Origin: Lathyrus oleraceus
Lineage: Eukaryota > Streptophyta > Magnoliopsida > Fabales > Fabaceae
Reading direction: 5' to 3'
DNA length: 64,000 nucleotides
Assembly: GCF_024323335.1 (NCBI RefSeq)
Contig: NC_066581.1
Location: forward strand, 37,385,199-37,449,198
Made by a program: the position numbers and the translations under genes. Under the pieces are notes generated by a model. It saw only the letters and a program-made list of their open reading frames with translations, was not told the origin of the DNA and did no database searches. Position 1 is the first letter of the stretch. Every line of letters begins with the position of its first letter. Shown here piece by piece: positions 1 through 64,000 of this stretch.

Positions 1-2102
1 GGTGCTGAAAATACACGACCACTGCGGGTCAAACCACTAACATCCGCAATGTTAACAACAGAGGAAGATGGCAAGGACACCTCTTTCCCACCTTCTACAG
101 CGACAGTGTTGTAGCGATAGGGAATTGCTTTTTCGAAAGAGTATGGTACTGGTCCGGCCGGCTTGATGGTCAATGCAGGAGAAACCTTCTGCTTGCTACC
201 ATCATACTTGATAATAACGAGCTCGGGGATCTGAAACACTAGGGAGATTACGTTGACCTCGTCAACATCTTCGTCAATATTTTTGTTTTGAAGGATCTCA
301 ATAACTCCTTCATCCAGCGTTTCTTGAACATCTTTGCGCACCTGGCGACAACCTCGTTGATTGACAGAACAGACTCGACATCTATCATGGTCATGCTCAT
401 AATGACTATAATCACATAGCAAACGATGCATCTCGACCAACGATTGTCGAATATGATTGACATATTTGACTTTGTATTTTCCAGGGCAGCCCTGGACCAT
501 GTTGACAGATTTCCCATGCTCGGGCAATGGGTTCTTCTTCACATTAGGACCTACGTCCTTGAAACACAGAATGCCACACCTCACAAGGTCCTGAACATTA
601 GTCTTCAAAGGGTAACAATTCTCCACGTCATGGCCGGGAGCACCAGAATGGTAAACACAGTGTAATTCAGGCTTATACCACCACTGGGTATTAGCAAGTA
701 TAGCCGGTGGGTCTCGCGGAGTAATCAACTTCCTCTCTATCAAAGAGGGATATAATTCTGCATACGTCATTGGAATAGGATCGAAGGTGACCCTTTTCCT
801 CTCGTAACTCGTGCTAGTTTGATTACTGTTTCGAGGCTGGTAGGCCTGCTGTTGCGGACGGTGTTGCTGATGTTGATATTGCGGATGTGGTTGCTGATTG
901 TTGTTATGTTGCTGGTACTGTTGGTTATCTCTGAAGACAGGTGCTATATGAGCCACCTGGTGCTGGTTACCGGCGGGACGCACGATCTTCCTCCTCACAG
1001 AGGGTCTTCTTGGTTTCACATGGGAGGTCACAGCATGCGCCTCTCCATCTTTCTTCTTTGCAAATGCCCCATAACGTTTGGCAGAAGAGCCTTCTTCTCT
1101 GGTCAGATGTCCTTCTCTAACCCCTTTTTCTAGACGCATCCCCATGTTCAGCATCTCGGTGAAGTCAGAAGGAGTGCTAGCGATCATCCGCTCATAATAA
1201 AAAGAACTTAAGGTCTTCAAAAAGATCTTAGTCATCTCTTTCTCTTCTAGCGGAGGCACGATCTGTGCTGCTAACTCACGCCACCTCTGGGCGTACTCTT
1301 TAAAGGTTTTCTTGTCCTTCTGGGACATGGCCCTCAATTGATCCCTATCGGAAGCCATATCCATATTATACTTGTACTGCTTGACGAAGGCCTCGCCAAG
1401 ATCGTTGAAGTATCGAATGTTCGCACTGTCTAAACCCATGTACCAACGCAGAGCGGCACCGGACAGACTGTCCTGAAAGTAGTGGATGAGAAGTTGGTCA
1501 TTGTCGGTCTGAGTCGACATTTTCCTGGCATATATGACCAGGTGGCTGAGAGGGCAATTATTTCCCTTGTATTTTTCAAAGTCAGGGACCTTGAATTTTA
1601 CATGGATCTTCACATTAGGAACCAAGCAGAGTTCGACAGTAGACTTGCCGAAAAGATCCTTTCCTCTGAGAGTTTTCAATTCCTTGCGAAGCTCAAGAAA
1701 TTGATCATTCATAGCGTCCATCTTCATATAGACATCTGGGCCTTCAGATGGCTCAGAATGATAGATGGTATCGTCTACTCTGGGCAGAATGTGCACGACA
1801 GGAGGAGGAACAGCAAGGACCGGGCTAGATGCCGGCATGGAAGCAAAGGTGGGAGCAGGACCCTCGGGCATGAAATTGGGAGGCATCCCCCACGGGAATC
1901 CGGTTGGCATGGCCGTTGGAGCAAAGTGTGCACTGGCTGCAGGCACAGTCGAAGAGACAATCTCAGAGATGACTGTCCTCTGGGGAGGAGTTGAAGGCGT
2001 CGGAGAAGACTGGCTCTGAGCAGCCATGAATGATTCCATCAAGGCACTTAATCTGGCCACTTCCTCTTTCAGCTCGCGATTCTCTTGTTCCAGATGATCC
2101 AT
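1..2102 (-). CDS. Ogre gag-pro polyprotein of element A, 5' part (runs off window)
   Basis: I read this frame codon by codon from the ATG at 2102-2100 to the left edge and found no stop, so about 700 codons are open and the ORF continues outside the window. The N-terminus is Met-Asp-His-Leu-Glu followed by a short coiled-coil-like stretch and a Pro-rich linker (residues about 30-115). The retrotransposon gag capsid domain follows around residues 160-320, with FQDSLSGAALRWYMGL and FKEYAQRWRELA, the signatures of the Ty3/gypsy gag family. A Gln/His-rich linker then leads to a zinc-knuckle-like CVYHSGAPGHDVENC (C-x2-H-x5-H-x4-C) near 625-660. The last visible residues match the gag-pro linker of element E, so protease would lie beyond position 1. 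Gag packages the element RNA into cytoplasmic virus-like particles. It is preceded by ORF1 and lies downstream of A's PBS. The open frame contrasts with A's broken ORF1. Confidence 0.85.
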   Translation of the reverse strand, partial: MDHLEQENRELKEEVARLSALMESFMAAQSQSSPTPSTPPQRTVISEIVSSTVPAASAHFAPTAMPTGFPWGMPPNFMPEGPAPTFASMPASSPVLAVPPPVVHILPRVDDTIYHSEPSEGPDVYMKMDAMNDQFLELRKELKTLRGKDLFGKSTVELCLVPNVKIHVKFKVPDFEKYKGNNCPLSHLVIYARKMSTQTDNDQLLIHYFQDSLSGAALRWYMGLDSANIRYFNDLGEAFVKQYKYNMDMASDRDQLRAMSQKDKKTFKEYAQRWRELAAQIVPPLEEKEMTKIFLKTLSSFYYERMIASTPSDFTEMLNMGMRLEKGVREGHLTREEGSSAKRYGAFAKKKDGEAHAVTSHVKPRRPSVRRKIVRPAGNQHQVAHIAPVFRDNQQYQQHNNNQQPHPQYQHQQHRPQQQAYQPRNSNQTSTSYERKRVTFDPIPMTYAELYPSLIERKLITPRDPPAILANTQWWYKPELHCVYHSGAPGHDVENCYPLKTNVQDLVRCGILCFKDVGPNVKKNPLPEHGKSVNMVQGCPGKYKVKYVNHIRQSLVEMHRLLCDYSHYEHDHDRCRVCSVNQRGCRQVRKDVQETLDEGVIEILQNKNIDEDVDEVNVISLVFQIPELVIIKYDGSKQKVSPALTIKPAGPVPYSFEKAIPYRYNTVAVEGGKEVSLPSSSVVNIADVSGLTRSGRVFSA

Positions 2103-2432
2103 CAGTCTTGAAATATTGGCTCTGGTGTAGTATCGGTGAGTCAGCTTGTCTTCAAAATAAATGAAGAACACAGAGTTAGACCACAGGACAAGAAGCCGGG
2201 AACAAAACCTGCTTATTCACAGGATGCATGTAATGCTCGTGCATATGATTTGTCTTTTATTTCAAAGGAACTCTAGGGTTTTATTTGGAAATTTTGGAAA
2301 TATTAAACATTTATCACATATGGAAATATCTCATCAAATAATATCGGGAAACATTTTTTTATACCAAAAAAGTACAGTTTTGGTAACCAAACATAATACA
2401 AGAGAGAAAGGAAATAGACATCTGATGGATCC
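2103..2432 (-). other. Spacer between ORF1 and gag-pro of element A
   Basis: About 330 bases between the ORF1 end and the gag-pro start. In the gag frame there is a stop at 2217-2219, so gag does not extend upstream. The plus strand is rich in A/T and no domain, repeat or structured motif was recognised. Confidence 0.6.
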
Positions 2433-3882
2433 CTAGAAGCAATCATCCAATGCTCTGGACGCAAGAAGATAGGATGCACGAAGCCTCTTCACCTCCCTCT
2501 CGTAAGCTGCCTCCATATCCGCCTTCTCCTTGGCGAGTCGGTCGTACTTCCTTTTCCAAAACATGGAAGATTGAGGAAGTAGAGAAGTCCATGCATCATT
2601 AGGATCATCAATAACCTAGTGTTCGAGGAAATCTATCAAAGCATCCTTCTCCTTAATCTGCTGCAACAACTCTTCCCTTTCACGGATCCAAGCACGTGAT
2701 CGGTCTTCGTCTCTCAACTCCGATACTCCTTGGTTAGGTAGGGTTGAAGGCCCAGCCATAACCAAAGGTGTAGGTCTTGGATACTCGTAAGGCATGAGAT
2801 ACTCAGACGCTCTCTTCCTAACCCAAGCAGTATCAGGCTCCATAGCAACACAATTCTTAGGACCCAACTCTTTCCTTCCTTTCCTATGAATCTTGCGCCA
2901 AGCGCGAACCATTCTGCCCTTCAAGCCTTGGGGATCTTTACCCTCCTAAAAGAACACACCCTCTAACAAAATGTTATTGGATTTATCCTTTAGGGGGAAC
3001 CCAAGCTGACGACGTGCCAAAACAGGGTTGTAGTTAATCCCACCACATGTACCAAGAAGAGGTACATTGGAGAATTCACCACAAGAGTCGATAATCTGCA
3101 CACCATCATACACGGTTGTACCAAGAGATATCATCATTAGTGAGAGACATAAGTCTCGTGGACCACCGTAGACATCCTTTGTTCTCCTTGAAGGCGACCG
3201 TCTATGGTAAGTGAGAAAGAAACCACTTATACAACAGAGGCAAACAGCACACAATGGCACCACCACCCTTTGCATTCCTCATATGCAAAGAGAAATAGGT
3301 ATCACCCAACTGAGTCGGAACGGGATTAAGAGTGGAGAAAATCCTAATAGCGTTCACATCCACAAACTTGTCGATGTTGGGGAATAACACTAACCCATAG
3401 ATGAGAAGCACAAATATGGCTTCAAAGGCATCCTCACTCATGGCCTTCCCATACATAATAGCTTGAGAAATGAGGAACTCAGAAGGAAGACCTTGAATTC
3501 CACCTTTGGTAATCATATGAGCACCAACCAGAGATTCGTCTATGTGCAACATGTCTGCTATCTCTTGAGAAGTAGGAATACTCTCTAAGCCACTGAACGA
3601 CAACTGGTCTAGAATAGGTATACCCACAAGGTAGGCATACTCCTCAAGCATGGGCAAAAGCTGAAAATCCGGAAACGTGAAGCAACAGTACAAGGGATCA
3701 TAAAATTGCACTAATACACTCATCAACCCTTCATCCACCTGAGTAGTCAGAAGAGGAAGAAGCTTCCCAAAACGAGCCTTGAAACCCAAAGGATCTAATA
3801 CATAGGATGTCAGATTCCTTAACTCTTTTAGATCTGGTTGTCTGAAACTGTACTTCTTTGTATTCCTTCTTTGTCTTTCCAT
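2433..3882 (-). pseudogene. Ogre ORF1 protein of element A, broken by stops and a frameshift
   Basis: This is the extra ORF that Ogre elements carry between the leader and gag; its function is unknown. It starts MERQRRNTKKYSF at 3882. The N-terminal about 230 residues contain VQFYDPLYCCFTFPDFQLLP, LEEYAYLVGIP, YGLVLFPNIDKFVD and NPVPTQLGDTY. This pattern is shared with the ORF1 proteins of E and F and resembles the plant-mobile-domain-like family (DUF7745-like, from memory). The frame is interrupted near 3200 (TAG after WFLSHLP), shifts near 3120, and meets further in-frame stops near 2945 and at 2616-2618. Beyond the last stop the same frame continues through a charged, coiled-coil-like segment (KRKYDRLAKEKADMEA) to a terminal TAG at 2433-2435. 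Total about 480 codons against about 547 in E. Not expected to make a full product. Confidence 0.75.
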
Positions 3883-4772
3883 GTCTGAAAATTTTGCAAA
3901 TAAACCCCTTAAGTTCCTTGAAAATTTTCTTCATTATTAATGATATGGATGCAAATGGGTGCATGAATGCATGAATGCAACAATCACACTCAAGGATCAA
4001 GCAAAGCACGCCAAACAAAGGTCATGGGATGGATCATATCATCCTTAATATCAATCATCCATTTTGGTGGATTATGGTTTACACCTTATCAACACCCAAG
4101 TTCCATTGATATTAAGGATACATGAACGGATCAACCACGAATCAAGAGTTTGCTGCAAGTCATGAGCATGGAGTCTCGGTTAAGAACCACCCAAAGGGAA
4201 TGTACTAGGGTTTAAACCTGCCAAACATGTTCTACAAGAGGTTCCCATAGTCATCATCCCATCTTTCGGATATTATCGGAGAAATGACTACTCGTATTCC
4301 AAAAATATTCTCAAGAGAGACTCTTATGAGTGTAGTATCGCGTAACAATCATATCAAATCTTACACTTGAACGAATTTCGCACTACATCCTAAGAATAGG
4401 CCAAGATGGGCTTGGTAAACTAAGGTCCTTGGCTTCTAAGGTCTATATTGGAAAGAGTAATGTCTAACCACAACTTACTTGTGTGACATTATTGATCCCG
4501 ACATGACCTCCACCAAGTGAATGGACTCGCAAGTCAACTTGCTAAGGAATAACTCCACACAAGTCAACAAGACTACGCCATTCTCCTATCCTAAATGCAC
4601 TCGAGTCCGGGTATATAACTCATCTCACAAAGATCACCAAGCACACAAGGAATTAATATCAAGCAAATCAATCATTACATACAATACAGTAATCCCAAAT
4701 TGCACAAAAATATGTCACAAAACAAAACAATACAACAAGCATGAAAAGTTGGCAAAACCCACTAGGCACATA
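3883..4772 (-). other. 5' leader of element A between PBS and ORF1
   Basis: The internal untranslated leader of element A, transcribed on the minus strand. Only short shadow ORFs are present and I see no domain or strong repeat. Its position between a recognisable PBS and ORF1 defines it. Confidence 0.6.
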
Positions 4773-4790
4773 TCCCCAGCAGAGTCGCCA
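4773..4790 (-). other. Primer binding site of element A (tRNA-Arg type)
   Basis: Plus-strand TCCCCAGCAGAGTCGCCA is the reverse complement of TGGCGACTCTGCTGGGGA, the 18-base PBS found also in E and F. Ogre elements are known to prime from tRNA-Arg. It lies 6 bases from the LTR edge at 4797 and fixes the element's orientation as minus. Confidence 0.9.
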
Positions 4791-5008
4791 CTTTTCTGTA
4801 GCGGGGTATTCGTTACCATTAGAGATATTGACTAAATCCAAGGTAAATCATACAAGTCGAGTCGCCACCGCACTTCTATTTATCCAAAGGAATGGTTAGA
4901 AAGCGAACAAAAACCTAATAGTTTTAACAAAAACTAGTAAAAAACGGAACAGAGATATGGGTAAGGGGGTTGGTTATGTAATGGGAATGTGTTAGGCACC
5001 CAAAACAT

Positions 5009-5024
5009 CCTAGGTACTCCTAGG
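5009..5024 (-). other. HP3 hairpin, AGTA loop (element A LTR)
   Basis: CCTAGG, loop AGTA in sense, CCTAGG: a 6-bp stem. It occupies the same place relative to the conserved U5 block as the AGTA hairpins of B, E, F, G and H, which have different stem sequences. Confidence 0.6.
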
Positions 5025-5155
5025 GAGCCCTTTCCACACTTGTTGTAAAGGTTGTTGTTTAGTGAAAAATTTGTTTGTGCAAACATGATTGAAGAGATGA
5101 GAAGAGAATATACAAATTTATTTACATTTTGTGTTTGGATAGATAAACCCATTGC

Positions 5156-5199
5156 CTACGTACCATCTTAAAAAAAAGATTAGGATCAAAACCTCGTAG
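5156..5199 (-). other. HP1 hairpin (element A LTR)
   Basis: Outer stem CTACG (5156-5160) pairs with CGTAG (5195-5199); inner stem ATCTT (5165-5169) pairs with AAGAT (5176-5180). The inner stem differs from the CTCAT/ATGAG of H but still pairs. Confidence 0.55.
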
Positions 5200-8050
5200 T
5201 TCGGGGTAAAAATCTCAAAACAAGTTGGTGAATTGATTGGTCCAAAAGCCTCAAGATCTTTTGTTATCAAAGGGAGAAAACTCAATCAAACCACAAATCC
5301 CCCATGTGAGGATAGCTTCAACATGCTAGTGAGGGTTAACCCTATAATAAGCATGGAAGACTCATTGTCCATCACTAAGAATACAGGTGAGTATTACATC
5401 TACCAGAAAGATAACTCAAACCTAATAGCTAAAGGTTATGAAAGATTTGATTAAGAAAGTGGCTATTGGAACCATAAAAGACATTTGAATGGGTTATATT
5501 TACCAATTAGAAGTATATACAAAATGGTCAAAGTTGACTTAAAGATTCAATTCAAAATAAGTGTTATGAAAAGAAAGTTTGAAAATCAAAAGCATAAGGC
5601 TTAGGTTTCTAATGTTTGAAAACAAAGGTTAAATGTTTGCACAAAAGGTTTTGGCTTGGGTTAGAGTGGAGGGAAGAAGAAGAAGGGCTAAGTCTTAAGT
5701 AAAGCAAAAAAGGTGAGGGATAAAGAAACAAAACCACATGGAGTTCCTCTCTTGAGATCATATTGATGATCCAAGTAGCTCCCATCCTTTGGAATAAGCA
5801 ATCACAATAATAGTAAGCTCAAGCAATCAAACAAGTCTCTTAAGAGATCCTCAATGTATCTTGTATCTTTCACTTTGGATGAACATGGCAATGGTCCTTC
5901 AATAAAGCTCAAGTGGGAACCCCTAGCACAAGAACACACACATCAAAGAGTTTTATGAAACAAATCAAGAATGGACAAGAGTGAGTTTAGAGATTGGTCC
6001 ATATTCATCATCAAGGTCCTTTTACTCCAATTTTGCATAGGGAATATCCTAGATACTAAGTCCATTTCTTTGCATTTGGTTCACAACAAACAAAACAAAA
6101 ACACAAGCACAATAGTATATACACAATTATGTGCTCAAGTGAGCAAAAGGCAAATGGCATTAACATAAACATGTGCTCAAGTGAGCAAAGGGAAAAGAAA
6201 ATGGATAATATGTGCAAGAGTAGTAAATTGCATAAAAGTAAAGAGCAAAAAGTAAATGTTAATTGTTAATGGTTAGTGTTAGTAGTTAGTGTGCCATAAG
6301 GCAAATTTAGCGCTATGTTAAGCAATCGTAATTGGACTTATGTAGAAGTCACAACTATCTGAGGTCGGTCAATAATAATGTAGGCAACAACACAAGTTAC
6401 AAGTCTTGATTAGTGAACCAAGTTCCAACAACTTGCCATGCCAAAAAGAAAAAAGAGAATTGATCTTGTATTGGTTTAAGCCTTCTGCATGATTTAGAAA
6501 ATAACATATCCTTAATGCAAAGCCATTCACTTGATCAATTGATCAATATGAATTAGATTTGAATCAAGGAAGATTAAGTCTCCCTAATCAATGCTAACTT
6601 ATCAACCTTCAACTCATTGATCAAAAAGAAAGACGAAGAAAGAAGAAGGAGATCAAGAATGGATAATGAAAATGGAAAGATCAAAATGCATAAAATGGAA
6701 TAAGATGTACCAATCCATATGTATTGACCAAATGACATTGAAAGTCAAAGTCAAACAATAAGAAATCAGAAATGGGATGAAGATTGGAGATCAAACAAAT
6801 AGCATAATATTTTTGGCATTTTCAATATTAAAATAAACTTGAATTAAGAAATAAAGAAAGGTCAAACTTCAAAATCACTTCAAATCAACCTTGAAAGGTC
6901 CAAGTAATTTATCCCAAGTTCAACAAGGTCAAACAAAGTTTGACAAAAAATTTCAGCATTTTTAAAAGTCAGAAACTATTTTTATCAATTAAAAATGAAT
7001 AAAAATAAACTAATTGAACTAAAATCTCAAATAAATCTCAAATCAATTAAAAAATTGATGAGAATATTTTTCATAGATCCATCATCATTCAAATAGGTTA
7101 GGAAAATATTTTTGTATTTTTTGAATATCAAAAACTATTTAAAATGAATTAAAAATAACCAGAAAAGAGAAAATTCACAAAAAATATCAAATGATGAAAT
7201 ACAAAATATTAAAAATCCGAATCAGAAATTAGAATTTATTTGGAGACTAATGCAATTGGTCCCATAATTTTTGGATTTAAAATAAAGAAGTTATGAATTT
7301 TTGAAATAAAAGGGAATTAAAGAAAATAAAATCAGAAATTAAAAAAAAGTGGAAAATCAGGAAGCGTTGGATCACGTTCATTAATTGACGTGGCCAATCT
7401 GATGGTCCTGAAGCGCGCGCTCATGGTGAACCTTGGACAAACCCGTCACACAAAGAATTAAAAAAAGTCATAACATTCAAAGGCTGAGATTAAATCTGGA
7501 GATGAGATCCAACGATCCAGATTCAAACTGGCAATGGACGGCCACCGAAGCCACCTTCTTCTCCGGTGAGCTTCCAAATTCCGGCCAGATTTGCAGGTTT
7601 TCAAACCTTCACCATTTTGCACGATCCTTATACCAAAATGAAGTTGGGGTGATGTACATCACCCCTGTAACCTTGAATCACACTCAAGATTCCTATAGGT
7701 TAAGAAATCTGAGGTGGAAGATTCAGGTATGAAAAATGCAGATCAAAGAAAAACAAAATTGAAGCTACCACTAGCTTGCCTCTCAAGTGAGGACTTCAGA
7801 AAACACTTTGGCCAGGCAAATAGATCAAAGAAATTAGAGATTCGAAGCAAATAAGTTTGAACAACAACCTTTAAAGTGCAACTTTACAGGTCTTGATCCA
7901 CTCCAAATCTTTTGTGCAATGTATTCTTGAGGTAACAAGGAAGCAAGGCTTAGGAATTTAAATTCAGAGATCAACAAATGAAGTTGAAATCTGAACTGTC
8001 AAATTGAAATGGAAAACTCATAATTCCTTTAATGGAGGTTGGGATTTCAC

Positions 8051-8055
8051 TTGTG
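8051..8055. repeat. Target site duplication of element H, left copy (TTGTG)
   Basis: TTGTG immediately before TGTCGCAACC at 8056; the identical five bases follow the other end of H at 16160-16164. Five bases is the usual Ty3/gypsy target duplication. Confidence 0.85.
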
Positions 8056-8269
8056 TGTCGCAACCTGAAAAATACAGAGGTGCGAAAAAACAACCGGCGA
8101 AAGAAAATGACAGAAGAGTCGCCACCGTGCGTTATTTATCCCAAAGGAGGGAAAGGAAACGCTCGAAGTAAACCTGGAGAAAGGAAAGGAAAAGACAAGG
8201 TCTCGCAACCAAATCTTGGGTTCGGGAGTCGATTATGCGAAGGGAAGGTATTAGCACCCCTACGCATCC

Positions 8270-8283
8270 GTAGTACTCTACGG
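8270..8283 (-). other. HP3 hairpin, AGTA loop (H left arm)
   Basis: CGTAG, TACT, CTACG on plus (sense loop AGTA). Mirrored at 15933-15946. Confidence 0.55.
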
Positions 8284-8373
8284 GATCCACTCTTGTTGTT
8301 CTTGTCTAAAGGGTGTGTGTTTATCTAATGTACTATTTACTAAAAGAAAAGGGTCAAAGAAAATGACTCGCAC

Positions 8374-8431
8374 GGATGTCGCATCCACTGCATACGTATC
8401 TCATCTGAATATGAGAATCAGAGTCTTCGTA
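8374..8431 (-). other. HP1/HP2 module 1 (H left arm)
   Basis: HP2 stem GGAT/ATCC around GTCGC (8374-8386), then HP1 outer stem TACG (8393-8396)/CGTA (8428-8431) with inner stem CTCAT/ATGAG. Mirrored near 15784-15841. Confidence 0.55.
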
Positions 8432-8468
8432 GCTCGGTTACCTATGGGTTAAAGAGGAGTGTGCTCGC

Positions 8469-8529
8469 TAAGACATCGCGTCTTATGCCTACGTATCTCA
8501 TCTGGAATGAGAATCAGAGCAAAACGTAG
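8469..8529 (-). other. HP1/HP2 module 2 (H left arm)
   Basis: HP2 TAAGAC ATCGC GTCTTA (8469-8485) and HP1 CTACGT (8489-8494)/ACGTAG (8524-8529) with inner CTCAT/ATGAG. Mirrored at 15686-15746. Confidence 0.6.
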
Positions 8530-8674
8530 TTCAGCTAACTACGGGAATAAGGGTCTCGATTGCAACTTGGGCAAGAGAAAGGGAAGGTCTCGATCGCAAC
8601 GAGGGCGAGAGAAATGGATCGCAACGAGGGCGAAAGCAAACAAGGATTAGTTGTTAGTTGTTAGTCAAACTCGA

Positions 8675-8735
8675 CAAGACATCGCATCTTGTGCCTACGT
8701 ATCTCATCTGAACATGAGAATCAGAGTTGTCGTAG
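8675..8735 (-). other. HP1/HP2 module 3 (H left arm)
   Basis: HP2 CAAGA/TCTTG within CAAGACATCGCATCTTG (8675-8691) and HP1 CTACG (8695-8699)/CGTAG (8731-8735), inner CTCAT/ATGAG. Mirrored at 15480-15540. Confidence 0.6.
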
Positions 8736-9025
8736 TTCGGCTACATAGGGCTTGCCATCTGAACATAGACTTACAAAGGAGGACACTAGTTGTGTCAAAG
8801 GAGAGTGGGCAATGTGTCCACATCCTAGCAGTAGGTGTCGCAACTCGCTGAATCGAGTCTTAGGCGGTTACCTCTTTGCAATAGGACGGACTACATGCCA
8901 CAAGATCGGAGACGCTCGGAAAGGTCTAGAAGTGGGGGAAGCTCTGCCCTAGAGTTGTCATGCAATATGTACTTAAGTGTTAGGATTTACAAATGGGAAT
9001 ATCTACCTAATGTTAGCATGCAAAG

Positions 9026-9170
9026 AATAAGGGAATCCTACCTATGTTATCATACAAAAGGATATGGGAATCCTACCTATATTATCATACAAAAGGATAT
9101 GGGAATCCTACCTATGTTATCATACAAAAGGATATGGGAATCCTACCTATGTTATCATACAAAAGGTTCT
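9026..9170. repeat. Tandem repeat, about 36-bp unit x4 (H left arm)
   Basis: Four near-identical units containing GGAATCCTACCTATGTTATC then ATACAAAAGGATATG. The mirrored copy lies at about 15040-15190 in the right arm. Confidence 0.85.
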
Positions 9171-9235
9171 ATCTAATGGGTGCTACCTAATCGGAACAAG
9201 AATTGACGAGTGGAGCAAGGAGAGGTGCTAGGAAT

Positions 9236-9345
9236 AAAGGTAGACGGCGATGCATGAAGCAATCGACTTACAAGGTTGATGGCGATGCATAAAGCAATCG
9301 ACTTACAAGGTTGATGGCGATGCATAAAGCAACCGACTTACAAAA
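9236..9345. repeat. Tandem repeat, about 34-bp unit x3 (H left arm)
   Basis: Three units containing GATGGCGATGCAT and AAGCAATCGACTTACAAGG. Mirrored at about 14875-14980. Confidence 0.85.
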
Positions 9346-11216
9346 GGGTGGATGAATACGTGCTGGTTCTGTTAGGTTTTGAAAAATGATTACTCGACGT
9401 TGGATCGAGGTTTTGATCTTGTTTTGAAATGGTTATCGAATGTTCATTTTAATTCTTGTATTAACAGATGAATAAAGAATGAAAGAATAAATATTATACA
9501 TTTCATGGTAGAGGGATACATTTGTTATGAATGGGGATTGTTCATGGCAATCAAATAATAATAATATATGCCTCATACATCATACAAGTAGGCAACAGTT
9601 ATTAATCAGACAGATAAGATATATAAACAAGTATATGATCAAGTCAAATAATCAGAGAATGAAATAATGAAGCATTAAACAATGTATGAGAAGTATAAAC
9701 ATATTAAGCAATCAAACAATAAAGACATGGATGAAAGAAACAAGTAGAAAAAATATCAGATGAATAAGACAAGTGAAATTATGCACACAAAGAATCAATG
9801 AATAATTTAATCGGGAAATGATGCAAGGATCAAATAAAATCAAGATGAAATGCCTCTAATATGTGGCACATGAGATGAACAAGGGAGGATCAAAAGATCT
9901 CTTCAATTTCCCTAAGCAATCCCTATGTCAAACATCAATCATAGAAAAGTCAACCGAAAAGTCAAGTCAACTTAAAAAAATGTCAAATAAATAGTAAATT
10001 AATCACAAAAATTATGAAAAATTAATTTAAGTTAGGTGGGGTCAGGACATCATCATCCCCCAAAAAGGTTTCAAAAATAATAAAAATTGGTTATTGAATT
10101 AATTGAAATAATAACAGAAGTCAAATGTAGAGTCAACCGAGCAAACTAGGCCAAAAATAAATCCAAAATAAATTAAAAATGGGAAATAAAATTCCAATAA
10201 AAGGTCAGATTGACCATGAGAAATTGGTCAACCCTCATCCCAAAAATCAGAATCTAAAAATAATTTTAAGTTATGGAAATAAAATAAATGAAAAAAAGTG
10301 TGTTAAAATGGTCTATTTGAAACAAATAATTGAAATAAAATACTAGCATTAAATAAAAACGAAAATAAAAATTAAAATAAATTAAATAAGACAATAAGGA
10401 AAGTAAAAAATATTTTTTGGCATTTTTGTGAACAAATAAAATATTTTTAATAATTAAAAGTAAAACAGAAAAATAAAGTGGAAATAAAAAGAAATGAAAA
10501 GAAATGAAAGAGTATCATGGCAATGGGCTTTGTGTGTGGGTGTGAATAGCAAGCGGGTAAAGGCCCGATCCAGCGGAGCATTCAGCATGTGACCAAAAAT
10601 AACAAAAAAGTTCATTTAAAAAATCATGCAACACTATGTGAATCGGTCATGCTCTCATTTAAAAAACACTAAACGACAAAAGCCATGCTGAACGGTGATG
10701 ATGAGAAGGACGCATGCCATCCAGCGACTCAAGGCGCAACACGCAAGCATCTCCCATGCATAATAAATAATAATAACACAACACAACAGTATGCAAGGCA
10801 AAACGAAAATGGAAAGGAAAATTTCTCCCTCTTTCACACCACCATATCTCACTCTACAGTTCATGAAATTGGATGATATAAAATAAAAAGTTCAAGTACA
10901 AAGTGAGAGGAACATCATGGTATTTCGTTTTAGTGAAAATAATGGTTCTAACATAAAGAAATATGAACAACACCATATCTCACTCCCAAATCGCGTAGCA
11001 TTTCCATTCTCATGGAGCATTACGCCATTGAAAAATTCAAACATTCGCATGTAAGCATAAAACATTCCCGGCATCCCAAGTGACAAGCCAGAAGTTTGTT
11101 TCCAGTGCTCAGACTGAAGGTTGTTCATGACTTATTATCCCCAGCATGGGTCGTTGGCCCACGTGCCGCCTCAATTATCATTTTCCCTATTTCTGTCGAT
11201 GCTGACAGGCATGAAG

Positions 11217-12110
11217 TTTTCCGGTATCCAGACCGAAGTGGCATTCAGGCCAGTTTTTTCCGGTATCCAGACCGAAGTGGCATTCAGGCCAGTTTTTTTT
11301 CCGATATCCAGACCGAAGTGGCATTCAGGCCAGTTTTTTCCGGTATCCAGACCGAAGTGGCATTCAGGCCAGTTTTTTCCGGTATTCAGACCGAAGTGGC
11401 ATTCAGGCCAATTTTCCGGTATTCAGACCGAAGTGGCATTCAGGCCAATTTTCCGGTATCCAGACCGAAGTGGCATTCAGGCCAGTTCTTCCGATATTCA
11501 GATCGAAGAAGTTTCCGACATTCAGGTCGATGCGACTTGTGGCATTCAGGCCAGTTTCTGGTATCCAGACCGAAGTGGCATTCAGGCCAGTTTCCGATAT
11601 TCAGATCGAAGAAGTTTCCGACATTCAGGTCAATGCAACTTGTGGCATTCAGGCCAGTTTCCGGTATCCGGACCGAACAGGCATTCAGGCCAGTTGTTTC
11701 CGATTTTCAGATCGAAGAAGTTTCCGACATTCAGGTCGATGCAACTTGTGGCATTCAGGCCAGTTTCCGGTATACAGACCGAAGTGGCATTCAGGCCAGT
11801 TTCCGATGTTCAGATCGAAGAAGTTTTCGACAATCAGGTCGAAGTACTTATGGCATTCAGGCCAGTTTCCGATGTTCAGATCGAAGAAGTTTCCGACAAT
11901 CAAGTCGAAGTACTTATGGCATTCAGGCCAGTTTTTTCCGATTTTCAGATCGAAGAAGTTTCCGACGATCAAGTCGAAGTACTTGTGGCATTCAGGCCAG
12001 TTTTCCGATTTCCAGATCGAAGTGGTGTTCAGACCAGATTTCCGGTGATCAGACCAACATTGATACTCTCATATTCCGATGCTTAGTGTTCAGACTAATG
12101 TGCGGCGTTC
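11217..12110 (+). repeat. 3' UTR tandem repeat array (PisTR-like style), about 36-66 bp units
   Basis: Two interleaved unit types: one with CCAGACCGAAGTGGCATTCA then GGCCAGTTTT, and one with CAGATCGAAGAAGTTTCCGA then CATTCAGGTCGATGC. The first type dominates to about 11480 and the second alternates afterwards. All three plus frames are open through much of the array because the unit has few stop triplets. Tandem repeats in Ogre 3' UTRs are known from pea and can seed satellite DNA. Confidence 0.9.
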
Positions 12111-12360
12111 AGGCCATGGGTATTCCTGTGTTACCATTTATTTTGGTATCCAGGTCAACTTTTTGTTTCGGTACTCAGGCCGATTTTCACCGTACCAGAC
12201 GAATTCTTCTTTTGAGATTGCTTCTTTGCCGATTCTGACAGGCATTGTTAATTATTTTCCCAGCGGAGTGCAAATTGTTCGTCTGTTCTTGGTATTCAAT
12301 CACTCTTCACCCTAATCGTCAGAAAGCCGAGACTATTCATATCGACAGGTTCACAGTGGA

Positions 12361-12375
12361 TTGAATAGGGGCAGC
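12361..12375 (+). other. Polypurine tract of H
   Basis: TTGAATAGGGGCAGC directly before the LTR start TGTAACATC. The same AATAGGGGC core precedes the LTRs of B and E. It primes plus-strand DNA synthesis. Confidence 0.85.
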
Positions 12376-12436
12376 TGTAACATCTCAAAATTTGCCCTCC
12401 TTTTCTTTCTAAAAAAAAAAAAAAAAAAAAATTGCA

Positions 12437-12560
12437 GGCTTTGAGTCGACCATAAGGGTCAGCGCATAGCATGCTTGAGCCGACCTATGGTCGGCGCATA
12501 GCATGCTTGAGCCGACCTATGGTCGACGCATAGCATATTCGAGCCGACCTATGGTCGACC
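12437..12560 (+). repeat. U3 tandem repeat, 34-bp unit, 3-4 copies
   Basis: Units contain GAGCCGACCTATGGTCG and CGCATAGCATGCTT. CCGACCTATGGTCGG inside the unit is a near-perfect palindrome. Its location upstream of the TATA box suggests a possible enhancer-like or hypervariable U3 repeat (inference). Confidence 0.85.
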
Positions 12561-12802
12561 GCTCGTGCGAAAACTCAGTTTTCTGAGTATTTTCCACTGT
12601 GTGAAAAGCTGTTTTCGGTTGCCAGACCACAAATTCGACCAGCCCTTGCATTTCCTCATTTGGCCATGTACTTTAATTGACAACTCACTTAAGTTTTTCC
12701 AAATAAGTCATTTCCTAATACCACCCCACATTGCCAACTTTGTTTCAAGTGCACACAATCAAATCCAAGTGAACTAAAGCCCATTAAGGATTTTTGAAAC
12801 CA

Positions 12803-12813
12803 ACATATATAAA
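12803..12813 (+). promoter_or_regulatory. TATA box of H LTR
   Basis: CATATATAAAC followed by CTTGAAACCCTAATC, typical of plant LTR promoters. Predicted transcription start about 12840. Confidence 0.6.
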
Positions 12814-14874
12814 CCTTGAAACCCTAATCTGAAAAGGGTGGCTGCATTTCTGAAGCAAAGCAAGAGTGAGCAAGCAAGTAAGAGCAACACAAGTCAACCT
12901 CCTTTTTTCAAAGATTGCAGCACTAGAAGCAACACACTTTCTTCCATTTTTCTCCACTAGCAAGGAGTAAGGGATTGACTTCCATTAGGTAAACATTCCT
13001 TGATTTGTTCACTACTGTTTTGCTGTGTGTTCATGCCATTTCATAGCTATTGCCATGCCATTACTATTGTTTATTTGACACTTACCATGCTTGTTCATCA
13101 TATTTACATGCTCACTTTATGTTGTTCCCTGTTAATACCATGCCATGATTTGTTTGTGAAGCCCTCACCATGAGGCATTGTTGTTGAGTTTGAGTTTATG
13201 TTATTAAAATTTCTATTGGTATCCATGCTCATGTCTACACCTTGCTGTTCATATTTCTTTATGTTAGAACCATCATTTTCACTAAAACGAAATACCATGA
13301 TGTTCCTCTCACTTTGTACTTGAACTTTTCTTTTTATATCATCCAATTTCATGAACTGTAGAGGGAGATATGGTGGTGTGAAAGAGGGAGAAATTTTCCT
13401 TTCCATTTTCGTTTTGCCTTGCATACTGTTGTGTTGTGTTATTATTATTTATTATGCATGGGAGATGCTTGCGTGTTGCGCCCTGAGTCGCTGGATGGCA
13501 TGCGTCCTTCTCATCATCACCGTTCAGCATGGCTTTTGTCGTTTAGTGTTTTTTAAATGAGAGCATGACCGATTCACATAGTGTTGCATGATTTTTTAAA
13601 TGAACTTTTTTGTTATTTTTGGTCACATGCTGAATGCTCCGCTGGATCGGGCCTTTACCCGCTTGCTATTCACACCCACACACAAAGCCCATTGCCATGA
13701 TACTCTTTCATTTCTGTTCATTTCTTTTTATTTCCACTTTATTTTTCTGTTTTACTTTTAATTATTAAAAATATTTTATTTGTTCACAAAAATGCCAAAA
13801 AATATTTTTTACTTTCCTTATTGTCTTATTTAATTTATTTTAATTTTTATTTTCGTTTTTATTTAATGCTAGTATTTTATTTCAATTATTTGTTTCAAAT
13901 AGACCATTTTAACACACTTTGTTTCATTTATTTTATTTCCATAACTTAAAATTATTTTTAGATTCTGATTTTTGGGATGAGGGTTGACCAATTTCTCATG
14001 GTCAATCTGACCTTTTATTGGAATTTTATTTCCCATTTTTAATTTATTTTGGATTTATTTTTGGCCTAGTTTGCTCGGTTGACTCTACATTTGACTTCTG
14101 TTTTTATTTCAATTAATTCAATAACCAATTTTTATTATTTTTGAAACCTTTTTGGGGGATGATGATGTCCTGACCCCACCTAACTTAAATTAATTTTTCA
14201 TAATTTTTGTGATTAATTTACTATTTATTTGACATTTTTTTAAGTTGACTTGACTTTTCGGTTGACTTTTCTATGATTGATGTTTGACATAGGGATTTCT
14301 TAGGGCAATTGAAGAGATCTTTTGATCCTCCCTTGTTCATCTCATGTGCCACATATTAGAGGCATTTCATCTTGATTTTATTTGATCCTTGCATCATTTC
14401 CCGATTAAATTATTTATTGATTCTTTGTGTGCATAATTTCACTTGTCTTATTCATCTGATATTTTTTCTACTTGTTTCTTTCATCCATGTCTTTATTGTT
14501 TGATTGCTTAATATGTTTATACTTCTCATACATTGTTTAATGCTTCATTATTTCATTCTCTGATTATTTGACTTGATCATATACTTGTTTATATATCTTA
14601 TCTGTCTGATTAATAATTGTTGCCTACTTGTATGATGTATGAGGCATATATTATTATTATTTGATTGCCATGAACAATCCCCATTCATAACAAATGTATC
14701 CCTCTCCCATGAAATGTATAATATTTATTCTTTCATTCTTTATTCATCTGTTAATACAAGAATTAAAATGAACATTCGATAACCATTTCAAAACAAGATC
14801 AAAACCTCGATCCAACGTCGAGTAATCATTTTTCAAAACCTAACAGAACCAGCACGTATTCATCCACCCTTTTG

Positions 14875-14980
14875 TAAGTCGATTGCTTTATGCATCGCCA
14901 TCAACCTTGTAAGTCGATTGCTTTATGCATCGCCATCAACCTTGTAAGTCGATTGCTTCATGCATCGCCGTCTACCTTTA
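14875..14980. repeat. Mirror of the 34-bp tandem repeat (H right arm)
   Basis: Reverse complement of the repeat at 9236-9345; CCTTGTAAGTCGATTGCTT recurs three times. Confidence 0.85.
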
Positions 14981-15039
14981 TTCCTAGCACCTCTCCTTGC
15001 TCCACTCGTCAATTCTTGTTCCGATTAGGTAGCACCCAT

Positions 15040-15190
15040 TAGATAGAACCTTTTGTATGATAACATAGGTAGGATTCCCATATCCTTTTGTATGATAACA
15101 TAAGTAGGATTCCCATATCCTTTTGTATGATAATATAGGTAGGATTCCCATATCCTTTTGTATGATAACATAGGTAGGATTCCCTTATTC
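15040..15190. repeat. Mirror of the 36-bp tandem repeat (H right arm)
   Basis: Reverse complement of 9026-9170, four units with TAGGATTCCCATATCC. Confidence 0.85.
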
Positions 15191-15479
15191 TTTGCATGCT
15201 AACATTAGGTAGATATTCCCATTTGTAAATCCTAACACTTAAGTACATATTGCATGACAACTCTAGGGCAGAGCTTCCCCCACTTCTAGACCTTTCCGAG
15301 CGTCTCCGATCTTGTGGCATGTAGTCCGTCCTATTGCAAAGAGGTAACCGCCTAAGACTCGATTCAGCGAGCTGCGACACCTACTGCTAGGATGTGGACA
15401 CATTGCCCACTCTCCTTTGACACAACTGGTGTCCTCCTTTGTAAGTCTATGTTCAGATGGCAAGCCCTATGTAGCCGAA

Positions 15480-15540
15480 CTACGGCAACTCTGATTCTCA
15501 TGTTCAGATGAGATACGTAGGCACAAGATGCGATGTCTTG
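15480..15540 (+). other. HP1/HP2 module 3 in sense (H right LTR)
   Basis: CTACG (15480-15484) pairs with CGTAG (15516-15520); CTCAT/ATGAG pair inside; then CAAGA TGCGATG TCTTG (15524-15540). This is the sense-strand form of the module, after the predicted transcription start. Confidence 0.6.
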
Positions 15541-15685
15541 TTGAGTTTGACTAACAACTAACAACTAATCCTTGTTTGCTTTCGCCCTCGTTGCGATCCA
15601 TTTCTCTCGCCCTCGTTGCGATCGAGACCTTGCCTTTCTCTTGCCCAAGTTGCAATCGAGACCCTTATTCCCGTAGTTAGCTGAA

Positions 15686-15746
15686 CTACGTTTTGCTCTG
15701 ATTCTCATTCCAGATGAGATACGTAGGCATAAGACGCGATGTCTTA
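15686..15746 (+). other. HP1/HP2 module 2 in sense (H right LTR)
   Basis: CTACGT with ACGTAG, inner CTCAT with ATGAG, then TAAGAC GCGAT GTCTTA, a 6-bp stem with loop GCGAT. Confidence 0.6.
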
Positions 15747-15783
15747 GCGAGCACACTCCTCTTTAACCCATAGGTAACCGAGC

Positions 15784-15841
15784 TACGAAGACTCTGATTC
15801 TCATATTCAGATGAGATACGTATGCAGTGGATGCGACATCC
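15784..15841 (+). other. HP1/HP2 module 1 in sense (H right LTR)
   Basis: TACG/CGTA with inner CTCAT/ATGAG, then GGAT GCGAC ATCC. Confidence 0.55.
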
Positions 15842-15932
15842 GTGCGAGTCATTTTCTTTGACCCTTTTCTTTTAGTAAATAGTACATTAGATAAACACAC
15901 ACCCTTTAGACAAGAACAACAAGAGTGGATCC

Positions 15933-15946
15933 CGTAGAGTACTACG
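15933..15946 (+). other. HP3 hairpin, AGTA loop (H right LTR)
   Basis: CGTAG AGTA CTACG, directly upstream of the conserved GGGGTGCTAATACCTTCCC block. Confidence 0.6.
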
Positions 15947-16159
15947 GATGCGTAGGGGTGCTAATACCTTCCCTTCGCATAATCGACTCCCGAACCCAAG
16001 ATTTGGTTGCGAGACCTTGTCTTTTCCTTTCCTTTCTCCAGGTTTACTTTGAGCGTTTCCTTTCCCTCCTTTGGGATAAATAACGCACGGTGGCGACTCT
16101 TCTGTCATTTTTTTTCGCCGGTTGTTTTTTCGCACCTCTGTATTTTTCAGGTTGCGACA

Positions 16160-16164
16160 TTGTG
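16160..16164. repeat. Target site duplication of element H, right copy (TTGTG)
   Basis: Identical to 8051-8055. Removing H and one copy restores a continuous LTR A. Confidence 0.85.
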
Positions 16165-16211
16165 CAGAGCTTCAGGCGCCATTAGGTTGGTTTTTGAAGA
16201 GAATGAAGCAT

Positions 16212-16223
16212 GCTATTTATAGC
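16212..16223 (-). promoter_or_regulatory. TATA box of LTR A
   Basis: GCTATAAATAGC on the minus strand; the homologous TATA in B is at 22317-22330. Predicted start about 16180-16190, only some 20-30 bases before the H insertion, so the transcript would run into H. Confidence 0.6.
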
Positions 16224-17738
16224 CAAGGCTGATGCAAGCAAGGAGAAAAATCGTGTGCATGGAACTTGGACTCTTCATGCATGGGCCTGTACAGGCGCGT
16301 GCAAAGCCCAAAAGTTGATGAAAATGAAAGTTAAACTCAAATGCCAATGGTTTGGACGTGTGATTAGAGCTGCATTTTCTTGTGCATGAAGTTATGATGT
16401 GAATTCCATAATTGAACCTAAACATTCACCTCTTCGAAAATGCCAATTAGAAAACCCAAACATAAGCATGTGGGTAATGGTTGGAAAGGTCTTGATATGA
16501 GGAACAATTGTTATGTTGGGAAAAAAATCCATTTGAAGGGTGGAAATTAGTGAATTTTGAGTTTAAAGTGTAATGTGCAAAACATGTCAAGGCAAGGTTT
16601 CCAAATTTTGCCAATGTTCAAGCCCTTCTGTTTTGATGATGCAAGCCTCAAATGGAAAAACCTCCAACATCAAAGTTATAGATATTTTCAAGACAATCAA
16701 AATGGACTTATATTTTGCATCATTTGGATTTTTGATGAAAGAGTTATGGGAACTTGAAGTTGGACTTTTTTGCCTTTTAATGCATTTGGCCCAAAAGGAC
16801 CTATAATGTCTTGCATTATCACATGTATTTCCTTTGAGATTTTGAAATTTTGTTCAACATAACATTTGAAGTAGACATCTTAATATTTCCAATGCATTTG
16901 ATCCCACCTCAGAATCATAAAAAATGAATGAGTGATGCCATTGGGAAGTTGACCCAAAATTAGGGTTTCAGTCAAAATGACCTATAATGTCTTGGAATGG
17001 GAGATGACCTTCCATGCTTCAAATAAATTTTTAATGAACATGAAAGTTGTTCATATTGTCCTTAAGAACATTTTTGCTTTTGGAACCATCTCCATTTGAC
17101 CAACACATAAAACGTTAGGTCTCGGTGCATTTCTAAATAGTCAGATGAATTGACTGATCAACTTCTCAAGGCCATGACTCATATCTTGATGAATTGATGA
17201 TTGAGGACACTCAAATAAGTTCAAATATGCCTGAAATGATGAATTAAAGAAACTTCTCTTGATTGTATTTGATCATGGGCTGAGGTTGCTTCAAGAGCAA
17301 AGCATTGTGGTGCACAGATGAATTAAGGTTTCTTTGGGGAACCAACCTCAAACCCTTTGACTTGCTTTGATCAAAATGATAAATTGAGATACTAGGGAGG
17401 CATATTTGATGGATTAGATCTTTGGGAACCATCACCATGCTTGCTATCATATTCTCTTGGTCATATCTCTGCACAAAGGATCTCCTTGAAGCTCTTGACC
17501 TGGTGATTGCTTAAGCTACAAACAAAAGATGTTAGTGACATACTTTTGTGCTTTTGGTTAGTAAACAAAATAAGAAAAGCAATGATATACAATTCAAGCA
17601 TGCTTGGTGATCTCAAACCATTCACAAGAGGTCTCACCCAAAGGCAAAGGGAACCAAGATGCTAATGATCCTTGAGGCAATGCAAGTGCAATGTTATGAT
17701 GCCATGAGGGATCTTAGGAACAAAATTGGGGTCTTACA

Positions 17739-20700
17739 CCAGTGAGCACAAAAACAATAGTACATCATCAACTTCCCAGGGAGTCTAATATGAGAAGTTC
17801 TCTTTGATGGCAGTAGATGGATCTATCTCATTGGATTGCTTTCTCCTAGTAGAATTTGTGGATCTTCATCCAACACGGTTCTTGGATAGTTTGTTTGTGC
17901 ATACATGCTTCTTTCTCCCCGCGGAGTCTTAGCAATCCATGATTGGTTATATGGTTGATCTGTGGGTAACCCCTTTTCTGTTACAGTTCTTACCTTGATC
18001 TTTTAGAGACGTGTATCCCTCTGTATCAGGCACTAGCTTTTGTGTTTTATCAATTATATGGTTGTCATCCCTTACGTGGACTGACCTAAAATCCCTTATA
18101 GATTGATAAAAGTTGATATGTTATTCTACTCACGAGGAGTTTGTCTTTACCCAGCATGAGTAGAAGTTCTCAGCGGAGTAAGTATGTGTTCCCTGCAGAG
18201 TTATCTTTCAGACATTTCTCTCCTCAGCAAGAAGTTGCCTAGGGAAATTGTTGAAGTGCTTGTTTCCCTTTTTCATCCCTAGCATGTTGCTTGTTGATGA
18301 AAGATTCATTTCCATTTCCTCAACTAGGGTAGTTCCCTTGAGAATATTTGCAGCTTGTCCCTAGTAGGGTTTCCTGATCCGAGTTTGATGTTGGTATCTT
18401 CTCTGGGTTTGAAGATTTTCTTCTAGCATTGAGAGTTGCTGTTGAAGAGGTGCTTATTTCTTTCCCAAGTGGAGAAAATTGCTATTTTTTCCCCTTTGCA
18501 GAGTTTCCTCTCCAGCAGATAGAAGGGAGTGTTTTGATTGATGTGCATCTGGTTGGTGGTAGTTCCCCATGGAGTTTCACATCGTTCCTTGATAAGCTTC
18601 CCCAGTAGAGTGTCTTCTCCGACGGATCTTATCGTTATTAACCATCTGTCCCCGAGAGAGTTGATGGAAACTCCCCGACAGATCTTCTGCATCTTCCTTA
18701 TGTTAGGATTGTTTGCCCCCAGAAGATTCCTCCTGTGCAGAGTATTGTTTCTTGCAGTTGGAAGATTTGACTTTCCCCGTTCCCAGCTGTGGTTGACGTC
18801 TTCCCGTGATTATTCTTATTCCAGAGATAATCCCCGCCAGAGTTGAGTTCTCTGTTTTTATCTTCTTTCACTACTCCTGAATACATCTTCTTTGTATCCT
18901 CAGCAAGTGTAGCTTTGGGATAGGGTTTGATATCCTCGATGATTTATTTTCATCCTGCTCGGGTTGTTCCCAAGCTGAGTTCTCCAGTAGGCTTTGCCCT
19001 TTTTGTTGAGATATTGTGCCGGGTGTCTGTTCGTGATTCTTGGACCCGTTTGTGTTAGATTCGTCTGTTTGTCAGCATCAATCATACACAAATCATGCAT
19101 ATACATGCATAATCATAGCATTCAGATACTCATGATTGCATTCTTTGCCATATATCTTTGCTTGTTATCTCCTGCTATTGGTGAAATGTTCTTCCCCAAG
19201 CAGATGTTGGTGTCGGATCTCTCTATATAGAGTCGACCCCATAGGCAGAAAGTGTCTATCTTTCCTTCTTTATTCCCCACTGAGTTATGTCCTCGTGGAT
19301 GATTATTGTTTCCGTTTCCTCCCCAAGTGTGTATCGGGATGGAATTACTCCCCTGAGTTATATCCTCATTGGGTTGAGTCTTGTTTGATTGTGTCTTTCT
19401 AGTTTGTTCCTAGATTGATTCCTTTCTTGTTATCCCTTGTAGTTCCCTATGGTTCGGATTGTTCAATTGCTCAGTAATCAGTAATTGTCCATCTTTTCCC
19501 CAGCGGAATCTTGTGGCTTTCTACCCAGTAACCGGTAGTTGTAAGTCCTATTTCTGTGGTTTTCTACCCAGTAACCGGTAGATGTAATCCCCTCTTCGTT
19601 GGTTATCATTACCCAGTAACCGGTATTGATATTCCTTTGTTTTTTTAGTATACCACCCAGTAATCGGTGATATATCTCTTGGATAATTGCTTTTGTCGGT
19701 CAGTTTATCCCTTGTGAGTCATCTGTCATTTACCCTTGTTTGGTAATGATTGTTTCTCCTTCTGATTGGTCATCATTTTATACCCAGTAAACGGTATCCC
19801 GATGTCTTTTCTTTTTGATTGATTTATCCTTTATTAACCCAGTAACCGGTTGTGGATAATCTTCCATGCGAGTATGTTATCTACATTATAACGGTAATAG
19901 TTAATATATCTCATGCGCTCTTCAGTCGAAGTCTTTTTCTTCACCAGTCGAGTAAGATTCGTATTTCCTTGTGGAATTGAATGCCCATCCTGTAAGTCAA
20001 GTTTGCTTTTTTAGCCCTCCTTTCGGATGATGAGTGTCTTGGATATGTTCCCAATTCACACCTGGTTGGTAACCTATTATATGCCCAGTAACCGGTATCC
20101 CTGGTGTTCCTTCCCTCTGCTCCCTATTATGACTTTTTGTCCCATGTGGAGTCATATTTTCCTAAGTTGAGATGTGCCTCTTAGGTCCTCCTCAGATGTT
20201 TCAGATGATTGATATCTCTCACCCTTATACCGGTCTTAGATATTCTTTTTCCCTGAGCGTGTTGTTCTCTCACCCAGTAACCGGTGTTTTGATAACATGT
20301 CTCTCTTTGAGTTTATTACCCAGTAATTGGTAATATCTCGTTGTTTCTTCCTCAGCGGAGTCCTTTGTGGACATCCCTGTTTGAGACCGGATTTTTTGTC
20401 AGATGTATCCTTTGTGGATAGTTTTGTTGTATTGGCATATTCCCCAATACATGCATTTTTGTGTCAGCTCGAGTCTTTCCATCGATTAATTTTCGTGGAA
20501 TCCCTTCGTGTCTCCCAGCAAGTTTTCAAGTCGTGACCTGCTCACGCATTTTTACCTTATTTCCCCTTAGAGTCTATGTCTCCCTAGTGAGTGTGTTACT
20601 CCTATGGATTTTCAGTTTCTCCCGATTTCTTTTCCTTTGTGGCAATTATTCACCATGAAGATTTTATTTTGCATGCATACATTTGCATCATGAGGTCTCT

Positions 20701-20796
20701 TAGGAACCAAAATTTGTCTCTTTGTTATTATTTAAGCCCATTTTATCTCGTCGAGACGAAGATTTTAACCTTCATATCTCCGGTTAGAATGACCTT
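17739..20796 (+). other. 3' untranslated region of element B
   Basis: About 3 kb of T-rich, non-coding DNA that ends in a PPT and B's 3' LTR. It holds about twenty degenerate copies of a CCCCAGcgGAGTc motif, complementary to the PBS. Clear examples: CTCCCCGCGGAGTC (17915-17928), CAGCGGAGTA (18171-18180), TTCCCCAGTAGAGT (about 18598-18611), TTCCCCAGCGGAATC (19496-19510) and CCTCAGCGGAGTCC (20350-20363). A CCCAGTAACCGG repeat family lies in its distal half. B's coding region would lie left of element A, outside the window. Confidence 0.75.
19526..20335 (+). repeat. Dispersed CCCAGTAACCGGTA repeat family in B 3' UTR
   Basis: About nine or ten copies of TACCCAGTAACCGGTA or close variants, separated by 30-200 bases. 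The same motif recurs in D's 3' UTR (26950-27784), so B and D are related elements. Confidence 0.85.
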
Positions 20797-20809
20797 AAAT
20801 AGGGGCATC
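20797..20809 (+). other. Polypurine tract of element B
   Basis: AAATAGGGGCATC immediately before TGTAAGACCC. Confidence 0.85.
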
Positions 20810-22316
20810 TGTAAGACCCTAATTTTGACCCTAAGATCCCTCATGGCATCATGTTATTGCACAAGTGAATTTCCTCAAGGATCATAGCATGTTTGGCTCC
20901 TTAACCCTAGGGTTGGGACTTGTGTGAGTGGTTTAAGACCACCAAGCATGCTTGTATTGTATATTATTGCTTTTCTTATTTTTGATTACTAACCAAAAGC
21001 ACAAAAATATGTCACTAACTCTTTTTATTTTGAAGCTCAAGTGATCATGTGCTCCAATGCTCCTAGGACGCTCCTAAGCTCAATGAAATGGCTAGATGAA
21101 GATGAGAATAAGCATGACAATGGTCCACAAAGCTCCTAACCATCATATATGTCTCCCAAGTATCTCATTTTTCCAAATTGATTAAAATAACCCAAAGGGC
21201 TTGAGGATTGTTTCCCAAGGAAACCCTAATTCAATTGTGCTTTGATTGTGCCTTGCTCATGAAGCAACTTCAACCTATGATCAAATATAATCAAGTGAAG
21301 TTCTTTAATTCATGCATATATGAGCCTATTTGAGAATCCTTAATCATTTATTCATCAAGATTGGAAGTTTGGCCTTGAAAAGTTGACCAGTAAAGTCATC
21401 TGACTAAACTGAAGACCAATGAGATACAACTTTTGATGTGTTTGTCACCAAGAGAAACAATGTTCTTATGACCCATATGAACAACTTTCATGTTCATCAA
21501 AAATCCATTTGAAACTTTGAAGGTCATCATTCATTTCAAAACATTATAGGTCATTTTGACTGAAACCCTAATTTTGGGTCAACTTACCAAGGGCACAACT
21601 TCTTTAATTTTTGTGATTCTGAGGTGAGACCAAATGCATTGGAAATATTGAGATTTCTACTTAAAATCTTATGTTGGGCAAAATTTCATAATCCTAAAAT
21701 AAATATATGTGATAATACAAAACATTATAGGTCATATTGGACCCAAGTCATTGAATTTGAAAAAGTACCTAACTTCAAATGTCGATAACTTTGTCATAGA
21801 AAATCCAAATTATGCAAACGTTGAGTCTAAATTGATCATCTTGAAAAGATCTACAACTTTTAAGTTGGAGATTTTTCCATTTGAAGCTTTCATCATGAAA
21901 ATAGAGGGGTTTGATTAGGCTTACTTTTGGTGAAAATTTTCAAAGGTGACTTAAACATGTTTTGTACCTAAATTTTCACAGCCAATTTTCATTAATTTCC
22001 AAATGCCAAATGAATTTTTTCCCTGCATGACTTTTTTTCCTGATTTCAAGGGCTTTCCGACCATTACTCACATTACTTTTTTGGACTTACCATTTGGGAG
22101 TTTCGAAGAGCTCTTCATTTATGTTCATTTTGGCATTTCATGATGAAACTTAATGTGCAAGCTAGTTCCACTTCATGTACACGTCCAAATCCATTCCAAA
22201 TGAACTCATCATGGTTTTGCACCCATCATTGAGCCTCCTACACGCCTGTACAGGCCCATGCATCTGCATTTTGAAATGCCATGCACACGAGGGAAGCATG
22301 ATGCACAACCAATCTC

Positions 22317-22330
22317 AGCTATAAATAAAC
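22317..22330 (+). promoter_or_regulatory. TATA box of LTR B
   Basis: AGCTATAAATAAAC at the position matching LTR A's TATA box. Confidence 0.6.
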
Positions 22331-24378
22331 ACTCCTTCTCGTTCATTCATCAACATTTTGGAGATCTGAAACGCTGCAGTATTGAAACCATAGCCATACC
22401 AAAGGAATTTTCCATAAATTGTTCTCACTTTCAAGCTTGAAATTCAACATCAGTAGTTGATTTTCAAAGCTTAATTCCTTAGCTTATCATCTCCACTACA
22501 TCCCTAGAGCAAAGAGGAGTCAAGATCTTAAAGAATTCGTGGCCTGAAGAGCTTCAATTCAGAGGTATACCTTCAATCTTTTTGGATCTAGAACTTGCAA
22601 TTCAATGTGATATCCTTGTGTTTGTGTGGTTTTCTGAAGCCCTCACACTTGAGGCAAGCCAATGGTGGTTTCAATTTTCCATTTCGTGCACTTTCAATTG
22701 GTACACCATGATCTTCCACTTCACATTTCTCTCAATATAGGAAGAGTGAGGAAGATACATGGATACAGTGGTGATCTACATCACATGAGCTTCAATTTGA
22801 TGTCCTTATTTTCCATTTTTGTTAAAAAAAAATCTCTGCAACTGGTGGCCGGAGGTTGTTGTTCCATCGGAGAAGATGATGGTTTCCACCACCATCACCA
22901 CGTATACGCATCCACAACCTTTGGATTTGGTTCTCACATTTTATTCGTGTGCATCCATTATGTGTACTTCATTTAATTCATTATGCCACGCGGTTGACTT
23001 GGTTGCACGTTGCGCCCTCATATCTGAGCCATTTATCCATGCCACGTCAATTAATGAATCTCAACCGATGGCTGCGCATTTTTTCATTTATTTCTATTTT
23101 CTTTTATTTTTAGTTAATTCCTTTTATTTTCAAAAATTCATAAAAAAATTATCTGAAGTCATAAAAAAATGAGACCAATTCCAAAAAATTTCTTGAAAAA
23201 TCTAGTTTCATATTTTGATTTTTAATCATTTTTGTGACTTCATTTAATATTTTTTGTGAATTATTTGGTTTTAAATAGTTTTAATTCATTTTAAAATACT
23301 TTCTGACTTTTGAAAAATCCAAAAATATTTTCCTAACATTTATGGATCATGGTAAGTCAATGAAAAATAGTCTCATCAATTTCTTATTTGATTTGAGATT
23401 TATTTGAGATTTTAATCCATTTTGTGCTATTTTTAATTGTTTTTAAATGTTTTTAAATACTTTCTGATTTCCAAAATTGTTGAGAAAATTAGTCAAGGCA
23501 TGTTTGACCATGTTAGACCTATGAGAATTTAATTGGACTTGTTGAAGTTGATTTGAATTGAATTTGAGGTTTGACCTTATTTTATTATTTTTTATTTTCC
23601 TTTTATTTTAATTCAAAAAATACAAAAAAATTATTGTTGACTTGTTATCTTCATTTCTTTTCTGTTTGGTATTGGTTAATGTTGATTTGATTCACATTTG
23701 ATCAATTGGATTTGATACTTGTCTTCTTTTCCATTCCTTTTCATCTTATCCCATTCTTTCCATCAATGGCCAATGAGTTAAGTTCTTATGGTTGGTCTTG
23801 ACAAATGGGAGGTTTAACCTTCTTTGATCCAAACCAAACTCAACTTGATCCATGATCAAGTGAGTTGTTTTGTGTCCAAGATAGGTTGCTTCTTGGTCAA
23901 GCAAATAACCTAAAGACAATACAAGACCCTTCCCCTTTTGTTTTGGCATGGCATGTTTGTGGAGCTTGGCTTACTAGTCATGATCTCTAACTTGTGTTAT
24001 TTGCCTATAGTCTTATTGACCGGCCTCAGATAGGTGCGATTACTACATTAGTCCACCTACGATTGCTTAACATAGCGCTACATTGTCTCATGACAAGCTA
24101 ACGTAACTCCACTAATTACTAACTTTAATTTGAGCATTTAATTTCTTGTCATTTACTTTTAATGCCATTTATTTCTTGCTCATTATTCATATTAATTTTC
24201 CTTTTGCTCATTTGAGCATATATTTTATGTTTATGTCATTTTTCTTTTTCTCATTTGAGCCCATTATTGTATATAAATGTTTTGTTATCTTGTGTTTGCT
24301 TGGTGTTTGTTTGGTGAACCAAATGCAAAAAGGAGAAAGGAGTTAGAATTAGGGCTTACCCATGCTTAAAGGAGTTCA

Positions 24379-24465
24379 AGAGCAACTAGGCCTCATTCCT
24401 TTAGAATGCTAAATTTGTTGAAGAGCAACTAGGCCTCATGCCTTTAGAATGCTAAAATTCAAAGT
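24379..24465 (+). repeat. 43-bp tandem duplication in LTR B
   Basis: AGAGCAACTAGGCCTCAT and CTTTAGAATGCTAAA occur twice, offset 43 bases. Confidence 0.85.
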
Positions 24466-25256
24466 TGATCTCAAAGGACTTCTCATCAAAACTTAGCTTT
24501 GTCCATTCCCCTTATTGTGTTGTGAACTTTTTGATGTTTGCTTTTGTTTGATAGGGATCTTACCTTGAGATTATGAAAAGAGGACCATTGTCATGAGTAT
24601 CCAAGTTAACAGACAAGCCAAATGGAGATCCCAGGAGCTTGAGTTCAAATTATGTGATTGCTTGTAGTGTGTTAAGTCCAAAGGAAAGGAACATCTTGAA
24701 TCATCTCTATGATTCCAAGAGAAGGAACTCCAAGGGTTTATCTTTCCCTTCTTATCTTTGTATGCTTTAGGACTGGCCCTTCTCTTCTTCTCCCCACTCT
24801 AACCCAAGCCAAAAATATTCTTTTCAAACTTTGACTTTGTTTCAAATTAGAAACCTAGGCCTTATGCCTTTGACTTTTCAAAACCATTTTCATAAATATT
24901 TATTGTGAATAAATCTTAATCCAACTTTGACTTCATTTTGTAAATCAATCTAACTTATAAATATAACTCACTTCAAGTTGTTTTTGTGGTTCCAATGGAC
25001 ACCTTATTAAAACCTTTTCATAAACATTAGTCATAGGTTTGAGTTATAACAGTGGTTGATGTAAATCTCACCTCATCCTTAGTGTTGGATTATAAGCCTT
25101 CCATGCTTATTATAGGGTTAACCCTTCACTAGCATGTTGAAGCCTTCCTCACGTGGTGGATTGTTGGTTTAGGTTGAGTTTTCTCCCTTTGATGACAAAA
25201 GACCTTAAGGCTTTTGATCAAAACAATTCACCAATCTTTGAGATTTTTACCCCTAA

Positions 25257-25311
25257 CTACGAGGTTTTGGTCCTCCTTTGTGCTGGTACGTAGGCAATGG
25301 GTTCATCCATT
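25257..25311 (+). other. HP1/HP2 module (element B LTR)
   Basis: CTACG (25257-25261) with CGTAG (25289-25293), then AATGG (25296-25300) with CCATT (25307-25311). The inner stem of HP1 is weak here. Confidence 0.5.
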
Positions 25312-25419
25312 CAAACAACAAACTTGTAAATATAATCTATTATTTTCTTATCCCCCCAATCTTTTGTACAAATATTTTCACAAATACCAACCTACAACAC
25401 ATATTTGCAAAAAGGGTTC

Positions 25420-25435
25420 CCTTAGAGTACTAAGG
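25420..25435 (+). other. HP3 hairpin, AGTA loop (element B LTR)
   Basis: CCTTAG AGTA CTAAGG. Six base pairs, different from the stems in A, E and H, with the same loop. Confidence 0.65.
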
Positions 25436-25651
25436 ATGTTTTGGGTGCGTAAAACCTTCCCATTTCATAACCAACCCCCTTACCTATATCTCTGACATTT
25501 TTATTAGTTTTTTATTTGAATAACTTCTTACTTGGCTTTTGTTCTCTTTTTAGCCTTTCCTTTGGACAAATAAAAGTGCGGTGGCGACTCGAATTGTATG
25601 TTGACTTTTGGTTTAGTCAATAAACCTAAAGGTAACGAAAACCCCGCTACA

Positions 25652-26949
25652 GACCCCAAGGACTATTGTGAGTAATGGTTGGAAAGCTCTTGAAATAAGG
25701 AACAAAAGTCATGTTGGGCAAAAAATCATTTGGCATGTGCAAATTGATCAAAACTGGCCTGGAAAATTCAAGTGCAAAACATGTTCAAATCTCTTTGAAA
25801 AAGTTCACCAAAAGTAAGCTTAACAAAACCCCTAGGTCCTCTTGATACAAGCTTCAAATGAAAATATCTCCAACATAAAAGTTGTATATCTTTCCAATAT
25901 GGTCAATCTAGACTCAAGTTTTGCATCATTTGGATTTTGTATGACAAAGTTATGGGCATTTGAAGTTGGGTACTTTTCCAAATTCAATGAATTAGGTCCA
26001 AGATGACCTATAATGTTTTGCATTGTCACATGTATTTATTTTAGGATTATTAAATTTTTTCTAACATAACATTTTAATTAGACACCTTAATACTTCCAAT
26101 GCCTTTGGTCTCACCCCAAAATCATAAAAATTAAGGAAGTTATGTCCTTGGCAAGTTGACCCAAAATTAGGGTTTCAGTCAAAATGACCTATAATGTTTT
26201 GGCATTAATGTTGACCTTCCAAGATTCAAATGGATTTTTGATGAGCATGAAAGTTGTTCATATGGTTCTTAGAAACATTTTGTATCTTTGGGTCATCTTC
26301 ATTTGACAAACACATCAAATGTTATATCTCATTGATCCTCAGTTTAGTCAGATGACTTGATTGGTCAACTTTTCAAGGCCAAACTTCCATTCTTGATGAA
26401 TAAATGATTGACGGGCCTCCAATAGGCTCATATATTCATAAAATTATAAATTAAAGAACTCACCTGGATTGAATTTTAGCAAAGATTGAGATTGCTTCAT
26501 GGGCAAGGGATAGTCAAAGCATAGTGAAATTAGGGTTTCCTTGGGAAACAATCTTCAAGCCCTTTGGGTTATCTTGATCAAATTGGAAAATTGAGATACT
26601 TGGGAGACATATATGACGATTAGGGACTTTGTGGACCATTGTCATGCTTTTTCTCTTCTTCATCTAGCCATTTCATTGGGCTTAGGAGCCTCCTAGGAGC
26701 ATTGTGGAGCACATGATCACTTGAGCTTCAAAACAAAAAGAGTTAGTGACATATTTTTGTGTCTTTGGTTAGTAATCAAATAAGAAAACAAATGACATAC
26801 AATACAAGCATGCTTGGTGATCTCAAAACACTCAAACAAGTCCCAACCCTAGGGTTAAGGAGCCAAACATGCTATGATCCTTGAGGCAATGCATTTGTGC
26901 AATAACATGATGCCATGAGGGATCTTAGGGTCAAAATCAGGGTCTTATA
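25652..26949 (-). mobile_element. LTR remnant C (U3 part of an A/B-family LTR)
   Basis: Reverse complement of the first part of LTR B, corresponding to about 16472-17738 of LTR A. It is truncated at 25652 where B inserted and ends GGTCTTATA at 26949, with the terminal CA changed to TA. The rest of C should lie left of element B, outside the window. Confidence 0.8.
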
Positions 26950-27784
26950 GGGTCCCCTAAGAGTTTATTACCCAGTAACTGGTAATATCCTTCTTAGTTT
27001 GCAGTTTGCTACTTCTTGCCCAATACCCGGCAAATGTACCTCTGTATTCTCCTCGGTGGAGTCCCCAGTGGATTCATTTTTGTGATTCCCCAAGAAGTAT
27101 ATCCTTGATATGTTCATCCTAACCGATGATAGATATTTTCTTCCCCTTTTTGAGTTTATCCTTGATATGTTCATCCTAACCGATGACGGATGCTCTCACC
27201 TTTGATATTCTACCCAGTAAAAAGGTAGTTGTAATCCCCATTTTGTTCCCCGGAGGGTTAATCCTTGATATGTTCATCCTAACGGATGACGGATTTCCTT
27301 CTCTTTGCAGTCTTCTACCCAGTAACCGATAGTTGTAAATCCTGCTTTTCTCCCCTTTGCAAAGTATATCCTTGATATGTTCACTTTAATCGGTGACGGA
27401 TATTCTCTTTGATTGTAGTCTATCCAGTAACTGATAGATGTAATCCCTATTTCTCTCCTCGCAGAGTCTATCCTTGATATGTTCATCCTAACCGATGAAG
27501 GATTTTCTCTTTGTTGGTTTTCTATCCAGCATTCGATAGATGTAATTCCTACTTTTTGTTTAATGGGTTTATCCTTGATATGTTCATCTTAACTGATGAT
27601 GGATATCCTCCTTAACATCCTCAGGCAAGTCTATCCTTGATATGTTCGTCCTAACCGATGGCGGATTTTATTTCCTTTGAGTCTATCCTTGTTATGTTCA
27701 TCTTAGTCGATGACGGATATTCTCATATTTGGTTTTCTGCCCAGTAATTGGTAGTTGTAAATCCTATTTCTGCAGTTTTCCCCC
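26950..27784 (+). other. 3' UTR fragment of element D with 35-bp repeats
   Basis: Plus-oriented 3' UTR related to that of B. It alternates CCCAGTAACCGGTAG-type motifs with about eight copies of a unit containing TATCCTTGATATGTTCATCC then TAACCGATGACGG (27108-27720). PBS-complement-like pieces include CCCCTAAGAGT (26953 on), CCCCAGTGGATTC (about 27064) and CTCGCAGAGTC. It is interrupted at 27785 by E and resumes at 48962. Confidence 0.75.
27780..27784. repeat. Target site duplication of element E, left copy (CCCCC)
   Basis: CCCCC before TGTCGCATCAC at 27785; matching CCCCC at 48957-48961. Confidence 0.8.
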
Positions 27785-27969
27785 TGTCGCATCACGCGAA
27801 AAACCGGCGGGAAAACAAGAACAACAGAGCCGCCACCGTGCGTTATTTATCCCAAAAGAGGGAAAGGAAACGCTCAGAGTAAACCTGGAAAGAACATGGT
27901 CTCGCGACCAAAGAGAATGGGATCGAGAGTCGGTTATGCGAAGGGAAGGTATTAGCACCCCTACGCATC

Positions 27970-27983
27970 CGTCGTACTCGACG
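27970..27983 (-). other. HP3 hairpin, AGTA loop (E 3' LTR)
   Basis: CGTCG TACT CGACG on plus, sense loop AGTA. Identical in the 5' LTR at 45150-45163. Confidence 0.6.
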
Positions 27984-28084
27984 GGATCCACGCACAAAAG
28001 GAAGGAAAATGGTTGCTAAAACACTACTCACACACACACACACTGGCTGAAAGAGACACAAGAAAACAAAAGAGACTGACTCGG

Positions 28085-28144
28085 CAGGATATCGCATCCT
28101 GGGCCTACTTAGTCTATCAGGCATAGACATCAGAGTCGAAGTAG
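28085..28144 (-). other. HP1/HP2 module a (E 3' LTR)
   Basis: HP2 CAGGAT ATCGC ATCCTG (28085-28101). HP1 outer stem CTACTT (28105-28110)/AAGTAG (28139-28144) and inner stem GTCTAT/ATAGAC. Both HP1 stems differ from those in H yet pair fully. Copy at 45263-45322. Confidence 0.65.
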
Positions 28145-28172
28145 TTCGGACTGGGAAACGGCACATGCTCGC

Positions 28173-28234
28173 TAGGATGTCGCATCCTATGCATACGTAT
28201 CTTCTCGGACGAGAGAAGAATCAGAGCATTCGTA
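28173..28234 (-). other. HP1/HP2 module b (E 3' LTR)
   Basis: HP2 TAGGAT GTCGC ATCCTA (28173-28189); HP1 TACG/CGTA with inner stem TCTTCTC/GAGAAGA, 7 bp. Copy at 45351-45412. Confidence 0.65.
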
Positions 28235-28414
28235 GCTCAGCTGACACACACACAAACCAACACTGGCAAAGGCAAACGTGGAGCCTGACTGCCAATCACT
28301 GGACTTACATCAGCATCCGAACCAAACACACGCACACTGGAACCTAACTGCCACTCGATGGACTTACATCAGCTTCCAAGCACACAACAAGACAAAACAA
28401 AGACATAGGCGCCC

Positions 28415-28476
28415 GGAGAGATCAGCTCATCTCCTGCCTACGTACCTCATCTGGTATGAGGATCAGGGCGACGTAG
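28415..28476 (-). other. HP1/HP2 module c (E 3' LTR)
   Basis: HP2-like GGAGA/TCTCC (28415-28434); HP1 CTACGT (28438-28443)/ACGTAG (28471-28476), inner CCTCAT/ATGAGG. Copy at 45593-45654. Confidence 0.6.
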
Positions 28477-28633
28477 TTCCCCTACGGAGGGATACAGGAC
28501 TAGCCTAACCAGATAACAGAGGGAGACACAACTAGGGAGACTACGACTCGAGCCTAGATGTTATCATGCAAAATCAACCCTAAGTTAAGGTTTCTAGCTA
28601 ACTGGCACAGGGAGCCAGCCTATCCTAATCATG

Positions 28634-28760
28634 ACTTGCACAGGAAGCAAGCCACACACACACTTAACTTGCACAGGAAGCAAGCCAAGCAAAACCTAAC
28701 TTGCACAGGAAGCAAGTCTAAACTAACCCTAACTTGCACAGGAAGCAAGTCAAACAAACA
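28634..28760. repeat. Tandem repeat with ACTTGCACAGGAAGCAAG, 4 copies (E 3' LTR)
   Basis: Four units of about 30-36 bp in the R-U5 part, repeated in the 5' LTR at about 45812-45938. Each unit has the imperfect inverted pair CTTGC/GCAAG. Confidence 0.85.
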
Positions 28761-31537
28761 TACAAGCACAGATAGCACACACTATACACAAGCAAGTGGC
28801 TCAAACAAGGGTTAGGTTTTAATCGAGGGGTCATATCAACCTCAACAAACAAACCTCTGGAACCGGGTGAATGTGCTCTTAACCTTGCCATTGAGGGGCT
28901 AAAGTGAAGCAGATGAAAGGTGAGTGAAGATAAGACTTCACAGCTCTTATCCCTGGCCTGGGAGAGCTTAAGACAAGAATGTGTGGGTTCAGAAAGTGGG
29001 AACCCTTCTACACATTTGATACTGACTCAACTGTACAATTGTACAAGATCTTGGGTTTGTATCTGCAATGCATCAACACAGTGGTGTGAGCAAAGCAGAT
29101 GACACACAGAATAGCAGGGGATAGGTTGCTTATCCCTTGGGTTCTGCCAATTGCCTCTTCACTTAGGAGGTCTTTGACTCTATACAAGGACAAATTAAAC
29201 ATCCACAAACATTGCCTCTTAAGGAGGACTTCAGACAATTGCCTGGCCAAGTAACAGGCCAGGTCTTCCAGACTACATGAAGATGAGAAATATACCTCAA
29301 TGCAAATTGCTTATACAAGCAAAGCAAAGTAAAAGTTCACAAGGAACTGAGCAACTAAAAGCACCTGAAATAGTCAAGCAGGCATTAGTATACAACTTCA
29401 AACAAAGCAAAAAGAAACAGACATCAACAGTTAATCAGAAGCAAATGGATGTGCAAGGCATAAGGCTTAAGGCATGTGAGCCAAGCCACCTACAAAACAA
29501 ACAAGTTAGACAATGATATTTAAGCAAGCTCAATCAAAAAGAATTGGTCTCATTGGTCATTTGTTGGTCATCCTGAAAACATGAGCTCAAAGGTGAGTAA
29601 CAGGACCACTAGGGCAAGCCTAGGGTCAAAAAGGAATGAAAAAGTTAAAACAGCAAAGGGAAAGCATCCAAAATCATGTTCAAACAATTAAGAAACACAA
29701 CCAATTGGGTTCACATTCATATCAATCATCATCATCATTTCATGAACAAATTAGGTCAAAACATGGCACTTAGAAGCTCATAGAAGTCAACAGCAAGACT
29801 TGCATCAAAACCAATCTCAAACATTTCCAAAAATCACCAAATAAATCATGATCAATCACAACCCACAGAATGGTAAGCATGTCAAATTTCATCTCATTTG
29901 GACAAGTGGAAGGCAGTCAATAAAAATCAGAAAGGCAAGGCAATTTTGAACATGCTCAAAGAAGTCAACCAAACATACATCAACTTGAAAAAATCATAAA
30001 TTAGTGATAGCATATGAGAAATGAATGGGATCAAAACCATGGCAAAGCTTAAGATGTCTAGTTATCTCATGTAAAATTTCATGTCCATCTAATAAAGTAT
30101 GAGGATTTCACAAATGAAATGGCAACATGCATCACATAAGGTCAACATTTTGGTCAAACAGGGGAGAAAATCTCAAACAAATGGAAAATGGCACAAATAA
30201 TTCCAAGCAAAAATCATGTGCAAACTAGACATACAAAGGTAGGTTCATGCAAAATTTCAGATCAATTGGAGGTCAAGAAGCATGGATACGAAAATCAACA
30301 AGTTGCACATCAATGGTGTGACACAAATTGTCACACCCTACTTCAAAAATTCACAACTTAACAACCAGATAAGATAAATTCATGATCTCTACATCAAAAT
30401 CACCATGGATGAGTGTAGTTTATGCACAAAAAATTTCAGGGTCATTGGATATATCATCATCATTTCACAATTGAATTGGCCAGAAGTACAAAATATTGAT
30501 ACATGAGCAAAACCCTAATGCCATTAAAAATTCAACCATCCAAAAAATCAACAAAAATCATGATAAAAAGTAGAGATTCATATAAGTATGATGCAGAAAT
30601 TTTCATGAAATTTGGATTTGAATTGAAGATGTTATGAATTTTAGAAGATGATGTATCAATTTGGAATAAACATCAAAAACAAACATGGTTTAATGAGTCA
30701 AAGTGGTTGACCGGTGGCATTTTTGAAATTATTACTCCAACTAACCAAAACGCATCGTTTAGCACAGGGAAATAGAATGTTTTGATTGGTTGAGGACAAT
30801 GGAACAGGGCTATGCACATGCAGACGACCAAACACGATTGGGGAGAAAATCTGGAAAATGCTAGGGTTTGCTACAGTGTTTACCATCATCTTCTTCAAAA
30901 TCGTGAAGAACAAATGTGCCCAGAAATCAACAGCAAGCATACCATTCGAACAAATGAAACAAACACAATCATAATATAACAATCATATGTCCTAGATCGA
31001 ACTAACAAAGGAGTAACAAGCACAAACATGTTTCATCATCAAACTTAAACATAGCATAACTTTCAAAATAGCCAACCATTTTTAGTGGTTCAAGTTCCAA
31101 AATGACCAGCATAAAGAGCTCTACACAAAGCATTGCATGATTTAGAGAAAAGAGCGACTCAAGTTCTTACTTGATTTTGAAGAAATCAACGAAACAGTGT
31201 TGTTTGTGTGTTGTAAGCTCAAACAGATGAAGCTTGTGGTTTGAAATGATGAATGGAGAGTGGCTTGTAGCTCAACAACCCTTGGAAATGCTCAAATCGA
31301 ATTTCACCATTGATGTGTGCTTGGTAAAACAGAACATGAAGATGCTGTTACAACAGGAAAATGAAGCTTGCCATGGTCTCAAGATTGATGGTAGATGATA
31401 AAACAAACAAGATGGCTCGTGGTTCTTTGGAAGTTTTGGCCAGAAAAATGCAAAATGAGAAAATGAGATCTGTTGAGAGAATGAGTTTTCTGTTGGTGAT
31501 TGATGGCTGCTAGGGTTTGTTTCAGAGATAAAATGAT

Positions 31538-31548
31538 GAATATATACC
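31538..31548 (-). promoter_or_regulatory. TATA box, E 3' LTR
   Basis: GGTATATATTC on the minus strand, homologous to 47924-47934. Confidence 0.6.
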
Positions 31549-32567
31549 CTGTTTAATGGTACTGATCAAGGTTCATGAAAATGTGGAATGGAGTTGGTGA
31601 AAAGTGTACTTTTTGCCAATTTTCAAGCAAGTTGGGGATGGGTGTGTGTACTGCACGAAATGGGCCTCCAACAAGTCTCAAATGTCATTTCTGAACATAT
31701 TCCAATGGCCAAAGTGATTACAAATGGTTATTTTAAAAGGTCAAAATTTACTTCACTTGAAATTAATTCAAGTAAGTCAAAAAATGCCATTTTGATCTAT
31801 GATGTTTTGGTGAGTGATGGTTACATTTTTGGAAAGAGGAGGTCAAATGTGACTTGTTGGAAAAACCCCACCAAATTTGGCCAAATGGTTTGAGAGATAT
31901 GGCCTTTTGAAGTTCAAAAATTTCTGAAAATGATTTGATCATAACTTGCCAACCATACATGGGAATTGAGTGTTCTTGGACTTTTTGGAAATGGGAGAAC
32001 AAGATCTTCAACTTTCATGTTGGGCAAAAATTCATTTGAAGCTTGTATCATGATGTAAGTTTGAGGATCAAGACTTTCCATTTTTGGCAGGTTTCAATTA
32101 CAGGTCCAGTTTCTATTTTTGGAAATTTCTGATCTGGCTTCAAATTCTTCCATGATGGTGTTTGACATGATATATGAGGCCTATTTGGACATGAATAAGC
32201 TCTCTCAAACCAAATCCCATCATCAAAACCATAAAATCAATCACAGTTGACCAAGTTTGACTTTTTAGGGTTTCTGGCAAACTGTGCATTGACTGATGAC
32301 TTCTGAACATCCAATCCTTGACCAAAACACTTCAAATGGATCCCCAAGTCATGTGAACATGTTGGACCAACCCTAGGGCCTTGGCTCCTTGAGAAATGCA
32401 CTTGCTTGCTTGACTGACTGATCTCCTGACCAGTTTGACCTAATTCTCTTGATTGGCTTGCACTTGAGGCAAATAGGACAATGCAATGTTATGCAGTGGA
32501 CCATGTTATGTTATGACCTAATATGAGAATGTATGTACAATGATAGGTGCAAATTTGAGGTGCTACA

Positions 32568-32582
32568 GCTGCCCCTATTCAA
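32568..32582 (-). other. Polypurine tract of element E
   Basis: Sense GATTGAATAGGGGCAGC ends exactly at the 3' LTR start, with the same AATAGGGGCAGC as H. Confidence 0.85.
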
Positions 32583-35048
32583 TCAGCTGGGAACCCGAAT
32601 GGATGAGAGCAACGGCTGTCAGACTTTCAGGGTAAACAGGGATTGAATACCAAAAACCGTAGAAATTTGCACTCTGCCGGATATGATACAAGAAGAACCA
32701 CGTCATTTACTGATGACGCCTGCAATTGACAACTTCAGAAAAGCGAAACCATTTACCGATGGTTAGAAATGGTAACTTGATATTTACCGATATCAACTTC
32801 AGCAAGACCATTTACCGATGGCTGCTGGGAAACAACTTCTGATGTAAAAGGAAGCAAAACCATTTACCGATGGTGGCTTCAAAGAAACTTGACATTTACC
32901 GATATCAACTTCAACCCGACCATTTACCGATGGCTACTGCAACTGGGGATCCGCTATTTACCGATATCGAAGAAAACGGGGCCATTTACTGATGGCGGAT
33001 AAAACTGGGCATTCAATATTTACCGATATCGAAGCATACAGGGCCATTTACCGATGGCGTCTCCACTTGGGGAGGAACAAAATCTTTGTGGTGTAATCAG
33101 ACAAGACGCTTACCGACGACTTCTGGGGATCTTGATTTTATCAACAAGGAAACAAAGCATGACCAGACATTTGCCGATGACTGGGATGAGACTCGACGTT
33201 TACCGACATCGAAAGATGATGTTTACCGACATCAAAATAAACGACCAGACATTTACCGATGACCGGGGAAAAATTTACTGGGAAGAGAAAAACAAATATT
33301 CGCAACCGGGAACCAAATAGGACATTTACAGATGACTCTACTGGGGATTTCTAGCTGGGGATTTATCAGACATTTACCGATGACTGAGGGAAAGACTCGA
33401 TGTTTACAGACGCTGAAACAATGGTGTTTACCGACACCAAAAATGATGACCAGACATTTACCGATGACTGGGGAGAATACCCGATGTTTACAGACACCGA
33501 AACAATGGTGTTTACCGACACCAAAAATGATGACCAGACATTTACTGATGACTGGGGAGAATACCCGATGTTTACAGACACCGAAACAATGGTGTTTACC
33601 GACACCAAACAAAGAAACACACGCGGGTGCTAGTATGACACTTACCGGTATCACAAGAACGACATCTTAGATAAGTCAAGGCAAGGTTGACCACTTGCTG
33701 GGAGTCTCACTGGGGAGAAACAAACTTTCTGTCACCAACGGGTGAGGTGATAAACTTCTGTGGGGATATCAATCCTGAATGCTGTCAAGAGTAACCGTAG
33801 CAAACTTGCTGTGCTGATGTTGAATGAAATGATCCGCCTCTGCCGGGGATATTGTCTGATTGGGTTAACACATGAATGCATATGTTTGAATTTTTCTATG
33901 GCGTAATGCTCCATATTGAATGGGAATGCTACGCAGTTTGAGGATGCAATGATCACTAAAATGCAAAAATGCAAAAATGATGAAAAACTCCGGCTGGGGA
34001 GCCCAAACTGATTGGGTACTCCAACTCCGCGGGGAGACTCTGCAGGGAGAGCAACGACTTCTCACTCGTGTTGGAGAATAGCACTGCTGCTGGGGGAAGG
34101 TAAACTCCGCTGGGGATATCCTTCAGTCCACAGATAGGATAAATGCTGGAGATAAATTTCAATGAACCTGCCTCACTCGGGAGGAAATCGGCAAATACAG
34201 GCCTGCTGGGGATAGGCAATCCTTAGATCTGTTGGGGAATAGAAGGCACTATCCACAGACGTCTCCGCAGGGGAACATAGCTCTGATAGCTTCCAAACTT
34301 GCTTGGGGAAAATATCTGCTGAGGAAACGTCCTCACAGATGCCAACCTGAAAAACAACACAACAAAATGCCCCCAGGGGATACATGGACAAGATACGCTC
34401 AAGTGTCCTCAACATTCAAAATGATTTTCAAATGTTTCATCATCCTGCAAGCTATTGTTTAGCCTTCATGTTCTTATATGCAATGCTTATCAAAAATTCG
34501 GACATTTTTGCAAACAAAACAGTAAAAATAAAACCAAAGAGCTATTTATCTGAATAACGACTTTTATTGATTGAAAATGTGCCTGAAAAGGCAAATACAT
34601 TGGGAGGCAATTCCTAGAAAGAGGTAATTGCGCACAAAAGGAAAATCTATCCTAATGGCAACGTGAACACGGCATCCACTATTTCCCAATTCTGTTATAA
34701 CTCACAGATCATCAGTTTTCCTCCCAACTCCTTGCTTTCTGAGAAGAATGACTGGACGGATCACATCTTTCGAGATGGCAGACGACAAAGCTTGATGAAG
34801 TACAGACAACTCAGACTGTAGTCTTCGCTTTAATCCCTCTTTTGGCTGGATCGCCCTTTCGGGTTTTCAATCCACCGGGATACCCATTTTTGCCTAAGCC
34901 GCCCTTGCGGGTTTTCGACTTACCGGGTGTACAAATTCTTTTCATTTTATCCCTAATTTTTGCCCGAACCTTTCCTTTCTGTTTTTTGGTTCGCCGGGAT
35001 GCCCATTTTTGCCTGGACTCTTTTTTTCTTTTTGTCCAGCGGGTCAAT
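32583..35048 (-). other. 3' UTR of element E
   Basis: 2.5 kb between the integrase stop and the PPT. It contains the TTTACCGATRKC repeat region (32690-33660) and, at 34020-34390, a cluster of ACTCCGCTGGGGAT-type motifs (for example 34102-34117, 34024-34037, 34261-34275). In sense these read ATCCCCAGCGGAGT, complementary to the PBS. At 34811-35045 three loosely repeated segments share CCGGGATACCCATTTTTGCC-like text. No gene is supported. Confidence 0.75.
32690..33660 (-). repeat. E 3' UTR tandem repeats (TTTACCGATGG family and 84-bp units)
   Basis: Many copies of CATTTACCGATGGC and ATTTACCGATATCGA at 30-60 base spacing to about 33260. From 33398 an 84-bp unit begins (CGATGTTTACAGAC at 33398, 33482 and 33566). 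Shadow ORFs on both strands simply follow the repeat. Confidence 0.9.
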
Positions 35049-36728
35049 TTATGCGAAGTATTTTTTGACTACATCTGAGTTAACAGGAGACGGAAAATCT
35101 TCACCATCCATAGTTGTAAGCATCAAGGCTCCACCGGAGAAGACCTTCTTCACAACATACGGACCTTCATAATTAGGAGTCCACTTGCCCCTGTTATCTG
35201 CACCGGGAGGGAGGATCCTCTTCAAAACTAGATCACCGATCTGATAGCTTCGAGGACGCACTTTCTGATCAAAGGCTCGCTTCATCCTTCTCTGATACAA
35301 CTGTCCATGACATACAGCTGCTAGCCGTCTCTCCTCGATAAGGCTCAACTCGTTAAACCTTGTTCGAATCCACTCGGCTTCGTCCAGCTTGACATCCAAT
35401 AAAACTCTCAGAGAAGGAATCTCCACTTCAACAGGTAGGACAGCTTCCATACCATACACAAGGGAGTAAGGGGTTGCCCCGGTCGACGTACGTACTGAGG
35501 TACGGTACCCATGCAAAGCGAAAGGCAGCATCTCATGCCAATCCTTGTACGTAACGACCATCTTCTGCACAATCTTCTTGATATTCTTGTTTGCCGCTTC
35601 TACAGCACCATTCATCTTCGGTCTGTAAGGAGAAGAATTGTGATGTTCAATCTTGAAATCTTTACAAAGCTCTTTCATCATCTTGTTGTTGAGATTCGAA
35701 CCATTGTCAGTGATGATTCTCTCAGGAACTCCATAACGACATATGATTTCTTTCTTGATGAACCGGGTAACCACTTGTTTGGTAACGTTAGCATAGGAAG
35801 CTGCTTCCACCCATTTGGTGAAATAGTCAATCGCTACCAAAATGAAGCGATGTCCATTCGAAGCAGTAGGCTCAATCTTCCCAATCATATCAATGCCCCA
35901 CATGGCAAACGGCCAAGGCGAATTCATGACATTCAGAGGGCTTGGTGGTACATGCACCTTATCAGCATAGATTTGACACTTATGGCACTTCCGAGCATAC
36001 TTGAAACAATCGGATTCCATAGTCATCCAGTAATAACCCGCTCTCAACAATTTCTTAGCCATTGCATGTCCGCCGGCATGAGTACCGAAGGAACCTTCAT
36101 GAACTTCCTGCATTAACATGTCTGCCTCGGGTCTGTCCACGCATCTGAGCAAGACCATGTCAAAGTTTCTCTTATACAGCACATCATCCTGATTCAAATA
36201 GAAGCTTCCAGCTAGCCTTCTCAGGGTTTTCTTGTCATTCTTCGACGCACCTTCAGGATACTCCTGAGTCTTGAGGAAGTTCTTGATGTCATAATACCAC
36301 GGCTTCTCATCAATCACAACAGACTCGGCTGCAAACACATACGCAGGCCTCTCGAGTCGATTCACCGCAACATGTGGCACATGATTCCACCAATGAACTT
36401 TGATCATAGACGACAAAGTAGCCAAGGCATCAGCCATTTGATTCTCATCCCGGGGGACATGATACAACTTCACCTTCTTGAAGAACGTCAGTATTCTTCT
36501 GGTGTAATCTCTATACGGAATCAAATGCGGCTGATTCGTATTCCAATCTCCATTGACTTGATTGACCACTAGAGCGGAATCTCCAAATATATCAAGAGTT
36601 TTGATCCTCAGATCAATGGCTTCTTCTATCCCCATGATACAAGCCTCATACTCAGCTTCGTTGTTGGTGACGTCAAACGTCAATCTGGCAGAAAAAGGTA
36701 TATGAGCACCTTTAGGATTGATCAATAC
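35049..36728 (-). pseudogene. Element E pol, part 3: archaeal-type RNase H C-terminal half and integrase
   Basis: A 558-codon open frame entered through a frameshift near 36729-36734. It begins with the second half of the extra (archaeal-type) RNase H, with NEAEYEA, GDSALVVNQVNG and DENQMADALATL. The integrase follows: an HHCC zinc-binding region around 35970-36110 (HEGSFGTHAGGH, CHKCQ), then catalytic DDE residues in WGIDMIG (about 35880-35899), ITDNGSN (about 35702-35716) and GAVEAANK (about 35591-35608). The C-terminal GPY/F-like module has YEGPYVVKKVF near 35170-35200. Integrase inserts the cDNA into nuclear DNA and makes the 5-bp duplication. All visible catalytic residues are present. 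The stop is at the 3' UTR boundary. Part of one pol reading frame with the next two entries. Confidence 0.9.
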
Positions 36729-37320
36729 TGCCCCACACCGTTACCGTTCATATTCACAGCCCCATCAAACATCAGTGTCCATTTGTCATCCGGATCCGGT
36801 CCTTCCTCGACAAGAGGCTCTTCGCAATCTTTCATCTTAAGATACATGATGTCTTCATCAGGGAATTCAAACATCATAGGCTGATAATCTTCAATCGGTT
36901 GCTCGGCGAGGTAGTCTGACAGAATACTACCTTTGATGGCCTTTTGTGACGTGTACTGAATATCATATTCTGTTAGAATCATCTGCCAACGAGCAACGCG
37001 TCCGGTGAGAGCCGGTTTCTCAAAGATGTACTTCACTGGATCCATCTTAGAAATCAATAAGGTAGTATGGTTCAACATATACTGCCTCAGTCGGCGAGCA
37101 GCCCAGGCCAAAGCACAGCAAGTTTTCTCGAGCAGTGAATATCTTGTTTCACAGTCGGTAAACTTTTTGCTAAGGTAGTATATGGCATGCTCTTTTCGAC
37201 CAGACTCGTCATGCTGTCCCAATACACACCCCATCGAGTTCTCAGTCACTGACAGGTACATTATCAGAGGTCTCCCTGGAACTGGAGGTATAAGGATTGG
37301 AGGTTTCTGTAAATACTCTT
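36729..37320 (-). pseudogene. Element E pol, part 2: RNase H and start of archaeal-type RNase H
   Basis: Contains the Ty3/gypsy RNase H (MYLSVTENSMGCVLGQHDE, YYLSKKFTDCETRYSLLEKT, ALAWAARRLRQYML) and then the first strand of the archaeal-type RNase H (KWTLMFDGAVNMNG). The frame is entered by a shift near 37316-37322 and left by a shift near 36729-36734, which splits the second RNase H after its first catalytic Asp. A double RNase H is typical of the Tat lineage. RNase H removes the RNA strand during cDNA synthesis. Confidence 0.88.
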
Positions 37321-38522
37321 TATCTTGTCAAAAGCTTTCTGACAGTCATCATTCCACTTGATCGCCTGATTCTTTCTAAGCAGTTTGAAAATTGGTTCGC
37401 ACGTGGCAGTTAGATGAGATATGAACCTTGCAATGTAGTTCAATCTCCCTAAAAACCCACGGACTTGCTTTTCCGTTTCGGTTCAGGCATCTCTTGAATA
37501 GCTTTGACTTTTGCTGGATCAACCTCAATCCCTTTCTCACTGACAATGAAGCCTAAAAGCTTCCCTGATCTCACCCCAAACGTACACTTGTTCGGATTCA
37601 ACCTCAGCTTGAACTTTCTCAACCGGTCAAACAGCTTCTGCAAATTAACCAGGTGCTCCTCTTCTGTCTGCGACTTCGCAATCATATCATCTACGTACAC
37701 TTCAATTTCTTTGTGCATCATGTCATGAAAAAGAGTCGTCATTGCCCTCTGATAGGTAGCACCAGCATTCTTTAGCCCAAATGGCATCACCTTATAGCAG
37801 AACGTGCCCCAAGGTGTAATGAATGTCGTCTTTTCCATGTCCTCTGGCGCCATCTTGATCTGATTATATCCGGAGAAACCATCCATGAAAGAGAATACCG
37901 AGGATTGAGCCGTATTATCAACCAATACATCAATGTGAGGTAATGGGAAATCATCTTTCGGACTCGCTCTATTCAAATCCCGGTAATCGACACACATTCT
38001 GACTTTCCATCCTTCTTCGGCACAGGAACGATGTTGGCCACCCATGGGGGATAACTTGTAACAGCCAAAAAACCCGCATCCCACTGCTTCTGAACCTCTT
38101 CCTTGATCTTAGTTGCCATATCAGGACTCGTTCTACGAAGCTTCTGCTTGACCGAAGGACATCCTTCTCTAAGAGGTAATCGATGCACCACAATGTCTGT
38201 ATCTAACCCAGGCATATCTTGATATGACCAGGCGAATATCTCCACATATTCTCTCAGCATCTCAATCAGCCTCCTCTTGACAGAGTCCTCTAAAGCAGCC
38301 CCAATCTTGATTTCTCTTTTGGCGTCCTCAGTACCCAAATTAACAACCTCCAACTCCTCCTGATGAGGTTGGATGACCCTTTCCTCCTGCTTCAGCAATC
38401 TGACCAATTCTGCAGGAAGTTCACAGTCTTCCTCACTCTCCTCTTCAGCTTGGTAGATGGGATTGTCGAAATCATACTGAGCCATAACAGAACTGTTCAT
38501 AGTGAATGCCATAAGATCGCTT
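37321..38522 (-). pseudogene. Element E pol, part 1: reverse transcriptase (frameshifted)
   Basis: The pol exon starts at 38522, directly after the predicted intron. The linker (YDFDNPIYQAEEESEEDCEL) leads into RT with RRTSPDMATKIKEEVQKQ, VPVPKKDGK, VDYRDLNRASPKDDFPLPHI, FSFMDGFSGYNQIKM, TPWGTFCYKVMPFGLKNAGA and the catalytic YVDDM near 37688-37699. Two shifts interrupt it, at about 38001-38008 (inside the first RT block) and at about 37467-37480 (after IQEMPEPK). Each is consistent with one lost base. Reverse transcriptase copies element RNA in the particle. As assembled no full-length RT is encoded. Confidence 0.92.
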
Positions 38523-38774
38523 CTGCATGTTTAATGCTTTGTTTTAGAAAAAGAGTTCAATAAAGTCACAAAAAACAAAACATTGCCATTTTTATTGTTT
38601 TTGAAAAAGGATGAAAACAAAAAAATAGAAAGACAGGGATCTCAAAGTTTGATTGCAAAAAATGTCCTTCATTAATGATAATCATTAAAACATGATGAGG
38701 CCCTACAATGAATCACTACGCCTTGGGCAGATCGTAGGATTTTCATGCAAAATGAAAAAACAACAGAAAATTAC
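38523..38774 (-). other. Predicted intron between gag-pro and pol of element E
   Basis: Minus-strand GTAATT donor at 38774 and AACATGCAG acceptor ending at 38523; 252 bp and T-rich before the acceptor. Splicing removes the gag-pro stop (TAA at 38773-38771), since the exon ends ACAGA just before GTAA. It joins the gag-pro frame to pol in phase: LLTE continues into SDLMAFTMN. An intron at exactly this place is a known hallmark of Ogre elements, spliced in only part of the transcripts. Confidence 0.82.
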
Positions 38775-41700
38775 TCTGTCAGAAGAGTAACTTGAACCAC
38801 TTCTTCAGCCGTCCAGTTGTTGATAGACTCCCCTGGTGCACACGGGCGAACCCAGTTGTCCAAATCACAATCACTGTCACAGTCTTCACTACCGGTTGCA
38901 GAGACGTCGCCATGATTCATCAGCCCAGCGCTGGTAAAGGTACTCGGACCCGCTTGACCATTCTGCTCTGCTTGGAGAGGCTCGTAACCAACGCCAATTT
39001 GTCTTCTTTAACAGGCAAGTCCACCATCTTGCCCCAGCCTTCAGCTTTGCCAGAATCAACAACCTCCTTAGCCTGCTTGTAAGAAGTAATTGAAGCACCT
39101 GGCTTCCTCTGCTCAGCGTACGCCACTTTCTCAAGAGCCACAGTCTCAAACGCCTGGCATAAGGTTTCGTGGATCTCGCCATCCACCTCAACATACTTGA
39201 ACGAGGATAGATGACTCACCAGAATCTCTTCTTCACCGCACACAGTCACAATCTGACCGTTCCAGACATACTTGAGCTTTTGATGGAGAGTCGACGAGAC
39301 TGCCCCTGCTGCATGAATCCATGGACGCCCCAATAAACAACTATAGGCGGGCTGGATGTCCATAACATAGAAGATGATATCGAATACCTCAGGACCTATC
39401 TTCACAGGCAAGGTAACTTCCCCACACACAGAACGTTTGGAGCCGTCGAAAGCACGAACGATCAGGTCACTGGGAGTAAGCACAAACCCTTCCACATCAA
39501 TCTTCTTCAGAATCTGCTTAGGCAACACATTCAGCGACGACCCGGTGTCTACCAATACGTGAGACAACACTGCCCCCTTGCACTCCATGGTGATGTGCAA
39601 GGCTTTGTTATGGTTTCGCCCTTCAGGCGGTAAGTCCAGGTTGGTGAATCCTACACCATGCCTGGTGCTCACATTGGCCATCACACCCTCCAGTTGATTG
39701 ACAGAAATCTCCTGAGGCACGTAAGCCAGATTCAACATCTTCAGCAAGGCATTACGGTGTGCCTCAGAGCACAACAACAGTGAAAGTATAGAAATCTTGG
39801 ACGGAGTTTGATTCAACTGATCTACAATCTTGTAGTCACTCTTCTTGATTATCTTCATAAACTCCTCCACGTCCTTCTCAAATGACCCCTCGGGCGCTTC
39901 CTTCTGGACAGGTTCTTCCTCAACCACAGCTTGCTTACCCTTTGCTTTGGCGAGAGCCTCAGCATTATTGTCCCTCAAAGGCTGCGGTGCGAACAGACGA
40001 CCGCTTCTGGTAAAACCTCCTGGACCCCCTACATTATCCACAGCCGGACCAACAGTTGCAGGAACTCTATTCGGTAAACCAATTGTCACTGGAGCTTGAT
40101 TCACTGGTCTCGTCTGACTTTCAGCCCTTCTGTTACTGCGGTAAGCATTATCATACTTCCACGGCACGGCTCTACTATTCTCAACAGCCCTTCTTCCAGA
40201 CGCGGCGATAGTAGTTGGAGCACTGATGGTTACAGGCACGGAAATGGTAACTGGGGTACCATTTGTTGCAGGTGCACTAACGACCCTTTGTCCACGTCCT
40301 TCAGACGGTTTAAAGTAAATGGTGATAGTTGACACTGTTCCACGATCTTTTACAGCCCTACTGAATTGCAAACAACCCTCATCCATCATACCCTGGATAC
40401 CGGCCCTTAACTGGTCGCAACCATTCTCAGATTCTGCACAGCCCAAACAATCCTCATCACAGCCCGAGTAGACACCCCCATTCAGCAGACGGCCCTTCAC
40501 AACTAGCAGAGAAGTCTGAACATCATCAACATTAACAACCAGATCTTCAGCTTCTTCCCCCTCAATATTGTTCACTCTATGCCCACCATGCTGAGGCATA
40601 GGGTTGTTTACGACGTTAGGCACTGGAGCGAAGTTGATCGCCTTGGCATCGATCAAATCTTGGACCTTGTGCTGGAGAGCCCGACACTTCTCAGTATGAT
40701 GCCCTGGTGCCCCAGAGTGAAAGTCACAACGGACGTTGGCGTCGTACCCAGGAGGCAATACTGTAGGCGGAGCCATTGTACGCAACTCAACCAACCCCAA
40801 CCTGAGTAGTTCGGGCAGCAGTTCGGCGTACGACATGGGTAGCGAATCAAAACGTCGATCAGGCATCCTTTGTCTGGGCTGATACGGACGTTGCTGTTGT
40901 TGTTGTTGTGGTTGTTGAACTCTTTGTTGTTGTTGTTGACGAGGTTGAGGTGCCGGAATGGTCACTGCAGCAACCTGACAGCGTTGACTTCTGTTCTGAT
41001 CTCTGCGGTATTGAACAGCATTAGTTTCACCCTCTCTTCGACGAGGTGCCCCAGCAAACGGCTTCTTAGAAGAAGAGGAACCAGCATCTTGGATCTTCCC
41101 AGTTTTAATCAAGCTCTCAGTCCTCTCTCCACAAATGACAACATCAGAAAAACTACCGAATGGGCAGCTCCCCATCCGGTCCATAAACACACCCTGAAGA
41201 GTACCGATAAACATATCTGTCAACTCCCTCTCCAGCATAGGGGGTTGAACTCTAGCAGCCAGTTCACGCCACCTCTGGGCGTACTCCTTGAAGCTCTCAT
41301 TGGATTTCTGACATAGACTCTGCAGCTGAGTCCGGCTAGGCGCCATGTCCATGTTATGTTTATATTGCCTCAAGAAGGCCTCACCCAGATCCCTCCAGCA
41401 TCGGATCGAATCTCTCTTTAATTCCATGTACCAGTCCAAAGAAGCCCCAGATAGACTATCTTGGAAAAAATACATCCACATCTTTTCATCATCGGTATAC
41501 GCAGAGATTTTTCGATAATAAGCCTGCACATGGGTGCGAGGGCAAGAAGTACCGTTGTATTTATCGAAGGACGGTGCTTTGAACTTGTAAGGGATTCTCA
41601 AACCTTCCACCAACCCCATATTGGTAACATCAAAACCGAGAGAATTCTGACATTCCATAGCTCTAATTTCTCAGCAAGGGCATCAACTTTACGATCCCTC

Positions 41701-42086
41701 TCATCAACCCTTCCCAGAACGTCTTCGTCTTCACTGAGCAGAGTGAACATATCCTCTTGTCTGTCAACAATCGGAGCAGGATTACGGGCCGGGGCACGGA
41801 CTGCTCTGGCATTAGCGGCATCTGGAGCAATAGGTTGACCGTTGATTCGAATACCCCCCAACTCATCACCTACAGCATAGTTGTTGATGGGTACAGCAGC
41901 AGCAACATTATTATCATTGACCGGGCCTCCCTCTGGCGGAGCATGGTTGACCGGTGGAATTGCAGCCTCTTGTCTCTGAACCATGGCTCGAAGTTCTTCT
42001 TGACCTTGTGCAACCCCTTGCATCATATTCATAAACTGGGCCATGTTAGCCTTCATCTCAGCCAACTCAGCTTGAACTTGATCCAT
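38775..42086 (-). pseudogene. Element E gag-pro polyprotein (two frameshifts)
   Basis: Start MDQVQAELAEMKANMAQF at 42086. A shift at about 41659-41672 moves into the long gag frame (912 codons open to 38920). Capsid-type gag motifs FQDSLSGASLDWYMEL and FKEYAQRWRELAARVQPP lie near 41240-41470. A Gln-rich stretch (about 40875-40960) follows, then a C-x2-H-x5-H-x4-C knuckle CDFHSGAPGHHTEKC (about 40690-40735). Protease has LVDTGSSLNVLP (DTG at about 39544-39552) and CLLGRPWIH. A second shift at about 38994-39002 moves to the frame carrying YEPLQAEQNGQAGPSTFTSA, which runs to the TAA at 38771-38773. Unspliced RNA would give gag-pro; spliced RNA gag-pro-pol. Confidence 0.9.
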
Positions 42087-42496
42087 ACCTCTCTGTTGAT
42101 TCAGTCTTGTTGAGTAGCGGTGCGGACGTTGATCAGCTATCCTGCCTGAACAGGAACCAAGAGTGAGAAGTCACGACCAAGAACACCTGTTATGCAAAAT
42201 GATATGAGTATGGTGCTAATGATGCGTATGATGCACATGATATGTTCATTCCTCAGGCATTCAAAGAGCCTGAGTCATCCTCAAAAGATGGCAACCTGCA
42301 GCAAGAACAACATAGAAGCACAAAAACAACATACACAAGAGTGATGAGTACAAGGTGAAACCAACAACCTCATCTATATGAGTAACAGGATCATACAACA
42401 AAGTCGACAAAGAAAATCCAAACAATCGGAGTACAACAATGAATCCCATCCAACAAGCCTGGAGGTGATTCTCAACATACATATCAAAGATACAAG
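42087..42496 (-). other. Spacer between ORF1 and gag-pro of element E
   Basis: About 410 bases with no recognised domain. In sense it follows the ORF1 stop. Confidence 0.6.
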
Positions 42497-44138
42497 CTAA
42501 GACAAACGGCCTCCCGGAATGAGAGTCTTCAAGTACTGACACTGGTCTATCAACAGGTCACATTCTGAACATTCTGGCAAAAGAGTGATCTTCTCCTTCA
42601 GTTGTCGTCTAAGCTCTACCACTTCTCCTCCAAGGTGGTTCTCTGATGCCTGTCTCAAGTCTACTTCCTTCTTCAACTGGATGTCTTTATCTCTGAGTTG
42701 CTTCTCCAAGTCTCTGATCTTCTTCTGATAGCTGGCCTCAACTCTCTGCAACCTCAAGCACTCCCGGTGTTCTGCATCTAACATGCTCTCCATCTCCTCG
42801 TAGGATCTCTTCTTGCTTCTCAGTCTGCTAGCATCTTCTTCTCGCACTCCTCTGAGTTGATGAGCCAAGTTCAAACTATCAGCTTTGGCTTTGTACAGCT
42901 CCATCTGGGTATCTTGCTCCTTCCCTCTCAAACGGCGATTCTCCATCAGGGCTTGCTTGTAGTGCTCCGCAGGCACACTCTCAGCAAGGATCAAAGGTGG
43001 TTGCTCCTGCAACGGCTCCATCCTATCGTAGGGTAACAACAAAGTTTCCTACTCTCTCCTTGACCCAATCAGTGTAATCAGGCATAGCAACGGCAAACTT
43101 CTTCCCTAAGACAGATCCATCCTTCACACCAATAGACTTCCAAGCTCTTCCTATCTGCTCCAATCTATCCGGGTCACTCTGCTTCTCAAAATACACACTT
43201 TCAGCTACCTCAGCCTCAAGTGGTCTTCCCTTCATCACAAACCCCAACTGGCGGAGAGAAAGAACCGGGTTGTAATTGATGCAACCCCTAGTCCCTATGA
43301 GTGGCACATTACGGAATCCTCCACAGCTCATAATGACGTTACGCACATCCATCCGGTAAGATTGCCACCTGATATCATAGGAGGTAAGAGACATAACCCT
43401 CTGAGTCCACTTATGCGTGCTCTGAGCATCCACAAAAGGTCCACTGACTGGCAGGAGAGACAAGAACCATCTGAGCAAAAGCGGGAGACAACACCTGATA
43501 GCCCCACCCTTACCATGCCTACTGTGAATAGCATAGTAAGTGTCAGCTAACAGAGTAGGAACTGGATTTCCTCCAATGAAAATACTGACTGCAGCATAGT
43601 CAACAAAATTGGGCATACTCGGAAACAGGACGATCCCATAGATCATGACGGCCAACTGAGCATGAAAGGCTTCCCAACTTCCCTTCTCTGCTTCTTCTCT
43701 AGCTACCCTCAACAGAAACTTCAAAGGCAATCCTACAACATCCCCACTGGACTTCCAACTATCACTGACTTCCTTGATACCCAAATGGAGAGCTCTGGCA
43801 ACAACTCTGAAATCAACCTCCTTGGGCACATCCAAGAAAGGAACCTGATACCGGACCGGGACACTCAGCAGAATGGAGTACTCCTCAAGAGTAGGCGCCA
43901 ACTGATAATCTTGAAAGGTGAAACAATGAAGCTCTGGGTCGTAGAACTGTAGAAGAGTCTGCAACGGCACCGGATCGACTACCATCTTCAACAGTGTCAG
44001 AATATCTCCATACTGGTCAACAAACCCCTTCTGGTTACCACTGGTCATAAGGTTGCTCAACTCAATCAGAGACGTCAAAGGTTCACGGTGAAAGCTGTAG
44101 GAACAAGTCTTCCGCTTCAACTCTGGGACTGTTGCCAT
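42497..44138 (-). pseudogene. Ogre ORF1 protein of element E (one frameshift)
   Basis: Start MATVPELKRKTCSYSF at 44138; the open frame extends 16 codons further up, but this ATG matches the ORF1 starts of F and A. N-terminal domain: LLQFYDPELHCFTFQDYQLA, LEEYSILLSVP, YGIVLFPSMPNFVD, NPVPTLLADTYYAIHSR, GFRNVPLIGTRGCINYNPVL and DWVKERVG. A one-base shift at about 43038-43046 leads into a C-terminal coiled coil of about 160 residues (YKQALMENRRLRGKEQDTQM, QKKIRDLEKQLRDKDIQLKK). The function is unknown; the N-terminal domain resembles the plant-mobile-domain/DUF7745-like family. About 547 codons in all. Confidence 0.82.
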
Positions 44139-44944
44139 CTCTATCAGTGAACAAGCCCTGGAATGTACCTGAGAAATGATATGCATGCAGGGATTAGTTT
44201 TTTTTTTCCCTTTTTTTTGTATCTTTTTTTATTGCGTTTCTTTTGAAAAATAAATATGCTATGATGCAAATGATGCAGACTGGACTGGTTGGCTGTGTCT
44301 CTCGGAACACAGGATCAAAGCTTCGGCTTGAACTCGGAACCACATATTCATCTGAAACCCAAAGTCATCTGAGACCCCAAACTTCTGGACCAATAGTCAC
44401 CAACAGGATCACAAGTCACCAACAAGTCACCAACAAGTCACCAACTGTACCTGTAACTGTAATAATGATCATTCCCTCCCCACTCACGGGTGTCATCTAG
44501 GCCAGGGTAAGGTCGAGAGAAACGCAACATAAATAACCTTTCGCAGAACATCATCATATACACACCCGAAGTATGTAACGATAATGTCCCACCAGGGTCT
44601 GAACTGCTCGTGATATCAATGTTCCGCTAAGTGGCGCAATACCACCCGCTTCCCATGAATCACTCTATTCCTAAGTATCCTAGATTTCACTCATGGCCTG
44701 GGTATTGGGCCTTTTACCTCATGTAACTCCCACCCCAACAGAGAGAAACAGACAACCAGCCAGGTGAACAGATGAATATGAATGCAAACATTAATGCAAA
44801 CAAATAAATGCAAACAGTAAATGCAAATATATACAAATGAATGCAATAAACACAACAACAAACAGCAACCAAAACCCTAACCTAGAGAGCGCTAGGAGAG
44901 ACTCGCTTAGGGAAGACGGACCAGCACAGGTCAACTTCTCTATT
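44139..44944 (-). other. 5' leader of element E between PBS and ORF1
   Basis: About 800 bases, non-coding. It holds a poly-T stretch (44198-44219) and a short tandem GTCACCAACAA motif, four copies at about 44396-44445. Confidence 0.65.
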
Positions 44945-44962
44945 TCCCCAGCAGAGTCGCCA
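44945..44962 (-). other. Primer binding site of element E
   Basis: TCCCCAGCAGAGTCGCCA, identical to A's, two bases from the LTR end at 44965. Confidence 0.92.
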
Positions 44963-45262
44963 GCTGTCGCATCACACGAAAAACCGGCGGGAAAACAAGA
45001 ACAACAGAGCCGCCACCGTGCGTTATTTATCCCAAAAGAGGGAAAGGAAACGCTCAGAGTAAACCTGGAAAGAACATGGTCTCGCGACCAAAGAGAATGG
45101 GATCGGGAGTCGGTTATGCGAAGGGAAGGTATTAGCACCCCTACGCATCCGTCGTACTCGACGGGATCCACGCACAAAAGGAAGGAAAATGGTTGCTAAA
45201 ACACTGCTCACACACACACACTGGCTGAAAGAGACACAAGAAAACAAAAGAGACTGACTCGG

Positions 45263-45654
45263 CAGGATATCGCATCCTGGGCCTACTTAGTCTATCAGGC
45301 ATAGACATCAGAGTCGAAGTAGTTCGGACTGGGAAACGGCACATGCTCGCTAGGATGTCGCATCCTATGCATACGTATCTTCTCGGACGAGAGAAGAATC
45401 AGAGCATTCGTAGCTCAGCTGACACACACACAAACCAACACTGGCAAAGGCAAACGTGGAGCCTGACTGCCAATCACTGGACTTACATCAGCATCCGAAC
45501 CAAACACACGCACACTGGAACCTAACTGCCACTCGATGGACTTACATCAGCTTCCAAGCACACAACAAGACAAAACAAAGACACAGGCGCCCGGAGAGAT
45601 CAGCTCATCTCCTGCCTACGTACCTCATCTGGTATGAGGATCAGGGCGACGTAG
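45263..45654 (-). other. HP1/HP2 modules a-c (E 5' LTR)
   Basis: The three modules of the 3' LTR recur here at 45263-45322, 45351-45412 and 45593-45654, about 2.3-2.7 kb downstream of the predicted start and 0.3-0.7 kb from the PBS. The AGTA hairpin is at 45150-45163. They would therefore be in the 5' leader of the genomic RNA. Confidence 0.6.
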
Positions 45655-47923
45655 TTCCCCTACGGAGGGATACAGGACTAGCCTAACCAGATAACAGAGG
45701 GAGACGCAACTAGGGAGACTACGACTCGAGCCTAGATGTTATCATGCAAAATCAACCCTAAGTTAAGGTTTCTAGCTAACTGGCACAGGGAGCCAGCCTA
45801 TCCTAATCATGACTTGCACAGGAAGCAAGCCACACACACACTTAACTTGCACAGGAAGCAAGCCAAGCAAAACCTAACTTGCACAGGAAGCAAGTCTAAA
45901 CTAACCCTAACTTGCACAGGAAGCAAGTCAAACAAACATACAAGCACAGATAGCACACACTATACACAAGCAAGTGGCTCAAACAAGGGTTAGGTTTTAA
46001 TCGAGGGGTCATATCAACCTCAACAAACAAACCTCTGGAACCGGGTGAATGTGCTCTTAACCTTGCCATTGAGGGGCTAAGGTGAAGCAGATGAAAGGTG
46101 AGTGAAGATAAGACTTCACAGCTCTTATCCCTGGCCTGGGAGAGCTTAAGACAAGAATGTGTGGGTTCAGAAAGTGGGAACCCTTCTACACATTTGATAC
46201 TGACTCAACTGTACAATTGTACAAGATCTTGGGTTTGTATCTGCAATGCATCAACACAGTGGTGTGAGCAAAGCAGATGACACACAGAATAGCAGGGGAT
46301 AGGTTGCTTATCCCTTGGGTTCTGCCAATTGCCTCTTCACTTAGGAGGTCTTTGACTCTATACAAGGACAAATTAAACATCCACAAACATTGCCTCTTAA
46401 GGAGGACTTCAGACAATTGCCTGGCCAAGTAACAGGCCAGGTCTTCCAGACTACATGAAGATGAGAAATATACCTCAATGCAAATTGCTTATACAAGCAA
46501 AGCAAAGTAAAAGTTCACAAGGAACTGAGCAACTAAAAGCACCTGAAATAGTCAAGCAGGCATTAGTATACAACTTCAAACAAAGCAAAAAGAAACAGAC
46601 ATCAACAGTTAATCAGAAGCAAATGGATGTGCAAGGCATAAGGCTTAAGGCATGTGAGCCAAGCCACCTACAAAACAAACAAGTTAGACAATGATATTTA
46701 AGCAAGCTCAATCAAAAAGAATTGGTCTCATTGGTCATTTGTTGGTCATCCTGAAAACATGAGCTCAAAGGTGAGTAACAGGACCACTAGGGCAAGCCTA
46801 GGGTCAAAAAGGAATGAAAAAGTCAAAACAGCAAAGGGCAAGCATCCAAAATCATGTTCAAACAATTAAGAAACACAACCAATTGGGTTCACATTCATAT
46901 CAATCATCATCATCATTTCATGAACAAATTAGGTCAAAACATGGCACTTAGAAGCTCATAGAAGTCAACAGCAAGACTTGCATCAAAACCAATCTCAAAC
47001 ATTTCCAAAAATCACCAAATAAATCATGATCAATCACAACCCACAGAATGGTAAGCATGTCAAAAACAAACATGGTTTAATGAGTCAAAGTGGTTGACCG
47101 GTGGCATTTTTGAAATTATTACTCCAACTAACCAAAACGCATCGTTTAGCACAGGGAAATAGAATGTTTTGATTGGTTGAGGACAATGGAACAGGGCTAT
47201 GCACATGCAGACGACCAAACACGATTGGGGAGAAAATCTGGAAAATGCTAGGGTTTGCTACAGTGTTTACCATCATCTTCTTCAAAATCGTGAAGAACAA
47301 ATGTGCCCAGAAATCAACAGCAAGCATACCATTCGAACAAATGAAACAAACACAATCATAATATAACAATCATATGTCCTAGATCGAACTAACAAAGGAG
47401 TAACAAGCACAAACATGTTTCATCATCAAACTTAAACATAGCATAACTTTCAAAATAGCCAACCATTTTTAGTGGTTCAAGTTCCAAAATGACCAACATA
47501 AAGAGCTCTACACAAAGCATTGCATGATTTAGAGAAAAGAGCGACTCAGGTTCTTACTTGATTTTGAAGAAATCAACGAAACAGTGTTGTTTGTGTGTTG
47601 TAAGCTCAAACAGATGAAGCTTGTGGTTTGAAATGATGAATGGAGAGTGGCTTGTAGCTCAACAACCCTTGGAAATGCTCAAATCGAATTTCACCATTGA
47701 TGTGTGCTTGGTAAAACAGAACATGAAGATGCTGTTACAGCAGGAAAATGAAGCTTGCCATGGTCTCAAGATTGATGGTAGATGATAAAACAAACAAGAT
47801 GGCTCGTGGTTCTTTGGAAGTTTTGGCCAGAAAAATGCAAAATGAGAAATGAGATCTGTTGAGAGAATGAGTTTTCTGTTGGTGATTGATGGCTGCTAGG
47901 GTTTGTTTCAGAGATAAAATGAT

Positions 47924-47934
47924 GAATATATACC
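47924..47934 (-). promoter_or_regulatory. TATA box, E 5' LTR
   Basis: GGTATATATTC in sense, followed by TCATTTTATCTCTGAAACAA and an AAACCCTAGCAGCC leader, typical of plant LTR promoters. Predicted start about 47890-47895. Confidence 0.6.
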
Positions 47935-48956
47935 CTGTTTAATGGTACTGATCAAGGTTCATGAAAATGTGGAATGGAGTTGGTGAAAAGTGTACTTTTT
48001 GCCAATTTTCAAGCAAGTTGGGGATGGGTGTGTGTACTGCACGAAAATGGGCCTCCAACAAGTCTCAAATGTCATTTCTGAACATATTCCAATGGCCAAA
48101 GTGATTACAAATGGTTATTTTAAAAGGTCAAAATTTTACTTCACTTGAAATTAATTCAAGTAAGTCAAAAAATGCCATTTTGATCTATGATGTTTTGGTG
48201 AGTGATGGTTACATTTTTGGAAAGAGGAGGTCAAATGTGACTTGTTGGAAAAAACCCCACCAAATTTGGCCAAATGGTTTGAGAGATATGGCCTTTTGAA
48301 GTTCAAAAATTTCTGAAAATGATTTGATCATAACTTGCCAACCATACATGGGAATTGAGTGTTCTTGGACTTTTTGGAAATGGGAGAACAAGATCTTCAA
48401 CTTTCATGTTGGGCAAAAATTCATTTGAAGCTTGTATCATGATGTAAGTTTGAGGATCAAGACTTTCCATTTTTGGCAGGTTTCAATTACAGGTCCAGTT
48501 TCTATTTTTGGAAATTTCTGATCTGGCTTCAAATTCTTCCATGATGGTGTTTGACATGATATATGAGGCCTATTTGGACATGAATAAGCTCTCTCAAACC
48601 AAATCCCATCATCAAAACCATAAAATCAATCACAGTTGACCAAGTTTGACTTTTTAGGGTTTCTGGCAAACTGTGCATTGAATGATGACTTCTGAACATC
48701 CAATCCTTGACCAAAACACTTCAAATGGATCCCCAAGTCATGTGAACATGTTGGACCAACCCTAGGGCCTTGGCTCCTTGAGAAATGCACTTGCTTGCTT
48801 GACTGACTGATCTCCTGACCAGTTTGACCTAATTCTCTTGATTGGCTTGCACTTGAGGCAAATAGGACAATGCAATGTTATGCAGTGGACCATGTTATGT
48901 TATGACCTAATATGAGAATGTATGTACAATGATAGGTGCAAATTTGAGGTGCTACA

Positions 48957-48961
48957 CCCCC
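48957..48961. repeat. Target site duplication of element E, right copy (CCCCC)
   Basis: Matches 27780-27784. The empty site would read TTTTCCCCCAGCAAGG, itself a PBS-complement-like motif of D's 3' UTR. Confidence 0.8.
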
Positions 48962-48978
48962 CAGCAAGGTTATCCTTA
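48962..48978 (+). other. Remaining D 3' UTR between E and F
   Basis: CAGCAAGGTTATCCTTA matches the D repeat text (TATCCTT). Its last five bases, CTTAC (48974-48978), are the expected target duplication of F; the partner is outside the window. Confidence 0.6.
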
Positions 48979-49799
48979 CTGTCATACCCCGATTTTGGTC
49001 CTGAAATTTTTTTCTTTATTCTTCATTTGGCACTTGGCCTAAAGTTCATTTGCATCTAAGATCCATGGAACCTTAGTCCATTATTGCATTCAAGTGTATC
49101 AATACATGAAGAAAAACTACAATTTTGCCATGTTGACCAAAGTCAACTATATAACCATTGACCAAAATCAACAAGCCAAGTGTGTTTGGTTTAAGATAGA
49201 TTTGTGGTATTCCATATCAATTTGGTAATCATCATATGCATTGCTCATTAAAGTCAGAATTTTATGTCCACTCTTGCATTTGAGTAACCAATAGAGGTGA
49301 TGTCCTTGGATAAGTTAGAATTGGGCTTTTCTATTTCTACTGAACACAAAAAAAAAATCACATTTGGTTTAGAAAATTAAAAAGGGGATGAACTTTGATT
49401 GGACTCGTTTTAACCACCAACCTACATAAGCCACCTTCCATGTCTAAGTAATTTTCCTTTTTTTTAACAATTCATTACATTGTCACTACAATTCTACACT
49501 CCATACAGTTCATTCAAACTTTCAAACTTTGATTCAATATATCCAATTCCATTCAATACAATTCAATGAACATTCATTACATAATCCCAAGTCACAATTA
49601 CATGTGGGATCCTATTACATAAACCATTTCATTTCAATACAAAAACCATTGTTTGAACCAATTTCCAAACTTTCCATTTCATATATAAACCATACAAATA
49701 CATACACCCAATTGCAACAAAAATTCCGTATATTACATTTTTTTTTTACATTTTTTCAATTCACAAAGTTCATTACAAATTTCACAACAAAATTCCATA

Positions 49800-52140
49800 A
49801 TAGCTCAACTTGATATGATAGCCAAACTCCTAGCTCATTAGCAACAATTCCAAGATAGGAAGATTCTGAGCATCCATGAGCGAAGGGTGCGTCTCCAAAT
49901 GTGATCACGATCCAAACTCTTTGACCAATACCTTGCCACAAAACCAACGGTTCAGAATTGTTATGACTTGTTTTCTGCAACAAATAACAAACTGCCTGCA
50001 CAATATTAACCACAGCAATATCGGCAACAAGCAAGCAAATAACAAAGGGCATGAATCTGTTGGTGTTCCCTCACGTAGATATGCTACAGAAGAAGATATC
50101 AAAGCATGAATTTACTAATGAAATTTGATTCCTACTGAAGTTTCCAATCACATGAAGAAACATACTACATGCAAAATAGCATATGGAGATTGTTATCTGG
50201 TGTACCAGACATGAATTTTTGGATAATGTGAGATCTCGCTTTTCCAATAGTTCATCATGGGCTTCAGTTGTTCGCAAACGGAAATCAGAAGCAATTAGAC
50301 GTGCAGGGCCGTGTGATGCATTTTGCAGGTGCCCGGCGGCTTGTTATCATTGAAGTCGGGAGCAAGCGTGTAGAATTTGTTAGTTTGGGTTGGTGACTGA
50401 ACAAGTCAGTTAGTGCTGCAGCAGTCAATCTTCTGTGAATTTCATTTTACCGGTACAGCACATCAAATCGGTTCTCCGGATGCTTACTTGATCGCTTGAA
50501 CATATCTTCTGAACATATTGCACTCAAGATTGCCAACCACGTTGAGGCCGCATTTTGTGTATGGCGTCAAAGAGCTCACCAGAATGTGCCATGATCTAAA
50601 ATTCTACATAAGCATCAAATGCGGTAATTATGCATAAATTCGGCAATGCTGCAATATACATGAAAGGTAGGGTTAGAAACCAAGAAGTTTACCATTTTTC
50701 TATGCCTTGGATGTCCCTGGACCAATTTGTCGTCAAGTCACGTAGCAGACCTCAAACCGGCATGTTTTGTCTCCAAACAACCAAAATAAAGGTGCCCATT
50801 AGTCCAATAATAATAATTATAAATTATCACAGCAATTAACTTCACTCAATAAGCTTACCAAATCAAGCAATGCACATGGATCATCATGTTGCAAATGGCC
50901 TAGAGCAATGATACTGCAGAACCATACCACTACAAGTTTGCAACGATAATACTCCACATACATGACCAAGAAACTAAATCAGTGCGTAAGTCAAGACTTA
51001 ACACATGAAGCATTGTAGAACACGGCCTCCTGCACATAAGCTTTGGCAAGGCAGCAAGACACATAGTATAAACCTGCTACGAGTAATTAGGCAAACCATC
51101 ACCTAAACCATCAAACCAACATGAGCTTCGAGCAGCAGGTCCATGCACCCAAGCTAACCCACATCCTGCACTAGTTCAACATAACACAAACCAATCAAGA
51201 CAGCAAAATCCAATTGAGCAGTTGGAAGCAAAGCACATTCACATACCATGATCAGGGTTGTGCCAATTAATCACAGTGTGAAGAATTGCCTATAGAACCA
51301 TGTGAACTTACAGCAATAACCAAGAGCTCACCATCACATGTTGTAGCAAAACCAATAGGCTAGAAAATACCAATTCTACCAAGGCCGTGTGAAAAACCGA
51401 AGATACTCATGTTTTCACCAAATTCACTGCAGTAAAACACAAAGTAAGTATCAAGGCAGTTAAAATTCAAAAAAATACCCAAAAGAGAATTGAGACAAAA
51501 TTCAAAGAAGAAAGTTAGTTTTGTGTTACCTTCTCCGGATCCAAGCATCAAATAGAGCAGACCAATTTCTGAGCACCGAAAGGAGTTCGCAGAGACCATT
51601 TTTTATCTATATAGGCCAACCCGAAACCCTAATCTTCTGGATATAAAAGGTGACAGGGGAGAATCAGGACGTGAGGAGGCTGGAAAAAAACGAAAACCCT
51701 AATTTCGAAAACAGCACAAAAAACCCTAATTGGAAAACGGCGAAAGAAACCTGGATTGAAGAGGTGAAGAAGGAAGATTCAAGCTTCGTCGTCTCCATCG
51801 TCACCGCCGAAGGTGAGCTTTTTACTTGATTCTCTTGGAAACCATGGCTTCTTTTTCTTTTCGCGTTTAGGTTGAGAGGTAACGGTTGGGAGATGATGAG
51901 AGATTCGTGATTGAGAGTTGAGGGCGAGAGAGGTTGAGAGATGATGAGAGTTGAGGGCGAGAGAGGTTGAGAGATGATGAGAGTTAAGGGCGAGAGAGGT
52001 TGAGAGATGATGAGCGGAGGTTGGAGGCGTGAGCGATTGAGAGAGGCGTGAGTGATTGAGAGAGCGATTGAGAGAGGAGAGAGGACGAGATTGAAGAGTG
52101 AGGACGATGAGGGATTTCTTGTTTTTGTTACTGTACCTCT
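49800..52140 (-). other. Unidentified gene-like segment inside LTR F
   Basis: On the minus strand this looks like plant gene sequence. There is a CT-rich leader (52140-51860), then an ATG in the context GTGACGATGGAGACGACG near 51798, AAACCCTAAT-type leader motifs, and possible splice sites (CAG/GTTTCT near 51750, AAG/GTAACA near 51530, TTTTACTGCAG near 51430). Further down, one stretch reads HGPARLIASDFRLR then TTEAHDELLEKRDLTLSK (about 50180-50330), which looks like true coding sequence. I do not recognise the protein. No long ORF spans it. It could be a captured host gene fragment or pseudogene, or a degraded non-autonomous element. Confidence 0.35.
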
Positions 52141-52454
52141 CACATTTTCTCATTTTATTTATTTTTTTAAAAACACAAACATTTAAATCATTTAAAGAAA
52201 ACTTAATACGTTTTAGTCTTCTTTTGTTTTTTTTTAAATAGTGTACATTAATGCATTGTTTTTTTGTATTCCCTATTAATTTACTAGTTATTAGTCTTTT
52301 AAACCCAACAGCCAGGCGGCTAGGGTCACCCATTGGGATTCCTCCATTATTTTAATTAGTAGTCCAATAGACCATTTTATTTTAATTTTTTTTTTTAATT
52401 TTGGTTTTAACCTATTCTGGTTTATATATTCCAGTTGTTATTAAAATTATAAAT

Positions 52455-52570
52455 AACCAAGAGTGGCCTAGTGGAGAGAGAACAGTTTCACTTGCTTTAG
52501 TGGGATGGGTTTGATACTTAGGAGTAGCATATCTCCATATTTGTTTTTAATGCTTACTACTTAATTTAAT
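52455..52570 (+). mobile_element. Possible tRNA-derived SINE
   Basis: TGGCCTAGTGG (52464-52474) matches the tRNA A-box consensus. GGTTTGATACT (52508-52518) resembles a B box, with 33 bases between. A T-rich tail follows. Target duplications were not established. Confidence 0.4.
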
Positions 52571-52869
52571 TTTTTTCATATCTTTTTTATATATATTTTA
52601 TCTTTATATTTTTATCAACCTTAATTTAATTTTTTTTCATATCTTGTTGATATTTATTATATATTTTTATCAATTTAATTTGATCGTTATTTAGTTGTTT
52701 GTATTTTTAAATATTTACCTTTTAGATTTAGTTAGTGGTTGAATTTCCGATATGGTTTTTTATTCGATAAGTCGATTTTTGTGTGTTGGCTAATTTAGTT
52801 AGGTTATTAGTACCCATGTTCATACTTATACACATGTAAATAATCACATTCAACATTCAATTTCATTTC

Positions 52870-55800
52870 CTCATCACCTTCAAATACAATTTCAAGCCTT
52901 TCTTCCATTAACACTCCAATATTCAAATCTTTTTTCTAAATAAAACGTGAAGAAAAAGATTATCCTGGATGGAATATCCAGTTATAATCCCGAATATTAG
53001 GCTCAAGCTGTAAGAGCTTGTAAGCCGTAAATATTCATCTTCTCTTCCACACTCTAATATTCAAATCTTTTTCTAAATAAAACGTGAAGAAAAAGATTAT
53101 CCTGGATGGAATATCCAGTTATAATCCCGAACATTAGGTTCTCTACACTCCAATATTCAAATCTTTTTCCAAATAAATTGTGAAGAAAAAGATTATCCTG
53201 GATGGAATATCCAATCATAATCCCGAATATTAGGCTCGAGCTGTAAAAGCTTGCAAGCCATAAATACTCGTCTTCCCTCCAAAACAATCGTAAATATTCT
53301 GATCATTTTCGTAGCAACATTGGAAAGAAACAGACTGCCTGGGTGGAATGTCCAGACGTAGTCCCGAGTCTTAGACCCAAGCTGTAAGAGCTTGCCGGTC
53401 GTAAGTATTCGTCTTTCAAACTTTAAAATACTTAATTCCTACCTTAATACTTTTTTAATAAAGATGGAAATGGAATATGGTGTATACCGTGCACTCCTGA
53501 GATTAAGATTCGAGGCGGATGCCTCGCCTATCTTAGCTCTCGCCATCGTTTAAAATTGTCAATGTGGTTTCTTCAAACCCCCTTCTCAATCAAACCTAAA
53601 AATAATCACATTCAACATTCAATTTCATTTCCTCATCACCTTCAAATACAATTTCAAGCCTTTCTTTCATTAACACTCCAATATTCAAATCTTTTTTCTA
53701 AATAAAACGTGAAGAAAAAGATTATCGTGGATGGAATATCCAGTTAAAATCCCGAATATTAGGCTCAAGCTGTAAGAGCTTGCAAGCCGTAAATATTCGT
53801 CTTCTCTTCCACACTCTAATATTCAAATCTTTTTCTAAATAAAACGTGAAGAAAAAGATTATCCTGGATGGAATATGCAGTTATAATCCCGAATATTAGG
53901 CTCAAGCTGTAAGAGCTTGTAAGCCGTAAATATTCGTCTTCTTCTCTACACTCCAATATTCAAATCTTTTTCTACAAAAATTGTGAAGAAAAAGATTATC
54001 CTGGATGGAATATCCAATCATAATCCCGAATATTAGGCTCAAGCTGTAAAAGCTTGCAAGCCGTAAATATTCGTCATCCCTCTAAAACATTCGTAAATAT
54101 TCGGATCATTTTCGTAGCAACATTGGAAAGAAACAGACTGCCTGGATGGAATGTCCAGACGTAGTCCCGAGTCTTAGACCCAAGCTGTAAGAGCTTGCCG
54201 GTCGTAAGTATTCGTCTTTCAAACTTTAAAATACTTAATTCCTACCTTAATACTTTTTCAATAAAGATGGAAATGGAACATGGTGTATACCGTGCACTCC
54301 TAAGATTAAGATTCGAGGCGGATGCCTCGCCTATCTTAGCTCTCGCCATCGTTTAAAATTGTCAATGTGGTTTCTTCAAACCCCCTTCTCAATCAAACCT
54401 AAAAATAATCACATTCAACATTCAATTTCATTTCCTCATCACCTTCAAATACAGTTTCAAGCCTTTCTTCCATTAACACTCCAATATTCAAATCTTTTTT
54501 CTAAATAAAACGTGAAGAAAAAGATTATCCTGGATGGAATATCCAGTTATAATCCCGAATATTAGGCTCAAGCTGTAAGAGTTTGCAAGCCGTAAATATT
54601 CGTCTTCTCTTCCACACTCTATTATTCAAATCTTTTTCTAAATAAAACATGAAGAAAAAGATTATCCTGGATGGAATATGCAGTTATAATCCTGAATATT
54701 AGGCTCAAGCTGATAGAGCTTGTAAGCCGTAAATATTCGTCTTCTCTTCCACACTCTAATATTCAAATCTATTTCTAAATAAAACGTGAAGAAAAAGATT
54801 ATCCTGGATGGAATATCCAATTATAATCCCGAACATTAGGCTCAAGCTGTAAGAGCTTGCAAGCCGTAAATATTCGTCTTCTTCTCTACACTCCAATATT
54901 CAAATCTTTTTCTAAATAAATTGTGAAGAAAAAGATTATCCTGGATGGAATATCCAATCATAATATCGAATATTAGGCTCAAGCTGTAAGAGCTTGCCGG
55001 TCGTAAGTATTCGTCTTTCAAACTTTAAAATACTTAATTCCTACCTTAATACTTTTTTAATAAAGATGGAAATGGAACATGGTGTATACCGTGCACTCCT
55101 GAGATTAAGATTCGAGGCGGATGCCTCGCCTATATTATCTCTCGCCATCGTTTAAAATTGTCAATGTGGTTTCTTCAAACCCCCTTCTCAATCAAACCTA
55201 AAAATAATCACATTCAACATTCAATTTCATTTCCTCATCACCTTCAAATACAATTTCAAGCCTTTCTTTCATTAACACTCCAATATTCAAATCTTTTTTC
55301 TAAATAAAACGTGAAGAAAAAGATTATCGTGGATGGAATATCCAGTTAAAATCCCGAATATTAGGCTCAAGCTGTAAGAGCTTGCAAGCCGTAAATATTC
55401 GTCTTCTCTTCCACACTCTAATATTCAAATCTTTTTCTAAATAAAACGTGAAGAAAAAGATTATCCTGGATGGAATATGCAGTTATAATCCCGAATATTA
55501 GGCTCAAGCTGTAAGAGCTTGTAAGCCGTAAATATTCGTCTTCTTCTCTACACTCCAATATTCAAATCTTTTTCTACAAAAATTGTGAAGAAAAAGATTA
55601 TCCTGGATGGAATATCCAATCATAATCCCGAATATTAGGCTCAAGCTGTAAAAGCTTGCAAGCCGTAAATATTCGTCATCCCTCTAAAACATTCGTAAAT
55701 ATTCGGATCATTTTCGTAGCAACATTGGAAAGAAACAGACTGCCTGGATGGAATGTCCAGACGTAGTCCCGAGTCTTAGACCCAAGCTGTAAGAGCTTGC

Positions 55801-57060
55801 CGGTCGTAAGTATTCGTCTTTCAAACTTTAAAATACTTAATTCCTACCTTAATACTTTTTCAATAAAGATGGAAATGGAACATGGTGTATACCGTGCACT
55901 CCTAAGATTAAGATTCGAGGCGGATGCCTCGCCTATCTTAGCTCTCGCCATCGTTTAAAATTGTCAATGTGGTTTCTTCAAACCCCCTTCTCAATCAAAC
56001 CTAAAAATAATCACATTCAACATTCAATTTCATTTCCTCATCACCTTCAAATACAGTTTCAAGCCTTTCTTCCATTAACACTCCAATATTCAAATGTTTT
56101 TTCTAAATAAAACGTGAAGAAAAAGATTATCCTGGATGGAATATCCAGATATAATCCCGAATATTAGGCTCAAGCTGTAAGAGTTTGCAAGCCGTAAATA
56201 TTCGTCTTCTCTTCCACACTCTATTATTCAAATCTTTTTCTAAATAAAACATGAAGAAAAAGATTATCCTGGATGGAATATGCAGTTATAATCCTAAATA
56301 TTAGGCTCAAGCTGATAGAGCTTGTAAGTCGTAAATATTCGTCTTCTCTTCCACACTCTAATATTCAAATCTATTTCTAAATAAAACGTGAAGAAAAAGA
56401 TAGTCCTGGATGGAATATCCAATTATAATCCCGAACATTAGGCTCAAGCTGTAAGAGCTTGCAAGCCGTAAATATTCGTCTTCTTCTCTACACTCCAATA
56501 TTCAAATCTTTTTCTAAATAAATTGTGAAGAAAAAGATTATCCTGGATGAAATATCCAATCATAATCCCGAATATTAGGCTCAAGCTGTAAGAGCTTGCA
56601 AGCCATAAATATTCGTCTTCCCTCCAAAACATTCGTAACTATTCGGATCATTTTGGTAGCACTATTGGAAAGAAACAGACTGCGTGGGTGGAATGTCCAG
56701 ACGTAGTCCCGAGTCTTAGACCCAAGCTGTAAGAGCTTGTCGGTCGTAAGTATTTGTCTTTCAAACTTTAAAATACTTAATTCCTACCTTAATACTTTTT
56801 CAATAAAGATGGAAATGGAACATGGTGTATACCGTGCACTCCTGAGATTAAGATTCGAGGCGGATGCCTCGCCTATCTTAGCTCTCGCCATCGTTTAAGA
56901 TTGTCAATGTGGTTTCTTCAAACTCCCTTCTTAATCAAACCTAAAAATACTTAATCTCTATTAAACACTTTTGCCAATAAAGATGGAAATGGACATGGTG
57001 TATACCGTGCACTCCTGAGACTAGGATTCGAGATGGATATCTCGCTCATCCAAGTTCTCG
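52870..57060 (+). repeat. Tandem array of hairpin-forming units with higher-order structure (LTR F)
   Basis: About 20 units of about 138 bp. Each contains TGGATGGAATATCCA, then CGAATATTAGGCTCAAGCTG and AGAGCTTGCAAGCC, then AAATATTCGTC. A variant reads ACTGCCTGGATGGAATGTCC, CAAGCTGTAAGAGCTTG, CCGGTCGTAAG. Groups of four or five units are separated by a 250-bp spacer with ATGGTGTATACCGTGCACTC and GAGGCGGATGCCTC. The spacer's GTCAATGTGGTTTCTTCAAA starts recur at about 53559, 54360, 55160 and 55965, giving about 800-bp blocks. Alternate blocks match best, so the true higher-order repeat is about 1.6 kb, present twice. Confidence 0.88.
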
Positions 57061-57355
57061 CCATCACTCAAAATACATCCAACCAATCAAACTCTTTTTC
57101 GCCGCCGTGCGACTAATCAAAGAACCTTTTTCATAAATGAAATATATATTGTCTTAAGTGATATAAAACAATGTTTCGGCCACGATTATTGAGTCGAGAT
57201 AAGTGGCGCTTTTCCGAATGTAGATTTATAAATCCGTTCGATGTGTAGTGTGCGTCCACTCCTCATCTGTTTTGGGTAAGACAATGTTTTCGTCGATTAA
57301 TACAATATAGCTTTCGCTAAAATCGATCAACAAACAAACATTTTTCTACCCAGAA

Positions 57356-57405
57356 CTACGTAAGCCTTGATTTCTCTTTTGAGATACGTAGGAGCAGGAT
57401 TCGTA
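57356..57405 (+). other. HP1/HP2 module (element F LTR)
   Basis: CTACGT (57356-57361) with ACGTAG (57386-57391), inner CTC/GAG around TTTT. Then GGATT CGTA AATCT, a 5-bp stem with one G-U pair. Confidence 0.5.
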
Positions 57406-57559
57406 AATCTTGTCAGGCCCACTAATAAAAAACTTAGGTTTAGTCCTTCGTTAGAAATCCAAAAATAATCTCCTCTCTTCTATCCTTTCTTTCCCACATA
57501 ATAACTTAAAGCCTAACATTTCAACTAACACTAACGCACACGACTAACCTAATGGTTCC

Positions 57560-57573
57560 CATTGAGTACAACG
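57560..57573 (+). other. HP3 hairpin, AGTA loop (element F LTR)
   Basis: CATTG AGTA CAACG: four of five pairs form. It is followed by GGGGTGCTAATACCTTCCCC (57582 on), the conserved U5 block. Confidence 0.45.
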
Positions 57574-57799
57574 GACGTGAGGGGTGCTAATACCTTCCCC
57601 TTGCGTAATCGACTCCCGAACCCTGATATTGGTTGCGATGACCATATCTTATCCTTTCTTTTAGAGGTTTTATCGATATTTCCCCTTTCCTTTTTAGGAA
57701 TAAATAAAGTTCGATGGCGACTCTGTTCAGTCCATCATTGCGAGCGTGCGATCGCGCTTCGTTTTAAAGTCGTATCCCCATTTTTCGAGGTGCGATAGA

Positions 57800-57817
57800 T
57801 GGCGACTCTGCTGGGGA
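57800..57817 (+). other. Primer binding site of element F
   Basis: TGGCGACTCTGCTGGGGA, the same 18 bases as in A and E but in plus orientation. Confidence 0.92.
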
Positions 57818-58560
57818 TGGCCCATCCCTAAGTGAGTCAAGCCTAGTTAGGTCGTTTGTGTGCCTTTGTTTGTTTACCTATGTGGCTTTTCTTTATTGTT
57901 TTTATTATCTCTATTGTCATATTGATATGAGTCTGCTGTATTGGTTCGATTATGGTTTGGTACTTGGATACTCTGATTGCAAACCTTGTGGGAAAGACTT
58001 TTTACCCGAGTCTCGAGTAAAAACATAAGATAGGATGAGGTTGAGTAGTGCGGGTCCGCGAGATGTATTTCTCGTTGGGTCGGTACGAGAACCTTACTTA
58101 GAGTAGATTCTTGAGAGGATGTTGTCGCTCGGGAAGTAAGTTGCTGTAAGCTTCGATATTTTCTTTAGGATCCATGACTCTGAGAACCATTTGTAGAACC
58201 TTAGTTCTTTGTCCAACTAGGAAATATGGTTGCATAGTTTGGGTCTGCGAGATGAATTTCTCGTTGGATCGATGCGAGAACCTCACTTAGAGTAGATTCT
58301 TTAGATGGAGTTGATGCCCGACAAGTAAGTTGCCGCAGGTAGCAAACAGTCTAATGGATCCATGATTCTAGGAACTTTTTTAAAAACCTTAAATCATACC
58401 TGGTGAGAACCTTGTTCTATATAAATCAATCAGACTTACCATGCCTTAAGCCTATTGAACCTATACAAAAAAAATGCATCACATTCATACATTGCATCAA
58501 CATCATAAAAAGCAAGCTCTTAGTTGTCTCTTATTTGTTTCAGGAATTGAGAACTTGAAA
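57818..58560 (+). other. 5' leader of element F with a 189-bp direct repeat
   Basis: Two diverged copies of a segment starting GGGTCCGCGAGATG (58052) and GGGTCTGCGAGATG (58241). They share TCTCGTTGG, CGAGAACC, CTTAGAGTAGATTCTT, AAGTAAGTTGC and GGATCCATGA. Leader position suggests a packaging or translation role (inference). Confidence 0.7.
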
Positions 58561-60536
58561 ATGACAACTTCAAGGAGACACACTTTCATGCTTAAGTACA
58601 AGGAACCTAAGTTGGACAGTCTGAAGGGTTTGATCTCTGATTTGACTCTCAGCAGACGTGATGAGTTCGGAAAAAACTATGGGAAAATTTTGAGCCTTCT
58701 AACTAAGAAAGTTGACTATGGAATTATCGGCTCTTTGGCACAATATTATGATCCACCTCTACGCTGTTTCACATTCGCTGATTTCCAGCTAGCTCCTACT
58801 TTGGAAGAAGTTGAGAGAATCGTGGGTCTCGAATTGAAAGATTTCAATCCATTTCCAAAGCTCGAAGAAGATATGTGCCCAAAGAAGATAGCTTCAGCCC
58901 TAAGTATCAATATCCCGACTGTTCGAGACAATTGGGTTGAAAAAGGGGGTTGCGAAGGTTTTGCCGCGATGTTTTTGGAAGATTTAGCTCTAAAGTTCAA
59001 GAAAAATGGAAATTGGAATGCATTCTATGCTGTGTTGGCTTTATTGATCCATGGGATTGTGCTCTTCCCAGATGTTGAAAAATTTGTGGATCAAGTAGCC
59101 ATAGAAGTCTTTCTCTCTGGCAATCCAGTACCATTTCTCTTAGCTGACATTTACCATGCCCTTCACACTCGACATGAAAAGAGGGGTGGAACTTTGTTGT
59201 GCTGTGCTCCTTTGCTTTACACTTGGTTCATGCAACACATGCCCGAAGAAGGTCCTTTTGTGGAAAAAGAACTTAAATCTCCTCAAAAATTAGCTTCTCT
59301 CACCACAAGTTCCATCAGATGGTATATCCGAGAGTGGGAAACCCCAGACATATAGTCAGCTGTGGGGAATTCCCTAATGTACCGTTGTTGGGTACCAAGG
59401 GTTACATCAATTATAACCCTATGTTATCTCGAATGCAACACGGTTACTCCATGGATGGTCCTCCTGACGCAAAGGACTTACAGCCGTTTGTGCTCTCTGA
59501 CATCCAACAAAGCAATCCTGATGTAAGAGCAGTACAAAAGGCTTGGTTAAAGGTTGTAAGGAAGGGTAAAGAGTTTGGAAAAAGAAACATTCTCGCCAAA
59601 GAACCTTACACTCAATGGGTGAAAGAAAGAGTTGAGGAAATCCATTTGCCATTTATCTTAAAGGCTTCAGCTTTTCCTAAAACTCCTGAGCCCAAGCCCA
59701 TACTCCCTGAGGACATGGAGAAACTCGCTACTAAGGTTAAGGAGCTCGAATTGGAGAATACTGAATTACGGATTCAGATGAACCGAGTTATCTTGGAAAA
59801 TCAGAATTTGAAAGAGGAACGTAAGGGAAAAGCCCAAGAACTTGAGGATAGTAACAAGAGAGCCAGGCTATTGGAAGACCAGAAAGATGATCTTGATCAT
59901 ATCCTTATAGGTTCCACATCAGTGATCCGAACCAGGAAGGAAGAGCTCAAGAAAGATGAGTATAGGATTTGTGAGTTAGGGAGAATGTTGGATAAATCTC
60001 TTATGGATAAAAAAGAAATTAAGCTCGACTTTGAGGCACAGATCTATGAATTGAGGGACGCTCTGAAGAAATGCGAGGAAAAGTTGTCTCGCGAGATACT
60101 CCAAAAAGAAGAAGCTGAAAGAAACTGTCACCATCTCAGGTACCAGTTGGAAGAAGCTACTAGGAGGTTTGCAGTTTTGGAGAGCCAAGAAGGTGATGCA
60201 GCCTACTTACTCCTAAAGAATGATTGTGTGTGCTGGAAGAGGTTGTATAGAGAGGCTAGAGCAACCTTAGATGAAGATCAAAAGGTCATTCAGAATCTCC
60301 AAGAGCTCTATGTTGAATGGAATGGCAAGTTCCGCAACTTAGCTAGGTTTGTTAACCTCAATATGTTGGAACACCCAGAAAAACCCCAGGAAGCGGATTG
60401 GTGTATGTGTCCAGAAAACACGCCTCCTCAAGTTTTCAATTTCGTCAAGTTTATCAAGAAAATGATGAATGAGCTCACCACAGATCTGGCTACGATCATA
60501 AGAGCTGAGACAGAACTTAAGTTTACTTGTACTTGA
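58561..60536 (+). pseudogene. Ogre ORF1 protein of element F (one frameshift)
   Basis: Start MTTSRRHTFMLKYKEP at 58561; an upstream in-frame ATG at 58474 is less likely because A and E start at the equivalent of 58561. N-terminal domain: LAQYYDPPLRCFTFADFQLA, LEEVERIVGLEL, HGIVLFPDVEKFVDQVAIEV, NPVPFLLADIYHALHTRH. A one-base shift near 59340-59355 leads to VSCGEFPNVPLLGTKGYINY and WVKERVEE. A long coiled coil follows at about 59700-60300 (ELELENTELRIQMNRVILEN, ELRDALKKCEEKLSREIL). About 658 codons, longer than in E (about 547). Function unknown. The pairing of a globular N-terminal domain with a coiled coil is common to E and F, and a shorter coiled-coil-like tail remains in A. Confidence 0.82.
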
Positions 60537-60846
60537 ATTTGAATTGTTGGTGTTTAAATCTTTTTGAATTCGAATCATGTGTACTTGAAGTTAAATCCTT
60601 TTGTATTCGAATTTGATTTTAATTAATGGAAGTTGTCATTTTGGGTCTCAATTATTACATGTTGTTCTTATATTCTAACATTGCTGGAATAAATAATAAA
60701 GATAACTAAGAGCTTTGCACAAAATGCACCCATAACATGCACTCATGTCATTCTTCAAACAAAACAAAAACTCATTTTTGTGTCTTCTTTAGTTCCACAC
60801 TGAGTCCTCAACACCACTACAACACCAGAGCCAAGCTCGTCAAAGA
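60537..60846 (+). other. Spacer between ORF1 and gag of element F
   Basis: About 310 A/T-rich bases. Nothing recognised. Confidence 0.6.
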
Positions 60847-62281
60847 ATGGCAGATCACGAACAAGAATTGGAGCGAGTAAGCTCAAAACTCGAAGACCTA
60901 CGAGGAAACATGGGTCAAGTCATGGAGATACTATAGGTCATCAGGGCAAAGTTAGACACCCAAACAACAGTCGTTTCAGAAATCGTCGGTCCCACGATTG
61001 AACCCCAACCTGCAAGGACAGTACCAACAACCTGGCCAGCCTATGGTTTACCTCCCGGTTTCACACCTCCAGTTGAAGGCGCCCCTAGTTTTGCACAATC
61101 CACTCAGCAGATGGCTCCTCTACCAACCATCAATGAAAATCATCTAGTGGTCCACACGTTCGCACCACCTCTCGTTCGTGCACATGTGTAACCTTATTTT
61201 GAGGATCAACAACATGCTCCGGACTTTTCAGACGAAGATGATGAAAGGCAGGAAGACATAAGAGGGATGAAAGAGAATTTCCAGATTCTTGAAAAAAGGT
61301 TAAGAGCTATGGAAGGTGACCAAGTTTTTGGTGCTACTGCTAAGGAGATGTGCTTAGTGTCAGGTCTTGTGATTCCTGCAAATTTCAAGACCCCAGATTT
61401 CGATAGGTATGAGGGCCACTCGTGTCCTAAAAGTCACCTTATTATGTACTATCGAAAAATGGATGCGCACGTGGAGGATGATAAACTTATGATACATTAC
61501 TTCCAAGACAGCTTGAGGGGTGCTCCCTCTAAGTGGTACTTAAGCCTTGATCAAAGTAGGATTCGTTGTTTCCAAGACTTATCTGACGCTTTCATCCAAC
61601 ATTATAAGTATAACATGGATATGGCCCCAGATAGGAGGCAATTGCTCAGCATGTCCCAGAAAGATAATGAGTCTTTTAAGGAATATGCACAACGATGGAA
61701 GGAAGTGGCCTCGCAAGTCGAACCATCCCTTGCTGAGAAGGAGTTAGCAGATTGGTTCATGGATACAGTAAAACCTATGTTCTATGAAAGGATGGTGAGT
61801 AGTGTATCTGCAAGCTTCTCTGACTTGGTTGTCGTGGGCATAAAGGTCGAGCTTGGATTGAAGAATGGAAAAATGATAACCACCCCTGAAACATCTGGTA
61901 ATAATGCCAAAAAGTTTCATGGAAGTTTTCAAAGAAAGAAAGAGGGTGAAACAAATGCAGTGTCAACCAGTCAAAAGAGGAGTCTTTCATGGAAGAAGCA
62001 ACACCAATTTGCTCAACAACAACCAACTTATCCAATACAATATGTTCAACAACCATATGTGGCAGTTGTCACACCAAATTTCAACCAATCACAAACTTCT
62101 GTCTATCAACCTATTCAACAAGCACCGGTATACCAGCAAGCGCCCGCGCCACCTGCTCATCAACAGCCAAGAGCACAGGCTCCTCGTCCACAAAATCCTC
62201 CAAATCCAAATAGGGTACAAAGAGGTAGACTTTCGTTTGCTTCAATCCCTATGACATACACTGAATTGTACCCATCGTTAC
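60847..62281 (+). pseudogene. Element F gag, with two stops and truncated by element G
   Basis: Start MADHEQELERVSSKLEDL at 60847. In-frame stops TAG at 60934-60936 and TAA at 61189-61191 break the N-terminal region. The rest is open and carries FKTPDFDRYEGHSCPKSHLI, FQDSLRGAPSKWYLSL, MDMAPDRRQLLSMSQKDNES and FKEYAQRWKEVASQVEPS. A Gln/Pro-rich linker leads to FASIPMTYTELYPSL. The frame then runs into the LTR of G at 62282, which removes the zinc knuckle, protease and pol from this window. Same gag family as A and E. Confidence 0.88.
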
Positions 62282-62463
62282 TGTCGCAACGCGAAAAATA
62301 ACCGGCTGGGAAAAAAACAGAGCCGCCACCGACGCTATTCATCCTATGATGGAAAGGGAGCGCAGGACTAACCTAAGAAAGGGAAAGGAACGGTCTTACG
62401 ACCAGGGATTGCAAGGTACGGGAGTCGGTTACGCAAGGGGAAGGTATTAGCACCCCTCACGTC

Positions 62464-62477
62464 CGCCGTACTCGACG
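62464..62477 (-). other. HP3 hairpin, AGTA loop (element G LTR)
   Basis: In sense CGTCG AGTA CGGCG. The middle pair is U-G in the sense RNA but would be C-A on the other strand, so it favours a sense-RNA structure. Confidence 0.55.
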
Positions 62478-62582
62478 GGATCCACGCTCAAAAGAATAGG
62501 AAAAGGGTTGCTCATAAAAACTGCTCAAAAATATTGCACAAACTGGAATGATAAACACAGCAAAAAAGGAAAAAGGGTTCCC

Positions 62583-62646
62583 GGAGAGATTTCGCTCAAT
62601 CTCCTGCCTACGTATCTCATCTGGTATGAGAATCAGGGCGACGTAG
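62583..62646 (-). other. HP1/HP2 module (element G LTR)
   Basis: GGAGA (62583-62587)/TCTCC (62600-62604), then CTACGT (62608-62613)/ACGTAG (62641-62646) with inner CTCAT/ATGAG. Confidence 0.6.
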
Positions 62647-64000
62647 TTCCCCTTAATAGGGGTAAAACACTCTCATAACCAGAGACCAGGGAGACAACAA
62701 ACTAATAGGGAGACTAAGACTCAAGCCTAATAGTTGTCATGCAATCAATATCCCTAAGTTGAGGTCTCTAACATGCATTCAACTTCCTCAGAAATCAATT
62801 ATACAACTCCTACAGAAATGGAGATGAGAAGAGGAAAGCAAATAAACACACCAAAACAAGTGAACAAGCATCACTCACTATATCCATACAAGAGGCCCAA
62901 ACAATGGGTAGGCTTTAGTCAAAAGGGGTCATATCAACCTCGACAAACAAGCCAAACTGTAAGGGGTAATCTGTAGCTCTTAACCACTGACATTGGTCAT
63001 CAGGGTGAGCAGATCAAAATGGAAATGAGGATGAGACCTCATGCTCTTAACCCTGGCCAGGGTGAGCTCAAGACACAGAAAGCGTGGGGATCCAGAAAGT
63101 GGGATCCTATTCCAATTGACAGACTCTGCCTCATCTTGGAGGTCTTATCAAATAACACATGCCTCATCTTGGAGGTCTTTGGCACAATTATAAACAAACA
63201 CAAAAATAGCCTCTGAAGGAGGACTTGCCAACAAAATGCCTGCCAAAAAGTGACAGGACTTCCAGACTACATGAAGTAAGAAGCTAACTACCTGAGTGGT
63301 GTATCAACCATAATCCAAGGCTTAAGCAAAAGCAAAAGCAAGCAAGCAACTAAGGTACCTGTACAAAAAGCTAAACAGTTAATACTTAAGTCAATAAACC
63401 AACAGGCAAATAGTGATACCATTCAACAGTTATACAACTCAATGAACAATGCTCAAGCACTCAAATGAACTCATGAGCTCAAGCACATCACTTAAAATCC
63501 TACAAAACAAACAAATGTTAGAACTCAAAGCATTTGTATCTCACAAAGTGAGAACAAGCTCAACCATCAATGCTAAATGTCAAAACCTGAAACACAAAGC
63601 ACAGTTAGTTTATGCACAAAACACTAGTGCAAAGACTAGATTCAAAATCAAACCAAATGATCAAAATAGAACCCAATCTTTTACATAATGCACAATCAAA
63701 CAATCAATAAAATGTCCTCAAAAGGACCAGCATCAATTCAATAAGTAAGTGTCTCAAATGATCTATGTCATGCAAGGACAAACAAATGTGCACAAAATGA
63801 ACTTCCAACTTAGCAAATTCACATCAAATCAGAAATGCATGCAATGGCTTTGAGATTTTTTGTACAAGTTCCTCATATCATGAATGTTCAACATGCAAAA
63901 TATCAAATCCAGAAAGATGTCAATGCTATGTAAACAAAAATGCACCAATTCAATGTCAAAAACGTGACACAAATTGTCACCTTATTCTCCATGTGTCAAA

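Follow-up and report, generated by a model that had tools for sequence, protein, structure and literature searches.

Ogre-type retrotransposons of Lathyrus oleraceus carry in their long terminal repeats (LTRs) one to three copies of a module of two consecutive hairpins, HP1 and HP2. This observation, first made in a preliminary description of the DNA, is real and was confirmed here. With high confidence the module represents a selected RNA structure, and its shape is probably needed for the life cycle of the element. The window, that is the whole stretch of DNA analysed, comprises 64,000 nt (GCF_024323335.1, NC_066581.1:37,385,199-37,449,198, forward strand), and the preliminary description concerned its positions 27,970-28,476. 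Twelve modules from eight families were read, ten in the window and two (L119 and L123) outside it. Six near-identical second copies, three in the 5′ LTR of element E and three in the right arm of insertion H, were excluded from the tests. The 3′ LTR of E and the module copies of the window are:

27785..32567, minus strand: 3′ LTR of E, with TG...CA ends, about 0.8 kb absent from the 5′ LTR, and target site duplication (TSD) GGGGG
28434..28480, minus strand: HP1 of module Ea, E 3′ LTR; P1 CTACG/CGTAG, loop CCCTGAT, P2 CCTCAT/ATGAGG
28415..28434, minus strand: HP2 of Ea, E 3′ LTR; GGAGAT(GAGCTG)ATCTC.CC, hairpin search p = 0.20
28189..28239, minus strand: HP1 of Eb, E 3′ LTR; P2 TCTTCTC/GAGAAGA, P1 with a mismatch or bulge
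28173..28189, minus strand: HP2 of Eb, E 3′ LTR; TAGGAT(GCGAC)ATCCTA
28102..28148, minus strand: HP1 of Ec, E 3′ LTR; P1 CTACTT/AAGTAG, P2 GTCTAT/ATAGAC
28085..28101, minus strand: HP2 of Ec, E 3′ LTR; CAGGAT(GCGAT)ATCCTG
45612..45658, minus strand: E 5′ LTR copy of Ea HP1, from the covariance model
45367..45417, minus strand: E 5′ LTR copy of Eb HP1, from the covariance model
45280..45326, minus strand: E 5′ LTR copy of Ec HP1, from the covariance model
8675..8739, minus strand: HP1 and HP2 of H1, left arm of H; from reading, covariance model and hairpin search
8469..8533, minus strand: HP1 and HP2 of H2, left arm of H; from reading, covariance model and hairpin search
8372..8436, minus strand: HP1 and HP2 of H3, left arm of H; from reading, covariance model and hairpin search
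15476..15524, plus strand: right arm copy of H1 HP1, from the covariance model
15682..15730, plus strand: right arm copy of H2 HP1, from the covariance model
15779..15827, plus strand: right arm copy of H3 HP1, from the covariance model
62583..62650, minus strand: HP1 and HP2 of G, from covariance model and hairpin search
57352..57412, plus strand: module F; HP1 P2 TCTC/GAGA, HP2 CAGGATT(CGTA)AATCTTG
5136..5203, minus strand: module A; HP1 P2 CC.ATCTT/AAGATGG, HP2 weak
25253..25313, plus strand: module B; HP1 degenerate, HP2 weak

The carrier E is an Ogre-type LTR retrotransposon on the minus strand. Its 5′ LTR of about 4 kb (48956-44965) is followed by a primer binding site (PBS; 44962-44946, TGGCGACTCTGCTGGGG), and its long LTRs, PBS at the LTR end and 5-bp TSD are those of an LTR retrotransposon of this type. 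The Pfam matches, made on the separate ORFs as they stand, lie in the gypsy order on the minus strand, with ORF1, gag, RT, RNase H-like and integrase domains. ORF1 (DUF7745, 43023-44186, minus strand, E = 2.5e-116) starts 779 nt past the LTR end and precedes the Retrotrans_gag ORF; such an extra ORF1 upstream of gag marks Ogre elements of the Tat lineage of Ty3/gypsy. Passages of PMC2533021 report an ORF upstream of gag in the Ogre-type family Mtr70 and a tRNA-Arg primer in Ogre-type families, from which the tRNA-Arg-type label of the PBS of E is taken. The LTRs H, G, F, A, and B come from related families and occur in both orientations, and the module-bearing families match each other only patchily in blastn comparisons of their LTRs. 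The H insertion (8056-16159) consists of two inverted LTR-bearing arms of 2917 nt each with 23 mismatches. Both LTR 3′ ends point outward (TGTCGC...GCGACA), and the insertion lies between the two copies of a 5-bp duplication, TTGTG. It looks as though integrase had joined two U5 ends, for example after autointegration. The window also contains a tandem array of 137-bp units within a higher-order repeat of about 800-940 bp (52794-56982) and, adjoining the insertion site of E, irregular repeats with ATCCTTGATATGTTCATCCTAACCGATGACGGAT and variants (27095-27770).

The modules are located about 300-700 nt before the LTR end (those studied in the E 3′ LTR within its final 700 nt). An AATAAA-like signal follows them closer to that end. 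Since they precede this poly(A)-like signal, they belong to R, or possibly to 3′ U3, and not to U5; the preliminary description had assigned them to R-U5. It had also placed them downstream of TATA boxes, which could not be established. The nearest TATA-like words are inconsistent in distance (-838 in E, -888 in H, -128 in F, -318 in A, -164 in B), and G has none within 1300 nt. Even if transcription started downstream of the modules, the RNA would still contain them through the copy in the 3′ LTR. At a minimum, the copies in the 3′ LTR are transcribed, and the minus strand of the described piece is the transcript strand. The stem sequences quoted in the preliminary description are present on that strand.

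HP1 has a uniform order of parts: GAA or GAG (UAA in B), CUACG as the 5′ arm of the outer stem P1, a few bases, the motif YYYUGRU, the inner stem P2, a short loop, P2′, one U, CGUAG as P1′, and GGCA or a near variant. The internal loop had been described as one-sided and containing CTCTGAT or similar. It is one-sided, and its motif is more exactly YYYTGRT, present in 12/12 modules with a single T opposite. P2 begins right after the motif in all modules but one (11/12), F having one extra T, and A contains a 2-nt bulge. The letters of P2 differ: UCUCAU/AUGAGA in H1-3 and G, CCUCAU/AUGAGG in Ea, UCUUCUC/GAGAAGA in Eb, GUCUAU/AUAGAC in Ec, UCUC/GAGA in F, CC.AUCUU/AAGAUGG in A, CUUUGUCA/UGAUAAGG in L119, and UCCUCUA/UGGAGGA in L123; B retains only CC/GG. 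The outer stem P1 reads CTACG/CGTAG in nine of the 12 modules and, with a compensated pair, CTACT/AGTAG in Ec; H3 and Eb show a C-T mismatch or bulge. Of its five pairs, three are invariant, one differs only through the compensated change of Ec, and the fifth is disrupted in H3 and Eb.

HP2 begins within a few bases of HP1. Its GCGAY loop, described earlier for H and for E modules a and b, occurs only in H1-3, Eb, and Ec. In these modules it can equally well be read as a CGA triloop with a closing G-C or G-U pair, the form favoured when no register is imposed on the search. The other HP2 loops are GAGCGA (G), GAGCTG (Ea), CGTA (F), and a longer loop in L123. Dimer initiation through self-complementary loops would not be general in HP2; by eye, only the Ea loop contains a palindrome (AGCU), and GCGAY, GAGCGA, and CGTA are non-palindromic.

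Covariation was assessed on A4, a MAFFT alignment of the 12 modules without hand editing, against tree nulls in which the observed number of changes was scattered over a FastTree tree in 2000 simulations. For P2, 0/2000 nulls reached the observed covariation and 0/2000 the observed pairing. The HP2 stem, with arms registered by hand and L119 left blank, likewise gave 0/2000. Covariation in P1 is not significant (124/2000 nulls, with 335/2000 for pairing), and the outer stem of HP1 is unproven by this measure. In the fixed HP1 columns of A4, 93.1% of the cells are paired versus 82.9% in shuffles and 26-50% with slid partners, and 16 cells are changed on both sides versus 5.5 in shuffles. MAFFT misaligned HP2 of Ea, G, and L123; hence HP2 was evaluated in a five-module subset, in the hand register, and by register-free shuffles. 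In fixed register, the HP2 cells of these 5/12 modules are 100% paired versus 27-50% with slid partners. The register-free hairpin search over the 34 nt after HP1 gave a summed score of 74.5 for the 12 modules, compared with a mean of 50.3 (SD 3.5, largest 65.0) in 1000 mononucleotide shuffles. Taken singly, seven modules have p-values of 0.011-0.038, and the others are B (0.06), H3 (0.12), Ea (0.20), L119 (0.26), and A (0.34). L119 contains no convincing HP2 hairpin, and in B the register-free search prefers a hairpin other than that of the hand register. Arm-swapping permutations (7 of 100000 for P2, 0 for HP2) were discarded, since pairing had been the criterion by which the arms were selected.

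Unguided folding of A4 with RNAalifold draws exactly P1 plus P2 at -7.13 kcal/mol. Tree nulls reach -0.64 ± 0.95 (0/300 as low), column shuffles were as low in 1/300 cases, and the antisense alignment folds at -4.19. Folding of single modules yields mean z-scores of about -0.9 for the sense and -0.7 for the antisense strand, with L123 better in antisense, and these scores are too weak to decide. In minimum-energy folds of single modules, P1 is missing in six of the 12 (Ea, Eb, Ec, G, H3, and L123), whereas P2 is missing in two, H2 and B. When 698 nt of E are folded together, the stems of Ea have low probabilities (0.01 for P1, about 0.3 for P2), and the HP2 region of this module adopts a shifted register; well populated in the long folds are P2 and HP2 of Eb and Ec, P2 of G, and the downstream hairpin HP6 in G and F. 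Among the non-Watson-Crick pairs in fixed columns, nine are G-U and two A-C, which favours the transcript strand. The earlier claim of selection on structure therefore stands for P2 and HP2, on the strength of the tree nulls, the slid partners, the HP1 alignment fold, and the recovery of L119 and L123, but is not shown statistically for P1.

The module can also be found by model. A covariance model of HP1, CM R1, was trained on seven modules (G, H1-3, and Ea-c) and gave 16 window matches at E < 0.01: six in H (three per inverted arm), six in E (three per LTR), and one each in G, A, F, and B. Outside the training set, the E-values are 4.4e-7 (A), 9.9e-6 (F), and 0.0027 (B), and the next window match has E = 0.47. 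The pattern ACTACGN{18,48}TACGTAGGCA matched nine times in the window and on average 0 times in 100 shuffles. A two-stem descriptor anchored only on TGRT was rejected: it gave 62 and 83 matches on the two strands compared with 37-58 per strand in six Markov sequences, so that geometry alone constitutes little evidence.

Copies outside the window were sought as stray plant DNA in bacterial assemblies. The HP1 pattern matched six times in bacterial assembly contigs; L119 and L123 were judged real and the other four chance. CM R1 scores are 39.8 bits for L119 and 39.2 for L123, versus 16.7-21.3 for the four others. Because CUACG, UGAU, and the arm UACGUAGGCA were themselves part of the search pattern, these letters are no independent support, which is provided instead by P2, the additional conserved letters, and HP2 of L123; HP1 is found in both sequences and HP2 only in L123. 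L119 (NZ_QPKJ02000028.1, filed as Solirubrobacter sp. CPCC 204708) is a 4.2-kb scaffold that is AT-rich, has one ORF of at least 80 aa, and carries the LTR-end layout of the window families, including GGTGGCGACTC and TTGGCGACTCCACTGGGGA. For these reasons it looks like a plant LTR retrotransposon fragment contaminating a bacterial assembly. L123 (JAFUBK010000065.1) is a contig of a roe-deer gut metagenome-assembled genome with bacterial ORFs and a short plant-LTR-like stretch. Its GC content is 45% in the 100 nt beside HP1 versus 16-39% over the next 1.9 kb, and it may be an assembly chimera. Recovery in further families, proposed earlier as support, was obtained for HP1 with CM R1 (A, F, B, L119, and L123), but HP2 is weak in A and unconvincing in L119. 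A U5 pattern had 0 matches in bacterial assembly contigs. Six pattern scans of viral contigs returned 0, 118, 1, 0, 3, and 18 stretches, none judged real; the 118 matched strings and the loci L125-L128 were read individually. CM R1 scored at best 17.3 bits on 38 of 146 pattern loci (346 kb, L126-L146 included). The end of the E LTR (993 bases), used as query in a distant search of phage records, had no match.

HP1/HP2 belongs to a structured region that extends further along the LTR. The last approximately 250 nt of the E, H, G, F, A, and B LTRs were aligned (A8) and folded with RNAalifold. In E, the downstream features are:

27969..27984, minus strand: SL-AGTA, CCGTCG/CGACGG with invariant AGTA loop (RNAalifold, covariation)
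27936..27968, minus strand: HP6, ATGCG.AGGG...CCCT.CGCAT around a conserved TGCTAATACCTT loop (covariation)
27898..27909, minus strand: HP4, GGTC(GCGA)GACC with a GNRA tetraloop (covariation not significant)
27840..27873, minus strand: poly(A)-signal hairpin GCGTT...AACGC holding ATAAATA (RNAalifold, covariation)
27827..27837, minus strand: PBS-like copy GGTGGCGGCTC within the LTR, able to pair with the CCGACTCYCG block

SL-AGTA, absent from the preliminary description, is the best covarying element of the region and occurs in all six LTR families of the window. Its stems are CCGUCG/CGACGG, CCGUAG/CUACGG, CCGUCG/CGGCGG, CCAUUG/CAACGG (one A-C), CCUAGG/CCUAGG, and CCUUAG/CUAAGG; 35/36 cells are paired, and one pair shows all four Watson-Crick types. 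Inspection of L119 by eye did not reveal it. The conserved block that follows, GGGGTGCTAATACCTTCCC, forms the hairpin HP6 with a covarying stem; in hand register and including L119, 62/69 cells pair and the remaining seven are T-T. An HP4-like hairpin with stem GGTY/GACC and loop GCGA, GTAA, or GCGAT is present in E, H, G, and F and absent in A and B. As in the retroviral poly(A) hairpin, an AAUAAA-like signal lies inside a hairpin conserved among the six families according to RNAalifold. A PBS-like copy GGTGGCGRCTC (in F, GATGGCGACTC) is found near the LTR end of all six window families and L119, starting 53 (E), 77 (A), and 85 nt (F) upstream of the true PBS, and about 280 nt upstream in L119. 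The long stem that this copy can form with the conserved CCGACTCYCG block upstream of it exceeds the tree null, and the predicted pairing might hide a second primer site.

The numbers of nulls, out of 3000, that reached the observed covariation were 0 for SL-AGTA, six for HP6, three for the long stem, nine for the poly(A)-signal hairpin, and 305 for HP4. As the alignment used for testing had also served to select the structures, the whole-alignment test is the fairer figure. In that test, A8 folds at -25.1 kcal/mol versus -12.0 ± 3.0 in nulls (0/150 as low) and has 12 double-change pairs versus a null maximum of eight. The antisense fold is nearly equal (-24.0), so that a strand preference is clear for HP1 only. 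Probabilities in long folds are at most 0.13 for SL-AGTA in G and F, and 0.91-0.97 in E but at most 0.09 in G for the poly(A)-signal hairpin.

The calculated basis for an interpretation consists of the position of the module, the structure of P2 and HP2, their covariation, and the presence of the module in six families of the window and in two sequences from elsewhere. On this basis, the explanation that we moderately favour is a conserved cis-acting LTR RNA element of Ogre elements (Tat-lineage Ty3/gypsy) that is recognised on the genomic RNA, most likely by Gag. The modules would be the first one to three units of a hairpin chain leading to the poly(A) signal and the PBS. In each unit, HP1 would display its one-sided YYYUGRU loop between a near-invariant CUACG/CGUAG stem and a freely covarying inner stem, followed by HP2 as a second covarying hairpin. 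A fixed loop motif between a fixed and a freely varying stem suggests a protein-recognised loop on a structural scaffold. The element would act in RNA as a recognition site, and its presence in one to three copies may point to binding sites with additive effect. The simplest candidate ligand is the Gag protein of the element itself, given that the module is shared by families with only patchy LTR similarity. The site might mark the full-length RNA for packaging or dimerisation, as do retroviral structured 5′ leaders; this specific role, drawn by analogy, is proposed tentatively.

A function at the 3′ end of the RNA is possible but rather unlikely. The chain in the 3′ LTR would then govern the choice of poly(A) site, the stability of the RNA, or the export of Ogre RNA that is only partly spliced, with the 5′ copy being incidental. 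We know of no plant poly(A) or export motif that the module contains, which speaks against such a function. In its favour, the modules precede an AATAAA-like signal, which in turn is held in a covarying hairpin (9/3000 nulls), and the 3′ LTR copy is transcribed whatever the start site. Moreover, export of unspliced RNA would be a real need, given the functional introns and alternative splicing of Ogre elements described in passages of a review (PMC12786077). Translation control or internal initiation, which is improbable, would profit from an upstream transcription start that puts the modules in a long structured 5′ leader before ORF1; the TATA-like words are inconsistent, however, and the modules lie in the LTR, with ORF1 of E a further 779 nt past its end.

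Three further readings fare worse. At the DNA level, P1 might supply ACGT-core sites or a cruciform. The bZIP A-box is TACGTA, and the 3′ arm contains TACGTAG in 9/12 and TACGTA in 11/12 modules. However, the ACGT of the 5′ arm is missing in H1, H3, Eb, A, B, and Ec, the last of which has changed both arms (CTACTT/AAGTAG). P2 and HP2 covary without a fixed sequence, HP1 folds better in sense than in antisense, and the excess of G-U over A-C pairs favours the transcript strand. This reading is very improbable. A 3′ splice acceptor, with YYYUGRU as the branch site (consensus YNYURAY) followed by a pyrimidine-rich arm and AG, deserves equally little credence: CTCTGAT...CAG in H and CCCTGAT in G and Ea do read as a branch point with an acceptor, but the AG is kept neither in position nor in letters (Ec, B, and L119), the runs of pyrimidines form one side, the 5′ arm, of a stem with compensated changes, and the AG follows the branch point at a short distance. 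Least plausible of all is shared ancestry plus chance without selection on pairing. The few sequences, the many invariant positions, the weak single-sequence folding, and a descriptor only moderately above Markov sequences would fit, but the tree-aware nulls and slid-partner controls were exceeded. Conceivably, though again only as a tentative extension, HP1/HP2 is an undescribed RNA family of Tat-lineage elements in several plant lineages, a repeated double hairpin whose protein-recognised loop marks the RNA for packaging and which, with the AGUA hairpin, HP6, and the PBS-like stem, would amount to a full equivalent, in plants, of the R-U5 leader of retroviruses.

No earlier description of the module came to light in Rfam or in the open-licence papers searched, in agreement with the preliminary description. 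Rfam 15, including self-cleaving ribozymes, had 0 window matches above the gathering score, and a ribozyme reading was dropped for lack of an Rfam match. A permissive scan of 27700-28700 gave a single 14.8-bit match to snR40 (E = 4.8), and L119 and L123 had only sub-threshold matches outside HP1, to wcaG (E = 0.051) and MIR529 (E = 0.16). In the open-licence papers searched, hairpins in Ogre LTRs are not described. The conserved-arm letters also occur in papers, and the matches examined were two actin primers and one cabbage marker primer. To our knowledge, the selection of their own RNA by plant LTR retrotransposons has been little studied, and a compact, covarying, and model-searchable RNA element offers a direct handle on it. 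The module is also a new marker to find and classify degraded Tat LTRs, as CM R1 found A, F, and B while the best other match in 64 kb had E = 0.47. Ogre elements make up an estimated 20-33% of the pea genome according to passages of PMC2206039. Passages of the review PMC12786077 contain no mention of hairpin, dimer, secondary structure, or stem-loop.

Among plant elements, the barley BARE2 element (Ty1/copia) is stated to have dimerisation and packaging signals in passages of PMC3735527. It resembles the present case as a plant LTR retrotransposon RNA with a presumed packaging cis element but differs in superfamily, and these passages give no BARE2 structure. Benachenhou 2013, in passages of PMC3601003, links conservation in long retroviral R regions to stem-loops by LTR HMMs; conservation in a long R is there, as here, tied to stem-loops, in that case of retroviruses, and the main text of PMC3601003 contains no whole-word Ogre, Tat, or Athila. 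HP1/HP2 would belong to a known kind, the structured RNA leader of retroelements. Retroviral R-U5-PBS leaders include the TAR and poly(A) hairpins of HIV-1 and the gammaretroviral Psi double hairpin. We know of no retroviral leader with the fixed YYYUGRU internal loop of HP1 or with a one-to-three-fold repetition of HP1/HP2, and the Ogre chain differs from these leaders also in having no Rfam match. Common to both are several short hairpins in succession within the transcribed LTR, an AAUAAA-like signal held by one of them, the PBS region after them, and a structure that persists while the sequence changes.
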